DNA of 64,000 bases, from NCBI GenBank assembly GCA_030710605.1, contig CP092868.1:31189363-31253362 (forward strand), read 5' to 3'. Below, piece by piece: positions 1 through 64,000 of the stretch. Numbering within the stretch: the stretch's first letter is position 1; each line of letters starts with the position of its first letter. The translations under genes were made by a program, and so were the position numbers. The notes beneath the pieces were generated by a model. That model saw only the letters and a program-made list of their open reading frames with translations, ran no database searches and was not told where the DNA came from. The DNA is from Cordylochernes scorpioides. Its lineage: Eukaryota; Arthropoda; Arachnida; Pseudoscorpiones; Chernetidae.

Positions 1-230
1 TAAAGAATATACAAAATATTGTAGAGAAAAGTATAGAAAACAAATAAAAACACACAAATTAAACCCACATTTTATTTAATAGATAATTGCATATTTCAAA
101 TAACAATAAATGATAATTGTCAAAGCAAATCATAGCTATTTTTGGTAGCCAGTAGCAGTGCTTTTGTCAATAGTTTATTTAGTCCTCTTTTTTCATGATC
201 TTCAAAACAAGCTGCTACCAAAGTAGAATA

Positions 231-388
231 CAGTAGAACCTCCATGAGAGGACACCCCTCTCTATAAAGGCCAGTTTTTATCATCAAAATGACCATTTTT
301 ACTATTTAGAAACTTTCTGGTAAGAGGACACCTCTCTCTAAAGGACACTGCAACTTGGTGCTGTCCTTTTCAGAGAGGTTCAATTGCA
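231..388. mobile_element. Tigger/pogo-type MITE, decayed right end
   Basis: This short non-coding element starts CAGTAGAACCTCC just after a TA and ends in a decayed complement (GAGAGGTTCAATTGCA). The same inverted ends recur at 4541-4718, 21475-21624, 21660-23493 and 27784-27967, so this is a dispersed family. CAGT-type ends with a TA target are typical of Tc1/mariner Tigger/pogo derivatives. It has no coding capacity. Confidence 0.7.
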
Positions 389-878
389 TTAAAGAAAATA
401 GATCCTGCTTGATTAGGTAATTCCTTGGGGTCTCAGGTGGAGATTTAACTCCAATGATATTCACTGCAGCTAGAAGCCAAGGTTGGTCAGATTTCTTCAC
501 CACTCTTCCTTTCTTTTTCAAGTTAAATTAAACCATCTTATAAGCCCTTAGTCTTTCCTATCAGCCCAGTTTGGGGCTCTAGTTTCTAATTTATTGAGCA
601 TAAACTTTGATCCACTTAAGGCTGAAAATGAATTTTCTCTCAGTTAAAAAAAATTTCATTTTTATACACTTTCAGGTAGAAGATTTCAATATCCACTTCA
701 CTACCCACCATGATTTTCATGGCATGTACCACGTGTACTAGGGATAAACCAAAAAAATATTTCATGCTAATTGCCATCAATTTCAGTAAGATTGGCACAA
801 GTAGCTTCCTTGTGTAAAGGATAATCATTCAGTAACCTGAAGAGGTCAGATTCTTCAAATGTATCACCTTTAAAGTGT
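389..878. other. AT-rich stretch, nothing recognised
   Basis: Two short reading frames (71 and 62 codons, minus strand) occur here but have no recognisable motif and lie in low-complexity AT-rich DNA. I see no RNA gene or mobile-element end. Confidence 0.5.
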
Positions 879-1234
879 AGCTTGCATATTATATGGCCGG
901 ACAGCTGAAAGAGATATGCACCATTATTTATTGAAAATAAATTGATATCTGAAAAAAAAAATTTTTTTTAATGCTCAATAAATTAGGCTTTTTATTAAAG
1001 GCAAAGTGCATTGATTAAAGAATTGATGCTTCTTAAAGGATTAAAACATCTGTCTGTGTATGAATACTTGCATACCATATGGGCGGAAGCTGAAAGAAAT
1101 ATTCATTGTCATTTATAAAAAATAAATTGGTACCTTAAAAAAACATTTTGATGCTCAATAAAAATAGGCTTTTTATTAAGGGCAAAGTGCATTGATTTAA
1201 AGAATTGATATTTCTCGAAGGGTTAAAACATCCG
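879..1234. repeat. Diverged tandem duplication, about 180 bp x2
   Basis: Two adjacent diverged copies (about 879-1056 and 1067-1234) share a stretch running from GCTTGCATATTATATGG through AGGCTTTTTATTAA and GCAAAGTGCATTGATT to TTAAAACATC. No reading frame is conserved between them. Confidence 0.65.
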
Positions 1235-1461
1235 CAGCACCTGAGTGTCAAGAGATTGTTTCAATATTAGACTATCATTATTATATCCTTCATATCTATG
1301 CTAGCCTAAAATCCAGCTGTTGAAGCCAGCTGTAAAAAGCAACACCTAACATGGTATATATATAGAATGCCATAGTAAAACCAAGCTGCAGTGCTATTCT
1401 AAAAGAACAACCGTATGAAGGCTCTGTGTGCTTAACATTGTGAAGTTGCAGCAAAGTCTCA

Positions 1462-1608
<147 letters not shown>

Positions 1609-1854
1609 CTACCTATTAGACAATTAATAAAAGAAACAATTTGATATTTGTGGAAGAGCGATTGCTCGAAGCATATTATATGTTTATAAATGTTTGTAAT
1701 TCTACTGTCCTCAAAGCTTATGTCCATAGTTCTTCTAAAATACTCATTCCAAGAGTCTACCAACAGTATCACTATAAAAGGAAGTTCCAAAAATGCAATA
1801 TAACAGCTGTATGGTAGATTAAACTGGCGAAACCGCTGGGAGGGTTCGCCACTG

Positions 1855-1925
1855 ATGAGCCAGGCCCTCCCATTAATTTTTCCATTGCAGTAAGGGCAGT
1901 AGAGATTGTTTATTTTCAAAAAGAA
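1855..1925. repeat. Single arm of a foldback element (family FB3)
   Basis: This piece matches one arm of the complete palindrome at 28079-28322. Shared motifs are GGCCCTCCCATTAATTTTTC, CCATTGCAGTAAGGGCAGTA and the AT-rich end leading to AAAGAATC. A second isolated arm lies at 5208-5284. Confidence 0.65.
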
Positions 1926-1990
1926 TCTTATGCCTTTAAAAAATTTTGAATTTTGATAACATAAGGCATGCTAGTGCATCAAATTAACAT

Positions 1991-2212
1991 GTTGTTGTTT
2001 CTTATCCCCTTGTGTAAAGATTACACGAATTCCATGAGTTCATGTCCCTCGAGCTGTTTTATGATAAGCAGCAGCCTCTCCCAAAGGTCCTGTTTAGTGC
2101 ATCTAATACAAGTCAAAATGTGTTCTGGAGTTGCAGGTGCCAAGCTACATTTTGGGCAAGTGGGGTAGATTTTGTTATTATTTTCTATCTTCAATGGCTT
2201 GAGATGGCCTGT
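1991..2212 (-). pseudogene. LINE ORF2 3' end (I/Jockey-type), 5' truncated
   Basis: The minus strand encodes the C-terminal tail of a non-LTR retrotransposon polyprotein. It contains a Cys/His cluster (CPKCSLAPATPEHILTC) and ends HELMEFV-stop, followed by a short 3' UTR and an (AAC)n tail. The same end occurs at 17640-17950 and, far longer, at 62562-63830. It is a dead-on-arrival insertion truncated a few dozen codons upstream of the Cys/His cluster. Confidence 0.8.
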
Positions 2213-2293
2213 TGACAATTAACATAATTTTATTGGCATCTTGTCAATACATGCAAAAGTACACAGTCTACTATTTTAAAGAAGATAATTATC

Positions 2294-2786
2294 TATATAT
2301 ATATAAATGAATGTATGTGTGTCTGTCTGTCCTTTATGCCTGACCAAACCACTCATTGGAACACCATGAAACTTTGGGAAGTTATTTAGTATAGTACTGG
2401 GAAGGTTTCTAGCAAATAAAATTTTTGAAATAACTTTTCGCCTAAAAATAATCAAGATAAATATTCTAACTTATCTGTTATAATTCAACAATCTGCTCTA
2501 AATATTATCATGATGATACGATGATTTTGTAATGTAGAAAATTAGGAAAGACAAAATTCAGGATGACACGGCAATTTATTTGAGACAAGAATAATGATAC
2601 AATTCCAAGGCAAGATACTATTCCTTTAACTTCCAATTACCGAGGGAACCAATTAATATTGATTTTATTCAACTTATCGAGTATTTTTCAAGGGACCGGG
2701 AAAAAATGTTCACTTTATCGAGAGATTCGTTAGACAAACCTTTACTCGGGTAAAACCCGGGCGAAGCCGGGTACGTCCGCTAGTAT
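2294..2786 (-). mobile_element. RTE-like or SINE-like repeat (ACTAGCGGACG start)
   Basis: Read on the minus strand, the element begins ACTAGCGGACGTACCCGGC and ends in a GGACAGACAGACACAC motif followed by a TATATATA microsatellite. Its start matches the + strand repeat at 20090-20622, and related ACTAG/GACCC starts occur at 19768, 40806, 41236 and 41542. The microsatellite tail is typical of RTE/BovB-type retroelements and their non-autonomous partners. No protein is visible, so the class is an inference. Confidence 0.5.
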
Positions 2787-3810
2787 ATAAATAAATAAAA
2801 GACATATATTGGATCTAAATTTATTATTCAACCAATATTTCTCTCGTTATAAAGGTTTTTCTTTGATTTAAACTAAATCACGTGGGTATGTAATCCACTC
2901 ATGCTATAAAATAATTATATATATATATATGCATGATACTATGTACAAAGAACATGGCGCCTCTGTCACTACTGCAGAGTTTGGTGGAGAATCACCAGCG
3001 GGTCTCCAGCGACACCACACCTATTAGAGCTGCCACATTTTTATAAAAATTCTCCAATTTGATCTGATATTTAGTCCATATAGTTTTCTCAGCAGTGCTT
3101 GACACACAAGTGGTTTTGATTCAAATTACAATAGAAGGAATCACAGGATATCATTGCTGGAAGAGACCAAAGGTAGACACGACGCGTCCTTCACAAATGA
3201 TTTGCTTAATGACCAGTTGAAGGACGTCATTGTCCAAAACCTCGCAGCCTAAATAAACTCATTGCATCTACCTTTGGTCTCTTTTACACAGAAGTGGTTT
3301 GCCAGTAATGCCTTCTTCTGTCTATGCTATTGGCCAAATAATGCCTTTCTCCTTTTGAGGCGATTTCTCCCCTAAGGACAAAAGAATGCCTTAATTACAA
3401 AAATGAAGTCGAAAGCTTACCATTGCTTTTATTTGGTCTCCTTTTATGTTATCCATCCAACAGGACATTGCCCATCCTCTACCAGAGCTGTATTCCATTG
3501 GAAGGTACAAATAGGGGTTTTCTATTCATAGGGATTGAGACCAAATGGCATTTCTCAAAACTCTATAAGACTTTTTAATTATGATGTTATAACCATGTTA
3601 AGTGGGCTGTAATAACTATGGTGTTGGTGATGTTGTAATCAAGTTACTGTTATAAACATGGTTAAAATAACTGGTACTTAAAAAATTTAGGACTTTAGAA
3701 ATATGATGTTATAACCAAGTTGCTGTTATATCCATGTTTAAAACAATTTGGACATAGGAGGTTGGGCTATTAAATGCTAATGTAAGGGGAAAATACATAA
3801 AGCATAGTTA
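2787..3810. other. No gene recognised; short inverted repeat inside
   Basis: The stretch holds a (TA)n run near 2920 and a 16-bp inverted repeat, AGAGACCAAAGGTAGA at 3161 against its complement ending near 3281. Nothing in it looks coding. Confidence 0.5.
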
Positions 3811-4268
3811 TAATAAAGGATTTAAAATATTGATACAAGAAAATAATAACTAATCCAAATAATTTAATAGTGTGTAACGCTTCGGCAACAGCATTGTTAC
3901 CATCATCAGACAAAGGAATAAACGAGGAAAAATATCATAGCAAGTTCTTAAATAGTACTGTTATCAAGTGTGTAAACAAGATAACAGATAAGAAAAAAGT
4001 TTTTTAAGGCAACCTGAAATATTCTTCTTAGAATTAAAAGTGGATTTAAAAAAATATATATAATTAAAGGCATATCTGTAAATATCATTTATATATGTTT
4101 ACACACTTGATAACAGTACTATTTAAGAACTTGCTGTAATATTTTTTATCATTTATTCCTTTGTCTGATGATGGTAACAATGCTGTTGCCGAAACGTCAC
4201 ACACTATTAAATTATTTGGATTAGGTATTATTTTCTTGTATCTATAATCCAAATTGTGCTTTATCACG
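3811..4268. repeat. Foldback element FB1 with hammerhead-like core
   Basis: Two arms of about 170 bp (3811-3982 and 4098-4268) are inverted copies separated by a loop. The right arm, read on the + strand, contains CTGATGA, a GGTAACA/TGTTGCC helix and GAAAC, which is the layout of the hammerhead ribozyme catalytic core. It ends in a block resembling ATCCAAATTGTGCCTTATC that recurs at every FB1 copy. Copies or parts occur at 15219, 16014, 17234, 19255, 19556, 20868, 23059, 26968 and 27578. Confidence 0.75.
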
Positions 4269-4540
4269 ATTTAAAATATTGTATTTTAATAATCTTACCA
4301 TTTGTTTAGAAGTTAAAAAAAGGGATTCAGAGAGGTGACTATAACTAACCTTGGACTGATAAGGATCTCTGTAAATGGGAGAAGCCAACCTCTGGATATC
4401 CTTGTGGCTGGCTCTAGATGGAATGAAGGAATAGGATCCTTGGACATGGGGATCCTGTCTCCATCTGCTCCTGGAATCACAAGTGTAGGAATTAGCAGGG
4501 CAGCAGCCATTGAATGATTCAATCTTGTCTCTATATTATA

Positions 4541-4718
4541 CAGTAGAACCTCCATGAGAGGACACTCGTGATAGAGGACACCACTCTATAAAGGACAGTT
4601 TTCATTTGCAAAATAACCATTTTTACTATTTAGAAACTCTCTGGTAGGAGGACACCTCTCCCATAAGGACACTTTGGCTCTGAAATTAGGTGTTGTCCTT
4701 TACAGGGAGGTTTTACTG
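4541..4718. mobile_element. Tigger/pogo-type MITE, complete, 178 bp
   Basis: Inverted ends CAGTAGAACCTCC and GGAGGTTTTACTG are flanked on both sides by TA. The interior alternates GAGGACACC-like direct and inverted words and carries no gene. Confidence 0.8.
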
Positions 4719-4731
4719 TATCTTATCTTCT

Positions 4732-4815
4732 TCTTCTTTCTTATCTCCACTCAAATTACACTAAGGTATCAAGCTTGTAAAGCTTGAGACTTTTGATGGT
4801 GTCTGCCGGGTAAGA
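4732..4815 (-). mobile_element. 3' end of a (GAA)n-tailed retroelement
   Basis: Read on the minus strand this is a 3' UTR ending in GAGATAAGAAAGAAGAAGA. The same end is found at 16140-16500, 18153-18476 and 27340-27450, each with the words GACACCATCAA and GATTGAGT(G/A)GAGATAAG. Confidence 0.6.
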
Positions 4816-4877
4816 GTAGAGCTGTATCTTATTACAACCATCATTCGTGATTCCTTGTTACTAAGAGAAAGATTTAG

Positions 4878-5018
4878 CTAGATGAGATATCACTGGTGGA
4901 TTCCAAAGATGCTAATATCATTTGTCTACAAGAAACCAAGCTTAAACCCAACCACCTTTTTAAGATAAAGGGCTTCAAAATACAGAGAAAAGACAGGTCA
5001 GATGGAGGAGGAGGGTTC
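4878..5018 (+). pseudogene. LINE apurinic endonuclease domain fragment
   Basis: The + strand reads as the N-terminal part of the APE-type endonuclease of a non-LTR retrotransposon. It shows LDEISL followed by NIICLQETKL, where the E of QET is the metal-binding glutamate, and then the FKIQRKDRSDGGGG loop typical of I/Jockey clade enzymes. The domain normally spans over 200 residues and here only about 47 remain before the frame is lost, so this is a broken internal fragment. It may belong to the same family as the reversed 3' end just upstream, but orientation does not allow a single insertion. Confidence 0.75.
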
Positions 5019-5207
5019 CCAAGCCTCACCTAAGACCTTTCTTTTGAAGAAATTGTTTTGAGATAAGAAAGAAGATATATTATTACACTGATGCACACAC
5101 ACATAACACAATAAACATGAACACAAGATAAAATTTGATTGACAAACAATAAAATGATAATTATTTTTAAATTACAGAAAAATTATTAAAGGATATTTGT
5201 TATGAAT

Positions 5208-5284
5208 ATTCGAAACTATTATAGACGCGTATGATTATTTTGAAAATTAAACAATTTCTACTGCCCTTACTGCAATGGAATAAA
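5208..5284. repeat. Single arm of foldback family FB3
   Basis: CGAAACTATTATAGACGCG followed by AATTTCTACTGCCCTTACTG matches the outer part of the palindrome at 28079-28322. Confidence 0.6.
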
Positions 5285-5299
5285 GGATATTTGTGTATA

Positions 5300-5448
5300 C
5301 ACCCATACCTCGCTTTGTGTCGGGGTTACATTCCAAAAAAACACGATGAAAATTGAAACAACGCAAAGTGAAAATCAGTAAAAATTAAGCAGCAACGCAA
5401 CTTCGAAAAAAATGCAAAACGAAACGACGCAAAAGCGAGGTATTGGTG
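5300..5448. mobile_element. MITE with CACCCATACCTCGC ends
   Basis: The 149-bp element has inverted ends CACCCATACCTCGCTTTG and CAAAAGCGAGGTATTGGTG flanked by TA on both sides. A second copy lies at 28556-28815. TA targets suggest the Tc1/mariner superfamily. Confidence 0.8.
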
Positions 5449-5537
5449 TATATTACATTTTATTACATCTGCTCCAGAAGCATGGAGTTCTGCGCAGCGC
5501 CGGATAAACCAGAAATATATATATAAGCATGATGCAC

Positions 5538-5713
5538 CTCTTCTAACAGAGCAAGTGGGATGCGGACACCTTGTTCTGTGGCTGCAATTACAGATTGCCG
5601 TTCCCCTGATTGTTCTGGTAGGGTCACCAATCCTGCGGAGACTGCTAGCTCATACAGCGGATTCCCCAACACACCATGGATCCATCGGGCTCCTAGCTCC
5701 AATGGAATGTTCT
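5538..5713 (-). pseudogene. Spermine/polyamine-oxidase-like exon
   Basis: The minus strand encodes about 58 residues closely resembling the FAD-dependent amine oxidases that oxidise spermine or N1-acetylpolyamines. The motif ELGARWIHGVLGNPLYELA corresponds to the conserved ELGA-WIHG-GNP block after the first FAD-binding segment, and GVRIPLALLEE matches the family's GRRIP-EE stretch. The exon is bounded by a 3' acceptor (CCAG, with AG AAC ATT following) and ends GAG followed by GTGCAT, a usable donor. Only this one exon of a roughly 500-residue enzyme is visible. The intron side of its acceptor is exactly where the duplicated block 5716-6288 begins. It could be an exon of a real gene extending outside the window or an isolated gene fragment; I favour the fragment because no second exon was found. 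Confidence 0.65.
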
Positions 5714-5715
5714 CT

Positions 5716-6288
5716 GGACAGCCCCATAGAACAGATTGGTATATTGACAAGAGAGAGATATTTATAACTCAGGTTCCTGGAGTGCAGAGCGCCAACTACT
5801 CAAGATATTGAGAGTATTGTAGCAGAGTATTTATTATATTTTATTTACAGATTATTAATTTTTTATATTTACAGTTAAACCTGTCTATAGCGCCCCATCT
5901 AAATAGCGCCTTCCTCTCTATAGCGCCTAATTTGAAACATTAAAATGTAAACATTTTACATTAAAAGTGACCTGTCTATAGCAGCCTATTTTAGTGAGTC
6001 CCAAGAGGGGGCGCTATAGACATGTTTAACTGTATATTATTCATGTTTTATTACTCTGGAAACTTCCTCTCATTGTATATCTCATAAATGTTGATTTTGT
6101 TTGTGTGCTTGCATTAAATAAATTGCCATGTCATCCTGAAGTTTGTCTTTCCTATGATTTTCTACATGGCCATATAACTCTCTCTTCTTCTATGTAAGAT
6201 CTCATCTAGAAATGATGAAAAAAGAGGTATCGAAGAATGGGATTTGTTTTACAGAAATAGTGTCTCACATAGACACAAGGTAATAAGA
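5716..6288. repeat. Left copy of a 570-bp direct repeat around array 1
   Basis: This block is almost identical to 14666-15234. Both begin GGACAGCCCCATAGAACAG and end in CACATAGACACAAGGTAATA followed by AGA, and both contain the same 161-bp MITE. The Merlin array lies between them. Confidence 0.9.
5872..6032. mobile_element. MITE with CAGTTAAACCTGTCTATAGC ends
   Basis: The 161-bp palindromic element has ends CAGTTAAACCTGTCTATAGC and GCGCTATAGACATGTTTAACTG, bounded by TA. It is present again at 14820-14980 as part of the duplicated block. Confidence 0.85.
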
Positions 6289-6290
6289 GG

Positions 6291-6364
6291 GGGTCAGTGG
6301 AAGGCTGGGTAAACCGTTTGGTTTTCGACCACTAGGACCCGGGTTCGATTCCCGCATTGGGCAC
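6291..6364 (+). pseudogene. tRNA-like fragment (SINE head or tRNA pseudogene)
   Basis: A perfect B-box-like T arm (GGGTTCGATTCCCGC) and an anticodon-arm-like GGTTTTCGACC resembling tRNA-Glu(TTC) precede a T-run. The 5' end does not pair with the 3' acceptor strand (ATTGGGC), so a functional tRNA is unlikely. It abuts the start of the Merlin array. Confidence 0.5.
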
Positions 6365-6489
6365 TTTTTCTGTTAAAATAAAATGCTCCAATGGCCCCCG
6401 ATTCTTGCAAAAGTCCAACCCCACCAGCGGGAAAAAGAAAGATTCTCTTGAATTTTATCTTTCGGAGTATTGGTGGAGAAGGAAGCATT

Positions 6490-7327
6490 ATGTGGAGGAC
6501 ATGCCCGCACTGTGGCAGAGATATGGAACTGAAATCCTATACAAACACAGATCATGTAGTATGACGATGTAGAAGCACATCTAAAAAAATTGGAGTGCAT
6601 AGTATTAGAACAAGTTTGCGATGCGGAACTTGGTTTGAGAAATCGACCTTAAAACTCCACCAAATTATAACCATGACTGCACTGTGGGTGGTAAAGATTG
6701 ATATAAAGACCATTGCAGAGCAGTCTGGGGTATCTGATGACGCAGTAACGCACTGGGTTAACTTCTGCAGGGAGGTTTGCTACCTTCTATATCTGGACGA
6801 CCCTCCGAAAATTGGTGGTAAAGGCAAACAGGTGCAAATAGACGAGAGCCTGTTTGGCCACAATAAGAAAACTAAAAATCACTGTGCCAAAACTGCCGAA
6901 GGACATTGGGTTTTTGGCGGTGTAGACGTGGAAACAAAAGTTTTTTTTCCAGGTGGTCGCCGACCGTAGGGCCCGTACTCTCATTGCGGTTATAAAAAAA
7001 TATGTTTTGCCTGGCACCACCATTATTTCGGATGGGTTTCGATCCTACTACAAGCTGGATCAAGAAGGTTTCGACCACCTTGTGGTTAACCACAAACTAC
7101 ATTTTAAAGACCCGGAAACGGGAGAACATACGAATAATATCGAGGCCACCTGGGGCGCAGCAAAAAAATTACACGTGGGGAAAAGGAAAGTAAAAGATTC
7201 TCTTGAATTTTATCTTTCGGAGTATTGGTGGAGAAGGAAGCATTATGTGGAAGACATGCCCGCACTGTGGCAGAGATATGGAACTGAAATCCTATACAAA
7301 CACAGATCATGTAGTATGGCGATGTAG
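6490..7327 (+). pseudogene. Merlin transposase unit U1
   Basis: The ATG at 6490 opens the zinc-ribbon start, but Trp25 is TGA and the poly-T tract near 6951 is 8 long instead of 10, shifting the frame after VETK. The later KKYVLPG codon is intact (TATG). Array 2 unit B (53720) has the same combination. Confidence 0.85.
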
Positions 7328-8087
7328 AAGCACATCTAAAAAAATTGGAGTGCATAGTATTAGAACAAGTGTGCGATGCGGAACTTGGTTTGAGAAATCG
7401 ACCTTAAAACTCCACCAAATTATAACAATGACTGCACTGTGGGTGGTAAAGATTGATATAAAGACCATTGCAGAGCAGTCTGGGGTATCTGATGACGCAG
7501 TAACGCACTGGGTTAACTTCTGCAGGGAGGTTTGCTACCTTCTATATCTGGACGACCCTCCGAAAATTGGTGGTAAAGGCAAACAGGTGCAAATAGACGA
7601 GAGCCTGTTTGGCCACAATAAGAAAACTAAAAATCACAGTGTGCCAAAACTGCCGAAGGACATTGGGTTTTTGGCGGTGTAGACGTGGTAACAAAAGATT
7701 TTTTTTTTCCAGGTGGTCGCCGACCGTAGGGCCCGTACTCTCATTGCGGTTATAAAAAAATAGGTTTTGCCTGGCACCACCATTATTTCGGATGGGTTTC
7801 GATCCTACTACAAGCTGGATCAAGAAGGTTTCGACCACCTTGTGGTTAACCACAAACTACATTTTAAAGACCCGGAAACGGGAGCACATATGAATAATAT
7901 CGAGGCCACCTGGGGCGCAGCAAAAAAATTACACGTGGGGAAAAGGAAAGTAAAAGATTCTCTTGAATTTTATCTTTCGGAGTATTGGTGGAGAAGGAAG
8001 CATTATGTGGAGGACATGCCCGCACTGTGGCAGAGATATGGAACTGAAATCCTATACAAACACAGATCATGTAGTATGGCGATGTAG
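7245..8087 (+). pseudogene. Merlin transposase unit U2
   Basis: A two-base insertion (CACAGTGTGCC) after NH shifts the frame and ends the protein at DIGFLAV. It also carries Val for Leu in SVRCGTW. Downstream, the tract is too long and codon 172 is TAG. Array 2 unit C (52965) has the same lesions. Confidence 0.85.
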
Positions 8088-8827
8088 AAGCACATCTAAA
8101 AAAATTGGAGTGCATAGTATTAGAACAAGTTTGCGATGCGGAACTTGGTTTGAGAAATCGACCTTAAAACTCCACCAAATTATAACAATGACTGCACTGT
8201 GGGTGGTAAAGATTGATATAAAGACCATTGCAGAGCAGTCTGGGGTATCTGATGACGCAGTAACGCACTGGGTTAACTTCTGCAGGGAGGTTTGCTACCT
8301 TCTATATCTGGACGACCCTCCGAAAATTGGTGGTAAAGGCAAACAGGTGCAAATAGACGTGAGCCTGTTTGGCCACAATAAGAAAACTAAAAATCACTGT
8401 GCCAAAACTGCCGAAGGACATTGGGTTTTTGGCGGTGTAGACGTGGAAACAAAAGATTTTTTTTTCCAGGTGGTCGCCGACCGTAGGGCCCGTACTCTCA
8501 TTGCGGTTATAAAAAAATAGGTTTTGCCTGGCACCACCATTATTTCGGATGGGTTTCGATCCTACTACAAGCTGGATCAAGAAGGTTTCGACCACCTTGT
8601 GGTTAACCACAAACTACATTTTAAAGACCCGAATAATATCGAGGCCACCTGGGGCGCAGCAAAAAAATTACACGTGGGGGAAAAGGAAAGTAAAAGATTC
8701 TCTTGAATTTTATCTTTCGGAGTATTGGTGGAGAAGGAAGCATTATGTGGAGGACATGCCCGCACTGTGGCAGAGATATGGAACTGAAATCCTATACAAA
8801 CACAGATCATGTAGTATGGCGATGTAG
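8005..8827 (+). pseudogene. Merlin transposase unit U3
   Basis: The poly-T tract is in frame, giving VFGGVDV to VIKK, but a TAG stops it after IKK. The first catalytic-region motif reads QIDVSLFG, so the conserved E after the aspartate is Val. An 18-base deletion removes six codons before NNIEATW. Array 2 units A and D share these marks. Confidence 0.85.
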
Positions 8828-9503
8828 AAGCACATCTAAAAAAATTGGAGTGCATAGTATTAGAACAAGTTTGCGATGCGGAACTTGGTTTGAGAAATCG
8901 ACCTTAAAACTCCACCAAATTATAACAATGACTGCACTGTGGGTGGTAAAGATTGATATAAAGACCATTGCAGAGCAGTCTGGGGTATCTGATGACGCAG
9001 TAACGCACTGGGTTAACTTCTGCAGGGAGGTTTGCTACCTTCTATATCTGGACGACCCTCCGAAAATTGGTGGTAAAGGCAAACAGGTGCAAATAGACGA
9101 GAGCCTGTTTGGCCACAATAAGAAAACTAAAAATCACTGTGCCAAAACTGCCTTAGGACATTGGGTTTTTGGCGGTGTAGACGTGGAAACAAAAGATTTT
9201 TTTTTTTTCAGGTTGTCGCCGACCGTAGGGCCCGTACTCTCATTGCGGTTATAAAAAAATAGGTTTTGCCTGGCACCACCATTATTTCGGATGGGTTTCG
9301 ATCCTACTACAAGCTGGATCAAGAAGGTTTCGACCACCTTGTGGTTAACCACAAACTACATTTTAAAGACCCGGAAACGGGAGCACATACGAATAATATC
9401 GAGGCCACCTGGGGCGCAGCAAAAAAATTACACGTGGGGAAAAGGAAAGTAAAAGATTCTCTTGAATTTTATCTTTCGGAGTATTGGTGGAGAAGAAGCA
9501 TTA
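8745..9503 (+). pseudogene. Merlin transposase unit U4
   Basis: It is marked by ALGHWVFGG in place of AEGHWV and by a 12-T tract followed by a single C, which sends the frame into LSPTVGPVL. Codon 172 is TAG. The junction to the next unit has the one-base deletion and therefore reads through. Confidence 0.85.
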
Positions 9504-10343
9504 TGTGGAGGACATGCCCGCACTGTGGCAGAGATATGGAACTGAAATCCTATACAAACACAGATCATGTAGTATGGCGATGTAGAAGCACATCTAAAAA
9601 AATTGGAGTGCATAGTATTAGAACAAGTTTGCGATGCGGAACTTGGTTTGAGAAATCGACCTTAAAACTCCACCAAATTATAACAATGACTGCACTGTGG
9701 GTGGTAAAGATTGATATAAAGACCATTGCAGAGCAGTCTGGGGTATCTGATGACGCAGTAACGCACTGGGTTAACTTCTGCAGGGAGGTTTGCTACCTTC
9801 TATATCTGGACGACCCTCCGAAAATTGGTAGTAAAGGCAAACAGGTGCAAATAGACGAGAGCCTGTTTGGCCACAATAAGAAAACTAAAAATCACTATGC
9901 CAAAACTGCCGAAGGACATTGGGTTTTTGGCGGTGTAGACGTGGTAACAAAAGATTTTTTTTTTCCAGGTGGTCGCCGACCGTAGGGCCCGTACTCTCAT
10001 TGCGGTTATAAAAAAATAGGTTTTGCCTGGCACCACCATTATTTCGGATGGGTTTCGATCCTACTACAAGCTGGATCAAGAAGGTTTCGACCACCTTGTG
10101 GTTAACCACAAACTACATTTTAAAGACCCGGAAACGGGAGCACATACGAATAATATCGAGGCCACCTGGGGCGCAGCAAAAAAATTACACGTGGGGAAAA
10201 GGAAAGTAAAAGATTCTCTTGAATTTTATCTTTCGGAGTATTGGTGGAGAAGGAAGCATTATGTGGAGGACATGCCCGCACTGTGGCAGAGATATGGAAC
10301 TGAAATCCTATACAAACACAGATCATGTAGTATGGCGATGTAG
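9503..10343 (+). pseudogene. Merlin transposase unit U5
   Basis: Read in frame from the end of U4, this copy has GSKGKQ and NHYAKTAE variants and a 10-T tract after GA that shifts it to PGGRRP-stop. The second half (SDGFRSYY to SEYWWRR) is open. Confidence 0.85.
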
Positions 10344-11101
10344 AAGCACATCTAAAAAAATTGGAGTGCATAGTATTAGAACAAGTTTGCGATGCGGAAC
10401 TTGGTTTGAGAAATCGACCTTAAAACTCCACCAAATTATAACAATGACTGCACTGTGGGTGGTAAAGATTGATATAAAGACCATTGCAGAGCAGTCTGGG
10501 GTATCTGATGACGCAGTAACGCACTGGGTTAACTTCTGCAGGGAGGTTTGCTACCTTCTATATCTGGACGACCCTCCGAAAATTGGTAGTAAAGGCAAAC
10601 AGGTGCAAATAGACGAGAGCCTGTTTGGCCACAATAAGAAAACTAAAAATCACTGTGCCAAAACTGCCGAAGGACATTGGGTTTTTGGCGGTGTAGACGT
10701 GGTAACAAAAGATTTTTTTTTTCCAGGTGGTCGCCGACCGTAGGGCCCGTACTCTCATTGCGGTTATAAAAAAATAGGTTTTGCCTGGCACCACCATTAT
10801 TTCGGATGGGTTTCGATCCTACTACAAGCTGGATCAAGAAGGTTTCGACCACCTTGTGGTTAACCACAAACTACATTTTAAAGACCCGGAAACGGGAGCA
10901 CATACGAATAATATCGAGGCCACCTGGGGCGCAGCAAAAAAATTACACGTGGGGAAAAGGAAAGTAAAAGATTCTCTTGAATTTTATCTTTCGGAGTATT
11001 GGTGGAGAAGGAAGCATTATGTGGAGGACATGCCCGCACTGTGGCAGAGATATGGAACTGAAATCCTATACAAACACAGATCATGTAGTATGGCGATGTA
11101 G
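10261..11101 (+). pseudogene. Merlin transposase unit U6
   Basis: Nearly identical to U7, with GSKGKQ, VVTKD and a 10-T frameshift, then TAG at codon 172. U5 to U7 look like the most recent local amplification. Confidence 0.85.
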
Positions 11102-11859
11102 AAGCACATCTAAAAAAATTGGAGTGCATAGTATTAGAACAAGTTTGCGATGCGGAACTTGGTTTGAGAAATCGACCTTAAAACTCCACCAAATTATAAC
11201 AATGACTGCACTGTGGGTGGTAAAGATTGATATAAAGACCATTGCAGAGCAGTCTGGGGTATCTGATGACGCAGTAACGCACTGGGTTAACTTCTGCAGG
11301 GAGGTTTGCTACCTTCTATATCTGGACGACCCTCCGAAAATTGGTAGTAAAGGCAAACAGGTGCAAATAGACGAGAGCCTGTTTGGCCACAATAAGAAAA
11401 CTAAAAATCACTGTGCCAAAACTGCCGAAGGACATTGGGTTTTTGGCGGTGTAGACGTGGTAACAAAAGATTTTTTTTTTCCAGGTGGTCGCCGACCGTA
11501 GGGCCCGTACTCTCATTGCGGTTATAAAAAAATAGGTTTTGCCTGGCACCACCATTATTTCGGATGGGTTTCGATCCTACTACAAGCTGGATCAAGAAGG
11601 TTTCGACCACCTTGTGGTTAACCACAAACTACATTTTAAAGACCCGGAAACGGGAGCACATACGAATAATATCGAGGCCACCTGGGGCGCAGCAAAAAAA
11701 TTACACGTGGGGAAAAGGAAAGTAAAAGATTCTCTTGAATTTTATCTTTCGGAGTATTGGTGGAGAAGGAAGCATTATGTGGAGGACATGCCCGCACTGT
11801 GGCAGAGATATGGAACTGAAATCCTATACAAACACAGATCATGTAGTATGGCGATGTAG
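11019..11859 (+). pseudogene. Merlin transposase unit U7
   Basis: Same lesions as U6: 10-T tract after GA and TAG at codon 172. The C-terminal half is open. Confidence 0.85.
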
Positions 11860-12599
11860 AAGCACATCTAAAAAAATTGGAGTGCATAGTATTAGAACAA
11901 GTTTGCGATGCGGAACTTGGTTTGAGAAATCGACCTTAAAACTCCACCAAATTATAACAATGACTGCACTGTGGGTGGTAAAGATTGATATAAAGACCAT
12001 TGCAGAGCAGTCTGGGGTATCTGATGACGCAGTAACGCACTGGGTTAACTTCTGCAGGGAGGTTTGCTACCTTCTATATCTGGACGACCCTCCGAAAATT
12101 GGTGGTAAAGGCAAACAGGTGCAAATAGACGAGAGCCTGTTTGGCCACAATAAGAAAACTAAAAATCACTGTGCCAAAACTGCCGAAGGACATTGGGTTT
12201 TTGGCGGTGTAGACGTGGAAACAAAAGATTTTTTTTTCCAGGTGGTCGCCGACCGTAGGGCCCGTACTCTCATTGCGGTTATAAAAAAATAGGTTTTGCC
12301 TGGCACCACCATTATTTCGGATGGGTTTCGATCCTACTACAAGCTGGATCAAGAAGGTTTCGACCACCTTGTGGTTAACCACAAACTACATTTTAAAGAC
12401 CCGAATAATATCGAGGCCACCTGGGGCGCAGCAAAAAAATTACACGTGGGGGAAAAGGAAAGTAAAAGATTCTCTTGAATTTTATCTTTCGGAGTATTGG
12501 TGGAGAAGGAAGCATTATGTGGAGGACATGCCCGCACTGTGGCAGAGATATGGAACTGAAATCCTATACAAACACAGATCATGTAGTATGGCGATGTAG
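11777..12599 (+). pseudogene. Merlin transposase unit U8
   Basis: Like U3 it has the in-frame 9-T tract, the TAG after IKK and the 18-base deletion before NNIEATW. Unlike U3 it keeps QIDESLFG. U8-U9-U10 repeats the U3-U4-U5 pattern five units later. Confidence 0.85.
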
Positions 12600-13274
12600 A
12601 AGCACATCTAAAAAAATTGGAGTGCATAGTATTAGAACAAGTTTGCGATGCGGAACTTGGTTTGAGAAATCGACCTTAAAACTCCACCAAATTATAACAA
12701 TGACTGCACTGTGGGTGGTAAAGATTGATATAAAGACCATTGCAGAGCAGTCTGGGGTATCTGATGACGCAGTAACGCACTGGGTTAACTTCTGCAGGGA
12801 GGTTTGCTACCTTCTATATCTGGACGACCCTCCGAAAATTGGTGGTAAAGGCAAACAGGTGCAAATAGACGAGAGCCTGTTTGGCCACAATAAGAAAACT
12901 AAAAATCACTGTGCCAAAACTGCCTTAGGACATTGGGTTTTTGGCGGTGTAGACGTGGTAACAAAAGATTTTTTTTTTCCAGGTTGTCGCCGACCGTAGG
13001 GCCCGTACTCTCATTGCGGTTATAAAAAAATAGGTTTTGCCTGGCACCACCATTATTTCGGATGGGTTTCGATCCTACTACAAGCTGGATCAAGAAGGTT
13101 TCGACCACCTTGTGGTTAACCACAAACTACATTTTAAAGACCCGGAAACGGGAGCACATACAAATAATATCGAGGCCACCTGGGGCGCAGCAAAAAAATT
13201 ACACGTGGGGAAAAGGAAAGTAAAAGATTCTCTTGAATTTTATCTTTCGGAGTATTGGTGGAGAAGAAGCATTA
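12517..13274 (+). pseudogene. Merlin transposase unit U9
   Basis: It carries the ALGHWVFGG mark of U4 with VVTKD, a 10-T frameshift giving PGCRRP, and TAG at codon 172. Its junction to U10 has the one-base deletion, so the 3' half of U9 is continuous with U10 for 358 codons. Confidence 0.85.
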
Positions 13275-14113
13275 TGTGGAGGACATGCCCGCACTGTGGC
13301 AGAGATATGGAACTGAAATCCTATACAAACACAGATCATGTAGTATGGCGATGTAGAAGCACATCTAAAAAAATTGGAGTGCATAGTATTAGAACAAGTT
13401 TGCGATGCGGAACTTGGTTTGAGAAATCGACCTTAAAACTCCACCAAATTATAACAATGACTGCACTGTGGGTGGTAAAGATTGATATAAAGACCATTGC
13501 AGAGCAGTCTGGGGTATCTGATGACGCAGTAACGCACTGGGTTAACTTCTGCAGGGAGGTTTGCTACCTTCTATATCTGGACGACCCTCCGAAAATTGGT
13601 GGTAAAGGCAAACAGGTGCAAATAGACGAGAGCCTGTTTGGCCACAATAAGAAAACTAAAAATCACTGTGCCAAAACTGCCGAAGGACATTGGGTTTTTG
13701 GCGGTGTAGACGTGGAAACAAAAGTTTTTTTTTTCCAGGTGGTCGCCGACCGTAGGGCCCGTACTCTCATTGCGGTTATAAAAAAATATGTTTTGCCTGG
13801 CACCACCATTATTTCGGATGGGTTTCGATCCTACTACAAGCTGGATCAAGAAGGTTTCGACCACCTTGTGGTTAACCACAAACTACATTTTAAAGACCCG
13901 GAAACGGGAGCACATACGAATAATATCGAGGCCACCTGGGGCGCAGCAAAAAAATTACACGTGGGGAAAAGGAAAGTAAAAGATTCTCTTGAATTTTATC
14001 TTTCGGAGTATTGGTGGAGAAGGAAGCATTATGTGGAGGACATGCCCGCACTGTGGCAGAGATATGGAACTGAAATCCTATACAAACACAGATCATGTAG
14101 TATGGCGATGTAG
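13274..14113 (+). CDS. Merlin (IS1016-like) DDE transposase, intact unit U10
   Basis: This is the only full-length copy in array 1, at 279 codons. The protein opens with a zinc-ribbon-like segment (C5, C8, C27, C45), then a helical DNA-binding region around residues 60-100 (TIAEQSGVSDDAVTHWV). The ISXO2/IS1595-type DDE core follows, with D118 in QIDESLFG, D182 in ISDGFRSYY and E219 in NNIEATW, 36 residues separating the second D from E. Such enzymes cut at terminal inverted repeats and paste the element, making 8-9 bp duplications. I chose ATG 13274 because it starts the zinc ribbon; the open frame continues upstream through U9. The last 29 residues, after WWRRKHYV, are not native: they are the next unit's start read out of frame. 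A native ending is seen in array 2 at 48352-48430. Whether it is expressed is unknown. Confidence 0.85.
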   Translation: MWRTCPHCGRDMELKSYTNTDHVVWRCRSTSKKIGVHSIRTSLRCGTWFEKSTLKLHQIITMTALWVVKIDIKTIAEQSGVSDDAVTHWVNFCREVCYLLYLDDPPKIGGKGKQVQIDESLFGHNKKTKNHCAKTAEGHWVFGGVDVETKVFFFQVVADRRARTLIAVIKKYVLPGTTIISDGFRSYYKLDQEGFDHLVVNHKLHFKDPETGAHTNNIEATWGAAKKLHVGKRKVKDSLEFYLSEYWWRRKHYVEDMPALWQRYGTEILYKHRSCSMAM

Positions 14114-14668
14114 AAGCACATCTAAAAAAATTGGAGTGCATAGTATTAGAACAAGTTTGCGATGCGGAACTTGGTTTGAGAAATCGACCTTAAAACTCCA
14201 CCAAATTATAACAATGACTGCACTGTGGGTGGTAAAGATTGATATAAAGACCATTGCAGAGCAGTCTGGGGTATCTGATGACGCAGTAACGCACTGGGTT
14301 AACTTCTGCAGGGAGGTTTGCTACCTTCTATATCTGGACGACCCTCCGAAAATTGGTGGTAAAGGCAAACAGGTGCAAATAGACGAGAGCCTGTTTGGCC
14401 ACAATAAGAAAACTAAAAATCACTGTGCCAAAACTGCCGAAGGACATTGGGTTTTTGGCGGTGTAGACGTGGAAACAAAAGTTTTTTTTTTCCAGGTGGT
14501 CGCCGACCGTAGGGCCCGTACTCTCATTGCGGTTATAAAAAAATATGTTTTGCCTGGCACCACCATTATTTCGAAATGGGGTTTCGATCCTACTACAAGC
14601 TGGATCAAGAAGGTTTCGACCACCTTGTGGTTAACCACAAACTACATTTTAAAGACCCGGAAACGGGA
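14031..14668 (+). pseudogene. Merlin transposase unit U11, 3' truncated
   Basis: The frame is open through QIDES, VFGGVDV and KKYVLPGTTIIS. A two-base insertion near 14573 (CGAAATGGGG) then shifts the frame just before the second catalytic aspartate. The copy stops at GAAACGGGACA where it joins the direct repeat, so E219 is missing. Confidence 0.85.
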
Positions 14669-15234
14669 CAGCCCCATAGAACAGATTGGTATATTGACGA
14701 GAGATATTTATAACTCAGGTTCCTGGAACGCAGAGCGTCAACTACCCGGGGATATTGACAGTATTGTAGCAAAGTATTTATTCTATTTTATTTACAGATT
14801 ATTAATTTTTTTATATTTACAGTTAAACCTGTCTATAGCGCCCCATCTAAATAGCGCCTTCCTCTCTATAGCGCCCAATTTGAAACATTAAAATGTAAAC
14901 ATTTTACATTAAAAGTGACCTGTCTATAGCAGCCTATTTTGGTGAGTCCCTAGAGGGGGCGCTATAGACATGTTTAACTGTATATTATTCATGTTTTGTT
15001 ACTCTGGAAACTTCCTCATTGTTTATCTCATGAATGTTGATTTTGTTTGTGTGCTTGCATTAAATAAATTGCCATGTCATCCTGAAGTTTGTCTTTCCTA
15101 TCATTATCTACATGACCATATAACTCTCTCTTCTTCTATGTAAGATCTTATCTAGAAAGGATGAAAAAAGAGGTATCGAAGAATGGGATTTGTTCTACAG
15201 AAATAGTGTCTCACATAGACACAAGGTAATAAGA
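14666..15234. repeat. Right copy of the 570-bp direct repeat
   Basis: Partner of 5716-6288. The join to the array is within GGGACA, a short homology shared by both sides. The oxidase-like exon next to the left copy is absent here. Confidence 0.9.
14820..14980. mobile_element. MITE with CAGTTAAACCTGTCTATAGC ends, second copy
   Basis: Same 161-bp element as 5872-6032, carried by the duplicated block. Confidence 0.85.
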
Positions 15235-15833
15235 ACAAATTCAATTGGATTTGGTCTTATTACCTTGTGTTTACAATCTACAATATGGCTGCAGCCTTGC
15301 AGAAAATTGACTTAGACCCAGAGCAGCAGCTTTACACAACCAAGATAGTGGATATTGCTGCTGCTGTGATGGAGATGTATGGAGACATCTGAGGCTCTTC
15401 ATTGGACATGACAACAACAACAATACAGTATACCCACCCAAGATAGTGGACATTGCTGCTGCTGTGATGGAGATGCATGGAGACATCTGAGGCTCTTCAT
15501 TGGACATAACAACAACAACAATACAGTATACACACCCAAGATAGTGGACATTGCTGCTGCTGTGATGGAGATGTATGGAGACATCTGAGGCTCTTCATTG
15601 GACACAACAACAATACAGTATACACACCCAAGATAGTGGACATTGCTGCTGCTGTGATGGAGATGCATGGAGACATCTGAGGCTCTTCATTGGACATGAC
15701 AACAACAACAATACAGTATACACACCCAAGATAGTGGACATTGCTGTGATAGAGATACATGGAGACATCTGAGGCTCTTCGTTGGACATGACAACAACAA
15801 TCTACAATCCAAATTGTGCCTTATCTGTCTCAC
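15219..15833. repeat. FB1 remnant split by a minisatellite insertion
   Basis: The left piece (15219-15294) holds the ACAAGGTAATAAGA and GGTCTTATTACCTTGTG arms and the right piece (15797-15833) the CCAAATTGTGCCTTATC tail. The insert between them is flanked by ACAATCTACAAT on both sides. Confidence 0.65.
15295..15796 (+). repeat. 98-bp minisatellite, five copies, behind a mini-ORF
   Basis: Copies beginning AAGATAGTGGA lie near 15342, 15440, 15538, 15630 and 15728 (periods 98, 98, 92, 98) and each ends in an (AAC)n run. The insert opens with ATG GCT GCA GCC at 15295, which reads as a 35-codon peptide beginning MAAALQKIDLDPEQQ. The repeated part encodes KIVDIAAAVMEMYGDI-stop in each unit. The flanking 12-bp direct repeat suggests a retroposed segment later amplified. 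I do not recognise the peptide. Confidence 0.75.
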
Positions 15834-16013
15834 ATAGAAAAAAATGAGAGAAGACAAGGCTATTTATTTTGATCAAAAACCACAACTTATTTACATACAA
15901 AAGAGAGGCAATGAGAGAAAGATACTGAGGAACAAAATTTGTAAACGAATTCTGATGATTAAATTTAAAATATCCCCCATCAAAATATAAATTCAAAAAT
16001 GGAGGTAACCTAA

Positions 16014-16122
16014 ACACAAGGTAATAAGACTAAATCCAAATAAATAGTATGTGACATTTTAGTAACAGTGTTGTTACTGAAACTTCACACACTATTTATT
16101 TAGATTGGCTCTTATTACCTTG
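16014..16122. repeat. Foldback FB1, short copy
   Basis: Arms ACAAGGTAATAAGACTAAAT and its complement close on a GTAACAGTGTTGTTAC hairpin. The hammerhead-like CTGATGA box has been lost. Confidence 0.75.
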
Positions 16123-16139
16123 TTGTTGTTGTGTCCAAT

Positions 16140-16500
16140 TAAGAGCTTCAGATGTCCCTGGATGAAAAAGGAGGGGGGGGGAGCAGTAACAAACTCACTA
16201 AAAAACCTGGGCTCAGCTGGCCCTGTTGATAGTACCTTGTAAGGACTCCTAATCCAGGGATACAGGATGAGCAGTGTTTGTACTCCATGTTAGGAGCGGC
16301 TGCACATGGCACCTGTTCCTCATGTCAGAGGCGGCCATTTCTTTTGGAGATTAGTCGACCTGCCACTGAGTAGTGTTCCCAGTCTTAATGACTAAGGGAG
16401 ACGCCTTCTACTTCACCCAGTCATGATGGTTGTCAAGCAGACACCATCAAAGGTCACAACTTGATGCCCAAATATGATTGAGTGGAGATAAGAAAGAAGA
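16140..16500 (+). mobile_element. 3' end of (GAA)n-tailed retroelement
   Basis: This copy matches 18153-18476 over most of its length (GGATGAAAAAGGAGG to GAGATAAGAAAGAAGA). It has no reading frame, consistent with a 3' UTR or a SINE-like derivative. Confidence 0.65.
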
Positions 16501-17233
16501 TGTCCCTGTGCATCTCTATCACAGCAGTCACATTATTATCTTGTGTTTCTAACATAAAGTTTATAAAGACTCATAAATAAAATATTTGATCTTATAAATA
16601 AGTGTTATTTGCTTAATTCATTACATTACATTCTGGTGAAGATGCTGGGTAGATTAGGAAAGACAAATTGAAGATCGCAGAGCAGACCTTGAAGCTATGG
16701 TAATGCTGTGATCTATATTTTAAGCTACTGACTCCAGGATTCCACCACTTCAGGTTGGGCTCGGTGGCGTGGAGGACCCGCTCATCGCCTGGAGGAGAAC
16801 ACTCGCACGCCGAGGATGCCTCCCCTCATCCTCTATTATATAACTTTTTGTACATATTTTAATTTTCCTATTTATTATTATATTATTTTACTACTATAAC
16901 TCTCTTTGAGTGTAAATATTGACAAGATGTCAATAAAAGTTATTTTAATTGTCAATTGTCACTATGTCAAAACCAAGACTTCCCTCCAAGACGACAATGT
17001 GCCTATAGACGATATGACGACTGCTGCTTTTTATGCCACAAGGATGTCAAAATACAAGGGACAAAGTTCCAAGACTCAGAGGGAATCCTTGGAAAAACAT
17101 GTCAGATCCATGTCAGTAGCAACAAAATTGCAAGCAGTGAGTCATAGCTCTCATAGGGAATGTAGCGAAACTTTTATCATTTTATAAACATTTTATTCAT
17201 TTTGATATTTATATTTAGCTACTCTGTATAATT
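16501..17233. other. No element recognised; short open frames
   Basis: A GC-richer patch at 16740-16830 and two overlapping frames around 16906-17187 stand out. The second frame includes CCFLCHKDVKIQGTKF. Neither has recognised splice sites or family motifs, so I do not call a gene. Confidence 0.4.
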
Positions 17234-17486
17234 GATAAGGCACAATTTGGATTATAGATTATAAAACAAGGTAATAAGACCAAATCCAAATAAATAATGT
17301 GTGACGTTTCGGTAACAATGCTGTTACCATCTTCAGACAAAAGTATTGAATGAGAAATTTTACCACTGGTACTTTTGTCTGAAGATGGTAACAATGCTGT
17401 TACCGAAACGTCACACACTATTTATTTATTTGGATTTGGTCTTATTACCTTGGGCTTATAATCTATAATCCAAATTGTGCCTTATC
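17234..17486. repeat. Foldback FB1, complete 253-bp copy
   Basis: The palindrome runs from GATAAGGCACAATTTGG to CCAAATTGTGCCTTATC. Each arm contains GTCTGAAGATGGTAACA, TGTTACCGAAACGTCAC and ACACTATTTATTT. This is the best reference copy for the family. Confidence 0.85.
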
Positions 17487-17639
17487 AATCACTGATTTTA
17501 TTCGCAATTTTGTTATTTATCAATTTGAAGTTTAAACAACAGGCTAAATTACCCTTTTCTCTCTAACCAGTTCAATTATTATACCAGAACAGCAGGGTAC
17601 ATTCTAGGAGCAATAGTTCCCCAGGCCTCAAAGGCCCAT

Positions 17640-17950
17640 AAACAGGGTACAGTGGAGTGAACCCAGGAGGAGCTCTGAACCTTAGAAATAGACAGCATCA
17701 AACAACACTAACAAGATTTAGAACAGGCCATTTCAAGCCATTGAAGATAGAAAATAACAACAAAATCTACCTCACTTGCCCAAAATATAGCTTGGCACCT
17801 GCAGCTCCAGAACACATTTTGGTTTGCATTAGATGCACTAAACAGGACCTTTGAGAGAGGCTGCTGCTTATCATAAAACAGCTCGAGGAGCATGAACTAA
17901 TGGAATTCGTGTAATCTTTACACAAGGGGATAAGAAACAACAACAACAGC
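17640..17950 (+). pseudogene. LINE ORF2 3' end, 5' truncated
   Basis: The + strand encodes the same tail as 62562-63830: GVNPGGALNLRNRQHQTTLT, a degraded Cys/His cluster (CPKYSLAPAAPEHILVC) and HELMEFV-stop. An in-frame TGA replaces Trp after KQDL. The 3' UTR (TCTTTACACAAGGGGATAAG) is followed by an (AAC)n tail. Confidence 0.85.
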
Positions 17951-17986
17951 ATGGGGAGTCAGCTTGGAGACTTATGTACTTCAAAT

Positions 17987-18630
17987 ATTGATATAAATGC
18001 TACCATGTCTGGGGAAGCCAACGTGACCTATGTTCCAGGGATGACAAAACAGTTGAGAAATATGATAGTAACTCCAAACATCATTATTGGGATTCTTCAC
18101 ATGTGTTACTTGTGCATGTAGTTAAGAGCCTACATTTATTGTCTCCTTTATAACTCCGCCTTTGCCAGTCTCAAGCCCGGATGAAAAAGGAGGAAGGGGA
18201 GCAGTAAAAAGCTCACTAAAAAAACCTGGGCTCAGTTGGCCCGGCTGATAGTACCCTGTAAGGGCTCCTAATCCAGAGATACAGGATGAGCAGTGTTTGT
18301 ACTCCATGTTAGGAGCGGCTGCACATGGCATCTGTTCCTCATGTCAGAGGTAGCCATTTTTTTTTGGAGCTAAGTATGACTGCCACCCAGTCATGATAGT
18401 TGTCAACAGATACCATCAACAAGCTTTACAACCTTGACACCCTAATATGATTGAGTGGAGATAAGAAAGAAGAAGATATAAATGCTACCATGTCTGGAGA
18501 AGCCAACGTGACCTATGTTCCAGGGATGAGAACACGGTTGAGAAATATGCTAGTCACCCCAAACATCAATATTGGGATTCTTCACATGTGTTACTTGTGC
18601 ATGTAGTTAAGAGCCTACATTTATTGTCTC
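17987..18630. repeat. Long direct repeats (about 155 bp) around an insertion
   Basis: The segment from GATATAAATGCTACCATGTC to TTTATTGTCTCCT occurs at 17987-18152 and again at 18477-18630, with several substitutions between copies. The 18153-18476 retroelement end fits precisely between them. Confidence 0.8.
18153..18476 (+). mobile_element. 3' end of (GAA)n-tailed retroelement, second copy
   Basis: It shares TGGGCTCAG(T/C)TGGCCC, ATACAGGATGAGCAGTGTTT and CATGTTAGGAGCGGCTGCAC with 16140-16500 and ends GATAAGAAAGAAGA. No protein is encoded. Confidence 0.7.
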
Positions 18631-18706
18631 CTGTAGACAGTGATTTATGTCACACAACAACATCTACAGAACCATCATGTAGTTTTAAAAAAATGTGATC
18701 ATTTAC

Positions 18707-18849
18707 CTCCTTTGACATGCGGCCATTGGCTTTCTCAAAGAACTCATTGGTGGCCTTGCTTAGAGCCGGGTTGTTGAGGTACTCCAGGAGGATCTTCTCG
18801 GCCACCTCAGGGGAACAGTCTTTGAGGGCAGTGGACAGGTCTGTTACCT
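18707..18849 (-). other. Unrecognised exon with canonical splice sites
   Basis: The minus strand carries a 143-base exon bounded by TTACAG and GTAAAT. It encodes 47 residues rich in helix-forming residues, including KDCSPEVAEKILLEYLNNP and KATNEFFEKANGRMSKE. Codon use is GC-rich (CTC CTG GAG TAC) unlike the AT-rich surroundings, which supports selection. Both this exon and the oxidase-like one begin with AG of a split codon and end on GAG. I cannot name the family; a helical-repeat protein is a guess. No adjacent exon was found within the window. Confidence 0.55.
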
Positions 18850-19156
18850 CTGTAACATCCCATGTGATGTGAGAGTTGACACATGTGACATGTGAGGGCA
18901 AGTAACAAACTGAGATGACATTTCTATAATTCAGAGAGAATCATGTCAATAAAATAATCCTTTATGTTGTGTATGTAAATAGATTTGCATTCTTTAAGGC
19001 GTCCATTATGTAAATTTTTATGTGTATATAAATCGGACATTAATTGTTGTCAGTTAGTCGAAAGAATGAGAGCAAAATAAAAGGTCATGCTCAAGTGCTA
19101 GTTGCTGTACTTCTAATATCGACACAACACTTTATATCAATATTAAAGTAAAATTA

Positions 19157-19546
19157 ATCAGGTCTCCAGGGAAAAGTATCTTTTCAAAAACCTTTTTAAT
19201 CTCAAGCTCTCAGGCATGAACGCCCTTCTACAGGAGAAGACATGGTAGAAGGGTAAACACAAGGTAATGAGACCAAATCCAAATAAATAAATAGTGTGTG
19301 ACGTTTCGGTAACAATGTTGTTACTATCTTCAGACAATCAACTGAAGATGGTAACAACGCTGTTACCGTCACACACTATTTATTTATTTGGATTTGGTCT
19401 CATTACCTTTATAATCTATAATCCAAATTGTGCCTTATCATGGTAGAAGGGTGTTTCTCCTGTAAAAGGGCATTCGTGCCTGCAAGCTAGAGATTAAAAA
19501 GATATTTGGAAAAATACTTTTCCCTGGAGACCTGATATTTGTACTC
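19157..19546. repeat. Outer foldback FB2 containing an inner FB1
   Basis: Outer arms (about 19157-19247 and 19447-19544) match as inverted repeats from ATCAGGTCTCCAGGGAAAAG to CCCTTCTACAGGAGAA. An FB1 palindrome (19255-19439) sits in the loop, bounded by ATGGTAGAAGGGT on each side. The FB2 arm resembles the hairpin at 27096-27306. Confidence 0.8.
19255..19439. repeat. Foldback FB1 inserted in FB2
   Basis: Arms with TGACGTTTCGGTAACA and CTGAAGATGGTAACAACG are inverted. The flanking ATGGTAGAAGGGT duplication suggests a 13-bp target duplication. Confidence 0.8.
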
Positions 19547-19555
19547 AATAGAATC

Positions 19556-19772
19556 ATAAACACAAGGTAATAAGACCAAATCAAAATAAATAAATAGTGT
19601 GTGATGTTTCGGTAACAGCATTGTTACCATCTTCAGACAAAAGTACTGAATGAGAAATTTTACCACAGCATTCTCATTCAGTACTTTTGTCTGAAGATGG
19701 TAACAACGCTGTTACCGAAATGTCACACACTATTTATTTATTTGGTCTTATTACCTTGTGTTTATAATCTAC
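19556..19772. repeat. Foldback FB1
   Basis: A 217-bp copy with both arms, including TTTTGTCTGAAGATGGTAAC and TGTTACCGAAATGTCAC. Confidence 0.8.
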
Positions 19773-19990
19773 TAGCCGAATGACCCGGGCAACGCCCGTG
19801 TTTTACCCGATTGAATGTTTTTATTCAAATACTATTTGTTACAATTATAAATTGGAGCCGTGGATGTCACTCTTGTGAAACGTCCCGCTCCAAACTTTAC
19901 ATGTACATTAGGTCAGCTGGTATTACCCCTCATTTTCACCGCTAGAGGCGCGAGCGAATTGACTTTTTGTAAATATAGATAATTATAAAG
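19768..19990 (+). mobile_element. ACTAGCCGAATGACCC repeat (RTE/SINE-like)
   Basis: It begins ACTAGCCGAATGACCCGGGC and carries GCAACGCCCG and a later GCTAGAGGCGCGAG. It resembles the longer copy at 41542-42056. Confidence 0.5.
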
Positions 19991-20008
19991 ATAGAAGCTT
20001 CTATAGAA

Positions 20009-20706
20009 GATAATGATAATAATGATGATGCGCGCGCATCCGTGACAGCGATGAGGAATTGAGGAAAGACGGTCGTGAATATATATTAATAACTAGCGGA
20101 TGTGTACCCGGCTTCGCCCGGGTTTTATCCGAGTGAAAGTTTGCCTAACGAATATTATATATTATGAAGTATAATAAACAATGTTAAAGATTAGTTTTAA
20201 TTATTAATCAAGATTGTGTGTGAATATGTGAGAAAGATGTAATATCGTTGTTGTTTTCTTGGCCGACTGTTTTACATATGGTGTTATCTTAAAATTGCTT
20301 GTTTTGAATATTTTTTTAGATTGAGTTGAATGAATTGCTGAATTTTTTTTTGTATTTATATATAAATAAAATTAACTCTGTTGATTTTTTTTGTATTTAA
20401 TCGATAACAGCGAAGTTACGCATGTTAATGTTAGGGAAAAATATTTTGATGTTAAGCAAAACCTGCTCCATCTCGTTTTACATAAATGTTGAAAATTTGG
20501 TCGAAATTGATGCATTGTAATGAAAGTTTTTAGTGAACAACACTTATGAAATTTGCATTTTATTAATATAAGATAAAATAATAATAATAATATAATAATA
20601 ATAATTATTATTATTATCATTAGATAATGATAATGATCATAATGATGATGCGCGCGCATCTGTGACATGAGGAATTGAGGAAAGATGGTCGTGACTATAT
20701 ATGTTG
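20009..20706 (+). mobile_element. ACTAGCGGATG repeat between 80-bp direct repeats
   Basis: The direct repeats (20009-20089 and 20623-20706) share ATGATGATGCGCGCGCATC, GAGGAATTGAGGAAAGA and GGTCGTGA. The insert starts ACTAGCGGATGTGTACCCGG, like the - strand element at 2294-2786, and has poly-T/AT-rich internal sequence with no protein. Confidence 0.6.
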
Positions 20707-20763
20707 ATAATCCAAATTGTGCCTTATCAATAGAATCATGTATTGAGCAATTTTTTTATTAAA

Positions 20764-20830
20764 AGACTAGCTGAATGACCCAAGCTTTGTCTGGGTTCTT
20801 CTTGAGTGAATGTTTCCTCAATTTTATATT
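20764..20830 (+). mobile_element. Short ACTAGCTGAATGACCC fragment
   Basis: A 5' fragment of the same RTE/SINE-like group (ACTAGCTGAATGACCCAAGC). Confidence 0.4.
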
Positions 20831-20867
20831 GTTTTAAAAAGTAACAAGACCAATAATAATTAATTAT

Positions 20868-21470
20868 TAAAATGTTTTTGACGATTCAGTAACAACGCTG
20901 TTACCAAAATGTCAAAAGCATTTCAAAAATTTATTTGAATTTGGTCGTCACCTTATGTTTCTAATCTCATTCAGTACTTTTGTCTGATGATCGTAACAAC
21001 ACTGTTACCAAAATGTCAAAGGCATTTCAATAATTTATTTGAATTTGGTCGTCACCTTATGTTTCTAATCTCATTCAGTACTTTTGTCTGATGATCGTAA
21101 CAACACTGTTACTGAAATGTCAAAGGCATTTCAATAATTTATTTGAATTTGGTCATCACCTTATGTTTCTAATCTCATTCAGTACTTTTGTCTGATGATC
21201 GTAACAACACTGTTACTGAAATGTCAAAGGCATTTCAATAATTTATTTGAATTTGGTCGTCACCTTATGTTTCTAATCTCATTCAGTACTTTTGTCTGAT
21301 GATCGTAACAACACTGTTACTGAAATGTCAAAGGCATTTCAATAATTTATTTGAATTTGGTCGTCACCTTATGTTTCTAAACTTATTCAGTACTTTTGTT
21401 TGATGATCGTAACAACACTGTAACCGAAATGTCACAACACTATTTATTTATTTGTATTTGATCTTGTTAA
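20868..21470 (+). repeat. 104-bp tandem array with CTGATGA/GAAA core
   Basis: Five to six monomers repeat with CTGATGA at 20983, 21088, 21192 and 21296 and a decayed box at 21400 (TTGATGA), a period of 104-105. Each has GTAACAACACTGTTAC followed by GAAATGTC, then TTTGAATTTGGTCGTCACC. The monomer is one arm of FB1 in direct orientation. Confidence 0.9.
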
Positions 21471-21474
21471 CTTG

Positions 21475-21624
21475 ACACTCTCGCTAGAGGACACCTCTCT
21501 ACATAGGACAGTTTTAATCATCAAAAATGTATTATTTAGTAACTCTCCGGTAAGAGGATACCTCTCCTTAAAGAAAATTTTGGCTCTGCAACTAAGTTCT
21601 GTCCTTTAGAGAGAGGTTCTACTG
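21475..21624. mobile_element. Tigger-type MITE lacking its left end
   Basis: Right end GAGAGGTTCTACTG is followed by TA. The left end fuses to the 104-bp array at CTCTCGCTAGAGGACACC. Confidence 0.65.
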
Positions 21625-21748
21625 TACGACTAATTAATAATAATAACATCTTTTAACTACAGTAGAACCTCCCTGTAAAGGACACCTAATTACAGAGTCA
21701 AAGTGTCCTTTAAGAAGAGGTGTCCTCTTTCAGGAGAGTTTCTAAATA

Positions 21749-22027
21749 CACCTATCCCCTGATTTACACGGTACTTGTTTTACACGTTTTCGCTTTTACA
21801 TGGTTTTCCAAATAAGTTTTTTTTTGTTTTGTTATCACACTATACTAAATGCTACTGTGATTGAACACATGCGCTGTGTACACATCTCACGAGGAATCCC
21901 GAGCTTATGTGCTGACTACATATTTTAACCTGTCAATGCATTTTATTTTTATTTCTGTGTACACCTAACCCCCGATTTACACATTTTTCTCAGGAACGTA
22001 TCTACCGTGTAAATCGGGGGATAAGTG
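21749..22027. mobile_element. MITE with CACCTATCCCCTGATTTACA ends
   Basis: The 279-bp element has inverted ends CACCTATCCCCTGATTTACA and TGTAAATCGGGGGATAAGTG with flanking TA. A degenerate internal copy of the end lies near 21963. Confidence 0.8.
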
Positions 22028-22645
22028 TACAGTAGAACCTCCCTGTAAAGGACACCTAATTGCAGAGTCAAAGTGTCCTTTAAGATGAGGTGTCCTCTTT
22101 CAGGAGAGTTTCTAAATACAGTATAACCTCGTTAATTCGACACACACAAATTCGACACTCTACCTTAATTCGACCATATTTTGATGTCCCAACCTCCGGC
22201 CTATCAAATAACAAACCGTAATTCGACAGTATCGATAATACAACAGTTCTGATAGTTCCACCATTTTAAAATTCAAATATCGACAGTTGAATGTCTTTTT
22301 ACCTACAACTTAATCGCTAAAAAAGTATTACCGCGGCAGAAGCGGCGCCGATAGAATCGCGCCTGCGCACTTTTGGTTTCTGTTAGTTTAAGTTTCACTT
22401 TGCAGTGCCGTTGTGCAATGTCGCGAGTGTTATTGTTTTTTTTTTTACGCAGGAATTTAGGCTTCGTGCTCTAATTAATAATAATATTTTCTTTTTAATT
22501 TTCACACACAGCATTAAAATACTTTAGTTATTTCAAAATTTACAAATAATTTTCTTTTAAATAAATAAATATTCATGAAATGTAGCCACAATGATTATGA
22601 TAACATTTTATTTCAATATTCCATCTCCGTGTTATTATAAAAGAT

Positions 22646-22849
22646 TTGAACACAAAATCAATAACACCTGCAGCAGCAGTGGATGCCTTTAATACATTAA
22701 AAACTATTTGTTGTTTAAAACACATTCCAGAGGAAGAAAGACATGCATGTTTTTTTTTTTTTAAAGAGCATCTGGAATACATCCTGAATAGGATTTCAGT
22801 GCAAAAACTGACATCTATAAAGGAATTTTTAAAAAGATCTTCATGATTA
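22646..22849 (+). pseudogene. Tigger/pogo transposase C-terminal fragment
   Basis: About 60 codons read PAAAVDAFNTLKTICCLKH and end KLTSIKEFLKRSS-stop. The pattern of A-x-x-A-x-x-L followed by a KQ-x-T-I-x-x-FF-like end is the C-terminal signature of Tigger/pogo and Jerky-type transposases. The catalytic DDE domain and DNA-binding domains are deleted, so the copy depends on enzyme from elsewhere. The first residue is not a real start; the fragment begins where the internal deletion ends. Confidence 0.65.
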
Positions 22850-23058
22850 TTTTTAAATTTTCTTTTTATTTTCCATATTTATTTCCTTTCAACTGCTATA
22901 TTCTTCAATTAGAATAAAATATTATTTGTAATTATTTATGTTTCAAAAATATGTATTATTGCCATTTTGTTCCTGATACTAAAAGTTAATCACGAAAATA
23001 AAAAAATAAATATAAAAAAAGTACATATAATGTTTTCAATTAATATCATTAATTTATT

Positions 23059-23150
23059 GATGAGGCACAATTTGGATTGTAGATTATAAACACAAGGTAA
23101 TAAGACCAAATTTATTTATTTGGATTTGGTCTTATTACCTTGTGTTTATC
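23059..23150. repeat. Foldback FB1, core deleted
   Basis: Only the outer arms remain (GAGGCACAATTTGGATTGTA, ACAAGGTAATAAGACC and the inverse). Confidence 0.75.
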
Positions 23151-23705
23151 ATTAATTTATATTACAAAGCAATTTAAAAAAAAAATATATTTTAGTGAGT
23201 TAGATGATTAGCTAATCATATCTAACCTTAATTCAACACTTCCTTTAATTCAACTGAAAGCTCTGATCCCTTGGGGTGTTGAATTAAAGAGGTTTGACTG
23301 TAGTAAAAATGGTAATTTTACAAATGAAAAATCTAACCTTAATTCAACACTTCCTTTATTCAACCGAAAGCTCTGATCCCTTGGGGTGTTGAATTAAAGA
23401 GGTTTGACTGTAGTAAAAATGGTAATTTTACAAATGAAAACTGTGTAGAGAGGTGTCCTCTAGCATGAATGTCCTCTCATGGAGGTTCTATTGTACATTA
23501 ATCTCCCATGAGAGACCATAGCCTTAACACCAGTGTTGGGCAAATATTAATTAAAATGATTTATTAAAGATTAACAATTGATTAATTGTTAATTGTAATT
23601 TTCACAATTAACAATTAATTAATTGCACTTTTCTAATTAACAATTAATTAATTGTTAATTGCACTTCAATTTAATTGAAAAATAATTTTTTAATGCCCAA
23701 CACTG

Positions 23706-23857
23706 CATTTCAGTACCACTCTCTTCTCGAACATGCTGTCCGACAATTTGTGACTCTTTGGCAGATTTGTCATTGTCGCAAAAGAAAAAAGGCGTTCAAC
23801 TGCAGCTGACAATGGTAAAGGTGTGTTGTATTTAATAAAAACACTTTTTATCTCAGG
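23706..23857 (-). pseudogene. hAT transposase dimerisation-domain fragment, copy 1
   Basis: The minus strand encodes LPLSAAVERLFSFATMTNLP followed by KLSDSMFEKRVVLK, the conserved C-terminal hAT dimerisation motif (S-A-x-x-E-R-x-F-S). The frame ends in the element's own terminal repeat with a stop soon after CSVGH. No catalytic domain is present. Identical fragments at 24040-24191 and 26517-26668 show the end of one hAT element was amplified in tandem. Confidence 0.85.
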
Positions 23858-24039
23858 CAGTGTTGGGCAAATATTAATTAAAATGATTTATTAAAGATTA
23901 ACAATTGATTAATTGTTAATTGTAATTTTCACAATTAACAATTAATTAATTGTTAATTGCACTTTTCTAATTAACAATTAATTAATGGTTAATTGCACTT
24001 CAATTTAATTGAAAAACAATTTTTTAATGCCCAACACTG

Positions 24040-24191
24040 CATTTCAGTACCACTCTCTTCTCGAACATGCTGTCCGACAATTTGTGACTCTTTGGCAGAT
24101 TTGTCATTGTCGCAAAAGAAAAAAGGCGTTCAACTGCAGCTGACAATGGTAAAGGTGTGTTGTATTTAATAAAAACACTTTTTATCTCAGG
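24040..24191 (-). pseudogene. hAT dimerisation-domain fragment, copy 2
   Basis: Same coding content as copy 1, in the second repeat. Confidence 0.85.
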
Positions 24192-24507
24192 CAGTGTTGG
24201 GCAAATATTAATTAAAATGATTTATTAAAGATTAACAATTGTTAATTGTAATTTTCACAATTAACAATTAATTAATTATAAAAAAGGGGCGTACCTGGAT
24301 CTGTAAAAGAAAAAAAAAAAAAAAAAAAACAATTTTTTTCTCAAAATATTTCGAGAGATTGCTCCCTCTTTATCAATTTATTGTACAGTGAATTTAATTT
24401 ACAATTTATTGTACATCATATGGAAACAAATTTGTCATTGGTCAAAAATAATTATTAATAATGATTAAACAAAAAAAAAAAATATATATATATTAATAAT
24501 AGTAATA

Positions 24508-24679
24508 CAGTCGAACTTGGATAATTCGAACCCCAAGGGACCATAAAAAAATTCGAATTATCCAAAAATTCGAATTAAAAACGGAAATTATATATATAGG
24601 AAATTCTAGGGACCAAGATAAATATTCGAATTAAAGAGGTTTTCGAATTAAAGAAGTTCGAATTATCCAAGTTCTACTG
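24508..24679. mobile_element. MITE inside the Penelope left arm
   Basis: Ends CAGTCGAACTTGGATAATTC and TTATCCAAGTTCTACTG are flanked by TA. It is absent from the right arm, so it inserted after the arms formed. Confidence 0.85.
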
Positions 24680-24837
24680 TAATATAATAAAATATTTTGA
24701 AAATTAAAGGTTTATTTTGTAATGCAGTATTTTTTAATGTTTTTCAAACGAAATTTAAGGAAATAAAAATAAGAAACAAATTAAATTGACTGCGATTATT
24801 AGAAAAAAAAAAATTAAGTTAAAAGAGACAAATAATA

Positions 24838-26016
24838 GTATCGTTTGATGTTTGCAACTTATTCACCTGCCTAGATCACAAATTAGTGCTAACAACTCTA
24901 GGAAAAACCTTAACAGATTTCAATCTAGAATTACCTTCAAATACAATCATATATTTGATTGAGATCTGTTTGGAATTTTCCTATTTCTGTTTCAATAACA
25001 ACATATACCAGCAAGTCAATGGTATCCCAATGGGAAGTCCCCTCTCTCCATTCTTAGCTGATCTCGTCTTAAACTGTCTTGACATCCTGGTAAATGAAAG
25101 ATTCAATACCACCATTAAGTACTGGGCAAGATATGTTGATGACGTGATGGCTATAGTGGCTACAGACCATATTGATATACAGACTTTGGCATTTTTAAAT
25201 AGCTTTCACCCCCTCTTAAAATTCACAACTGAAAATGAATCTAATGGCTACCTACCCTTTTTAGATATACTTTTCGAAAATAAATTAAATTATCTTCAAA
25301 CCACTGTTTTTAGAAAACCTAGTCACTCACTAGTATACCTCCATGCCAACTCCTTTGGTCCTATCTCCCATAAAATTTCCCTTGTAAAAACTCTCACCAA
25401 GCGTGCCTTCACACATTGCTCCACTGATAAACTTAAATATATAGAATTGAACACTATCCAGGAAGAATTAATATCGAATGGATATACAAAGGAATTCATC
25501 AAAAAACATTCGTATAAAATTAATAGCTTTCATAGTAAAAAAGAATTAAAAAATAAATGTATAATGCCATATGGAGCAGGAGCTGAGAAAATAGCTCATA
25601 TTTTAAAAAATTCTGAAATAACCACTGTTTTCAAAAATGCACCATCTTTAAAAACTATAGTCCGAAATACAATAACAAAACAGAAAGTGGAGATAGGGAA
25701 CACAAAGGACGTTGTGTATAGGATCCCATGCAAAAGCTGCAATGTATCCTACATTGGAGAGACAGGCCGTTTCCTTGGGACCAGACTCCAAGAACACAAA
25801 TCTTCTTGGAAGTATGCAAAAGAAAGATTTGCCATGGTGGAACATGGTCTCCGATCGGGACATCAGCCAGATTGGGAAAATACTTCCACTATTTACAGGG
25901 GCATCCAGAACTCGCACCAGAGGAAGTTCCTGGAGGCCATAGCATCAATGAAGGACCCTGCTAGTGTAAATAGATACGAAGAAATCCCCGAACCTTATTT
26001 GTCTCTTTTAACTTAA
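24838..26016 (+). CDS. Penelope-like RT with GIY-YIG endonuclease, 5' truncated
   Basis: The reading frame encodes a reverse transcriptase followed by a GIY-YIG nuclease. It begins inside the RT at SFDVCNLFTCLD (catalytic motif A), then has GIPMGSPLSPFLADL (motif B) and YVDDV (motif C). The C-terminal nuclease shows VSYIGETGRFLGTRLQEH. Penelope-like elements prime reverse transcription at a nick made by this nuclease. The frame is uninterrupted for about 390 codons, while complete elements encode over 700; the missing N-terminal part coincides with the end of the left inverted repeat. There is no native start: the first ATG-like codon inside is not evidence of initiation. The open frame suggests a recent insertion. 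Confidence 0.85.
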   Translation, partial: VSFDVCNLFTCLDHKLVLTTLGKTLTDFNLELPSNTIIYLIEICLEFSYFCFNNNIYQQVNGIPMGSPLSPFLADLVLNCLDILVNERFNTTIKYWARYVDDVMAIVATDHIDIQTLAFLNSFHPLLKFTTENESNGYLPFLDILFENKLNYLQTTVFRKPSHSLVYLHANSFGPISHKISLVKTLTKRAFTHCSTDKLKYIELNTIQEELISNGYTKEFIKKHSYKINSFHSKKELKNKCIMPYGAGAEKIAHILKNSEITTVFKNAPSLKTIVRNTITKQKVEIGNTKDVVYRIPCKSCNVSYIGETGRFLGTRLQEHKSSWKYAKERFAMVEHGLRSGHQPDWENTSTIYRGIQNSHQRKFLEAIASMKDPASVNRYEEIPEPYLSLLT

Positions 26017-26516
26017 TTTTTTTTTTTTTTTTCTAATAATCGCAGTCAATTTAATTTGTTTCTTATTTTTATTTCCTTAAATTTCGTTTGAAAAACATTA
26101 AAAAATACTGCATTACAAAATAAACCTTTAATTTTCAAAATATTTTATTATATTATTACTATTATTAATATATATATATATATTTTTTTTGTTTAATCAT
26201 TATTAATAATTATTTTTGACCAATGACAAATTTGTTTCCATATGATGTACAATAAATTGTAAATTAAATTCACTGTACAATAAATTGATAAAGAGGGAGC
26301 AATCTCTCGAAATATTTTGAGAAAAAAATTGTTTTTTTTTTTTTTTTTTTTCTTTTACAGATCCAGGTACGCCCCTTTTTTATAATCTTAATTAATGGAT
26401 CGCCTTTTGACTCAAAAATTAATTAATTGTTAATTGCACTTTTCTAATTAACAATTAATTAATTGTTAATTGCACTTCAATTTAATTGAAAAATAATTTT
26501 TTAATGCCCAACACTG

Positions 26517-26668
26517 CATTTCAGTACCACTCTCTTCTCGAACATGCTATCCGACAATTTGTGACTCTTTGGCAGATTTGTCATTGTCGCAAAAGAAAAA
26601 AGGCGTTCAACTGCAGCTGACGATGGTAAAGGTGTGTTGTATTTAATAAAAACACTTTTTATCTCAGG
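26517..26668 (-). pseudogene. hAT dimerisation-domain fragment, copy 3
   Basis: Third copy of the SAAVERLFSF block, downstream of the Penelope insertion. Confidence 0.85.
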
Positions 26669-27095
26669 CAGTGTTGGGCAAATATTAATTAAAATGATTT
26701 ATTAAAGATTAACAATTGATTAATTGTTAATTGTTAATTGCACTTCAATTTAATTGAAAAATAATTTTTTAATACCCAACACTGCTAAACACATGGATAA
26801 ATGCAGTCTCTCCTGGAGATGGTCTTTAATCAGAAACTCTGTTTCGGCTGAAAGGCTCCTCATGACTTGGTCTGACATGATATGGTTTAACCATGTTTTT
26901 ATGCTGTAGTCTGTTCAAGGAAGCCTACTGTGTACTCTTTTGTGGTTCAAGAATTAAGAAATGAATGATAAACACAAGGTGTATAAGACCAAATCCAAAT
27001 AAATAGTGTGTGACACATTGTTACCGAAACGTCACACACTATTTATTTATTTGGATTTGGTCTTATTACCTTGTTATAACCTCTGTGAAATCTTT

Positions 27096-27306
27096 AGGAC
27101 AAAATAATAAAGCCTCCGAGGTTGCGTTTCTTTTTGTAAAAACGTTTAATAATGCTCAAGCTTTCGGGTATGGTGGCCCTTCTACAGGAGCAACGCAAAA
27201 GTTTTGCGTTGCTCCTGTAGAAGGGCCACCATACCCGAAAGCTTGAGCATTATTAAACGTTTTTAAAAAAAGAAACGCAACCTCGGAGGCTTTATTATTT
27301 TGTCCT
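27096..27306. repeat. Near-perfect 211-bp hairpin (FB2 family)
   Basis: Arms of 105 bp with a single-base spacer (CAACGCAAAA-G-TTTTGCGTTG) pair with about one mismatch. Each arm includes CTCCTGTAGAAGGGCC, ACCATACCCGAAAGCTTGAG and GGAGGCTTTATTATTTTGTC. The near-identity of the arms implies recent formation or gene conversion. Confidence 0.9.
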
Positions 27307-27339
27307 AATTATTACCTTGTGTTTACATGATTAACTGTA

Positions 27340-27450
27340 TTGACTCATCCATTGATGAGCTCTACTCCTCCCCGGCAGACACCATCAACAAGCTCTACAA
27401 GCTTGATACCTTAATATGATTGAGTAGAGATAAGAAAGAAGAAGAAGAGA
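27340..27450 (+). mobile_element. 3' end of (GAA)n-tailed retroelement
   Basis: GACACCATCAACAAGCTC followed by TGATTGAGTAGAGATAAG and (GAA)n. Matches the 3' ends at 16140 and 18153. Confidence 0.65.
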
Positions 27451-27577
27451 CCTTGTGTTTATAATCTATAATCCAAATTGTGCCTTATCGAAATGAATGA
27501 TAGTTGTGCATCAATGTACAAAATGATGTAAAAACACATGTTTGATGTTCATACCACTTACTAAATTATTCTTTGTT

Positions 27578-27995
27578 AAGGTACAATTTAGATTATAGAT
27601 TAGAACTACAAGGTAATAAGACCACATCCAAATTAATAGTGTGTGACATTTCAGCAACAAGCATTTTTAACATCATCAGACAAAAGAATAAATAGTTATT
27701 TTTATTATTTTTTGTTTTCATTTATTCTTTTGTCTGATGATGGTAACAACACTGTTGACCGAACACCACACAATATTAAATTACAGTAGAACCTCCCTGT
27801 AAAAGACAACACCTAATTACAGAGCCAAAGCCAAAGTGTCCTTTAGGGAGAGGTGTCTTCTTACCGGAGAGTTGCTATATAGTAAAAATGGTAATTTTGT
27901 AAATGAAAACTGTCCTTTGTAGAGAGATGTCTGCTAGCAGGGTGTCGGTTAAAGGGAGGTTCTACTGTAGTTGGTCTTATTACTTTGTAGTTCTG
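27578..27995. repeat. FB1 copy carrying a MITE
   Basis: Arms ACAAGGTAATAAGACCACAT and TTTGTCTGATGATGGTAACA flank a loop. A Tigger-type MITE (27784-27967) interrupts the right arm at TA, after which GGTCTTATTACTTTGTAG resumes. Confidence 0.8.
27784..27967. mobile_element. Tigger/pogo-type MITE, 184 bp
   Basis: Ends CAGTAGAACCTCCCTG and GGGAGGTTCTACTG, TA on both sides. Confidence 0.85.
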
Positions 27996-28078
27996 AGCAT
28001 TCATTATCCATGAGTCCTGAAATGATATTGGGGGAGGTATGAAGATTTCTTGCCATATTTATCTCCATCAAAATTCAA

Positions 28079-28322
28079 AACTATTATAGACGTGAATGAT
28101 TCTTTTTAAAAATAAACAATTTCTACTGCCCTTACTGCAATGGAAAAATTAATGGGAGAGCCTGACTCATCAGTAGTTTCACCAGTTTAAACAGCTGGGA
28201 GGGTTCACCACTGATGAACTAGGCTCTCCCATTAATTTTTCCATTGCAGTAAAGGCAGTAGAAATTGTTTATTTTTAAAAAGAATCATTCGCGCGCGTCT
28301 ATAATAGTTTCGAATTTTGATA
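28079..28322. repeat. Complete foldback element FB3
   Basis: A 244-bp palindrome runs from CAAAACTATTATAGACGTG to CGCGTCTATAATAGTTTCG. The arms contain TTTCTACTGCCCTTACTGC and AATTAATGGGAGAGCCTG, with a short loop near 28190. Confidence 0.85.
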
Positions 28323-28555
28323 ACAGCACGCTAATGTATCATATTTATCTCCTCTTCTCAGCATTACACACCTGGTGGAAGTATTTGTCAGTTAGAATGA
28401 TATCATAACAAGACAGTTTCTTACTTTTCTATCAATATATTCCCTCGTTTTCATCTTTTAAATGAAAGGTCAGTAACAAGAAAGCAGTCCTGCCAAGTAT
28501 AACAACATCCCTTCATACTGATGTAAAACACTTGTTCTCTTTTCAGTTAGAATTA

Positions 28556-28815
28556 CACCCATACCTCGCTTTGTGTCGGGGTTACGTTCCAAAAAAACAC
28601 GACGCAAAGTGAAAATATGTGAAGGTGCAATAAAAAACAAAGGTGTTGCCATATTTTAGGAAAAAAAATTCAAAAAAAAAAAAATTAAAGACTCAAATCC
28701 AAAACAACGCAACTTCAAAAATCTAACGACGCACAGTGAAAATCAGTAAAAATTAAGCAGCGACGCAACTTCGAAAAAAACGCAAAACGAAACGACGCAA
28801 AGCGAGGTATTGGTG
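28556..28815. mobile_element. MITE with CACCCATACCTCGC ends, long copy
   Basis: A 260-bp relative of 5300-5448, with TA flanks and internally repeated GACGCAAAGTG words. Confidence 0.8.
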
Positions 28816-29738
28816 TATGTTTGACAGATCAAATTGATATCCTAACCTGAATAGTCTTTAGACTAATACAGTGATGTCTGTATTATAAAAATGATTTATT
28901 TTGATTAAATTTTTCTTTCATTAAACTACTTAAGATACAAAAATTGCTTTGTAAAATATTCGTCAATGACATTTAGCACCATTTCCCTCATGAAACCCTG
29001 TTCTGAACAATTCTACTGGGTCACCCATTCTATTTACCAAGAAGTGATTTTCGTAAAATTATTCAAATCACGGTAAAATATTTAATAATAATATAAAATA
29101 TTTGTGTTTTATTTATCGCGTAATATACTTATTGCGATGAAATTATTTTTATTTTACACTAATTTAATATGCCTCTAGTAAGAAATATTTAAGAAAATGT
29201 GTTTGTAAATCCACATGGTCAAAAAGCAACTACATTAATATATTATATATAATTCCTTCGCTTACTTATGATCAAATGATCAAATTGTCCATCATCCTTT
29301 GTGACATTTGCCTTCATCTTTTGTTTTTAAAATGTGTGTGTGTGTGTGTGTATACACACAATATTTTAAAATATTCTAAAATGCTTTTCCGAAAAACAAA
29401 AATTACGCTTCAAAACATTTTTAATTTTAGTCAAATTGTTTTGACAGATTAAAAGTTTGATAAATTTTAATTAAAGCTGAATTTTGATTGATAATATAAC
29501 ATTTATTAATAGAAAATTTCAAAAATAAAATATATTTATAAGTCTATTAAATTTATTTATTTATGATTAATCAATTTTTTTAAATAGTGGGACAAAACTA
29601 GCCAAATAAAGTATATAAACATTAAGATAAGACTTAAATATAGAATATATTTAATGTTCTTTTATATATAGTCCGATAATAAGTGTCTAATTTGTCTTAA
29701 TATCTCTATAGGTTAATATATATAAGGATGTGAGAAAA
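28816..29738. other. AT-rich stretch, nothing recognised
   Basis: Contains a (TG)n microsatellite near 29333-29350 and no reading frame worth calling. Confidence 0.6.
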
Positions 29739-31308
29739 TGTTGGGGCACGTTTTTGTAACCATACCCCAACAGAAGGCGTATGTATAATCAAATCAAATG
29801 GATACATGGCTTCCCTCCCACATAGACTTACAGACCATTTTTTTGCCCAGAAACTTAGACACTTGGTGACACCAGACTTCCATGCTGAAAGCTGATGCCT
29901 GGTAAAGAAGAAGACATCCAGAGACATCCGAGCTGGAAACTGTTGTTTCATATGTACATATATTCCCCTCACCAAAAATTTAGGTAAAGGTGACCAGAAA
30001 AAAAAAAAAAAAAAGGAGAAAAATGGAGAAGGAAGATCTCTAAAGACTGAAACTTATAAAATATCCTTCCAGAGAAAGGAAAGCATCACATTACAGTCCA
30101 GGTAAAAAGGGCCTGGGTCAATTTTAGCCAAGACGGGGGCGATATATATACCATCCCGAGAAAAAGGGAGGGTTGTATTTCAACCCATGTGGAAAGACGG
30201 GGGCTGGAGTCTGAAATCTTACACTACCGCAGGGGTTGTTTTTCTCTTTAGATTTTTTTTTTGTTTTGGTAATACTATATGTTCTATTTTGAAGGGGAGA
30301 GGCCTGGGGCGTCTATGAAATTGATACTGGAGCCGTTGGCCATTTTGATTGGTGTTTCTTTCGGCGAATGAAAATGGAGAATGAGATGATATAAAAGAAG
30401 GTTCTTTGCCAAAAGGGAGGATTTTTCGATCGGAGTCGCTCAGTGAGAAGGACGATTTTTAGACGGGCCTGAGACGTAGAGGAGACCAGACCTTTGCCGG
30501 CACTTTCGAGAAAAGGTAAGCCATTTGTCATTATGACTTAGCGCCTTCCCCCCCTTTTTGTGTAGTAGCCAACCTAGACTTCGCATGGGCCCTAAAGGGC
30601 TATAAAGTAACTTCAGGTCACCTCTATCTAAATTTTACTATGTAAATAGCATATCTCGTCAGTATAGACATGTTCCCAAATTTTAAGATATTTAAATAAA
30701 TATCTAGAGAAATTTTCTTGTTTCCTCTGTTACCTATTTCATACATAATTTGCTTTATGGTGATATTCCAACTGTTTAAATGAAATGTTGTATGTTTATT
30801 ACCTATTTGAAGGGAATGTTACTAATAATCAAGTCTCCCATAAATTACCGGCCACATACATTGCCGCGAGTGTCTGTGTTTCAGTGTTTTATAGATTGTC
30901 CAATTTAATAACGATTTCGTGGGTTGTCTGATGAAATTGTATAATAGTGTCGCGGCTGTTTTCATCTTTAGACCATTGTACTGACAATATTATATGCTCA
31001 ATCCTTGCTTTAGCTCAACTCTTAATCAATTACAGAGTTTTTTTCCCCCCCCCCCTTTTTTTTTTTTTTATTTATTTTATTTATCCTGTTTGCACAAATT
31101 GTATTACATGTGATGATGTAAAGACATATGCCGATAGTGTATCACTGACAGCTGTGCTGCTAATATACAACATTAAGGTCTTGCTGCGGGTTATATACAT
31201 GGGGTTGTTGGCCTAAATTGCTATATATATATATACTTAAGTAAGGAAACTTTAATAAGTCACATCGTGTATCCTCCCTTTTCAACTATCCAAACTGGGA
31301 ACCCATCA
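29739..31308 (+). repeat. 5' LTR
   Basis: It differs from the 3' LTR by only a few substitutions (for example TTTTCATC against TTTCCATC and AAACTGGG against AAACCGGG) plus homopolymer length changes. A TATA-like TATAAAAG is at 30390-30397 and an AATAAA at 30695-30700. A splice-donor-like AAAAGGTAAGCC lies between them near 30512. Confidence 0.9.
30390..30397 (+). promoter_or_regulatory. TATA box of the 5' LTR
   Basis: TATAAAAG follows a GC-mixed segment and precedes AAGGGAGGATTTTTCG, placing a start site near 30420. The same box is in the 3' LTR. Confidence 0.55.
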
Positions 31309-31309
31309 A

Positions 31310-31327
31310 TGGCGCCCAACGTGGGGC
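31310..31327 (+). promoter_or_regulatory. Primer-binding site, tRNA-Lys type
   Basis: TGGCGCCCAACGTGGGGC begins two bases after the LTR. This 18-mer is the well-known complement to the 3' end of tRNA-Lys(1,2), used by several retroelements. Confidence 0.9.
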
Positions 31328-34300
31328 TCGAATTTAGTATATGTTTCTTCCCCTATACTTTAGAAATATATACCTAATGAAAAGCCATACTATTTTTAAG
31401 TATTGGTGAAGTAGTCCACGCATCCTGAGATTAACAGTCTATTATAAATCGTGAATTTTAATTTATGCTTTCCGTTTCACGGGCATTTTATCAGGCAATG
31501 AAAGTTATGTTGAGGCGGTGTATACCGCATCCCTCGCCGCTGTCTTTTACGATTCACATTGTTTGTGGCAAAACCTTAATATTATCATTGATTTCTGATA
31601 TCAAAGTAAAACGTCTATGGGGATGAGTATCTTTTATTCTGGTCTTCTCGAGCTTTCGAGCTTGTCCGCCCTTCTACATGAGAAACATATACAATATATC
31701 AAGAAAATATGACGTCGCCTGATGCTAAAACTATTATGATTCTATGTACATATATATATATACATTAGAAAGTTTTGCATATTATTTGTTTTCTTAAGAC
31801 ATATTTTTTTGGATTAAGGTATTACACATATTCTACTATTGTTTGCTATATTCTATGAATTATCTTATAGGTTAGAAATTCTATTATTTAAGTAGTTTTA
31901 TAATAGTTATTGGCTATTACATATAAGTTACTTATATTATTGTTGATATTATTAGCTGGTACTAGGATATATTGTGTTATATGTTTCGGGCAAATCTATT
32001 TCTATTAATGCTATTGTGTTTTCTGAATAATAGAGAATCAATTATAAGCCTTTGATATTTGCTGTTTATGTTATTGTAATGTATTCTAGGTTCTCCTAAT
32101 GCGAAAGTGTGACCTGTTCCTTTGCAGTATTGGAAAATTAGAGACCTATTGTCTTGATTAATAACGTTGCGTCTATTGCAACCGACCTTTTTTTTTTTTT
32201 TTTCATGATGCCGCCAACTGCATATGATCTTAAATATCCTGTATACACTCTGACAAGGGAAGGTTATCCTGAATTGACAAATGTACAATTTTTGTCTATA
32301 GTAGAGATTTCCAAGATTCTATTTCTGAAACATTTTTTTTTTGGATGAAGACAAATAAAACCATCTTGATAGTATTGAATTTTACAGTAAATACATTTGC
32401 CAGCAGAAGGCATGATGAGATTACATGAAATTTAAACCAGTTATATGCTTAGTATGTTCCTTCAGTTGTAATTTGACACCGTCTTGAAATAAAGAAATTG
32501 GACGGTGCGCTATATCTTGATGCTGGATATTTCTGTGTCAGAAAGGTGTAGTTATTCTGTTTAATGAGAATTCCAATAATTATCGAAATTTAGCAGATTA
32601 TCATTGGGGATTTGAACAACTGTCTTGAAAATTTTTGAACAGCCCGAGTAGATAGAAGAGTCCTAGAGTTAGAGTGGAGAATTAGTAGTACAGACTGACC
32701 ACTCGACGCAGATAACTCTAGGGAACAATTACTGTGTTAATCCGCCGTAGACAAGAAGAACATTGATTCTCAGGATACTCGATAGGCAGAATTTTGAGAA
32801 TTGATAAAGTCATAGTTAAAGTTTACACAGGCATGTGGGAGTAAAGACAGTGATTTAAAGAGGCAGCCTTGTGTCTTAAATACTTTTAGTGGAAGCAGAT
32901 GCCACTGCAAATATTCAGGTCTAATAATTTCCAAATTTGAAGTCATGCATGACGGGTTAGCACGGGATTGACGCCTGGACGGGTTTCCACTGGGATTAAT
33001 CGAGCTTGCGAAAGAACTAGAAGAAGTGTGACATGTCACGCCACTGTACTAAATTAATAATTGAGAAGATTTATGTTGAGCCAACTGAAATTAGTAAAGA
33101 ATTAAGAGATTAAGGTCTTATTCTTTGAGTTTTACACTAATTTCAATTACGCGATATGGACGGCGTTATAAGTTGGGTGGAAATGATTCGGCCGCAATGG
33201 GATGGTCTCCTGGAGATGGTACGATCAAATAATACTTATTGAATGCCGGGCGGGATCGCATAAAGCATTAAACGATATCGAGAAATGCTTAAAGAAACAC
33301 CCTAGAAGATTGGGGATCGACAAAATGACGACATGGAAAATGCTCAACATTGTACATTGGCAGCAAAATGATATCTTGCTATTGTATGGACGACCACTCC
33401 TTCCTGAAATGTGCAGCGGATGTTAGTCCCAGAATTAGGTCCTTTGAGGCGACACTTTCCTTTGCAGATGACATAAAGACGCATGACAAAACAGCACACG
33501 AGCATTTAAACTAGCTTCAATTCCTGCCATTAATTAATTTAGTTGACCAATAGCTATAGAACCGCTGGAGACCTCCATACCCTGTGTGAATATTTTAGTG
33601 AGAAATGAGCGATTCAATTCCATGAGCCATGAGGTATCCTGTAAGATCAGAGATGTACCCCATTCAAATTTTTTTATAGTAGCCAGTGCGAGATATTTCC
33701 AGAATGTTTTTTTTTTTTAACTGTCATATAATTCGGAAACTAGAAAACTACACTATTTTGATACAGTTTACATCTAGCATCCATGTGAACTCAATATGAC
33801 TATTGAACGTAGATTGAAGATTAATGAGCGAGCCAACCTAGAGAGAACGAGTTTAATAGGCTTACAATCAATAGTTGAAGCAAACTATTCGCACAAATTT
33901 GTTATGTTCTCTCTCTAAATGATCTATGACATTATAGGTTTTCTTAACAAGGTAACTACCCCGCCGAGTGTATATGGAGTTATAAAGCTTAAAGGTCATA
34001 GGCTGTTGGAATAGAGTAGTTAAAAATTAAGAGTGATAATAGATCGGGATCCAGATCCCGATGACGGGTTTCGAGGAAACACCAGAGGGATGAAAAGGCA
34101 GTGAAATGTGCAGAAAATGATGGAAGAGAGATGAGAGAGAGGTGATGAAAGAAGTGTTGAAAGTGATAAAAAGAGTGAGAAAGCGTTGAATGTTGATGAG
34201 AAAGAGATAGAGAGATGCAGAAAGATGTTGAAAGAGAAAGAATTGAAAAAAGTTGGATAAAGGGTTTTGTAAATAGTAGATAAAGATTGATGGAAGGAAG

Positions 34301-37300
34301 TACATTTAATGTATAAAGCGTAGCTGTCGACCGCAATATCGCCTCGATAGAACTATTTCTTTTAAAATAAGACATATTATGCACTGGGGGTTTGTGTAAG
34401 CTGAATTACATAAGTTTCGGCAACAGTATACACTATTTAATATAGATAGGTCTTTATTAATTACAATATTAGGTTATATATTAAATAGCAAATATGTCTT
34501 AGTGTTATGGTGAACTTTAAACAGTTTGCAGTTTTTTTTTTTATTTAAACATGTGTTCTAGTGCTAAGTGTTGAAAGGAGCTTTAACACCATGTTTCAGG
34601 GTTTGTGTGTTATTTGTCTCAACCTTGTCTTTGTGCAGAATACCGTCTCACAACCTTACTGTAGTGTTTGTTGCCATCTTTAAAGATCTTCACAATTTGT
34701 TTTAATATTAGTGTGTCATTTAGAGAAAATTGTCACAACCTTATCCTTGTATAGAACACCGTTTTTACACCGTTTTATTTAATAAGTTATATGAGAGATT
34801 TTAGATATAGTATAAGAGTTACTATTTACATGAGCCAAATCGACCCAACAGTTAGAGCAAGAGGGGGGGAACTCAGATATTTCCTCCTTTCACGTGACGC
34901 GACTGTTCACCCCGACCGGTCGTGCCAGATAAAAGGGAATACCAGGAAACTCTGTCCTCCTTGCACTTCGGGTTTTGTGATAGGGCTCCATGCTCGCTAC
35001 AAGGACTACATCTTGGGTTTTCGTGTTCTCCTAGTGTAGAATTGGCTCAGCCTCATTTTTAGTATAGTATATAATTAAGAGTTGTCTCACAACCTTGTTT
35101 TAATATGACACACCGTTTTGAAGAGCTTGTACAACCTGTCAGGATATGATTTAGGAAAATTTTAGTTTCTTTTTATTGTTATGTTACAATTTTATCCAAC
35201 AAGGGGTGACAACCAGAGCGGACTCAGAAGTAATGAGACGAGGGGAAATTGACAGAGTTAGTGTGAACAGTTTAACTTTACGCAGGTCTACAAGGGTGAA
35301 AAGGCCCACACAGTGTAAATTCTGCTTAGACTGTCGCCACTAACTAGGATTTTGGAGTGTGTACGGAGAATCAGCTCGATAGAATGAGAAGTTTAGAGAT
35401 TTCAACCTTTTTTTTTTTTAAACCTTTCTTTTTTTTTTAAAGTAGAACTTCATTAGGATTCCTTTTTTTTTAATACAAACTATTTCTTGTTAAAACCCGA
35501 GTTTCAAAGACCAATGAGAATAATGTATACCATTGTGAATTAACTATTTAGTGTAAATCTGAAATTTTAGTTATTATCAGGAGTAATAGGTGAAGGAAGG
35601 TGTAGGAAATCACAACTTAGAGGGGGGCTATGTCTAAAACAACAAACCTAATAGGCATCCTATGGCTTGTGTTGGGTAATTCAGAAACCCTATAATCCCT
35701 GGCCTTCAGGTAGTAGCTTTGAAATAGGTTTCTAATGAGGACATGAAAGGTCAATCTTTCAGAGTAAAGTTATGAAGTATAGGGACCCTAAGCCAGGGGT
35801 AGAAGTTAAGTAGGCCCAGACCGTAGTCGATCCTTGGAAAGCACTTGAGAATGTTAGTGTTGGGTAGTGAATCGTAAACCCTATAAATCCATCTTTCAAT
35901 AGAGTGCTGAGGTCGGACTACTGCAAAGGGGGCAGACGCACGAGGAAGAAAGTGACTTCACCCACGGTGGCTAGGGGAGTGACTCAATTCCGCTTTTATG
36001 AGGTGTCACGCTTAATGGTCCTTTATTCGCCATTATAATTAGTGTATGTCTTTATATAGAATTGTCGTGAAAAGTCGCTTGGTGTCAAGGCAAGGGCAGT
36101 TTTTGAAGTTACACTGATTTTTTTTTTAGTAGGTTAGCTTCCAGATTACTTAGAATTGTTAACAATTATTGTTAACAATCATTTATCGAGTATAAAGTAT
36201 TAGTATATATAGAGCTTGTACAGAGGCATTTCTTTTGAGTAACCTAGGGCTTTAGTTCCCAATTTGTTTTAATTTTATTATTTTATTTGATTTCACATTT
36301 TGTCCTGGAAGATTTTCATTATTGTTAAGGCCTATTAATAATGATATTATAGTATTTTGGTTTTTTATGATAGAGTCTAACTCTAGTTTGAATGCGATCG
36401 TGAATGAGAGAGTGAATGTAATGATCAATGAATGCGACCACAAAGTTAAAGTCTAACATACTGTTAATCCAAAAATACATTAGAATAGGGTTAAGGATTT
36501 CAATAGGATCGATTTTTATTATTTTATTTTTTATTTCGAATTTTGTTAGGACCGAGAAGCCTCAAACAGGACAACTACAACTCTATCTAGATAGGAAAAT
36601 ATTCGCTCCATTTTTGTTAGGTCTCCTTTTGGAAGAGTATAATTTTTTTTAATTTCTATTACTAGGGTAATAAAGTATCTTTGTTATTTATATCAACTTG
36701 AATTTTAAGAGTCGTAGATAATGATCATATCTCGATTCTCAGACTGGAAGGTTGTGGGAGGTTATGATCAGACCAGAAAACCCACAAAACTTCTCCTCAT
36801 TAGAGGAAACGAAGAGGTATAGATTGAATTTTATGCAGGATGGGGGATTTGTTTTAGCCATGCCGTATAGCCTGGGGTATAACGGCGCGACCTTGGGTAA
36901 CCGATCTGACACCGTAGTTTCGACGCTTTTAGCGTGGCTGGAGCGAGGGTATTCCAGACGGGAGGTCCTGTAAGATTGGCATGTAGGCAGAGATTGCCCA
37001 GTTATTCTAGACGAAGTAGTTTCCGTCTATTGAATTTTTTGGTACCAGTTTGATCCCCCATAGCTAGCGGAAGTTTCTTCTAATAAAGGATTCGCCCTGC
37101 CATACGTTTTGTTGGAATGAATTCGAGCATAAGACCGATTCGAGAGGCAGAATAAGTAATTATTAGGACCTTCAACGAGTTTAGACTCGTTCCATATTAG
37201 GATAAGATTTTAAAGTATTAGTTAACTATAAGGACCGCGAACGAGACGCCAGAACGAGCCAATGAGTCAAAGTTTTTAGAAGTGTTGTATGGAGGACAGT

Positions 37301-38907
37301 AGAATTAAAAGCAGTTATACAGGAAGTAGAATCCTGAAGGAATTTGTAAAAGGAACCAAAATTTAAGATTGATAAAATTCAAACTTATAAGATGTAGATT
37401 TATAGGATTCAGGTCAATGAATAGAGAGTATATTAGTAGATAAAAGTAATATGAATTTCTTGGAAGGGAGAGGTAGCTGAACTGTACACACCCCAGAGGC
37501 AAGGTAAACGGAGCCACAAACAAAATAGTAGAAATTGATTAGTCGCTCTGCCAAAACAGAAAAGAAATTCTCTTCATACGGTTGTCACCCTAGATTTAAA
37601 TGGACTGTGTAGTTTAATAGAGGTCTGGGCTATGTTCCATTTGACCAAGATTCTAAATGACGTTCCCATCTGGGTTGAGAGAGTATTGCAATTTGAGGAA
37701 TCTAACACACAAGAGAGAACCCACCCTCCAGTAGGATCGGGATAGACGAATATTACCCAGTGACCAACTCGTGATTCCAGACTGGATAAGATTGAAACTT
37801 AACTGAGATACTAAACCTTGAACCTTCAGCGCACAAATATATATTATGTTTACATTTTCTTTTTCAATATGCTATTATTTTTATATCATATATATTATAT
37901 TATAGTCATATACTATTCATTTCAACAATTTTATTTTGACATTCATGATATTAATATTTATATTAAATATTTAATTATATATATTTTGTCACCATATATA
38001 ATCTTGTAGTAGTTTTCTTTTATCATCTATCATGGGATGATTTTTATCATATTTAATCACTATCTGCATGATACGTGTTTTCTTCAATATATATATTATA
38101 CCCATCATATAACATGGAAGGATTCATTTTATCATTACATATTTCGTGCCTTATTTAATAATTACTTTCACAATTTGTTTTCTGTAACCTTTTTTTTTTT
38201 TATTTAGCAAAAGTCATCATGTCATAGGCTAATCATTATGTACCAAGATATTTCTTTCAGCTAACTATAATTATCCTTTCCTTTGATTGTATATATATAT
38301 AACTATACCACACGAATGTCTTGATTGGTACGAAAATAAAGATGCTGGCATGTTTTAGGAGTTGGACTAGTCAGTTATTTCTAAACGACTTCTTGGCGCC
38401 CAATTTTTTTTATATAATATGTAATAGGGAAATGTCCTAACTGTATTGTTAGCAGAAAGAAGGTAGCAATGAATCCAGTACCCCAAGAGGCAAGGATGGG
38501 GTTGAGAGGACTTACCACTAGGAAGGCCTACTCCTCAAGACCAAAGAAGAAAGTGGAAGGGTGGTATATATACCCATGAATGGTAAGACAGATGACCTTG
38601 CTTACTTCCATACATATGATATGACTGTCCCCAATAACCTATTTTGATAACAGTGTTCTGACAGAATAATAGCACATAAAAAAACCCTTTGCCAGGATGC
38701 ACAATGCCCACTAATGTTCGGAATAATAAACATCTAGAATAGCATACCATCATTTTGATTAGCCTTATCTTCCCTATAGGTTTCGGTACACCTGACTTCA
38801 CCTAGTAATGGAAAATGCATTTTGCTAGAAATGGGCCTGCTTTCATAGTAACTGATGAAAGGCAGATGAATAATGAATAGCACAAACGCATTTGTCCATT
38901 ACTTGGC
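31328..38907 (+). other. Non-coding interior of the LTR element
   Basis: Small frames near 33202-33426 and 36752-36973 have mixed codon use but no family motif. A purine-rich block at 34030-34330 (repeated GAGAAAGAGA-like words) is related in reverse to 60436-60780. An FB2-like core (CGCCCTTCTACATGAGAA) occurs near 31667. Many TTTTTTTT runs and stops in all frames argue against a decayed polyprotein of recent origin. Confidence 0.6.
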
Positions 38908-38917
38908 AGGGGGAGGA
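38908..38917 (+). promoter_or_regulatory. Polypurine tract
   Basis: AGGGGGAGGA lies one base before the 3' LTR, where plus-strand synthesis is primed. Confidence 0.8.
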
Positions 38918-38918
38918 T

Positions 38919-40489
38919 TGTTGGGGCACGTTTTTGTAACCATACCCCAACAGAAGGCGTATGTATAATCAAATCAAATGGATACATGGCTTCCCTCCCA
39001 CATAGACTTACAGACCATTTTTTTGCCCAGAAACTTAGACACTTGGTGACACCAGACTTCCATGCTGAAAGCTGATGCCTGGTAAAGAAGAAGACATCCA
39101 GAGACATCCGAGCTGGAAACTGTTGTTTCATATGTACATATATTCCCCTCACCAAAAATTTAGGTAAAGGTGACCAGAAAAAAAAAAAAAGGAGAAAAAT
39201 GGAGAAGGAAGATCTCTAAAGACTGAAACTTATAAAATATCCTTCCAGAGAAAGGAAAGCATCACATTACAGTCCAGGTAAAAAGGGCCTGGGTCAATTT
39301 TAGCCAAGACGGGGGGGCGATATATATACCATCCCGAGAAAAAGGGAGGGTTGTATTTCAACCCATGTGGAAAGACGGGGGGCTGGAGTCTGAAATCTTA
39401 CACTACCGCAGGGGTTGTTTTTCTCTTTAGATTTTTTTTTTGTTTTGGTAATACTATATGTTCTATTTTGAAGGGGAGAGGCCTGGGGCGTCTATGAAAT
39501 TGATACTGGAGCCGTTGGCCATTTTGATTGGTGTTTCTTTCGGCGAATGAAAATGGAGAATGAGATGATATAAAAGAAGGTTCTTTGCCAAAAGGGAGGA
39601 TTTTTCGATCGGAGTCGCTCAGTGAGAAGGACGATTTTTAGACGGGCCTGAGACGTAGAGGAGACCAGACCTTTGCCGGCACTTTCGAGAAAAGGTAAGC
39701 CATTTGTCATTATGACTTAGCGCCTTCCCCCCCATTTTTGTGTAGTAGCCAACCTAGACTTCGCATGGGCCCTAAAGGGCTATAAAGTAACTTCAGGTCA
39801 CCTCTATCTAAATTTTACTATGTAAATAGCATATCTCGTCAGTATAGACATGTTCCCAAATTTTAAGATATTTAAATAAATATCTAGAGAAATTTTCTTG
39901 TTTCCTCTGTTACCTATTTCATACATAATTTGCTTTATGGTGATATTCCAACTGTTTAAATGAAATGTTGTATGTTTATTACCTATTTGAAGGGAATGTT
40001 ACTAATAATCAAGTCTCCCATAAATTACCGGCCACATACATTGCCGCGAGTGTCTGTGTTTCAGTGTTTTATAGATTGTCCAATTTAATAACGATTTCGT
40101 GGGTTGTCTGATGAAATTGTATAATAGTGTCGCGGCTGTTTCCATCTTTAGACCATTGTACTGACAATATTATATGCTCAATCCTTGCTTTAGCTCAACT
40201 CTTAATCAATTACAGAGTTTTTTTTTTTTCCCCCCCCTTTTTTTTTTTTTATTTATTTTATTTATCCTGTTTGCACAAATTGTATTACATGTGATGATGT
40301 AAAGACATATGCCGATAGTGTATCACTGACAGCTGTGCTGCTAATATACAACATTAAGGTCTTGCTGCGGGTTATATACATGGGGTTGTTGGCCTAAATT
40401 GCTATATATATATATACTTAAGTAAGGAAACTTTAATAAGTCACATCGTGTATCCTCCCTTTTCAACTATCCAAACCGGGAACCCATCA
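38919..40489 (+). repeat. 3' LTR
   Basis: A 1,571-bp copy of the 5' LTR ending in ACCCATCA, followed by AAAATAAATAAATAAG. Confidence 0.9.
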
Positions 40490-40503
40490 AAAATAAATAA
40501 ATA

Positions 40504-40792
40504 AGGTCAAGTGTTGGTATTAAAATCAAAAAGGCATATCCTAACCACGAGCACATGAGCTTTTTAGATGGCAGAGTCATATGCCTTATATGCCTTTTTA
40601 GATTTTAATTAGATTATTAATTAATCAGATAATTAAATAGAAAGGGGGGTGGGTGTTGGGCAAATATCAGGGAACAGGCTAAATCAAAGTTTAGTTGATT
40701 TCTGTTCTACTAGATGGCGCTCTGACATATAAAAAAATGTATGTGCTCATAGTCAGGATGTGTCTTTTTTGATTTTAATACCAACACCTGGC
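40504..40792. repeat. Foldback element with 40-bp arms
   Basis: AGGTCAAGTGTTGGTATTAA and TTAATACCAACACCTGGCT are inverted ends. The arm continues through AATCAAAAAGGC-like sequence. No protein lies inside. Confidence 0.75.
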
Positions 40793-40805
40793 TTTTTATT
40801 ATATA

Positions 40806-41484
40806 CTAGCGGACCCGGCCACGCCTTGCTGTGGCTAAATTGTAATATGTTAATTTAACATTATACTAAACTATTCAGTACAGTAAAGTCAATATTCACT
40901 TATAAAGATAAAAATGTTTTAGCAGATCTAAAGCCCTACGGGATTGAGAATGGAACGTTACGCTAAAATTTGAAAGTGATTTTTATATATATAGATAATA
41001 TAGCCCTTCATTATAATCATTGATTATAATCACTGCATTAATAAATGTCAGTGAACTCGTTTATATGTATTGTTTTTTGTTTTCGAGATATTCTAATAGA
41101 ACGTTCTCACATTTTCTGTAAAATATTTATATATGCACAAACACAGAATATAATCACTACATCTTAATTTCGCTATATTTATTGCTATAAATATTATTCT
41201 AAAATAATTCGCCAGAAATCGTCCTGATAGTATACTACACAGCGAACCCGGCCACGCGTTGCAGTGGCTAAATTGTAATATGTTGAATTAACATTATACT
41301 AAACTATTCAGTACAGTAAAGTTAATATTCACTAATAAAGATAAAAATGTTTTAGCCGATCTAAAGCCCAACGGGATTGAGAATGGAACGTTAGTTAATA
41401 TTTGAAAGTGATTTTTATATATATAGACAATATAGCCCTTCATTGTAATCATTGATTATAATCACTGCATTAATAAATGTCAGT
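40806..41484 (+). mobile_element. Two copies of an ACTAGCGGACCCGGCC-type repeat
   Basis: Copies at about 40806-41063 and 41238-41484 share GACCCGGCCACGC/GAACCCGGCCACGC, GTTGC(T/A)GTGGCTAAATTG, AACGGGATTGAGAATGGAAC and a TATATATAGA end. They continue into the same downstream sequence (CCCTTCATT(A/G)TAATCATTG), so a whole block was duplicated with spacing of about 430 bp. Confidence 0.7.
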
Positions 41485-41541
41485 CTTCCCAGTATTCTTT
41501 TACCTATGTATGGATATTTTGGTTTGAATTAGTGAACTACT

Positions 41542-42056
41542 GCGAATAGACGAATGACCCAGGCAACGCCCGGGTTTACACGATTAAATGTATATTACAT
41601 ATGGAAGATGGACGTAGTAGTTCCCGGAGGGCACCCGAGAGGTCACTCTGCCCCCGCGCAACTGTCCAACCGGGAGCGCCCCGCGCCGTCAAAATCGTCA
41701 CGCGTTCTAGAGGGCGCTGCTCGGCCGTCAGCCGGGAGATCTCATTTACTCGGTGGGGAGGGGCGGGGGGGGGGGGGGCAGGGAGGTCACGTGCTGCGCC
41801 GGCAGCCAATCGTCGCGCGCCGCCATCCCCCATCTGCCGCGAGAGGGGCGCAGATTGCGAGTGAATTTACGTTTTATTGTAAATAAAAATGCAACGAAAG
41901 GTTATTTCTAAAGAGTAATTAGCCATAAACCATCCCGGTAGTATACTAAACATCTTCCCAAAGTTTCATCACGATTGGTTGAGCGATGTAGAAGATTATC
42001 ACTGACAAACGGACGGACAAACAAACATCCATTTTTATATATATATAGAAGATATA
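41542..42056 (+). mobile_element. RTE/SINE-like repeat with a GC-rich body
   Basis: It starts GACGAATGACCCAGGCAACG and ends CGGACGGACAAACAAACATC followed by TATATATATAG. The middle (41620-41870) is strongly GC- and CpG-rich with a G-run, in sharp contrast to its surroundings. Overlapping short frames there have no recognised family. Confidence 0.55.
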
Positions 42057-42671
42057 TCGTATATTTTAAACTGCATGGCACTTTTAGTATATATCACATA
42101 TCTTCCAATTAGTTAGAGCCTTATAAGATCCTACTCTTCTATTAAAATGTACACCTTTTCTATTTGCTACCACCCCCATATTTTGAATATATGCTATATC
42201 TTTATTAATATAACCTGTACACCCTTATTTGTATATAAACTAAAATTGGTGACGTCAAAATAAAGATCCAAAGAGAGAGCGGTCAGCTGGTAGCAGGGAC
42301 AGAGGGGTGGAAAAAGGCAACGCCCAGCCCATGTGGGGTCCCGAGGGACATTTTTATAGACGACCCCTGAAAAACAGGAGAGCTTTTGGCGGGGGGTCAG
42401 CAGCAGATGTTCTAGGAGGTGTCTCTTGGCAGACGGCTTCTGTCTAACACACACACTCTCTCTCCATGTCTCGGTGATAAGCATCCAAGTTTGTGTCATG
42501 GCCTCTACCTCTGTCCCGTGGGCTGTCCCTGATCCCTCTCTGTGCTAATATCTAGCCCTGCCTCTGCTTCTTGTTGTCCGCGTATGGAAAGAACATCAAC
42601 ACTCGCCTCACGTACACGACTGCCAGTTCATCCATTCGTTGGCACATTTGCAACAATATTACATATATATA
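42057..42671. other. No element recognised before the Tc1 copy
   Basis: A minus-strand frame at 42194-42499 and the GC-richer stretch to 42640 have no motif I can assign. Confidence 0.4.
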
Positions 42672-44067
42672 CACTGCATAACATTGAAACTGAAACACCA
42701 AGAAAGAGAGGCCAGAAAGTGTTTAAACTTAGCAAACAAAGAGAGGTAGGAATAAACAATAAGTGATCTTATTTCAAAATGATAGATATAATACAGAGAG
42801 AGAAGGTCGTTGAGTCAGTAGCAAGTAGACCACCGCGGAAGGCGATGCACGCAGCAAAACGTTTAGGTAGAGAATCAATCAGACTACGATGGCGTCCTGA
42901 GGGATGGCTCTCCATTCCCTTTTAACCATTTGCCACAGTCTTCTGAACGCGTCTGAGGTAAGGCGTGCAAACGGCGTCCAATAATGTCCCAGACGTGCTC
43001 GATTGGTGAGGGGTCTGGAGAGTAGGTGGCCAAGTAAGCATATGTACATCTTGCAGAGTTTGTTGGCTAATGCGAGCAGTATGCAGTGGGTGTTATCCTT
43101 CTGATAAAGTGCATTTGGTACCCCCTGAAGGTATGGGGAGTGTCACTGGTCGCAGCACATCTTCAATGTATCGCTGAATCGTTGGGCCGTCATAGTTATC
43201 TAAATACGAACCAAAGGTGACCTGATATCATACGCGATTGCGTCCCAAACCATAATTCCGCCTTGTCGCGCGGTGGGGCGTTCCACAAAATCTGCTGGAT
43301 TGGACTTTTCTCCACGTCGACGCCGCACGCGTACATGGCTACTATCACTGGACAAACAGAAGCGTGACTCATCTGACAACACGACCCTGTGCCATTCCGT
43401 CATCCACTTCAATCTAGAGTCGGCACCATTCCAAACGTTGGCGTCTTTTCAGTGGGGTCAATGGCAGTCTTCTTACCAGACGAAATGAATGCAACCAATC
43501 GACGGAAAATTGTTCTGGTTGAGATGGAATGAGCTAGAGTGTCTTGCACATTTTGCAGAATGGAGGTACAAGTTACATGTAGGTCCGCCACTGCTTGTCG
43601 AAGGATACGCCGATTCATGCGTGCTGACGTCCCTCTCGCTGCACAGGCATTCCTATAAATTATCTCATTTCCTTTTACCAACCATCTTCTCCACAGTCGG
43701 TGCAGCGTGGACGCACCCAGGTGTATGTCAGCTGCGATTTGACATATGAACCTGCCTTTTTCAGTCAGATCACCATGCCTTTCGTAAAACATCTGTCTGC
43801 TGGAACTGCCTCCGCTGACGACGGCCTGGCATTATTTGCTATTACATGTGTCTTTTTAAAACAAGAACAAAATTTCCACGATGATTTTACTTAAATAAAT
43901 AACGGAATAAATACTGTCATTTCTGCAAGTTCCTTCCCTTATATCTTAATCCACATGCGTACAAGAGCTGCGCATTTCACATCATTTGCATAACTCGGTG
44001 AGACGCGTCTACCTTGAAATTTAGGCCCCTCTCTTTCTTGGTGTTCCATTTTTAATGTCGTGCAGTG
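42672..44067 (-). mobile_element. Tc1-like transposon, 1.4 kb, defective
   Basis: Inverted ends CACTGCATAACATTGAAACT (left) and its diverged complement ATGTCGTGCAGTG (right) share an inner AACACCAAGAAAGAGAGG block. TA flanks both sides. The single transposase gene inside is broken. Confidence 0.85.
42790..43810 (-). pseudogene. Tc1-family transposase, frameshifted
   Basis: The minus strand holds the gene in pieces. The N-terminal paired-type HTH region reads GASTLHRLWRRWLVKGNEII and ends with SISTRTIFRRL. The catalytic domain begins WHRVVLSDESRFCL, where D of SDE is the first acidic residue, and continues through VRRRRGEKSN and GGIMVWDAIAYD. Further downstream the DN and SPDPSPIEHVWD-type region is recognisable only across frame changes. 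At least two frameshifts and stops separate the parts, and the usual length of about 340 residues is not reachable in one frame. It is non-functional but can still mark the age of the family. Confidence 0.85.
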
Positions 44068-44069
44068 TA

Positions 44070-44450
44070 TATATATACTGGCAGACATTACACGTGTGTA
44101 TGTCAAAAAAGACCCTACCTACCTTCACTGTTCTGAAGAGCTACAGAGAGTTGATGATCTTTTCAGCCGTTTGTTTGGCATTCCTGAGAAATAAGATACA
44201 ATCAACTAACCTGTTTGGAATGACCCACCTCAACCCTACATCTATGGCCAGCCTTCCAAAGTTAACCTCAGCATGGAACTTCCTCGTCAACTGGTTCAAC
44301 TCAGCAATCAAAACAGGGTGGAGTAAAAGCGCTTTGCACTAGTCCATACTGGTGAATTGGACTTCCCTGGGTAGTTGGCGTTCTGCGTTTCAGAATCTGG
44401 ATTATAAATATCTTTCTATCATAATTCTAAGGTGGTTTCATAAAGAATCC
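44070..44450. repeat. Flank with a reverse copy of the 570-bp-repeat core
   Basis: Near 44365-44425 the words GGGTAGTTGGCGTTCTGCG and ATTATAAATATCTTT match, in reverse, the core of the array-1 direct repeat (CGCAGAGCGTCAACTACCC). The rest (44090-44340) has a moderately coding-like look on the minus strand (FHAEVNFGRLAIDVG) but no assignable family. Confidence 0.4.
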
Positions 44451-44819
44451 TGAGAATTTTATGATTTCTTCCTCCTTTTAGGTAATGGACATTCGCTGGA
44501 AAAAAATCAAGTCTCAACTCCCAGCAGTTTCAAGGTGAAATCGTTGAAATCGGGCATCGCATACAGCATTTTTAAAATTCGTACTTATCCATATCAAGAA
44601 ATTATATATCTTCTTCATTGAAAAAAAAAACAATGGTTGCCTGTAAAGTCGGTTTTACGGGCGAAGATTTTACATGACAACGGTAGAATATTTATTGATA
44701 TTAATATAATTAAATTGCACAATAGGAACAAGGAATTGAATGAAAATAAGAATTGCACAAATTTTAACTATAGAAATATATTTTGTGTTTACTAAAACAT
44801 TGTACATGTAAACTTAAAC
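44451..44819. other. AT-rich, nothing recognised
   Basis: No reading frame or repeat end noticed. Confidence 0.5.
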
Positions 44820-45360
44820 TTAACTAATTCCTATTTGAGTGATTTTGTTGAGGATAGGACGATGATAGGAGAAATATGAAATGAAAGGAAGTGTTTCTGC
44901 TGTAATGTGTCTTGCGAAAGTCAAGTCGATAGTTGTTCCTTTTAACGTAGTTGACTTAGAAACGTTTGATACGCCATCAAGATTATACGTATTTTTCATG
45001 AAATTAAGAAACGAGTTGTCAGGCTTTACGTTTTTGTTAAAATCACCACACAGAAGAATCGGTATACTAGAATCAACTTGCACGAACGGTACTGGCTGTT
45101 GTGAATCCGAGTCCTTGCCATAGTAACATTCCAATATCCTGCATACTAGCTCCTGGATGAATATATACAGCACCGAGTATAAACTTGAAGCTAGTATTAG
45201 CGGCGAAGCAAGTAACTTCAGTCATGCACATGTCACCCTTGGTTTTAATGACACGAGTTACGTCTGTAATCGCAACTTGGAACACTTCCGCTGTAGATGT
45301 CGATGATAATTTACGATAGATCGCCACTCCACCAGCCGCGTTGGTATTTGAAAATCAAAA
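44820..45360 (-). pseudogene. Endonuclease/exonuclease/phosphatase-fold domain, frameshifted
   Basis: Two overlapping minus-strand frames together make most of an EEP-type nuclease domain. The first carries AAGGVAIYRKL and FKFILGAVYIHPGAS, the second ILLCGDFNKNV, where D and N of GDFN are metal/phosphate-binding residues, then TTLKGTTIDLTFARH and a final YHRPI replacing the usual SDH-x-P. A frameshift between 45073 and 45173 breaks it. This domain occurs in non-LTR retrotransposons and as an add-on in some Helitrons; no RT or helicase is nearby to decide. The altered SDH motif and the frameshift both argue that it is dead. Confidence 0.7.
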
Positions 45361-48351
45361 CACTTATTCAGATCGAAGGTTCAAATTTTTGCTAAATAAA
45401 TTTGAAATTAAATAAAATTTGTAATTGTAAATGATGAAGTTGAAAATTAAAACATTTACTTAAATTAGATGTTAAAATTCTTGCTCAACACAGTTTAAAT
45501 AAAGTTTTCTTATATCTGCCACTTTTTGCCACTTTCTTATATCTGCCACTTTCAAATTTTTGCTAAATAAATTTGAAACTATTTAAAATTTGTAAAATAA
45601 TAATTAATTAATTAATTAATTTTAAACTAATAATTTATTTAACACTATCAACATTTATCAATAGTATGACATAACCTATAAACTCAGTTTCTCAACTTTT
45701 GTGTCAATCTAACAATTAATCAATCAATCATAGTTTACGATAATGAAATATCAGTGTACAATTATTTACCTTTATTGTTGTAGTTGTTGTAAATGACGAA
45801 TCTAAGCACTCCACATTTTCACTACAGACACAGCTGACGATACTTTAACCACACGTGTGAACTTGTATTATGACGCTTTCTTGTTTTTCCAACGCCAAGA
45901 ACGTTCGAGAAAGACAAAGACAGAGACAAGCATGCGCCGATTCAATGCGCCTAATTCTCTAGCGCTGCGCGCGCAGCTGCGCGCGCAGCACTCTCGTTCG
46001 ATTCGTAACATACGGGCGTTACACTTTTTCATAAGTGACTCCCAGCCGCAACCTAATTTAAGACGTTGTCACGTCAAAAAACAAACAATTTCATTATCTA
46101 AAATGAGATCCAATAAAAATAATTAAAATAAATACATTCTATCGTGAGTGGAAAAGAGGATATCATAAAGGATAACATTATGACAAAGAAATAATTTGTG
46201 TTGAAGTTTAAGACTCTCAATCAAGGAAAAGTTTTTTTATTTAATACAGTATAAAGCAAGATGTTAGAATAGCAATAAAGGCATAAAAGAAAAAAAATTA
46301 ACTATAAGAAGGAAGAATTTGCAAACATGCTTCTTTCAGCGCCTCCATGAGTGTTGATTTGTCAGTCACTCCTTCCAAACTCTTTGAATCCTTTCCAACA
46401 TTTGATTTTTTTTGGATAACTAATTAATACTTTATCTTGAAGATAGACGTTGTCTGGCCGGCATTCAAATTTCTGTAAAAAAATTGTACTAAATTCGAAA
46501 AATCGCGTGAGAACGCCCTTGCAATCTCAGAACAATTTTGAACGCCTTGCCAAATGTTTTATTTTTATTTATTTCAAACGTTGAGAAAAATAAAATTTCA
46601 ACTGGCCGAAAAGTCTATTTTTTTTTTTACAGAAAAAATAATTAAAATTTTGATAAATTAATTAACAATTTGATAGCTACTTTTAATTATTTATAATTAC
46701 TGGAACATTAACACGTTATGAACAGCCGAAGCTGAACAAGTTCATCAAATGTTTTCATTGTAAGTGCATGTCTTCTTAGTAAGTAAAAAAATATATTAGT
46801 AAATATAAATAGAGTCGCGGCGTCTTGAGCTTTTTTTTTTTTTGTAATTTGTCGAAATCAAGACTTCTGTGATAATGAAAACAGAGCAGTACTACTGAAT
46901 GAGGATAATCCAAGAATTTTGAAGCCTTCTTTAATCGTGGTATTTGGAATCCTAAAAAAAAAAAAAAAAAAACATTCGCAATTAAAAAAAAGAAACAAAT
47001 ATATTATTCATAGAAAAAATGGTCAGATGAATTTTTATTTTCTAATAATCTGTTTTGAGAGCTCTTATCTAAAAAAAAGTTAAATAATTTGATCGTTTCC
47101 AAAAGTAAAAGATAGTTTGCTGGATAAAGCTGGGCTTTGCTTTCCATCAACTATATAAAAGAAACGCATTGCCAGTAAATTTATTTGTGTAAAATTTTAA
47201 CGATAGATGGCAATTAAATTTAATTTACTAATATATACATATAGTTTGTGTTGAACCGAAATATAATTTTTCTAATTGAAATTTTTAATGATGCACGTTT
47301 GAATTAAAGGTAAGTTAAATTTTTTATTTGCTTTATGAAAATATGTTTAAAATATTTGTTTACATTCCTTATTGAAGCGAAGTGTTCAAAATATTTAGAT
47401 AAAATATTCCAGCGAAAACATGTTGGGACTCAAAGGTAAGTTTTTATTATTTCTTTTATATACGCTTTCTTGAATATTTAGTAAAACACACATTTTAAGA
47501 GAGTTTTCGACATTTGGCCCAAAACCGAGACTAAGTCTCTCATTGGTCGTGACGTCAGTGTGACGCTCAATGTAAACAAAGGATATGATTGATTCTTTTT
47601 CACGTCACTACCTCGGGTATTGTCTGATTGGCTGGATGGTTCCAACTCATCGATATAGAATTTTTTAAAAATAAAAATAATTGAAATACCTTTTGTTACT
47701 TTAATATTTATAAAGGCCGTTTTTTTTCCTATTTAATATTATCTCCAGAATGTATTTTTAATTTTTATATCTCCAGAATTTTTTTCAAATTTTTATATTG
47801 GTGTAATGTTCTCAAACGTAAACAAAGAAATAGGGACAAAGTTAGGGAGACACCGTAACATACAATTAAAAATAAAAAAGTACTTATATGCTTACGTAAG
47901 CTAAAGCATACAATAAAATTAAATATACTTGTTTTAATTTTAATAATTTTAATAAATGCACGTGTTTTAATTTTAATATATTTTTATATATGCACACAAT
48001 GACAAAAATATTTAAGATTGCAAATGCATACAAACGTGTTTTAAATTTTATTTAATAAAAATCTAAGCTGACAAATGCTTACGTAAGCTAAAGCATACAA
48101 TAATATTAATTAAACGTGTTTTAATTTTAATATATTTTTATATATTAAAAGCCTAGGCATACAATTATACAATAAATACAATTATATGAACATAATCGTT
48201 AAAAAAAATAACAGATAAATATAAATGACAGATACATTTAAAAAAAAATTTATTATTCAGTGGACCGAATTTTCATTTATTCTTTTCAACTGAAAAAAAA
48301 AAAAAAAGGTTATTCGAAGAGTTAATATAGACAAAATAACTACTCACCTAA
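45361..48351. other. AT-rich region, no gene assigned
   Basis: A CpG-rich island sits at 45920-46000, including GCGCGCAGCTGCGCGCGC. Poly-A/T runs are frequent. A candidate first exon (ATG TTG GGA CTC AAA followed by GGTAAGT) occurs at about 47420 but nothing supports it downstream. A CRE-like site with CCAAT boxes is at 47542-47631. Confidence 0.4.
47542..47631 (-). promoter_or_regulatory. Possible promoter: CRE and inverted CCAAT boxes
   Basis: TGACGTCA at 47550-47557, a related CACGTCAC at 47601 and two ATTGG (CCAAT on the minus strand) at 47542 and 47627 lie within 90 bp. Such clusters occur in animal promoters, but no transcript or coding exon is identified next to it. Confidence 0.2.
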
Positions 48352-49194
48352 CTAGCCAGGGTATATCTTTCTTATATCCTTGAAAAATTGTTTAATGAGC
48401 AGTTGTTGGCTGTTTTTATTTGTTCTTGGATCCACATAATGCTTCCTTCTCCACCAATACTCTGAAAGATAAAATTCAAGAGAATCTTTTACTTTCCTTT
48501 TCCCCACGTGTAATTTTTTTGCTGCGCCCCAGGTGGCCTCGATATTATTCGTATGTGCTCCCGTTTCCGGGTCTTTAAAATGTAGTTTGTGGTTAACCAC
48601 AAGGTGGTCGAAACCTTCTTGATCCAGCTTGTAGTAGGATCGAAACCCATCCGAAATAATGGTGGTGCCAGGCAAAACCTATTTTTTTATAACCGCAATG
48701 AGAGTACGGGCCCTACGGTCGGCGACCACCTGGAAAAAAAAATCTTTTGTTTCCACGTCTACACCGCCAAAAACCCAATGTCCTTCGGCAGTTTTGGCAC
48801 AGTGATTTTTAGTTTTCTTATTGTGGCCAAACAGGCTCTCGTCTATTTGCACCTGTTTGCCTTTACTACCAATTTTCGGAGGGTCGTCCAGATATAGAAG
48901 GTAGCAAACCTCCCTGCAGAAGTTAACCCAGTGCGTTACTGCGTCATCAGATACCCCAGACTGCTCTGCAATGGTCTTTATATCAATCTTTACCACCCAC
49001 AGTGCAGTCATTGTTATAATTTGGTGGAGTTTTAAGGTCGATTTCTCAAACCAAGTTCCGCATCGCAAACTTGTTCTAATACTATGCACTCCAATTTTTT
49101 TAGATGTGCTTCTACATCGCCATACTACATGATCTGTGTTTGTATAGGATTTCAGTTCCATATCTCTGCCACAGTGCGGGCATGTCCTCCACAT
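48352..49194 (-). pseudogene. Merlin unit H with native C-terminus, one stop
   Basis: This terminal copy is open from MWRTCPHC through VFGGVDV to VIKK, where TAG replaces Tyr172, then continues open to the end. After KHYV it does not enter another unit but reads DPRTNKNSQQLLIKQFFKDI and ends in RKIYPG-stop. A hydrophobic/aromatic ending of this kind (F-x-x-x-I-x-x-x-Y) fits complete Merlin transposases, so this is probably the original 3' end of the gene. Apart from the TAG, and the GSKGKQ variant, it looks functional. Confidence 0.8.
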
Positions 49195-49951
49195 AATGCT
49201 TCCTTCTCCACCAATACTCCGAAAGATAAAATTCAAGAGAATCTTTTACTTTCCTTTTCCCCACGTGTAATTTTTTTGCTGCGCCCCAGGTGGCCTCGAT
49301 ATTATTCGTATGTGCTCCCGTTTCCGGGTCTTTAAAATGTAGTTTGTGGTTAACCACAAGGTGGTCGAAACCTTCTTGATCCAGCTTGTAGTAGGATCGA
49401 AACCCATCCGAAATAATGGTGGTGCCAGGCAAAACATATTTTTTTATAACCGCAATGAGAGTACGGGCCCTACGGTCGGCGACCACCTGGAAAAAAAAAA
49501 CTTTTGTTTCCACGTCTACACCGCCAAAAACCCAATGTCCTTCGGCAGTTTTGGCACAGTGATTTTTAGTTTTCTTATTGTGGCCAAACAGGCTCTCGTC
49601 TATTTGCACCTGTTTGCCTTTACCACCAATTTTCGGAGGGTCGTCCAGATATAGAAGGTAGCAAACCTCCCTGCAGAAGTTAACCCAGTGCGTTACTGCG
49701 TCATCAGATACCCCAGACTGCTCTGCAATGGTCTTTATATCAATCTTTACCACCCACAGTGCAGTCATTGTTATAATTTGGTGGAGTTTTAAGGTCGATT
49801 TCTCAAACCAAGTTCCGCATCGCAAACTTGTTCTAATACTATGCACTCCAATTTTTTTAGATGTGCTTCTACATCGCCATACTACATGATCTGTGTTTGT
49901 ATAGGATTTCAGTTCCATATCTCTGCCACAGTGCGGGCATGTCCTCCACAT
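49112..49951 (-). CDS. Merlin DDE transposase, intact unit G
   Basis: A second adjacent full copy, overlapping the tail of unit F by 83 bases in another frame because the unit is 757 bp. All three catalytic residues and the zinc-ribbon cysteines are present. The ATG at 49951 is preferred over the upstream TTG because the zinc ribbon starts there. The tail after WWRRKHYV is again unit-junction sequence. Confidence 0.85.
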   Translation of the reverse strand: MWRTCPHCGRDMELKSYTNTDHVVWRCRSTSKKIGVHSIRTSLRCGTWFEKSTLKLHQIITMTALWVVKIDIKTIAEQSGVSDDAVTHWVNFCREVCYLLYLDDPPKIGGKGKQVQIDESLFGHNKKTKNHCAKTAEGHWVFGGVDVETKVFFFQVVADRRARTLIAVIKKYVLPGTTIISDGFRSYYKLDQEGFDHLVVNHKLHFKDPETGAHTNNIEATWGAAKKLHVGKRKVKDSLEFYLSEYWWRRKHYVEDMPALWQRYGTEILYKHRSCSMAM

Positions 49952-50708
49952 AATGCTTCCTTCTCCACCAATACTCCGAAAGATAAAATTCAAGAGAATC
50001 TTTTACTTTCCTTTTCCCCACGTGTAATTTTTTTGCTGCGCCCCAGGTGGCCTCGATATTATTCGTATGTGCTCCCGTTTCCGGGTCTTTAAAATGTAGT
50101 TTGTGGTTAACCACAAGGTGGTCGAAACCTTCTTGATCCAGCTTGTAGTAGGATCGAAACCCATCCGAAATAATGGTGGTGCCAGGCAAAACATATTTTT
50201 TTATAACCGCAATGAGAGTACGGGCCCTACGGTCGGCGACCACCTGGAAAAAAAAAACTTTTGTTTCCACGTCTACACCGCCAAAAACCCAATGTCCTTC
50301 GGCAGTTTTGGCACAGTGATTTTTAGTTTTCTTATTGTGGCCAAACAGGCTCTCGTCTATTTGCACCTGTTTGCCTTTACCACCAATTTTCGGAGGGTCG
50401 TCCAGATATAGAAGGTAGCAAACCTCCCTGCAGAAGTTAACCCAGTGCGTTACTGCGTCATCAGATACCCCAGACTGCTCTGCAATGGTCTTTATATCAA
50501 TCTTTACCACCCACAGTGCAGTCATTGTTATAATTTGGTGGAGTTTTAAGGTCGATTTCTCAAACCAAGTTCCGCATCGCAAACTTGTTCTAATACTATG
50601 CACTCCAATTTTTTTAGATGTGCTTCTACATCGCCATACTACATGATCTGTGTTTGTATAGGATTTCAGTTCCATATCTCTGCCACAGTGCGGGCATGTC
50701 CTCCACAT
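49869..50708 (-). CDS. Merlin DDE transposase, intact unit F
   Basis: A 279-codon open frame with the complete zinc ribbon and D118, D182 and E219, matching U10 of array 1. The open frame continues upstream into the end of unit E (358 codons in total, from 50945), so unit E's SEYWWRR is fused to this copy's MWRTC. The 10-T tract and the Tyr codon that kill most units are both in the functional state. As in U10 the last 29 residues are out-of-frame sequence of the following unit. Nothing indicates a promoter directly upstream. Confidence 0.85.
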   Translation of the reverse strand: MWRTCPHCGRDMELKSYTNTDHVVWRCRSTSKKIGVHSIRTSLRCGTWFEKSTLKLHQIITMTALWVVKIDIKTIAEQSGVSDDAVTHWVNFCREVCYLLYLDDPPKIGGKGKQVQIDESLFGHNKKTKNHCAKTAEGHWVFGGVDVETKVFFFQVVADRRARTLIAVIKKYVLPGTTIISDGFRSYYKLDQEGFDHLVVNHKLHFKDPETGAHTNNIEATWGAAKKLHVGKRKVKDSLEFYLSEYWWRRKHYVEDMPALWQRYGTEILYKHRSCSMAM

Positions 50709-51465
50709 AATGCTTCTTCTCCACCAATACTCCGAAAGATAAAATTCAAGAGAATCTTTTACTTTCCTTTTCCCCACGTGTAATTTTTTTGCTGCGCCCC
50801 AGGTGGCCTCGATATTATTCGTATGTGCTCCCGTTTCCGGGTCTTTAAAATGTAGTTTGTGGTTAACCACAAGGTGGTCGAAACCTTCTTGATCCAGCTT
50901 GTAGTAGGATCGAAACCCATCCGAAATAATGGTGGTGCCAGGCAAAACCTATTTTTTTATAACCGCAATGAGAGTACGGGCCCTACGGTCGGCGACAACC
51001 TGAAAAAAAAAAATCTTTTGTTTCCACGTCTACACCGCCAAAAACCCAATGTCCTAAGGCAGTTTTGGCACAGTGATTTTTAGTTTTCTTATTGTGGCCA
51101 AACAGGCTCTCGTCTATTTGCACCTGTTTGCCTTTACCACCAATTTTCGGAGGGTCGTCCAGATATAGAAGGTAGCAAACCTCCCTGCAGAAGTTAACCC
51201 AGTGCGTTACTGCGTCATCAGATACCCCAGACTGCTCTGCAATGGTCTTTATATCAATCTTTACCACCCACAGTGCAGTCATTGTTATAATTTGGTGGAG
51301 TTTTAAGGTCGATTTCTCAAACCAAGTTCCGCATCGCAAACTTGTTCTAATACTATGCACTCCAATTTTTTTAGATGTGCTTCTACATCGCCATACTACA
51401 TGATCTGTGTTTGTATAGGATTTCAGTTCCATATCTCTGCCACAGTGCGGGCATGTCCTCCACAT
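50708..51465 (-). pseudogene. Merlin unit E (U4/U9-like)
   Basis: ALGHWVFGG and a shifted T tract followed by GCRRP. Its junction to unit F has the one-base deletion that restores the frame. Confidence 0.85.
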
Positions 51466-52205
51466 AATGCTTCCTTCTCCACCAATACTCCGAAAGATAA
51501 AATTCAAGAGAATCTTTTACTTTCCTTTTCCCCCACGTGTAATTTTTTTGCTGCGCCCCAGGTGGCCTCGATATTATTCGGGTCTTTAAAATGTAGTTTG
51601 TGGTTAACCACAAGGTGGTCGAAACCTTCTTGATCCAGCTTGTAGTAGGATCGAAACCCATCCGAAATAATGGTGGTGCCAGGCAAAACCTATTTTTTTA
51701 TAACCGCAATGAGAGTACGGGCCCTACGGTCGGCGACCACCTGGAAAAAAAAATCTTTTGTTTCCACGTCTACACCGCCAAAAACCCAATGTCCTTCGGC
51801 AGTTTTGGCACAGTGATTTTTAGTTTTCTTATTGTGGCCAAACAGGCTCACGTCTATTTGCACCTGTTTGCCTTTACCACCAATTTTCGGAGGGTCGTCC
51901 AGATATAGAAGGTAGCAAACCTCCCTGCAGAAGTTAACCCAGTGCGTTACTGCGTCATCAGATACCCCAGACTGCTCTGCAATGGTCTTTATATCAATCT
52001 TTACCACCCACAGTGCAGTCATTGTTATAATTTGGTGGAGTTTTAAGGTCGATTTCTCAAACCAAGTTCCGCATCGCAAACTTGTTCTAATACTATGCAC
52101 TCCAATTTTTTTAGATGTGCTTCTACATCGCCATACTACATGATCTGTGTTTGTATAGGATTTCAGTTCCATATCTCTGCCACAGTGCGGGCATGTCCTC
52201 CACAT
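51383..52205 (-). pseudogene. Merlin unit D (U3-like)
   Basis: QIDVSLFG, TAG after IKK and the 18-base deletion, as in U3. Confidence 0.85.
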
Positions 52206-52965
52206 AATGCTTCCTTCTCCACCAATACTCCGAAAGATAAAATTCAAGAGAATCTTTTACTTTCCTTTTCCCCACGTGTAATTTTTTTGCTGCGCCCCAG
52301 GTGGCCTCGATATTATTCGTATGTGCTCCCGTTTCCGGGTCTTTAAAATGTAGTTTGTGGTTAACCACAAGGTGGTCGAAACCTTCTTGATCCAGCTTGT
52401 AGTAGGATCGAAACCCATCCGAAATAATGGTGGTGCCAGGCAAAACCTATTTTTTTATAACCGCAATGAGAGTACGGGCCCTACGGTCGGCGACCACCTG
52501 GAAAAAAAAAATCTTTTGTTACCACGTCTACACCGCCAAAAACCCAATGTCCTTCGGCAGTTTTGGCACACTGTGATTTTTAGTTTTCTTATTGTGGCCA
52601 AACAGGCTCTCGTCTATTTGCACCTGTTTGCCTTTACCACCAATTTTCGGAGGGTCGTCCAGATATAGAAGGTAGCAAACCTCCCTGCAGAAGTTAACCC
52701 AGTGCGTTACTGCGTCATCAGATACCCCAGACTGCTCTGCAATGGTCTTTATATCAATCTTTACCACCCACAGTGCAGTCATTGTTATAATTTGGTGGAG
52801 TTTTAAGGTCGATTTCTCAAACCAAGTTCCGCATCGCACACTTGTTCTAATACTATGCACTCCAATTTTTTTAGATGTGCTTCTACATCGCCATACTACA
52901 TGATCTGTGTTTGTATAGGATTTCAGTTCCATATCTCTGCCACAGTGCGGGCATGTCTTCCACAT
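52123..52965 (-). pseudogene. Merlin unit C (U2-like)
   Basis: Carries the two-base insertion ending in DIGFLAV, the SVRCGTW change and MWKTCPHC, as in U2. Confidence 0.85.
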
Positions 52966-53720
52966 AATGCTTCCTTCTCCACCAATACTCCGAAAGATAA
53001 AATTCAAGAGAATCTTTTACTTTCCTTTTCCCCACGTGTAATTTTTTTGCTGCGCCCCAGGTGGCCTCGATATTATTCGTATGTGCTCCCGTTTCCGGGT
53101 CTTTAAAATGTAGTTTGTGGTTAACCACAAGGTGGTCGAAACCTTCTTGATCCAGCTTGTAGTAGGATCGAAACCCATCCGAAATAATGGTGGTGCCAGG
53201 CAAAACATATTTTTTTATAACCGCAATGAGAGTACGGGCCCTACGGTCGGCGACCACCTGGAAAAAAAACTTTTGTTTCCACGTCTACACCGCCAAAAAC
53301 CCAATGTCCTTCGGCAGTTTTGGCACAGTGATTTTTAGTTTTCTTATTGTGGCCAAACAGGCTCTCGTCTATTTGCACCTGTTTGCCTTTACCACCAATT
53401 TTCGGAGGGTCGTCCAGATATAGAAGGTAGCAAACCTCCCTGCAGAAGTTAACCCAGTGCGTTACTGCGTCATCAGATACCCCAGACTGCTCTGCAATGG
53501 TCTTTATATCAATCTTTACCACCCACAGTGCAGTCATGGTTATAATTTGGTGGAGTTTTAAGGTCGATTTCTCAAACCAAGTACCGCATCGCAAACTTGT
53601 TCTAATACTATGCACTCCAATTTTTTTAGATGTGCTTCTACATCGTCATACTACATGATCTGTGTTTGTATAGGATTTCAGTTCCATATCTCTGCCACAG
53701 TGCGGGCATGTCCTCCACAT
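52883..53720 (-). pseudogene. Merlin unit B (U1-like)
   Basis: TGA at Trp25 and an 8-T tract giving VFFPGGRRP, exactly as in U1. The C-terminal half is open with the Tyr codon. Confidence 0.85.
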
Positions 53721-54460
53721 AATGCTTCCTTCTCCACCAATACTCCGAAAGATAAAATTCAAGAGAATCTTTTACTTTCCTTTTCCCCCACGTGTAATTT
53801 TTTTGCTGCGCCCCAGGTGGCCTCGATATTATTCGGGTCTTTAAAATGTAGTTTGTGGTTAACCACAAGGTGGTCGAAACCTTCTTGATCCAGCTTGTAG
53901 TAGGATCGAAACCCATCCGAAATAATGGTGGTGCCAGGCAAAACCTATTTTTTTATAACCGCAATGAGAGTACGGGCCCTACGGTCTGCGACCACCTGGA
54001 AAAAAAAATCTTTTGTTTCCACGTCTACACCGCCAAAAACCCAATGTCCTTCGGCAGTTTTGGCACAGTGATTTTTAGTTTTCTTATTGTGGCCAAACAG
54101 GCTCACGTCTATTTGCACCTGTTTGCCTTTACCACCAATTTTCGGAGGGTCGTCCAGATATAGAAGGTAGCAAACCTCCCTGCAGAAGTTAACCCAGTGC
54201 GTTACTGCGTCATCAGATACCCCAGACTGCTCTGCAATGGTCTTTATATCAATCTTTACCACCCACAGTGCAGTCATTGTTATAATTTGGTGGAGTTTTA
54301 AGGTCGATTTCTCAAACCAAGTTCCGCATCGCAAACTTGTTCTAATACTATGCACTCCAATTTTTTTAGATGTGCTTCTACATCGTCATACTACATGATC
54401 TGTGTTTGTATAGGATTTCAGTTCCATATCTCTGCCACAGTGCGGGCATGTCCTCCACAT
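53638..54460 (-). pseudogene. Merlin unit A
   Basis: Trp25 is TGA, the core has QIDVSLFG, codon 172 is TAG and the 18-base deletion precedes NNIEATW. It resembles U3 but sits upstream of the U1-like unit, a position not represented in array 1. Confidence 0.8.
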
Positions 54461-54557
54461 AATGCTTCCTTCTCCACCAATACTCCGAAAGATAAAATTC
54501 AAGAGAATCTTTTACTTTCCTTTTCCCCACGTGTAATTTTTTTGCTGCGCCCCAGGT

Positions 54558-54809
54558 GGCCTCGATATTATTCGTATGTGCTCCCGTTTCCGGGTCTTTA
54601 AAATGTAGTTTGTGGTTAACCACAAGGTGGTCGAAACCTTCTTGATCCAGCTTGTAGTAGGATCGAAACCCATCCGAAATAATGGTGGTGCCAGGCAAAA
54701 CATATTTTTTTATAACCGCAATGAGAGTACGGGCCCTACGGTCGGCGACCACCTGGAAAAAAAAAATCTTTTGTTTCCACGTCTACACCGCCAAAAACCC
54801 AATGTCCTT
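54558..54809 (-). pseudogene. Merlin unit Z, C-terminal half only
   Basis: It begins at GHWVFGGVDVETK and has the TATG (Tyr) codon, but its 10-T tract after GA shifts the frame. The 5' break joins unrelated DNA at TCCTTTCAGATAAATTG. Confidence 0.8.
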
Positions 54810-54828
54810 TCAGATAAATTGCAATTGA

Positions 54829-55248
54829 AACATTATTATTGGAATTCTCGAATTTCCACTTTTAAACCGGGATACACTAATTTTTGATAGTTCTTTTAAG
54901 TTGCTCGTAAGAGTTTCTCCAATTATATCAAATTTAAATATAATGGTTTTAACATCTTTGATAAATATTATTTCGAGATACCATTCGACCTTGTTTAGCG
55001 CGATAGTAGAGAAATTTATAGAGTTGCTAGAAATAAAGGACGATTCGCCGCAAATCGGTTATAATGAAACGATATCCATTTTTAATTGTATTCGAATACT
55101 CTTTGCGGCTAATCTATATGGAGGCGAACGCGACCCAAGCCAAATAAACGATAAGCAAAAAGTAACCGATACCGAACGGAGTCTTAATTTTACATTGAAC
55201 CAATTTATTACACACATTTTATTGTCTTGTCCTTATAGGGTCATTTGA
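54829..55248 (+). other. Unassigned reading frame, probably a C-terminal fragment
   Basis: An open frame of about 139 codons begins directly after a TGA and has no convincing ATG start; the first Met lies deep inside. It encodes leucine/isoleucine-rich helices (IMVLTSLINIISRY, IVEKFIELLEIKDD) and ends HILLSCPYRVI-stop. Its codon use is coherent and it lies beside the broken edge of array 2, so the array may have truncated it. I do not recognise the family. Confidence 0.4.
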
Positions 55249-55520
55249 CATTTTAGCTTTATTTATGGCAAAAACTTTTTAGATAAAAAAGATTAGATAA
55301 AAAGTAATATATTTAACGTTTCAAATTAAATTCTTTGGAAACAATATATTATACATGGATATTTATTTATTGTTGGCTACCTCTGGAGAAATAATAATGA
55401 CACCATAGTAAAAAATGTAGATGGTAGCAAATTGTCCTGATCCTTATAGGGTCATTTGACATTTTACCATTATTATTTATGGCAATGTAAAGCTTTTTAG
55501 GTAAAAAAGAATTGAAATTA
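55229..55520. repeat. Direct repeat, about 80 bp, spacing 210
   Basis: TCCTTATAGGGTCATTTGAC and the following TTTATGGCAA occur at 55229-55300 and 55439-55520. The first copy overlaps the end of the upstream frame. Confidence 0.6.
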
Positions 55521-56452
55521 AATAAATTTCGCCCGAGTGGTCAGGACTGCGACCGTCCGAGTGGTCAAAACTTGCTACATATATTATACTCATTAAAAAA
55601 GGTCCCAATGCGTACATTTTTTTAATTCTAATATATATATATATACTATACATTGTTTAGTTTGGTCTTATATCCAAAATATACAAATGAATGTTTTTAT
55701 ATAGCCCATTAAAGTCTCTAGTGTAGAAAAATATATGAAATAATATAAACAGCTATATCCCCTCACCACACTAGTAGAATCTTACTGTATAAAAAGAGAT
55801 ATTTTAGGTATTAAAACTGCCTTTTTTGTTCAAAGATAGCAACGTTTGAACGGGTACAGCTAGGTGGAGAAGATAATCAAATTACCTTACAAAAAAAATT
55901 CTCACGATGGCCACATGTCATAAATTACACTCTCATAAAAATAACAACAAAAAGCGAAAAAGCACAAATTCGATAACATTTTATTAAAAAAGATAAATAA
56001 CACCTGAAGAAGCAGTCTTTAATATAATAGTTACTTATGTAGTTTAAAAGGTTTTTTTTTGTTTAATATATACATATAAATATATATATATATAATGGGT
56101 AGATATACAATGGGATAGTATTGGATCAGCATTATGCAAGTTTTTATATATTGTAATAATTTGGCGAACTTTAGAGTCTTGCCTTTTATAAACTTTCAGG
56201 TTACGCGGCCATTGGGGCTCAAAAATCATTTATTTTGTTAGCGGCCCCGTAAATAAAGATATTTCCTTTTTGAAAATAGAGCAGGTGAAGAGGTCCACGG
56301 TTATAAGAGATGTATATAAATACATAGCAAACAGAGATAAGCAAGATTATGCTGAATTCATCAAAAGAGTAAATAAAATAAATAAAAGAGAAAATGTATA
56401 TTTTATTTAAAAAAAAAAACACATATACATATTTAGTAGCTTAAACGTTTAG
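55521..56452. other. AT-rich spacer, nothing recognised
   Basis: Contains a GAGTGGTCA direct repeat near 55535 and 55560 and several AT microsatellites. No gene seen. Confidence 0.5.
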
Positions 56453-57484
56453 TTAAAATTTTGGTCGATATTTTTCAGGGAGACTTGATATCAAAGCTTG
56501 GGTATGAGGGTGAGTTGAAAAATCTCTATATTTCCTAATGTAGTTGTCTCTACCATTTAAATCTATTTCAATTTCTTTAAAGCTATTATTCGAAAAATTA
56601 TCTAGAATGGGAATAGAGAATCGATTAGTTTTTCTTCTAAATCGACTTAGAGCCTTGACTTCAGCCATATAGTCAATCAATTCAACAACCATGGAACTCC
56701 AATTGGTACCATAGAACTTAGGAGAATATTCAGGATCAAAAAGAAGGTCAACGTGACATATGAAATAGCCGTGTAAATTGTGATTTTTGAAATGGCTTAG
56801 AATAGTTTCAGCAATTACATTCAATTCACCATCGCCTGTTATATTTAACATTAACTGCGCTACATTATATATTCCAATCTTAATGGCGCAAAACATGTAA
56901 AATTCAATGTAAGATTTGAGATTGTCAATTTCTAAAACGAAAAAGGAGCCCTTTGCTTGATGAATATTAATGAAGATTTGTTGGATAATATTGTTAATGG
57001 TAGATGCTTGGGAATCTTGGATTAGAATCTTCGACAGGTATAACGCGGTGTCTGGTTTATTCATCTTCAAAAGAATGTTAGATATGGAAAATGTTATTTG
57101 AAGGAATTCTCCACCTGAGGATCGGAAACTGTAAATAATTCTTTTAAGAGCAGTTTCATCAACTCGAGCTAGCAGAGTGGATTCGGAGTTTAGGAAAGTT
57201 AAAATTGGTGCACAGGTTTTCCCAGCGGCCTTTCCACATTCAACAATGTTGGCATAAAGTCTTAAGGAATATGAAATGATGTCTTCATTATCTAGTTTGA
57301 TGATATCTGGAAATATACAGAGAATTTCGTTTCCTAGGGAATCGACCTCTTCGGGAGTGGCGGACAAGACCAAGTAATTAAGACATTCGAAGAGGTTGTG
57401 CAAATAAATGCCTTCATTAGGTTTAAATAGGTCTTCCTTCACAATATTGAAATTTTCGTCCCGAAATCCATGAGGCTCTTTCAT
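56453..57484 (-). CDS. Unassigned 343-codon protein, single exon
   Basis: The longest non-transposon frame in the window. I take the ATG at 57484 (MKEPHGFRDENF) as start because the codons upstream use GTG; a TATATAAATA-like sequence lies about 40 bases upstream. The protein appears soluble, with repeated amphipathic helices (LHNLFECLNYLVLSA, IISYSLRLYANIVE, FSISNILLKMNKPDTALYLS), which suggests a HEAT/ARM-like solenoid. It ends ALISSLPEKYRPKF. There is no signal peptide or membrane span. The absence of introns and its position between mobile elements leave several options: a retrogene, a gene from an integrated parasite or virus, or a real host gene. I recognise no family. Confidence 0.55.
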   Translation of the reverse strand: MKEPHGFRDENFNIVKEDLFKPNEGIYLHNLFECLNYLVLSATPEEVDSLGNEILCIFPDIIKLDNEDIISYSLRLYANIVECGKAAGKTCAPILTFLNSESTLLARVDETALKRIIYSFRSSGGEFLQITFSISNILLKMNKPDTALYLSKILIQDSQASTINNIIQQIFINIHQAKGSFFVLEIDNLKSYIEFYMFCAIKIGIYNVAQLMLNITGDGELNVIAETILSHFKNHNLHGYFICHVDLLFDPEYSPKFYGTNWSSMVVELIDYMAEVKALSRFRRKTNRFSIPILDNFSNNSFKEIEIDLNGRDNYIRKYRDFSTHPHTQALISSLPEKYRPKF

Positions 57485-57499
57485 TCTCAGGGAGTTCAC

Positions 57500-58179
57500 G
57501 AAATATTACATCCTGCTATATAAATAAGTATAATTTGCATGTATCCTGCGTGCACTGGGGTTAAAAAAAAATAAGACAACTATTTTTTTTTTTATTAAGA
57601 CTACAAAATATATTTATTTATCTCTTAAAACTGGAAAAACACAAAGATAAGAAATAAAAATAAATAAAATGGGCAATGAGGATAGATTGTGAGAAAATAC
57701 ATGAATATAACTGGTTAAAAACAAATATTATCGAAAGTTACTTAACTCTTAGTGCTTCAGTTGGATGGCTGGGAGATTCCTTCCACTAAATCTTCTAGAC
57801 TACATTTTTTTTTGGTTAAATTTTCATGAGCCTGACTCTCCTATATCTCTCCAAGACTGGCCTCTCCTATATCTGCTCTCTGGCTGGCTCTAACTGTCCT
57901 TTTTTATTTCTCCCCCAGGGTGACCAAAAAAAAATCATGACAAAAATAAAAATAATAATAAATCTTTATCTGGTCATCCTCTGTGAAAAAAAAAAATTGA
58001 AAATAAAAAATAAAAAATTATAATAAAAATTATCATTCAACATATTATTTTAATTAACGAATATTATTTTAAAATATTAAAAACCAAATAGCTGCTTATT
58101 TAAAAAAAAAAGGAAATTTATTATAGTATTATAAGTTATATACAAAATTAGGAATAAAAGGAGGTGAAGAGATGGGCTG
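57500..58179. other. AT-rich spacer, nothing recognised
   Basis: Poly-A and AAAATAAAA-like runs dominate, with no frame above 65 codons. Confidence 0.5.
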
Positions 58180-58375
58180 GTTTGACAATGAAGAATGCTC
58201 GAAGTCCATTTCTTTCTTGTCGAGGCAGCTTCATCATTGTCCACCAGCTTTCTATTTGGTTCTGTGGGTGAACTTTGTTGAGGCCCCAGGAGTGGCCTCT
58301 ACACATACTACACCATCTGTGTTGTTATAGGCCTTCAGCTCCATTTGTCTGCCACATTCTGGGCATGTCCTTTCA
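58180..58375 (-). pseudogene. Second Merlin family, internally deleted
   Basis: The minus strand begins TCPECGRQMELKAYNNTDGV, a diverged version of the zinc ribbon of the arrays. In another frame it continues NKVHPQNQIESWWTMMKLP, equivalent to the NNIEATW segment holding the catalytic glutamate. The two parts are joined directly, so both aspartates and about 150 residues are missing. It shows that Merlin elements have been in this genome long enough to diverge, independent of the arrays. Confidence 0.75.
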
Positions 58376-58439
58376 CCTTCGGAGACACACATTGAGAATA
58401 TAAACCTTTATAACTATTATTGAATATATAATATACATA

Positions 58440-59166
58440 AGTAGGTTTCGCTCTGGGTGGGTCCTCTTTCGGTCTGGCTAACTCTTCTGTCCTCCCTCCT
58501 CTTCCTTCTGTTCCTCTTCTTGCTCGCCTTCTCGCTGTTCCTACTCTGAACAGGCTGTTTAGGGGGAGATGGCAGAACAACCATTTCCGTGTCACCAGTC
58601 GGTATTTGGGCCGGGTCTCCCTCTTCTTCAGGGCAGTTACTCCCGGCCCGTGCCCTTGCAGGATCCTCTGTCTTCTCGTGGTGTGGCGTTTCTCATCTTG
58701 GGAGGACTGGGGAAGCGTCATTGGGAGGACATACATCAACCTCACCTAGTTTCAGCGACTCTAAGAGAGCCGCCGCCACTCTTCTCTGTATGCCACTCTT
58801 CAAGGTAGGGGGGTCGGACTGAGGATCTTTCCCTCTAGGTTCCTCTTTTCCATCCGAAGGAGCTCAAGCTCTAAAAGAGCAGCCCTATGTTTCTTGAGGA
58901 GCTTATCCAAAGCATTGCTCGAGGATGTTCGGATGAACATTTCCAATCTTCCTCCCTCGATGTATAGTGTCTAGGGAGTCCTGGAAAGCCTCAGTAAGCT
59001 CCTTCAGCTCCGAGCTCTTCTTCTGCGGGGTCAATGCCTGATTTAGAAATTCGTTCATTTCATTCAGTTCGTTGAGGTACCCAGCTTGGGTGGCATCCAT
59101 CGCTACACCCGACTCCTTGACTAATGGGTCGATTCTAGGGCCTCCAATCCCGGTACATATTTTCAA
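58440..59166 (-). pseudogene. Coiled-coil reading frame (retroelement ORF1/gag-like)
   Basis: Minus-strand frames join into a coherent protein with a frameshift near 58945. The first part has YLNELNEMNEFLNQALTP and ELKELTEAFQDSLDTIHRG. The second has LLKKHRAALLELELLRMEKR, IQRRVAAALLESLKLGE and a proline-rich, basic tail (LPSPPKQPVQSR, KASKKRNRRKRRED). Heptad-like leucines predict a coiled coil and the basic tail suggests nucleic-acid binding, which fits an ORF1/gag-type protein. I see no zinc knuckle, so a host gene pseudogene cannot be excluded. Confidence 0.45.
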
Positions 59167-59460
59167 TCCCGGAATTGAAAAACATTTTCGTCTTTCTACG
59201 CCAAGAGGTATATTGTTTTGTTCGTTATATTTTTAATTTTTTCTTTTATATAGTGCCAATGACGTGGCACTTACTTCGATGAAAACAACCTGAAAGCCAT
59301 ATATTTTGCGCTTGCTTATGAACTAAATCATTGCTTTTGGGTTACAGTTTGAAATTATCTTTCAATTACTGTACACACATCTGGAAAAAAATACTGTTTT
59401 TGGAACTCTTAGACCACATCTCTTAATGCAGTGTTGGGCACTAATCCATTCAAAGTAATA

Positions 59461-59806
59461 CGAGGTGTGTTCAAAAAGTATCGCAACTTTTGTGTTTTTT
59501 CAAAAATTATTTACTCATGAATACCTATTTTGTCCCCTTCAAAGTAATCCCCATGAGATATTATACACTTGTGCCAACGGTTTTTCCAATCTTCGAAGCA
59601 TTTCAAAAAATCATTTTTAAAAATCTTTTTCAGCTCCTCCTTCGATGCCGTCTTTATCTCGTCAAGGGTAGCGTAACGTCGTCCTTTCATGGGCCTCTTC
59701 AGTTTAGGGAACAAGAAAAAGTCACAGGGGGCCAGATCTGGGGAATACGGTAGCTGCGGCATCATTAGTGTGTTGTTTTTGGCCAAAAAGTCGCGCACAA
59801 GCGGGT
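59461..59806 (-). pseudogene. mariner transposase C-terminal fragment with one TIR
   Basis: The minus strand encodes the C-terminal third of a mariner transposase: MPQLPYSPDLAPCDFFLFPK (the SPDLAP-CDFFLFP block with the third catalytic D), KRPMKGRR and RWHKCIISHGDYFEGDKI. The element's terminal repeat (GAGGTGTGTTCAAAAAGTAT) lies at 59462, next to TA. The other end is cut off at 59806 by an unrelated repeat. The first two catalytic aspartates are lost. Confidence 0.9.
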
Positions 59807-60435
59807 TGGTAGGGCACCTTGCCTATCGCTGCCGCTATGGGGTGATGATAACTGGGATGACTGAGACCTTTCTCCCTTCTCCTCGCTTACAAAATGCATC
59901 ACATCTCTACTGTTGTCCCATTGTTGAGTAAATAAAATTCTAGATATAAAAATCCGGGTGATCCTAAGAAACCACCCAAAAATATAATTCTCCCCAAAAA
60001 AATATCTATGCCACTCCTAAAAGGCCTTGTTCGTAAGCTTTTAGAGGGCAGTAGAAGCCTCGACAGCAACAGAGATGCTTACACCAGGAAGCGTCTACCC
60101 CTTAACTTGAGGACACGGGTGATAAATGATAACCGGAACATTTATTGTGACGTGTAGTGTATGTATATGTAGGGTATATGTAGTGTATGTATTGATTAGA
60201 TAGTCACAATAAAAGTTTCAGCCCCGTTCCTGTCTTCGATGGTAACAGGAATGTCTACATCAATAAGCTAATATCCCTCTACCCCGTTACTACAGGTCAA
60301 TCTTTATCTACTATCAATAAATCTCCTATCGGTCTATCATTACGGGCTGGTAGGGCACCTTGCCTATCGCTGCCGCTACGGGGTGATGACAACTGGGATG
60401 ACTGAGACCTTTCTCCCTTCTCTTCGCTTACAACG
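59803..60435. repeat. Direct repeat, about 87 bp, spacing 543
   Basis: GGTAGGGCACCTTGCCTATC through GACTGAGACCTTTCTCCC occurs at 59806 and 60349. The sequence between has no frame. Confidence 0.7.
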
Positions 60436-60780
60436 CATTCTAACCTTCTCATCCCACCTCTAAACGTCATTCAACCCTCTTTCATCCCTCTGGGTCTCCT
60501 CGAAACCCGTCATCGGGAACCAATCCCAATATTACTCTATCCCGATTGACATCGCAGGAGTCCTTCTACGCCATTCAGCTCCCCTTCTATATCACCTTTC
60601 TACAATTCCTCTTGCCGATTTTCGACATGCTCCGCTACCCTTCTAATATATCTTATCTTCTACCATTCAACTCCCTTTTATCGCTCTCAACACACTTCAA
60701 CGCCTTTTCATCCCTCTGGTGTTTCCCTGAAACCCGTCATCGGGGATTGGATCCCGATCTATTATTATTCTTCATTTTGA
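60436..60780 (-). repeat. Relative of the LTR-element purine-rich block
   Basis: Read in reverse it matches 34030-34330 (TCGAAACCCGTCATCGGGA, TTTCATCCCTCTGG and a pyrimidine-rich run). The motif AAACCCGTCATCGGG occurs twice here. Confidence 0.6.
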
Positions 60781-61003
60781 AGCTATTCTGGTATACTATC
60801 CCCTCCCCCCGCCAGCTTTATGCTAAAGTCTGACATTCGTTCAGGGCGAAAGCTATCGCAAAATCTCTAGGAAATTCCTCAGGACCTGTTTCCACCCCCC
60901 TAATCTCCCCTTCGAGGAGATAAGCTCATCTCGACTGTCTTAGAAATCCTGAAGAACGGATCCAACACATGTAGTTCAGTAAGATCTCGTTCTTCAGCGG
61001 CGA

Positions 61004-61330
61004 TCATTTGAACAATTTCACAACCACACAAGCTTTTTTCGTCACTTCATTTATATTTTTCTTTGAAAATACTGGAGATTGTGGATAAATTGCTTCAGGG
61101 AATGAGGGATGTTCTACCTCTAGGCTAACGCTAAATGGAGAAGTGTCCTCCTTGTCATCCTCGGAAAGGTCAGATTCTGCTTCATTTACTGTTGCGGAAA
61201 CGAATTCAGGAACAACCCTCTCTTTTTTTCTTAGCATAAAGTACATCCATCACAGCCAGATGGAGACCATGCGCATAGCAGAGCTGTTGCAGTTGTAAAA
61301 GGCTATTTTATTGTCGTCGTCTTGCATCTT
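61004..61330 (-). pseudogene. hAT-type transposase internal fragment
   Basis: The minus strand reads QLCYAHGLHLAVMDVLYAKK, a motif of the hAT superfamily catalytic insertion (C-x-A-H-x-x-x-L-x-V). An acidic segment follows (NEAESDLSEDDKED). The upstream RNase H-like part and the dimerisation domain are absent. It is a different hAT family from that at 23531-26784. Confidence 0.65.
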
Positions 61331-62220
61331 GTCTGTAGATTCTTGGCACTCGGGTCGGTCGATGCGGGTCGGGCCGTCTTCATTTTGCGTTGATCCAAAA
61401 ATGGAACTTATGTATATATATATGTATCTCTCTTTTCTCTAACTACTAAAATTTATAATATTATATATATTCTCACTTCTATTATTCTATATATAGGTTA
61501 GAGTATGTCTAAATGACGTGTAAAAGCCGATGCAAAAGACGTTACGTTGTTAAATTTTATTGTTATTAATTATAAATATATAATTAACTAGATGATGTTT
61601 TAGAAGTAAAGGACTTTTTTTTTTCCTCTCTATCTACACTAAATAATAACAATTTACAAATTTTATAATTTGAATTTAAATAATCAAAATAATGAAGATA
61701 ATTTTAATACAAAACTTAACTATAAAACTATACAACTATTTATTGTTATAATTAATTTAGATTTAGCTTGCTAATCTAACCAAATCTACTTGATATGATT
61801 TATCATTCTTATCAGTTTGCTCCTTGAGTTTTAAATGTGGAATCACTGTTATATTTTTGTTATATAGTTTTTACACTATATATATATAATAAAGAGAGCA
61901 AGCAAGAAAGTTGGTCCGTGGTCAAAGTGCAATTTCTCGCCGAACTCTGTTGTTCGATGGCTCACAGAGAGAGTTTAAAATTAATAATAAAAAATTCAAA
62001 ATCGTGAGCCTTGCTAGTTAAGATAGCAGGCGTGTGTTAGTCACGCCCACGTGTCCGGCGTTCAGGGTCACGCCGTGATTACACAACAATATGCGGTTGC
62101 AGTGGGCAAAGCAAAAATTATCTAAAGGTATACATTTAGAAAAGCTATAAAGAAATATAAGTTTTAGGTAGGGTAAAATCAGTTTGAAGGTTACATTGAG
62201 GTCGAAGCTGTTATATTGGA
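61331..62220. other. AT-rich stretch, nothing assigned
   Basis: A GC-richer patch at 62020-62100 with CACGCC words stands out but has no recognised element. Confidence 0.45.
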
Positions 62221-62224
62221 GGGG

Positions 62225-62555
62225 ACAAATCTCCCGCTATTATGTGCAAATCTTAGTATTGATTTCCAGAGTTTGTCCTTCCAAAAATGATCTTTCAAGG
62301 TTAGAGGTATGTAACCAATGGTCCTGAGGCAGGCTTATAGAGTTGTGATCGTTCAGAATCAAAATTGGGACATTCAAAGAAAATATGTGAAATTGTTTCT
62401 GGAGAGGAGAGTCAGTGGTTGCATGTTGGGGCATGTATATGTTTTGTTTTGCCAAAGGACCCTATCCATGTGTGTACAGTACCGAGACCTGTAGTTATTG
62501 CACAATCAGGTATGATGTGTTTGTGGGAAGAAGACAAAGAACGAGGAGAGATACC
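62225..62555 (-). pseudogene. LINE C-terminal zinc-knuckle region, degraded
   Basis: In one minus-strand frame the sequence reads SSPETISHIFFECPNFDSER, the H-x4-C-type end of Jockey/CR1-like ORF2 proteins after the RNase H or connection region. Stops and frameshifts interrupt both sides. It is cut by the (AAC)n tail of the next LINE, which inserted into it. Confidence 0.6.
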
Positions 62556-62561
62556 CAGGTT

Positions 62562-63830
62562 CTGTTGTTGTTGTTGTTTCTTATCCCCTTGTGTAAAGAT
62601 TACACAAATTCCATGAGTTCATGCTCCTCGAGCTGTTTTATGATGAGCAGCGGCTTCTCCCAAAGGTCCTGTTTAGTGCATCTAATGCAAGCCAAAATGT
62701 GTTCTGGAGCTGCAGGTGACAAGCTACATTTTGGGCAAGTGGGGTAGATTTTGTTATTATTTTCTATCTTCAATGGCTTGAGATGGCCTGTTCTAAATCT
62801 TGTTAGTGTTGTTTGATGCTGTCTATTTCTGATGTTCAGAGCTCCTCCTGGGTTCACTCCACTGTACCAACTGTGCTTAGGTGGGATCCTCCAGTTCCTA
62901 TTTATTTTTGTTTTGGCTACTGTTTCTATTTCTTTAAAAGTAAGTTTATTTTTCTGTGGCAAGGGTTCTTTTGTGCCTTTTTTCGCTAGCACATCAGCAG
63001 CTTCATTGCCTTCAATTCCAACATGTGAGGGTATCCATTGAAGGTGAATTTTTGAGAGTTTATAGAGATAGCCAATTATGTTCCTGCTTACTTTGTCTCT
63101 AAGTTCCCCTGTGTGACTCAAGTGTTGTATGGCACTTCTACTATCAGTAAGAATCCAGATATCTTGATAATTAGTATTTCTGATGGATTTAAGGCTTCAT
63201 AGATGGCTATAAGTTCTGATCTGAAGACTGAGCAAAAATCTGGGTTTCTTCTGTTCATTTTCTCAATGCCATTTGTGGTTTTGATGAGACAGCCACTGCC
63301 AGTGTGTCCTAGCTCGTCTCTACTACCATCGGTATAAATAGTTATTGCATTTTTAGGAATGTTATTAATTATTTCTAATGATAATTGTTTTAAGTATTCT
63401 GGATTTTGGCATTGTTTGTTGGTGGGTTCATTTAAAGAGGCATTAAAAATAACATTTTGTAGTGGTTCGCATGGAGAAATTTTTTCTGCTAAATAATTTT
63501 TTTCTACTTTATATTTTAAAAATCCATTTCTTTTGGCCAGGTGGAGAGGGCCTTCTTTTTTGAGTCTTAGATTGGATTCCCAATTAAGTATGTAATTGGA
63601 AGTTCTGTGTTTGTTTCCATAACTCTTGATTTTGTTTATATATTTTGGCAGATTGTAGCTTCTTCTATCCTTTAAGGGCATAATGTCTGCCTCGTAAAGT
63701 ACAATATCATTAGGGCAGGTATTTCGAATACCTGTAATAATTCTAGCTGGTTCTTGTAGATTGTAGGGTTGGCGGTGATGAATTCCTCCTCTCATGTGTC
63801 CCAGAAGGATTTGCAAAGATGGTTAAAAAG
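62562..63830 (-). pseudogene. LINE ORF2 C-terminal half with RNase H
   Basis: This is the longest LINE copy here. From its 5' end it has the RT thumb-like segment (EADIMPLKDRRSYNLPKYIN), then an RNase H domain: YTDGSRDE (first D), RSELIAIYEAL (E), a DSR-type third residue visible only in a shifted frame, and HVGIEGNEAAD (last D). The Cys/His tail CPKCSLSPAAPEHILAC and HELMEFV-stop follow. One frameshift lies near 63180-63195, after IYEAL. The 3' UTR and (AAC)n tail are intact. RT motifs and the endonuclease are absent through 5' truncation. Confidence 0.85.
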
Positions 63831-63835
63831 GGTAC

Positions 63836-64000
63836 GGCGTGAGGCTAGTTTCAGGATCTCCATCAGGGAGGTCCTTGTAGCCTAGAACTTGAGAGCCCTA
63901 GACTTCAGGATTGGAGAGCTGGAGGCTCTCGCCTCATGTTTGTCAGGAAGGCCCTTGGCACAGCAGTTGGTGCACTTGGAGGTGCGCGGGTTCTCCAGGG
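63836..64000 (-). other. GC-rich possible exon, cut by the window end
   Basis: The minus strand reads LENPRTSKCTNCCAKGLPDKH and continues to SRALKF-stop at about 63885. Codon use is GC-rich compared with the neighbourhood. The C-x2-CC pattern is not assignable from so short a piece. Confidence 0.3.

Follow-up and report, generated by a model that had tools for sequence, protein, structure and literature searches.

The window, that is, the whole 64,000-nt stretch analysed here (Cordylochernes scorpioides, GCA_030710605.1, contig CP092868.1, 31,189,363 to 31,253,362, forward strand), contains two tandem arrays of a fragment of a Merlin transposase gene. The assembly from which it is taken amounts to 2.62 Gb in 24 contigs. 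Rfam and tRNA scans of the window gave no match. The features, in window coordinates, are the following.

5716..6288, plus strand: left flank of array 1, one copy of a segment duplicated locally, with an exon-like stretch
6289..6429, plus strand: dispersed SINE-like element, of which the left junction of array 1 leaves the first 141 bp
6430..14668, plus strand: array 1, Merlin transposase fragment with 11 tandem junctions (57 bp, 10 complete units and 630 bp)
13274..14113, plus strand: 279-codon open frame of the intact type f unit of array 1, with D118, D182 and E219 present
14666..15234, plus strand: right flank of array 1, another copy of the left-flank segment, with a short GGA overlap with the array
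47499..48351, minus strand: source Merlin element, 3' region; a terminal stretch within it is dispersed
48352..48430, minus strand: native transposase C-terminus, PRTNKNSQQLLIKQFFKDIRKIYPG and a stop, in frame with the last unit of array 2 and missing from the units
48431..54809, minus strand: array 2, inverted, with 8 junctions (354 bp and 8 complete units)
49112..49951, minus strand: 279-codon open reading frame of a type f unit of array 2
49869..50708, minus strand: 279-codon open reading frame of a type f unit of array 2
58304..58371, minus strand: diverged, single-copy Merlin N-terminal remnant

The repeat unit is an internal fragment, about 757 bp long, of a Merlin (IS1595-type) transposase gene. 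The assignment to Merlin, made earlier without database searches, is borne out by the DDE_Tnp_IS1595 domain of the unit protein, which matches PF12762 with 65.7 bits (cut-off 27, E=6e-18) and NF033547 with 87.2 bits (cut-off 75, E=1.4e-24). Aligned with three plasmid IS1595 transposases, chosen from 33 records, the type f unit has D118, D182 and E219 in columns that do not vary, and the motif contexts suggest that these columns are the DDE catalytic positions. The profile search for the N-terminal zinc ribbon produced sub-threshold matches only (E of 0.018 and 0.049). No solved structure was found at E<=1, and the viral contigs contained one pattern match and no relative.

The preliminary description regarded the monomer as almost exactly one coding sequence. 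It is shorter than that, lacking the native start at the N-terminus as well as about 26 codons at the C-terminus. These codons, followed by the 3' region of the element, adjoin array 2, and arrays 2-5 (three of the five arrays lie outside the window) all continue into the native C-terminus and the 3' flank; neither sequence is part of the units. In the single-copy relatives L009 and L010 native sequence is present on either side of the junction point, including upstream of the unit. The dispersed stretch at about 47499-47844 recurs in inverted orientation upstream of L009, and this makes it a candidate 3' TIR. The region upstream of L009 matches the 3' flank of other copies in inverted orientation; a complete TIR pair or TSD was not resolved at L009 or L010. 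The start codon said to lie within the preceding copy is not the native one: the junction sets the TAT-GTG of the C-terminus beside the N-terminal region.

The head-to-tail array of 11 copies first noticed at 6429..14668 is present there, with 11 junctions counted. The BLAST match begins at 6438, and array-like sequence extends from about 6430, directly after the SINE-like element ending at 6429, so that the start given earlier was right. The complete units of array 1 are 755-760 bp long except for two of 740 bp, and their types, grouped by an arbitrary cut of at most two edits, follow the order a b c d e e e c d f, with a partial unit at the end. Array 2, at 54809-48431 on the minus strand, had been overlooked; its order is c a b c d f f g. 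Units of the two arrays are 97-99.7% identical across kilobases, which excludes chance as an explanation of the array.

A search of the whole assembly for the tandem junction gave 43 matches at up to two mismatches, all between C6:31120062 and 31289467. There were none in the rest of the 2.62-Gb assembly at the same tolerance, and none for a reversed control pattern. All five arrays, with 2-14 junctions each, thus lie inside 170 kb of one chromosome. Four have the same orientation, and arrays 1 and 2, 34 kb apart, are opposite to each other. The native 3' flank is common to four arrays, whose junction counts are 2, 8, 8 and 14. Arrays 2 and 4 have a 5' flank in common (99.4% over 2484 bp), and arrays 3 and 5 share a different one (99.9% over 1242 bp). 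Outside the window, about 336 bp are inserted in two units at unit position ~210, away from the junction. The array sequence totals 34.7 kb, with lengths taken from the assembly. The similarity of the units might reflect an assembly error in which one copy was falsely expanded or duplicated, and the 100% identity seen between segment copies could include haplotype duplication. An artefact is nevertheless very improbable: the five arrays differ in length and unit types and have three kinds of 5' boundary, the longest (11.4 kb) is within the reach of long reads, and at least one contig of the assembly is 224 Mb long.

Array 1 differs from the others in its surroundings. It ends in a SINE-like element on the left and in another segment copy on the right. 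A longer copy of the SINE-like element, about 310 bp, is flanked on both sides by GGTAATAAGA in locus L038. The exon-like stretch in the left flank presumably resembles an amine oxidase; a Pfam search with this stretch gave no match. The 575-bp flanks of the array differ from each other by 4-5%. Their interpretation as a long target-site duplication was rejected, because the segment has seven copies of at least 95% identity on C6, the right copy corresponds to the copy at 31265 kb (C6:31265475-31266500, 100% over 1026 bp) rather than to the left one, and the left copy has its SINE-like insertion in common with L038. Two short matches (51 and 54 bp, 80-83%) between the flanks of array 1 and the far 3' flank of array 2 were taken as probable dispersed repeats.

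Merlin elements have TIRs of 24-462 bp with terminal GG (PMC8101967). No such repeats bound the unit, and the single candidate terminal region is the one next to array 2, so that the terminus of the source element is narrowed on the 3' side only. The absence of TIRs between units, noted at the outset, was confirmed, since the unit lengths leave no room for them at the junctions. When the window was scanned, without a positive control, for 24-bp TIRs ending in GG and accompanied by 8-9 bp TSDs, there were no hits, nor any in three shuffled sequences; the inverted repeats listed are AT-rich. No 8-9 bp TSD surrounds an array, when matched exactly across the whole window or with up to one mismatch in two regions around the arrays.

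The name "coding satellite" given to the array is not supported. The open frame is kept in 6 complete units out of 42 and broken in the other 36, and a derived TAG stop has spread to 29 of the 47 scored pieces; in 18 single-copy loci this site reads TAT in 15 and TAG in none, the pattern being unmatched in three. Coding is, because of these counts, probably not what was amplified. The six intact, stop-free units, three of them in the window, could also be explained by selection, a point against the explanation preferred below. It is conceivable that the arrays are kept for expression of a multicopy transposase, domesticated or active in trans, as the open units, the intact catalytic-type residues in the unit examined and the NCBIfam IS1595 match above its cut-off might suggest. 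This explanation is extremely improbable in view of the broken majority and the loss of both ends of the gene. Moreover, the open units are not independent: five of the six fall in a single haplotype cluster, type f, in which two further units are broken, and the remaining one is of type t. No signs that the encoded transposase is being kept were found. Read-through products from 756-bp units, suggested earlier as possible, are not supported. No unit in the window has that length, and the four found elsewhere all stop at codon 166 in the unit frame; array 1 does, however, have two C-to-N fusions in frame, at 9266-9985 and 13037-14113, because type d units have lost 1 bp. Array 2 has this loss too, at 50725 (minus strand).

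The order and composition of the units support the earlier suggestion of unequal-exchange amplification. The in-register match of unit types between arrays 1 and 2 was reached in 2 of 2000 shuffled orders and the shared-neighbour statistic in 94 of 20000. Array 5 contains the dimer pq three times, a result reached in 67 of 20000 shuffles; these permutation tests are modest. Among the complete units of arrays 1 and 2, all four combinations were present at 6 of 66 site pairs. Taken together, it is likely that the arrays are a local, young and mostly non-coding satellite, which grew stepwise out of an internal piece of a single Merlin transposase gene. As the junction suggests, a break would first have joined the C-terminal ...TTATGTGGA to the N-terminal AGGACATGCCC... 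with an overlap of about 1 bp, and this single end-joining event would have left a ~757-bp direct repeat, a tandem dimer, inside the element. Unequal exchange and gene conversion would then have enlarged the array and shuffled its units, as the shared blocks, dimer repeats and mosaics indicate. The flanks show that local segmental duplication on one chromosome then copied the array, and copy number diverged afterwards. Finally, a rearrangement would have set array 1 in inverted orientation, with no Merlin flanks, between the SINE-bearing segment copy and a second copy. The amplified property would be the DNA repeat itself. The order of ages is not clean, as the divergence between arrays 1 and 2 in their best register is just 0.35% and that between the flanks of array 1 is 4-5%; this contrast fits the presence of two different segment copies around array 1.

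Rolling-circle amplification, in which a 757-bp circle of a Merlin fragment was closed once and its concatemer reintegrated as a multimer, would account for the single junction sequence throughout the arrays and for the absence of Merlin flanks from array 1, to be expected of an inserted concatemer; the Bari1 clusters offer a precedent (PMC8834629, in the part available). It is unlikely, as the unit variants occur in blocks and dimers, the unit order is common to arrays 1 and 2, and arrays 2-5 pass directly into the native C-terminal sequence and the 3' region, and so have apparently grown inside an element. The first dimer can still have been made by a circle. An origin from circular RNA, by reverse transcription of a back-spliced product, was rejected on the position of the junction. 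Its C-terminal side is inside exon sequence (GTGGA|TCC) and its N-terminal side is a few bases within the presumed exon, both away from the splice-like sites; TTAG|GTGAGT and TTCGCAG|GTG in L009 and L010 are read as putative splice sites.

The opposite orientation of arrays 1 and 2 raises the question of whether they yield double-stranded or small RNA that silences Merlin. A similar suggestion, unproven, appears for the Bari1 clusters in the accessible text of PMC8834629. With four of five arrays in the same orientation, silencing is very improbable here. A locus used by the host, where the inverted arrays feed small-RNA silencing of Merlin and a few intact units are kept for transposase or a matching transcript, is very doubtful.

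The closest precedent is Bari1, a Tc1-mariner element of Drosophila melanogaster with clusters at h39 and on the X, whose function is unresolved; as far as the available text of PMC8834629 goes, it forms a head-to-tail DNA-transposon array in a restricted place with the same junction in every copy, and a second, smaller cluster has that junction too. The Bari1 units are essentially whole elements, in about 80 copies, each with the first two nucleotides missing (PMC8834629, same part). The Merlin arrays, in contrast, consist of an internal coding fragment from another superfamily with neither terminus; the unit has neither the 3' region nor the ~26 codons of the C-terminus nor the native sequence upstream, and there are five small arrays in one chromosome region inside a segmental duplication. 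In Drosophila virilis, TIR-220 of Tetris likewise represents transposon-internal repeats grown to kilobase-sized satellite arrays, but it came from tandem repeats in foldback-element TIRs, whereas the present unit is transposase coding sequence (PMC4079207, accessible part). Merlin elements can carry internal tandem repeats, which have been suggested as proto-satellites; those described in the available part of PMC8101967 are short, either 12 bp or, in 3-4 units, 163 bp, and none is the transposase frame. A literature search, judged from titles, the openings of abstracts and passages of papers and with subscription papers largely outside it, found no published tandem array of that frame.

The Merlin-fragment array is a new variant of a kind already known. 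It is a homogeneous head-to-tail array with unit turnover in blocks and mosaics, and does not form the large blocks of a satellite, given its modest total, its 11.4-kb maximum and its 170-kb region; it is better called an incipient satellite. An early transition from transposon to satellite can be read in one genome from the native end, the founding junction, the single-copy relatives and five unequal arrays. The arrays would add a second case, this time from a different superfamily, and show how mobile DNA can become tandem repeats.

The preliminary description placed a tandem array of Merlin (IS1595-type) transposase sequence correctly in the window. The arrangement is larger than reported there: a second, inverted array went unnoticed and was found by self-comparison, and three more arrays (A3, A4 and A5) lie outside the window.

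6430-14668, + strand: array 1 (A1), a 57-bp start, ten complete units and a 630-bp end; 11 junctions
54809-48431, - strand: array 2 (A2), inverted relative to A1; 8 junctions

The complete units of A1 are 755-760 bp long, except for two of 740 bp, and A2 is 97-99.7% identical to A1 in the window self-comparison. A1 was not listed by a tandem-repeat finder whose longest period is 500. The assembly (2.62 Gb in 24 contigs), in which the window is C6:31189363-31253362, was searched, with up to two mismatches allowed, for the junction at which C-terminal coding sequence is joined to the N-terminal region of the next unit. All 43 junctions found, 42 of them exact and one with a single mismatch, are confined to C6:31120062-31289467 (8 in A3, 2 in A4, 11 in A1, 8 in A2 and 14 in A5), and a reversed control pattern had no match in the same search. 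The summed length of the five arrays, with the limits as cut here, is 34,701 bp.

Each open unit in the window comprises 279 codons and matches the transposase domain of the IS1595/Merlin type (PF12762, 65.7 bits, cut-off 27; NF033547, 87.2 bits, cut-off 75). An alignment of the unit protein with three plasmid IS1595 transposases, 25-30% identical and chosen from 33 records found, shows D118, D182 and E219 unchanged throughout. The monomer had been taken for almost exactly one coding sequence, which it is not: past the last A2 unit the frame continues into the native C-terminus, KHYVD-PRTNKNSQQLLIKQFFKDIRKIYPG-stop. Nearly the same end is present in the partial single copy L014 and in the single-copy relatives L009 (C15) and L010 (C23), both ~95% identical to the unit across its length. 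L009 and L010 read ...TCTTCGCAGGTGAAAGG... upstream of AGGACATGCCC, a sequence resembling a splice acceptor, and at this place the arrays carry the C-terminal sequence ...AAGCATTATGTGG. The junction thus joins two points within the gene, with an overlap of ~1 bp. The unit is an internal fragment of the transposase gene. The start codon does lie inside the previous copy, as had been proposed, in that the open frames take their ATG from the C-terminal TAT-GTG pair; it is not the native start.

A further single-copy relative, L011 (C1), is 99% identical over 531 bp, and more diverged Merlin copies occur mainly on C22, C13, C1, C6, C12 and C8 (at least; 39 of 68 candidates were scored). Diverged single copies form clusters too, at C22 57.13-57.69 Mb and at C13 40.2-41.45 Mb, with tens to hundreds of kb between neighbours. 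Among the copies fetched, L017, L018 and L027 (all C22), L020 (C8) and L026 (C6) have ~200 bp inserted at unit position 421. Around the Merlin copies of L018 and L026 (C6:70.19 Mb), 4.7 kb are 98.8% identical across two chromosomes. The shared stretch is longer than the gene, and what moves may therefore be a larger unit than anticipated. A dispersed stretch at ~47499-47844, in the A2 3' flank beyond the native C-terminus, also follows several other Merlin genes and precedes L009 in inverted orientation; it is a candidate 3' TIR. Neither a scan of the window for 24-bp GG-ended TIRs with 8-9 bp TSDs nor a comparison of the flanks of Merlin copies brought out a full TIR pair with TSD.

The units were clustered into types a-u at two edits or fewer, with homopolymers masked and end pieces omitted.

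Order of unit types in the five arrays
A1: a b c d e e e c d f
A2: c a b c d f f g
A3: h f [1094] i j k l m
A4: n o
A5: p q p q f r [1096] s p q f f t u

In the best five-unit register A1 and A2 differ by 7 edits, equalled in 2 of 2000 shuffled orders. They have 4 of 7 neighbours in common (equalled in 94 of 20000 shuffles), and A5 contains the pq dimer three times (67 of 20000). Of the 66 informative site pairs compared in complete A1 and A2 units, 6 have all four combinations, a pattern suggestive of unit-to-unit exchange or conversion. Together, the shuffle and site-pair tests are supportive of such exchange, if not overwhelming.

Only six of the 42 complete units, two of which contain an insertion of ~336 bp, are open throughout: A1 unit 10, A2 units 6 and 7, A3 unit 2, and A5 units 11 and 13. 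Five belong to a single haplotype cluster, type f, and the sixth to type t; A5 has two more units of type f, both of them broken. The KK(Y/stop) site is TAG in 29 of 47 scored pieces (the 48th, of 57 bp, ends short of it). Among 18 fetched single-copy loci it is TAT in 15 and TAG in none, and three did not match the search pattern; the TAG is therefore derived and has spread with the array. These counts do not sustain the name 'coding satellite'. The open units are 757 bp long, so the frame moves by one base each unit; open frames within the window run 78 bp into the following unit before they stop. Read-through had been suggested from 756-bp junctions, yet each of the four units 756 bp long lies outside the window and has a stop at codon 166. 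In-frame fusions arise instead in A1, where the loss of one base close to the junction in type d units fuses the C-terminal part of one unit to the next; the same loss occurs in A2, at 50725.

9266-9985, + strand: in-frame C-to-N fusion frame in A1, type d one-base loss
13037-14113, + strand: in-frame C-to-N fusion frame in A1, type d one-base loss

A2, A3, A4, A5 and L014 have the same 3' flank (five loci among the 40 scored of 586 candidates). Both A2 and A4 start with a 354-bp partial unit behind a common 5' flank (99.4% over 2484 bp). Another 5' flank is common to A3 and A5 (99.9% over 1242 bp), with a diverged Merlin piece fused to the array. The common flanks indicate that the arrays lie in duplicated segments differing in copy number. 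The A1 flank segment, 5716-6288, has at least seven copies at ≥95%, all at C6 31.087-31.326 Mb among the matches listed (40 of 5824 candidates scored). A3, A4 and A5 begin ~13-15 kb, and A2 ~34 kb, past the start of a copy of this segment. Window positions 1-4793 are 99.77% identical to C6:31318207-31323000, which again points to segmental duplication in this region in recent times. An ORF1-like frame, gag-like by eye, abuts the diverged Merlin piece of A3 and A5.

L012 9183-8660, - strand: ORF1-like frame, 5' edge of arrays 3 and 5
A5 2556-3079 in joined L035+L029: ORF1-like frame, 5' edge of arrays 3 and 5

A frame similar to it by eye precedes a Merlin remnant at window position 58304. A 350-codon open frame at 56453-57505 (-), part of which is in the flank shared with A4 at 99.4%, has no Pfam match at E<=0.01.

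At its left end A1 adjoins a SINE-like element truncated to 141 bp; the copy of this insertion in locus L038 measures ~310 bp, has an A tail and is bounded on either side by GGTAATAAGA. The right end adjoins, with a GGA overlap, an exon-like part of another segment copy, and the right flank is 100% identical to C6:31265475-31266500 over 1026 bp. A 575-bp repeat around A1 was considered as an insertion footprint and rejected, the left and right flanks not being each other's closest relatives. A1 would rather be a rearrangement junction between duplicated segments that took in an inverted block of A2-like units.

The window holds other repeats. Direct repeats of 1576 bp at 29739-31309 and 38919-40490 (+), 98.99% identical and starting 9.2 kb apart, are possibly the long terminal repeats of a ~10.7 kb element. 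A frame of 397 codons at 24823-26016 (+) matches a reverse transcriptase (RVT_1) and lies between 97-98% identical repeats, some inverted, that occupy 23.6-24.8 kb to its left and 26.0-26.7 kb to its right. Minisatellites of 98-bp and 104-bp periods, with ~5 copies each, occupy 15333-15800 and 20889-21434. Overlapping frames at 62600-63822 (-) with RNase H matches, one under Pfam's cut-off, are likely the end of a non-LTR retrotransposon, and the stretch 63323-64000 has a 100% identical counterpart at C6:31075194-31075871.

That satellites can arise from transposons is well established (PMC6947457, PMC9659126, PMC4079207, PMC10702118). In the parts of the literature consulted, the nearest known case is Bari1, with ~80 head-to-tail copies that have the same 2-bp loss in each, a second small cluster and a proposed rolling-circle-like origin (PMC8834629). 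Compared with Bari1 as described there, the present arrays belong to another superfamily, their unit is an internal coding fragment, and they are embedded in segmental duplication. The arrays are a young, local and mostly non-coding satellite, made of transposase sequence by happenstance.
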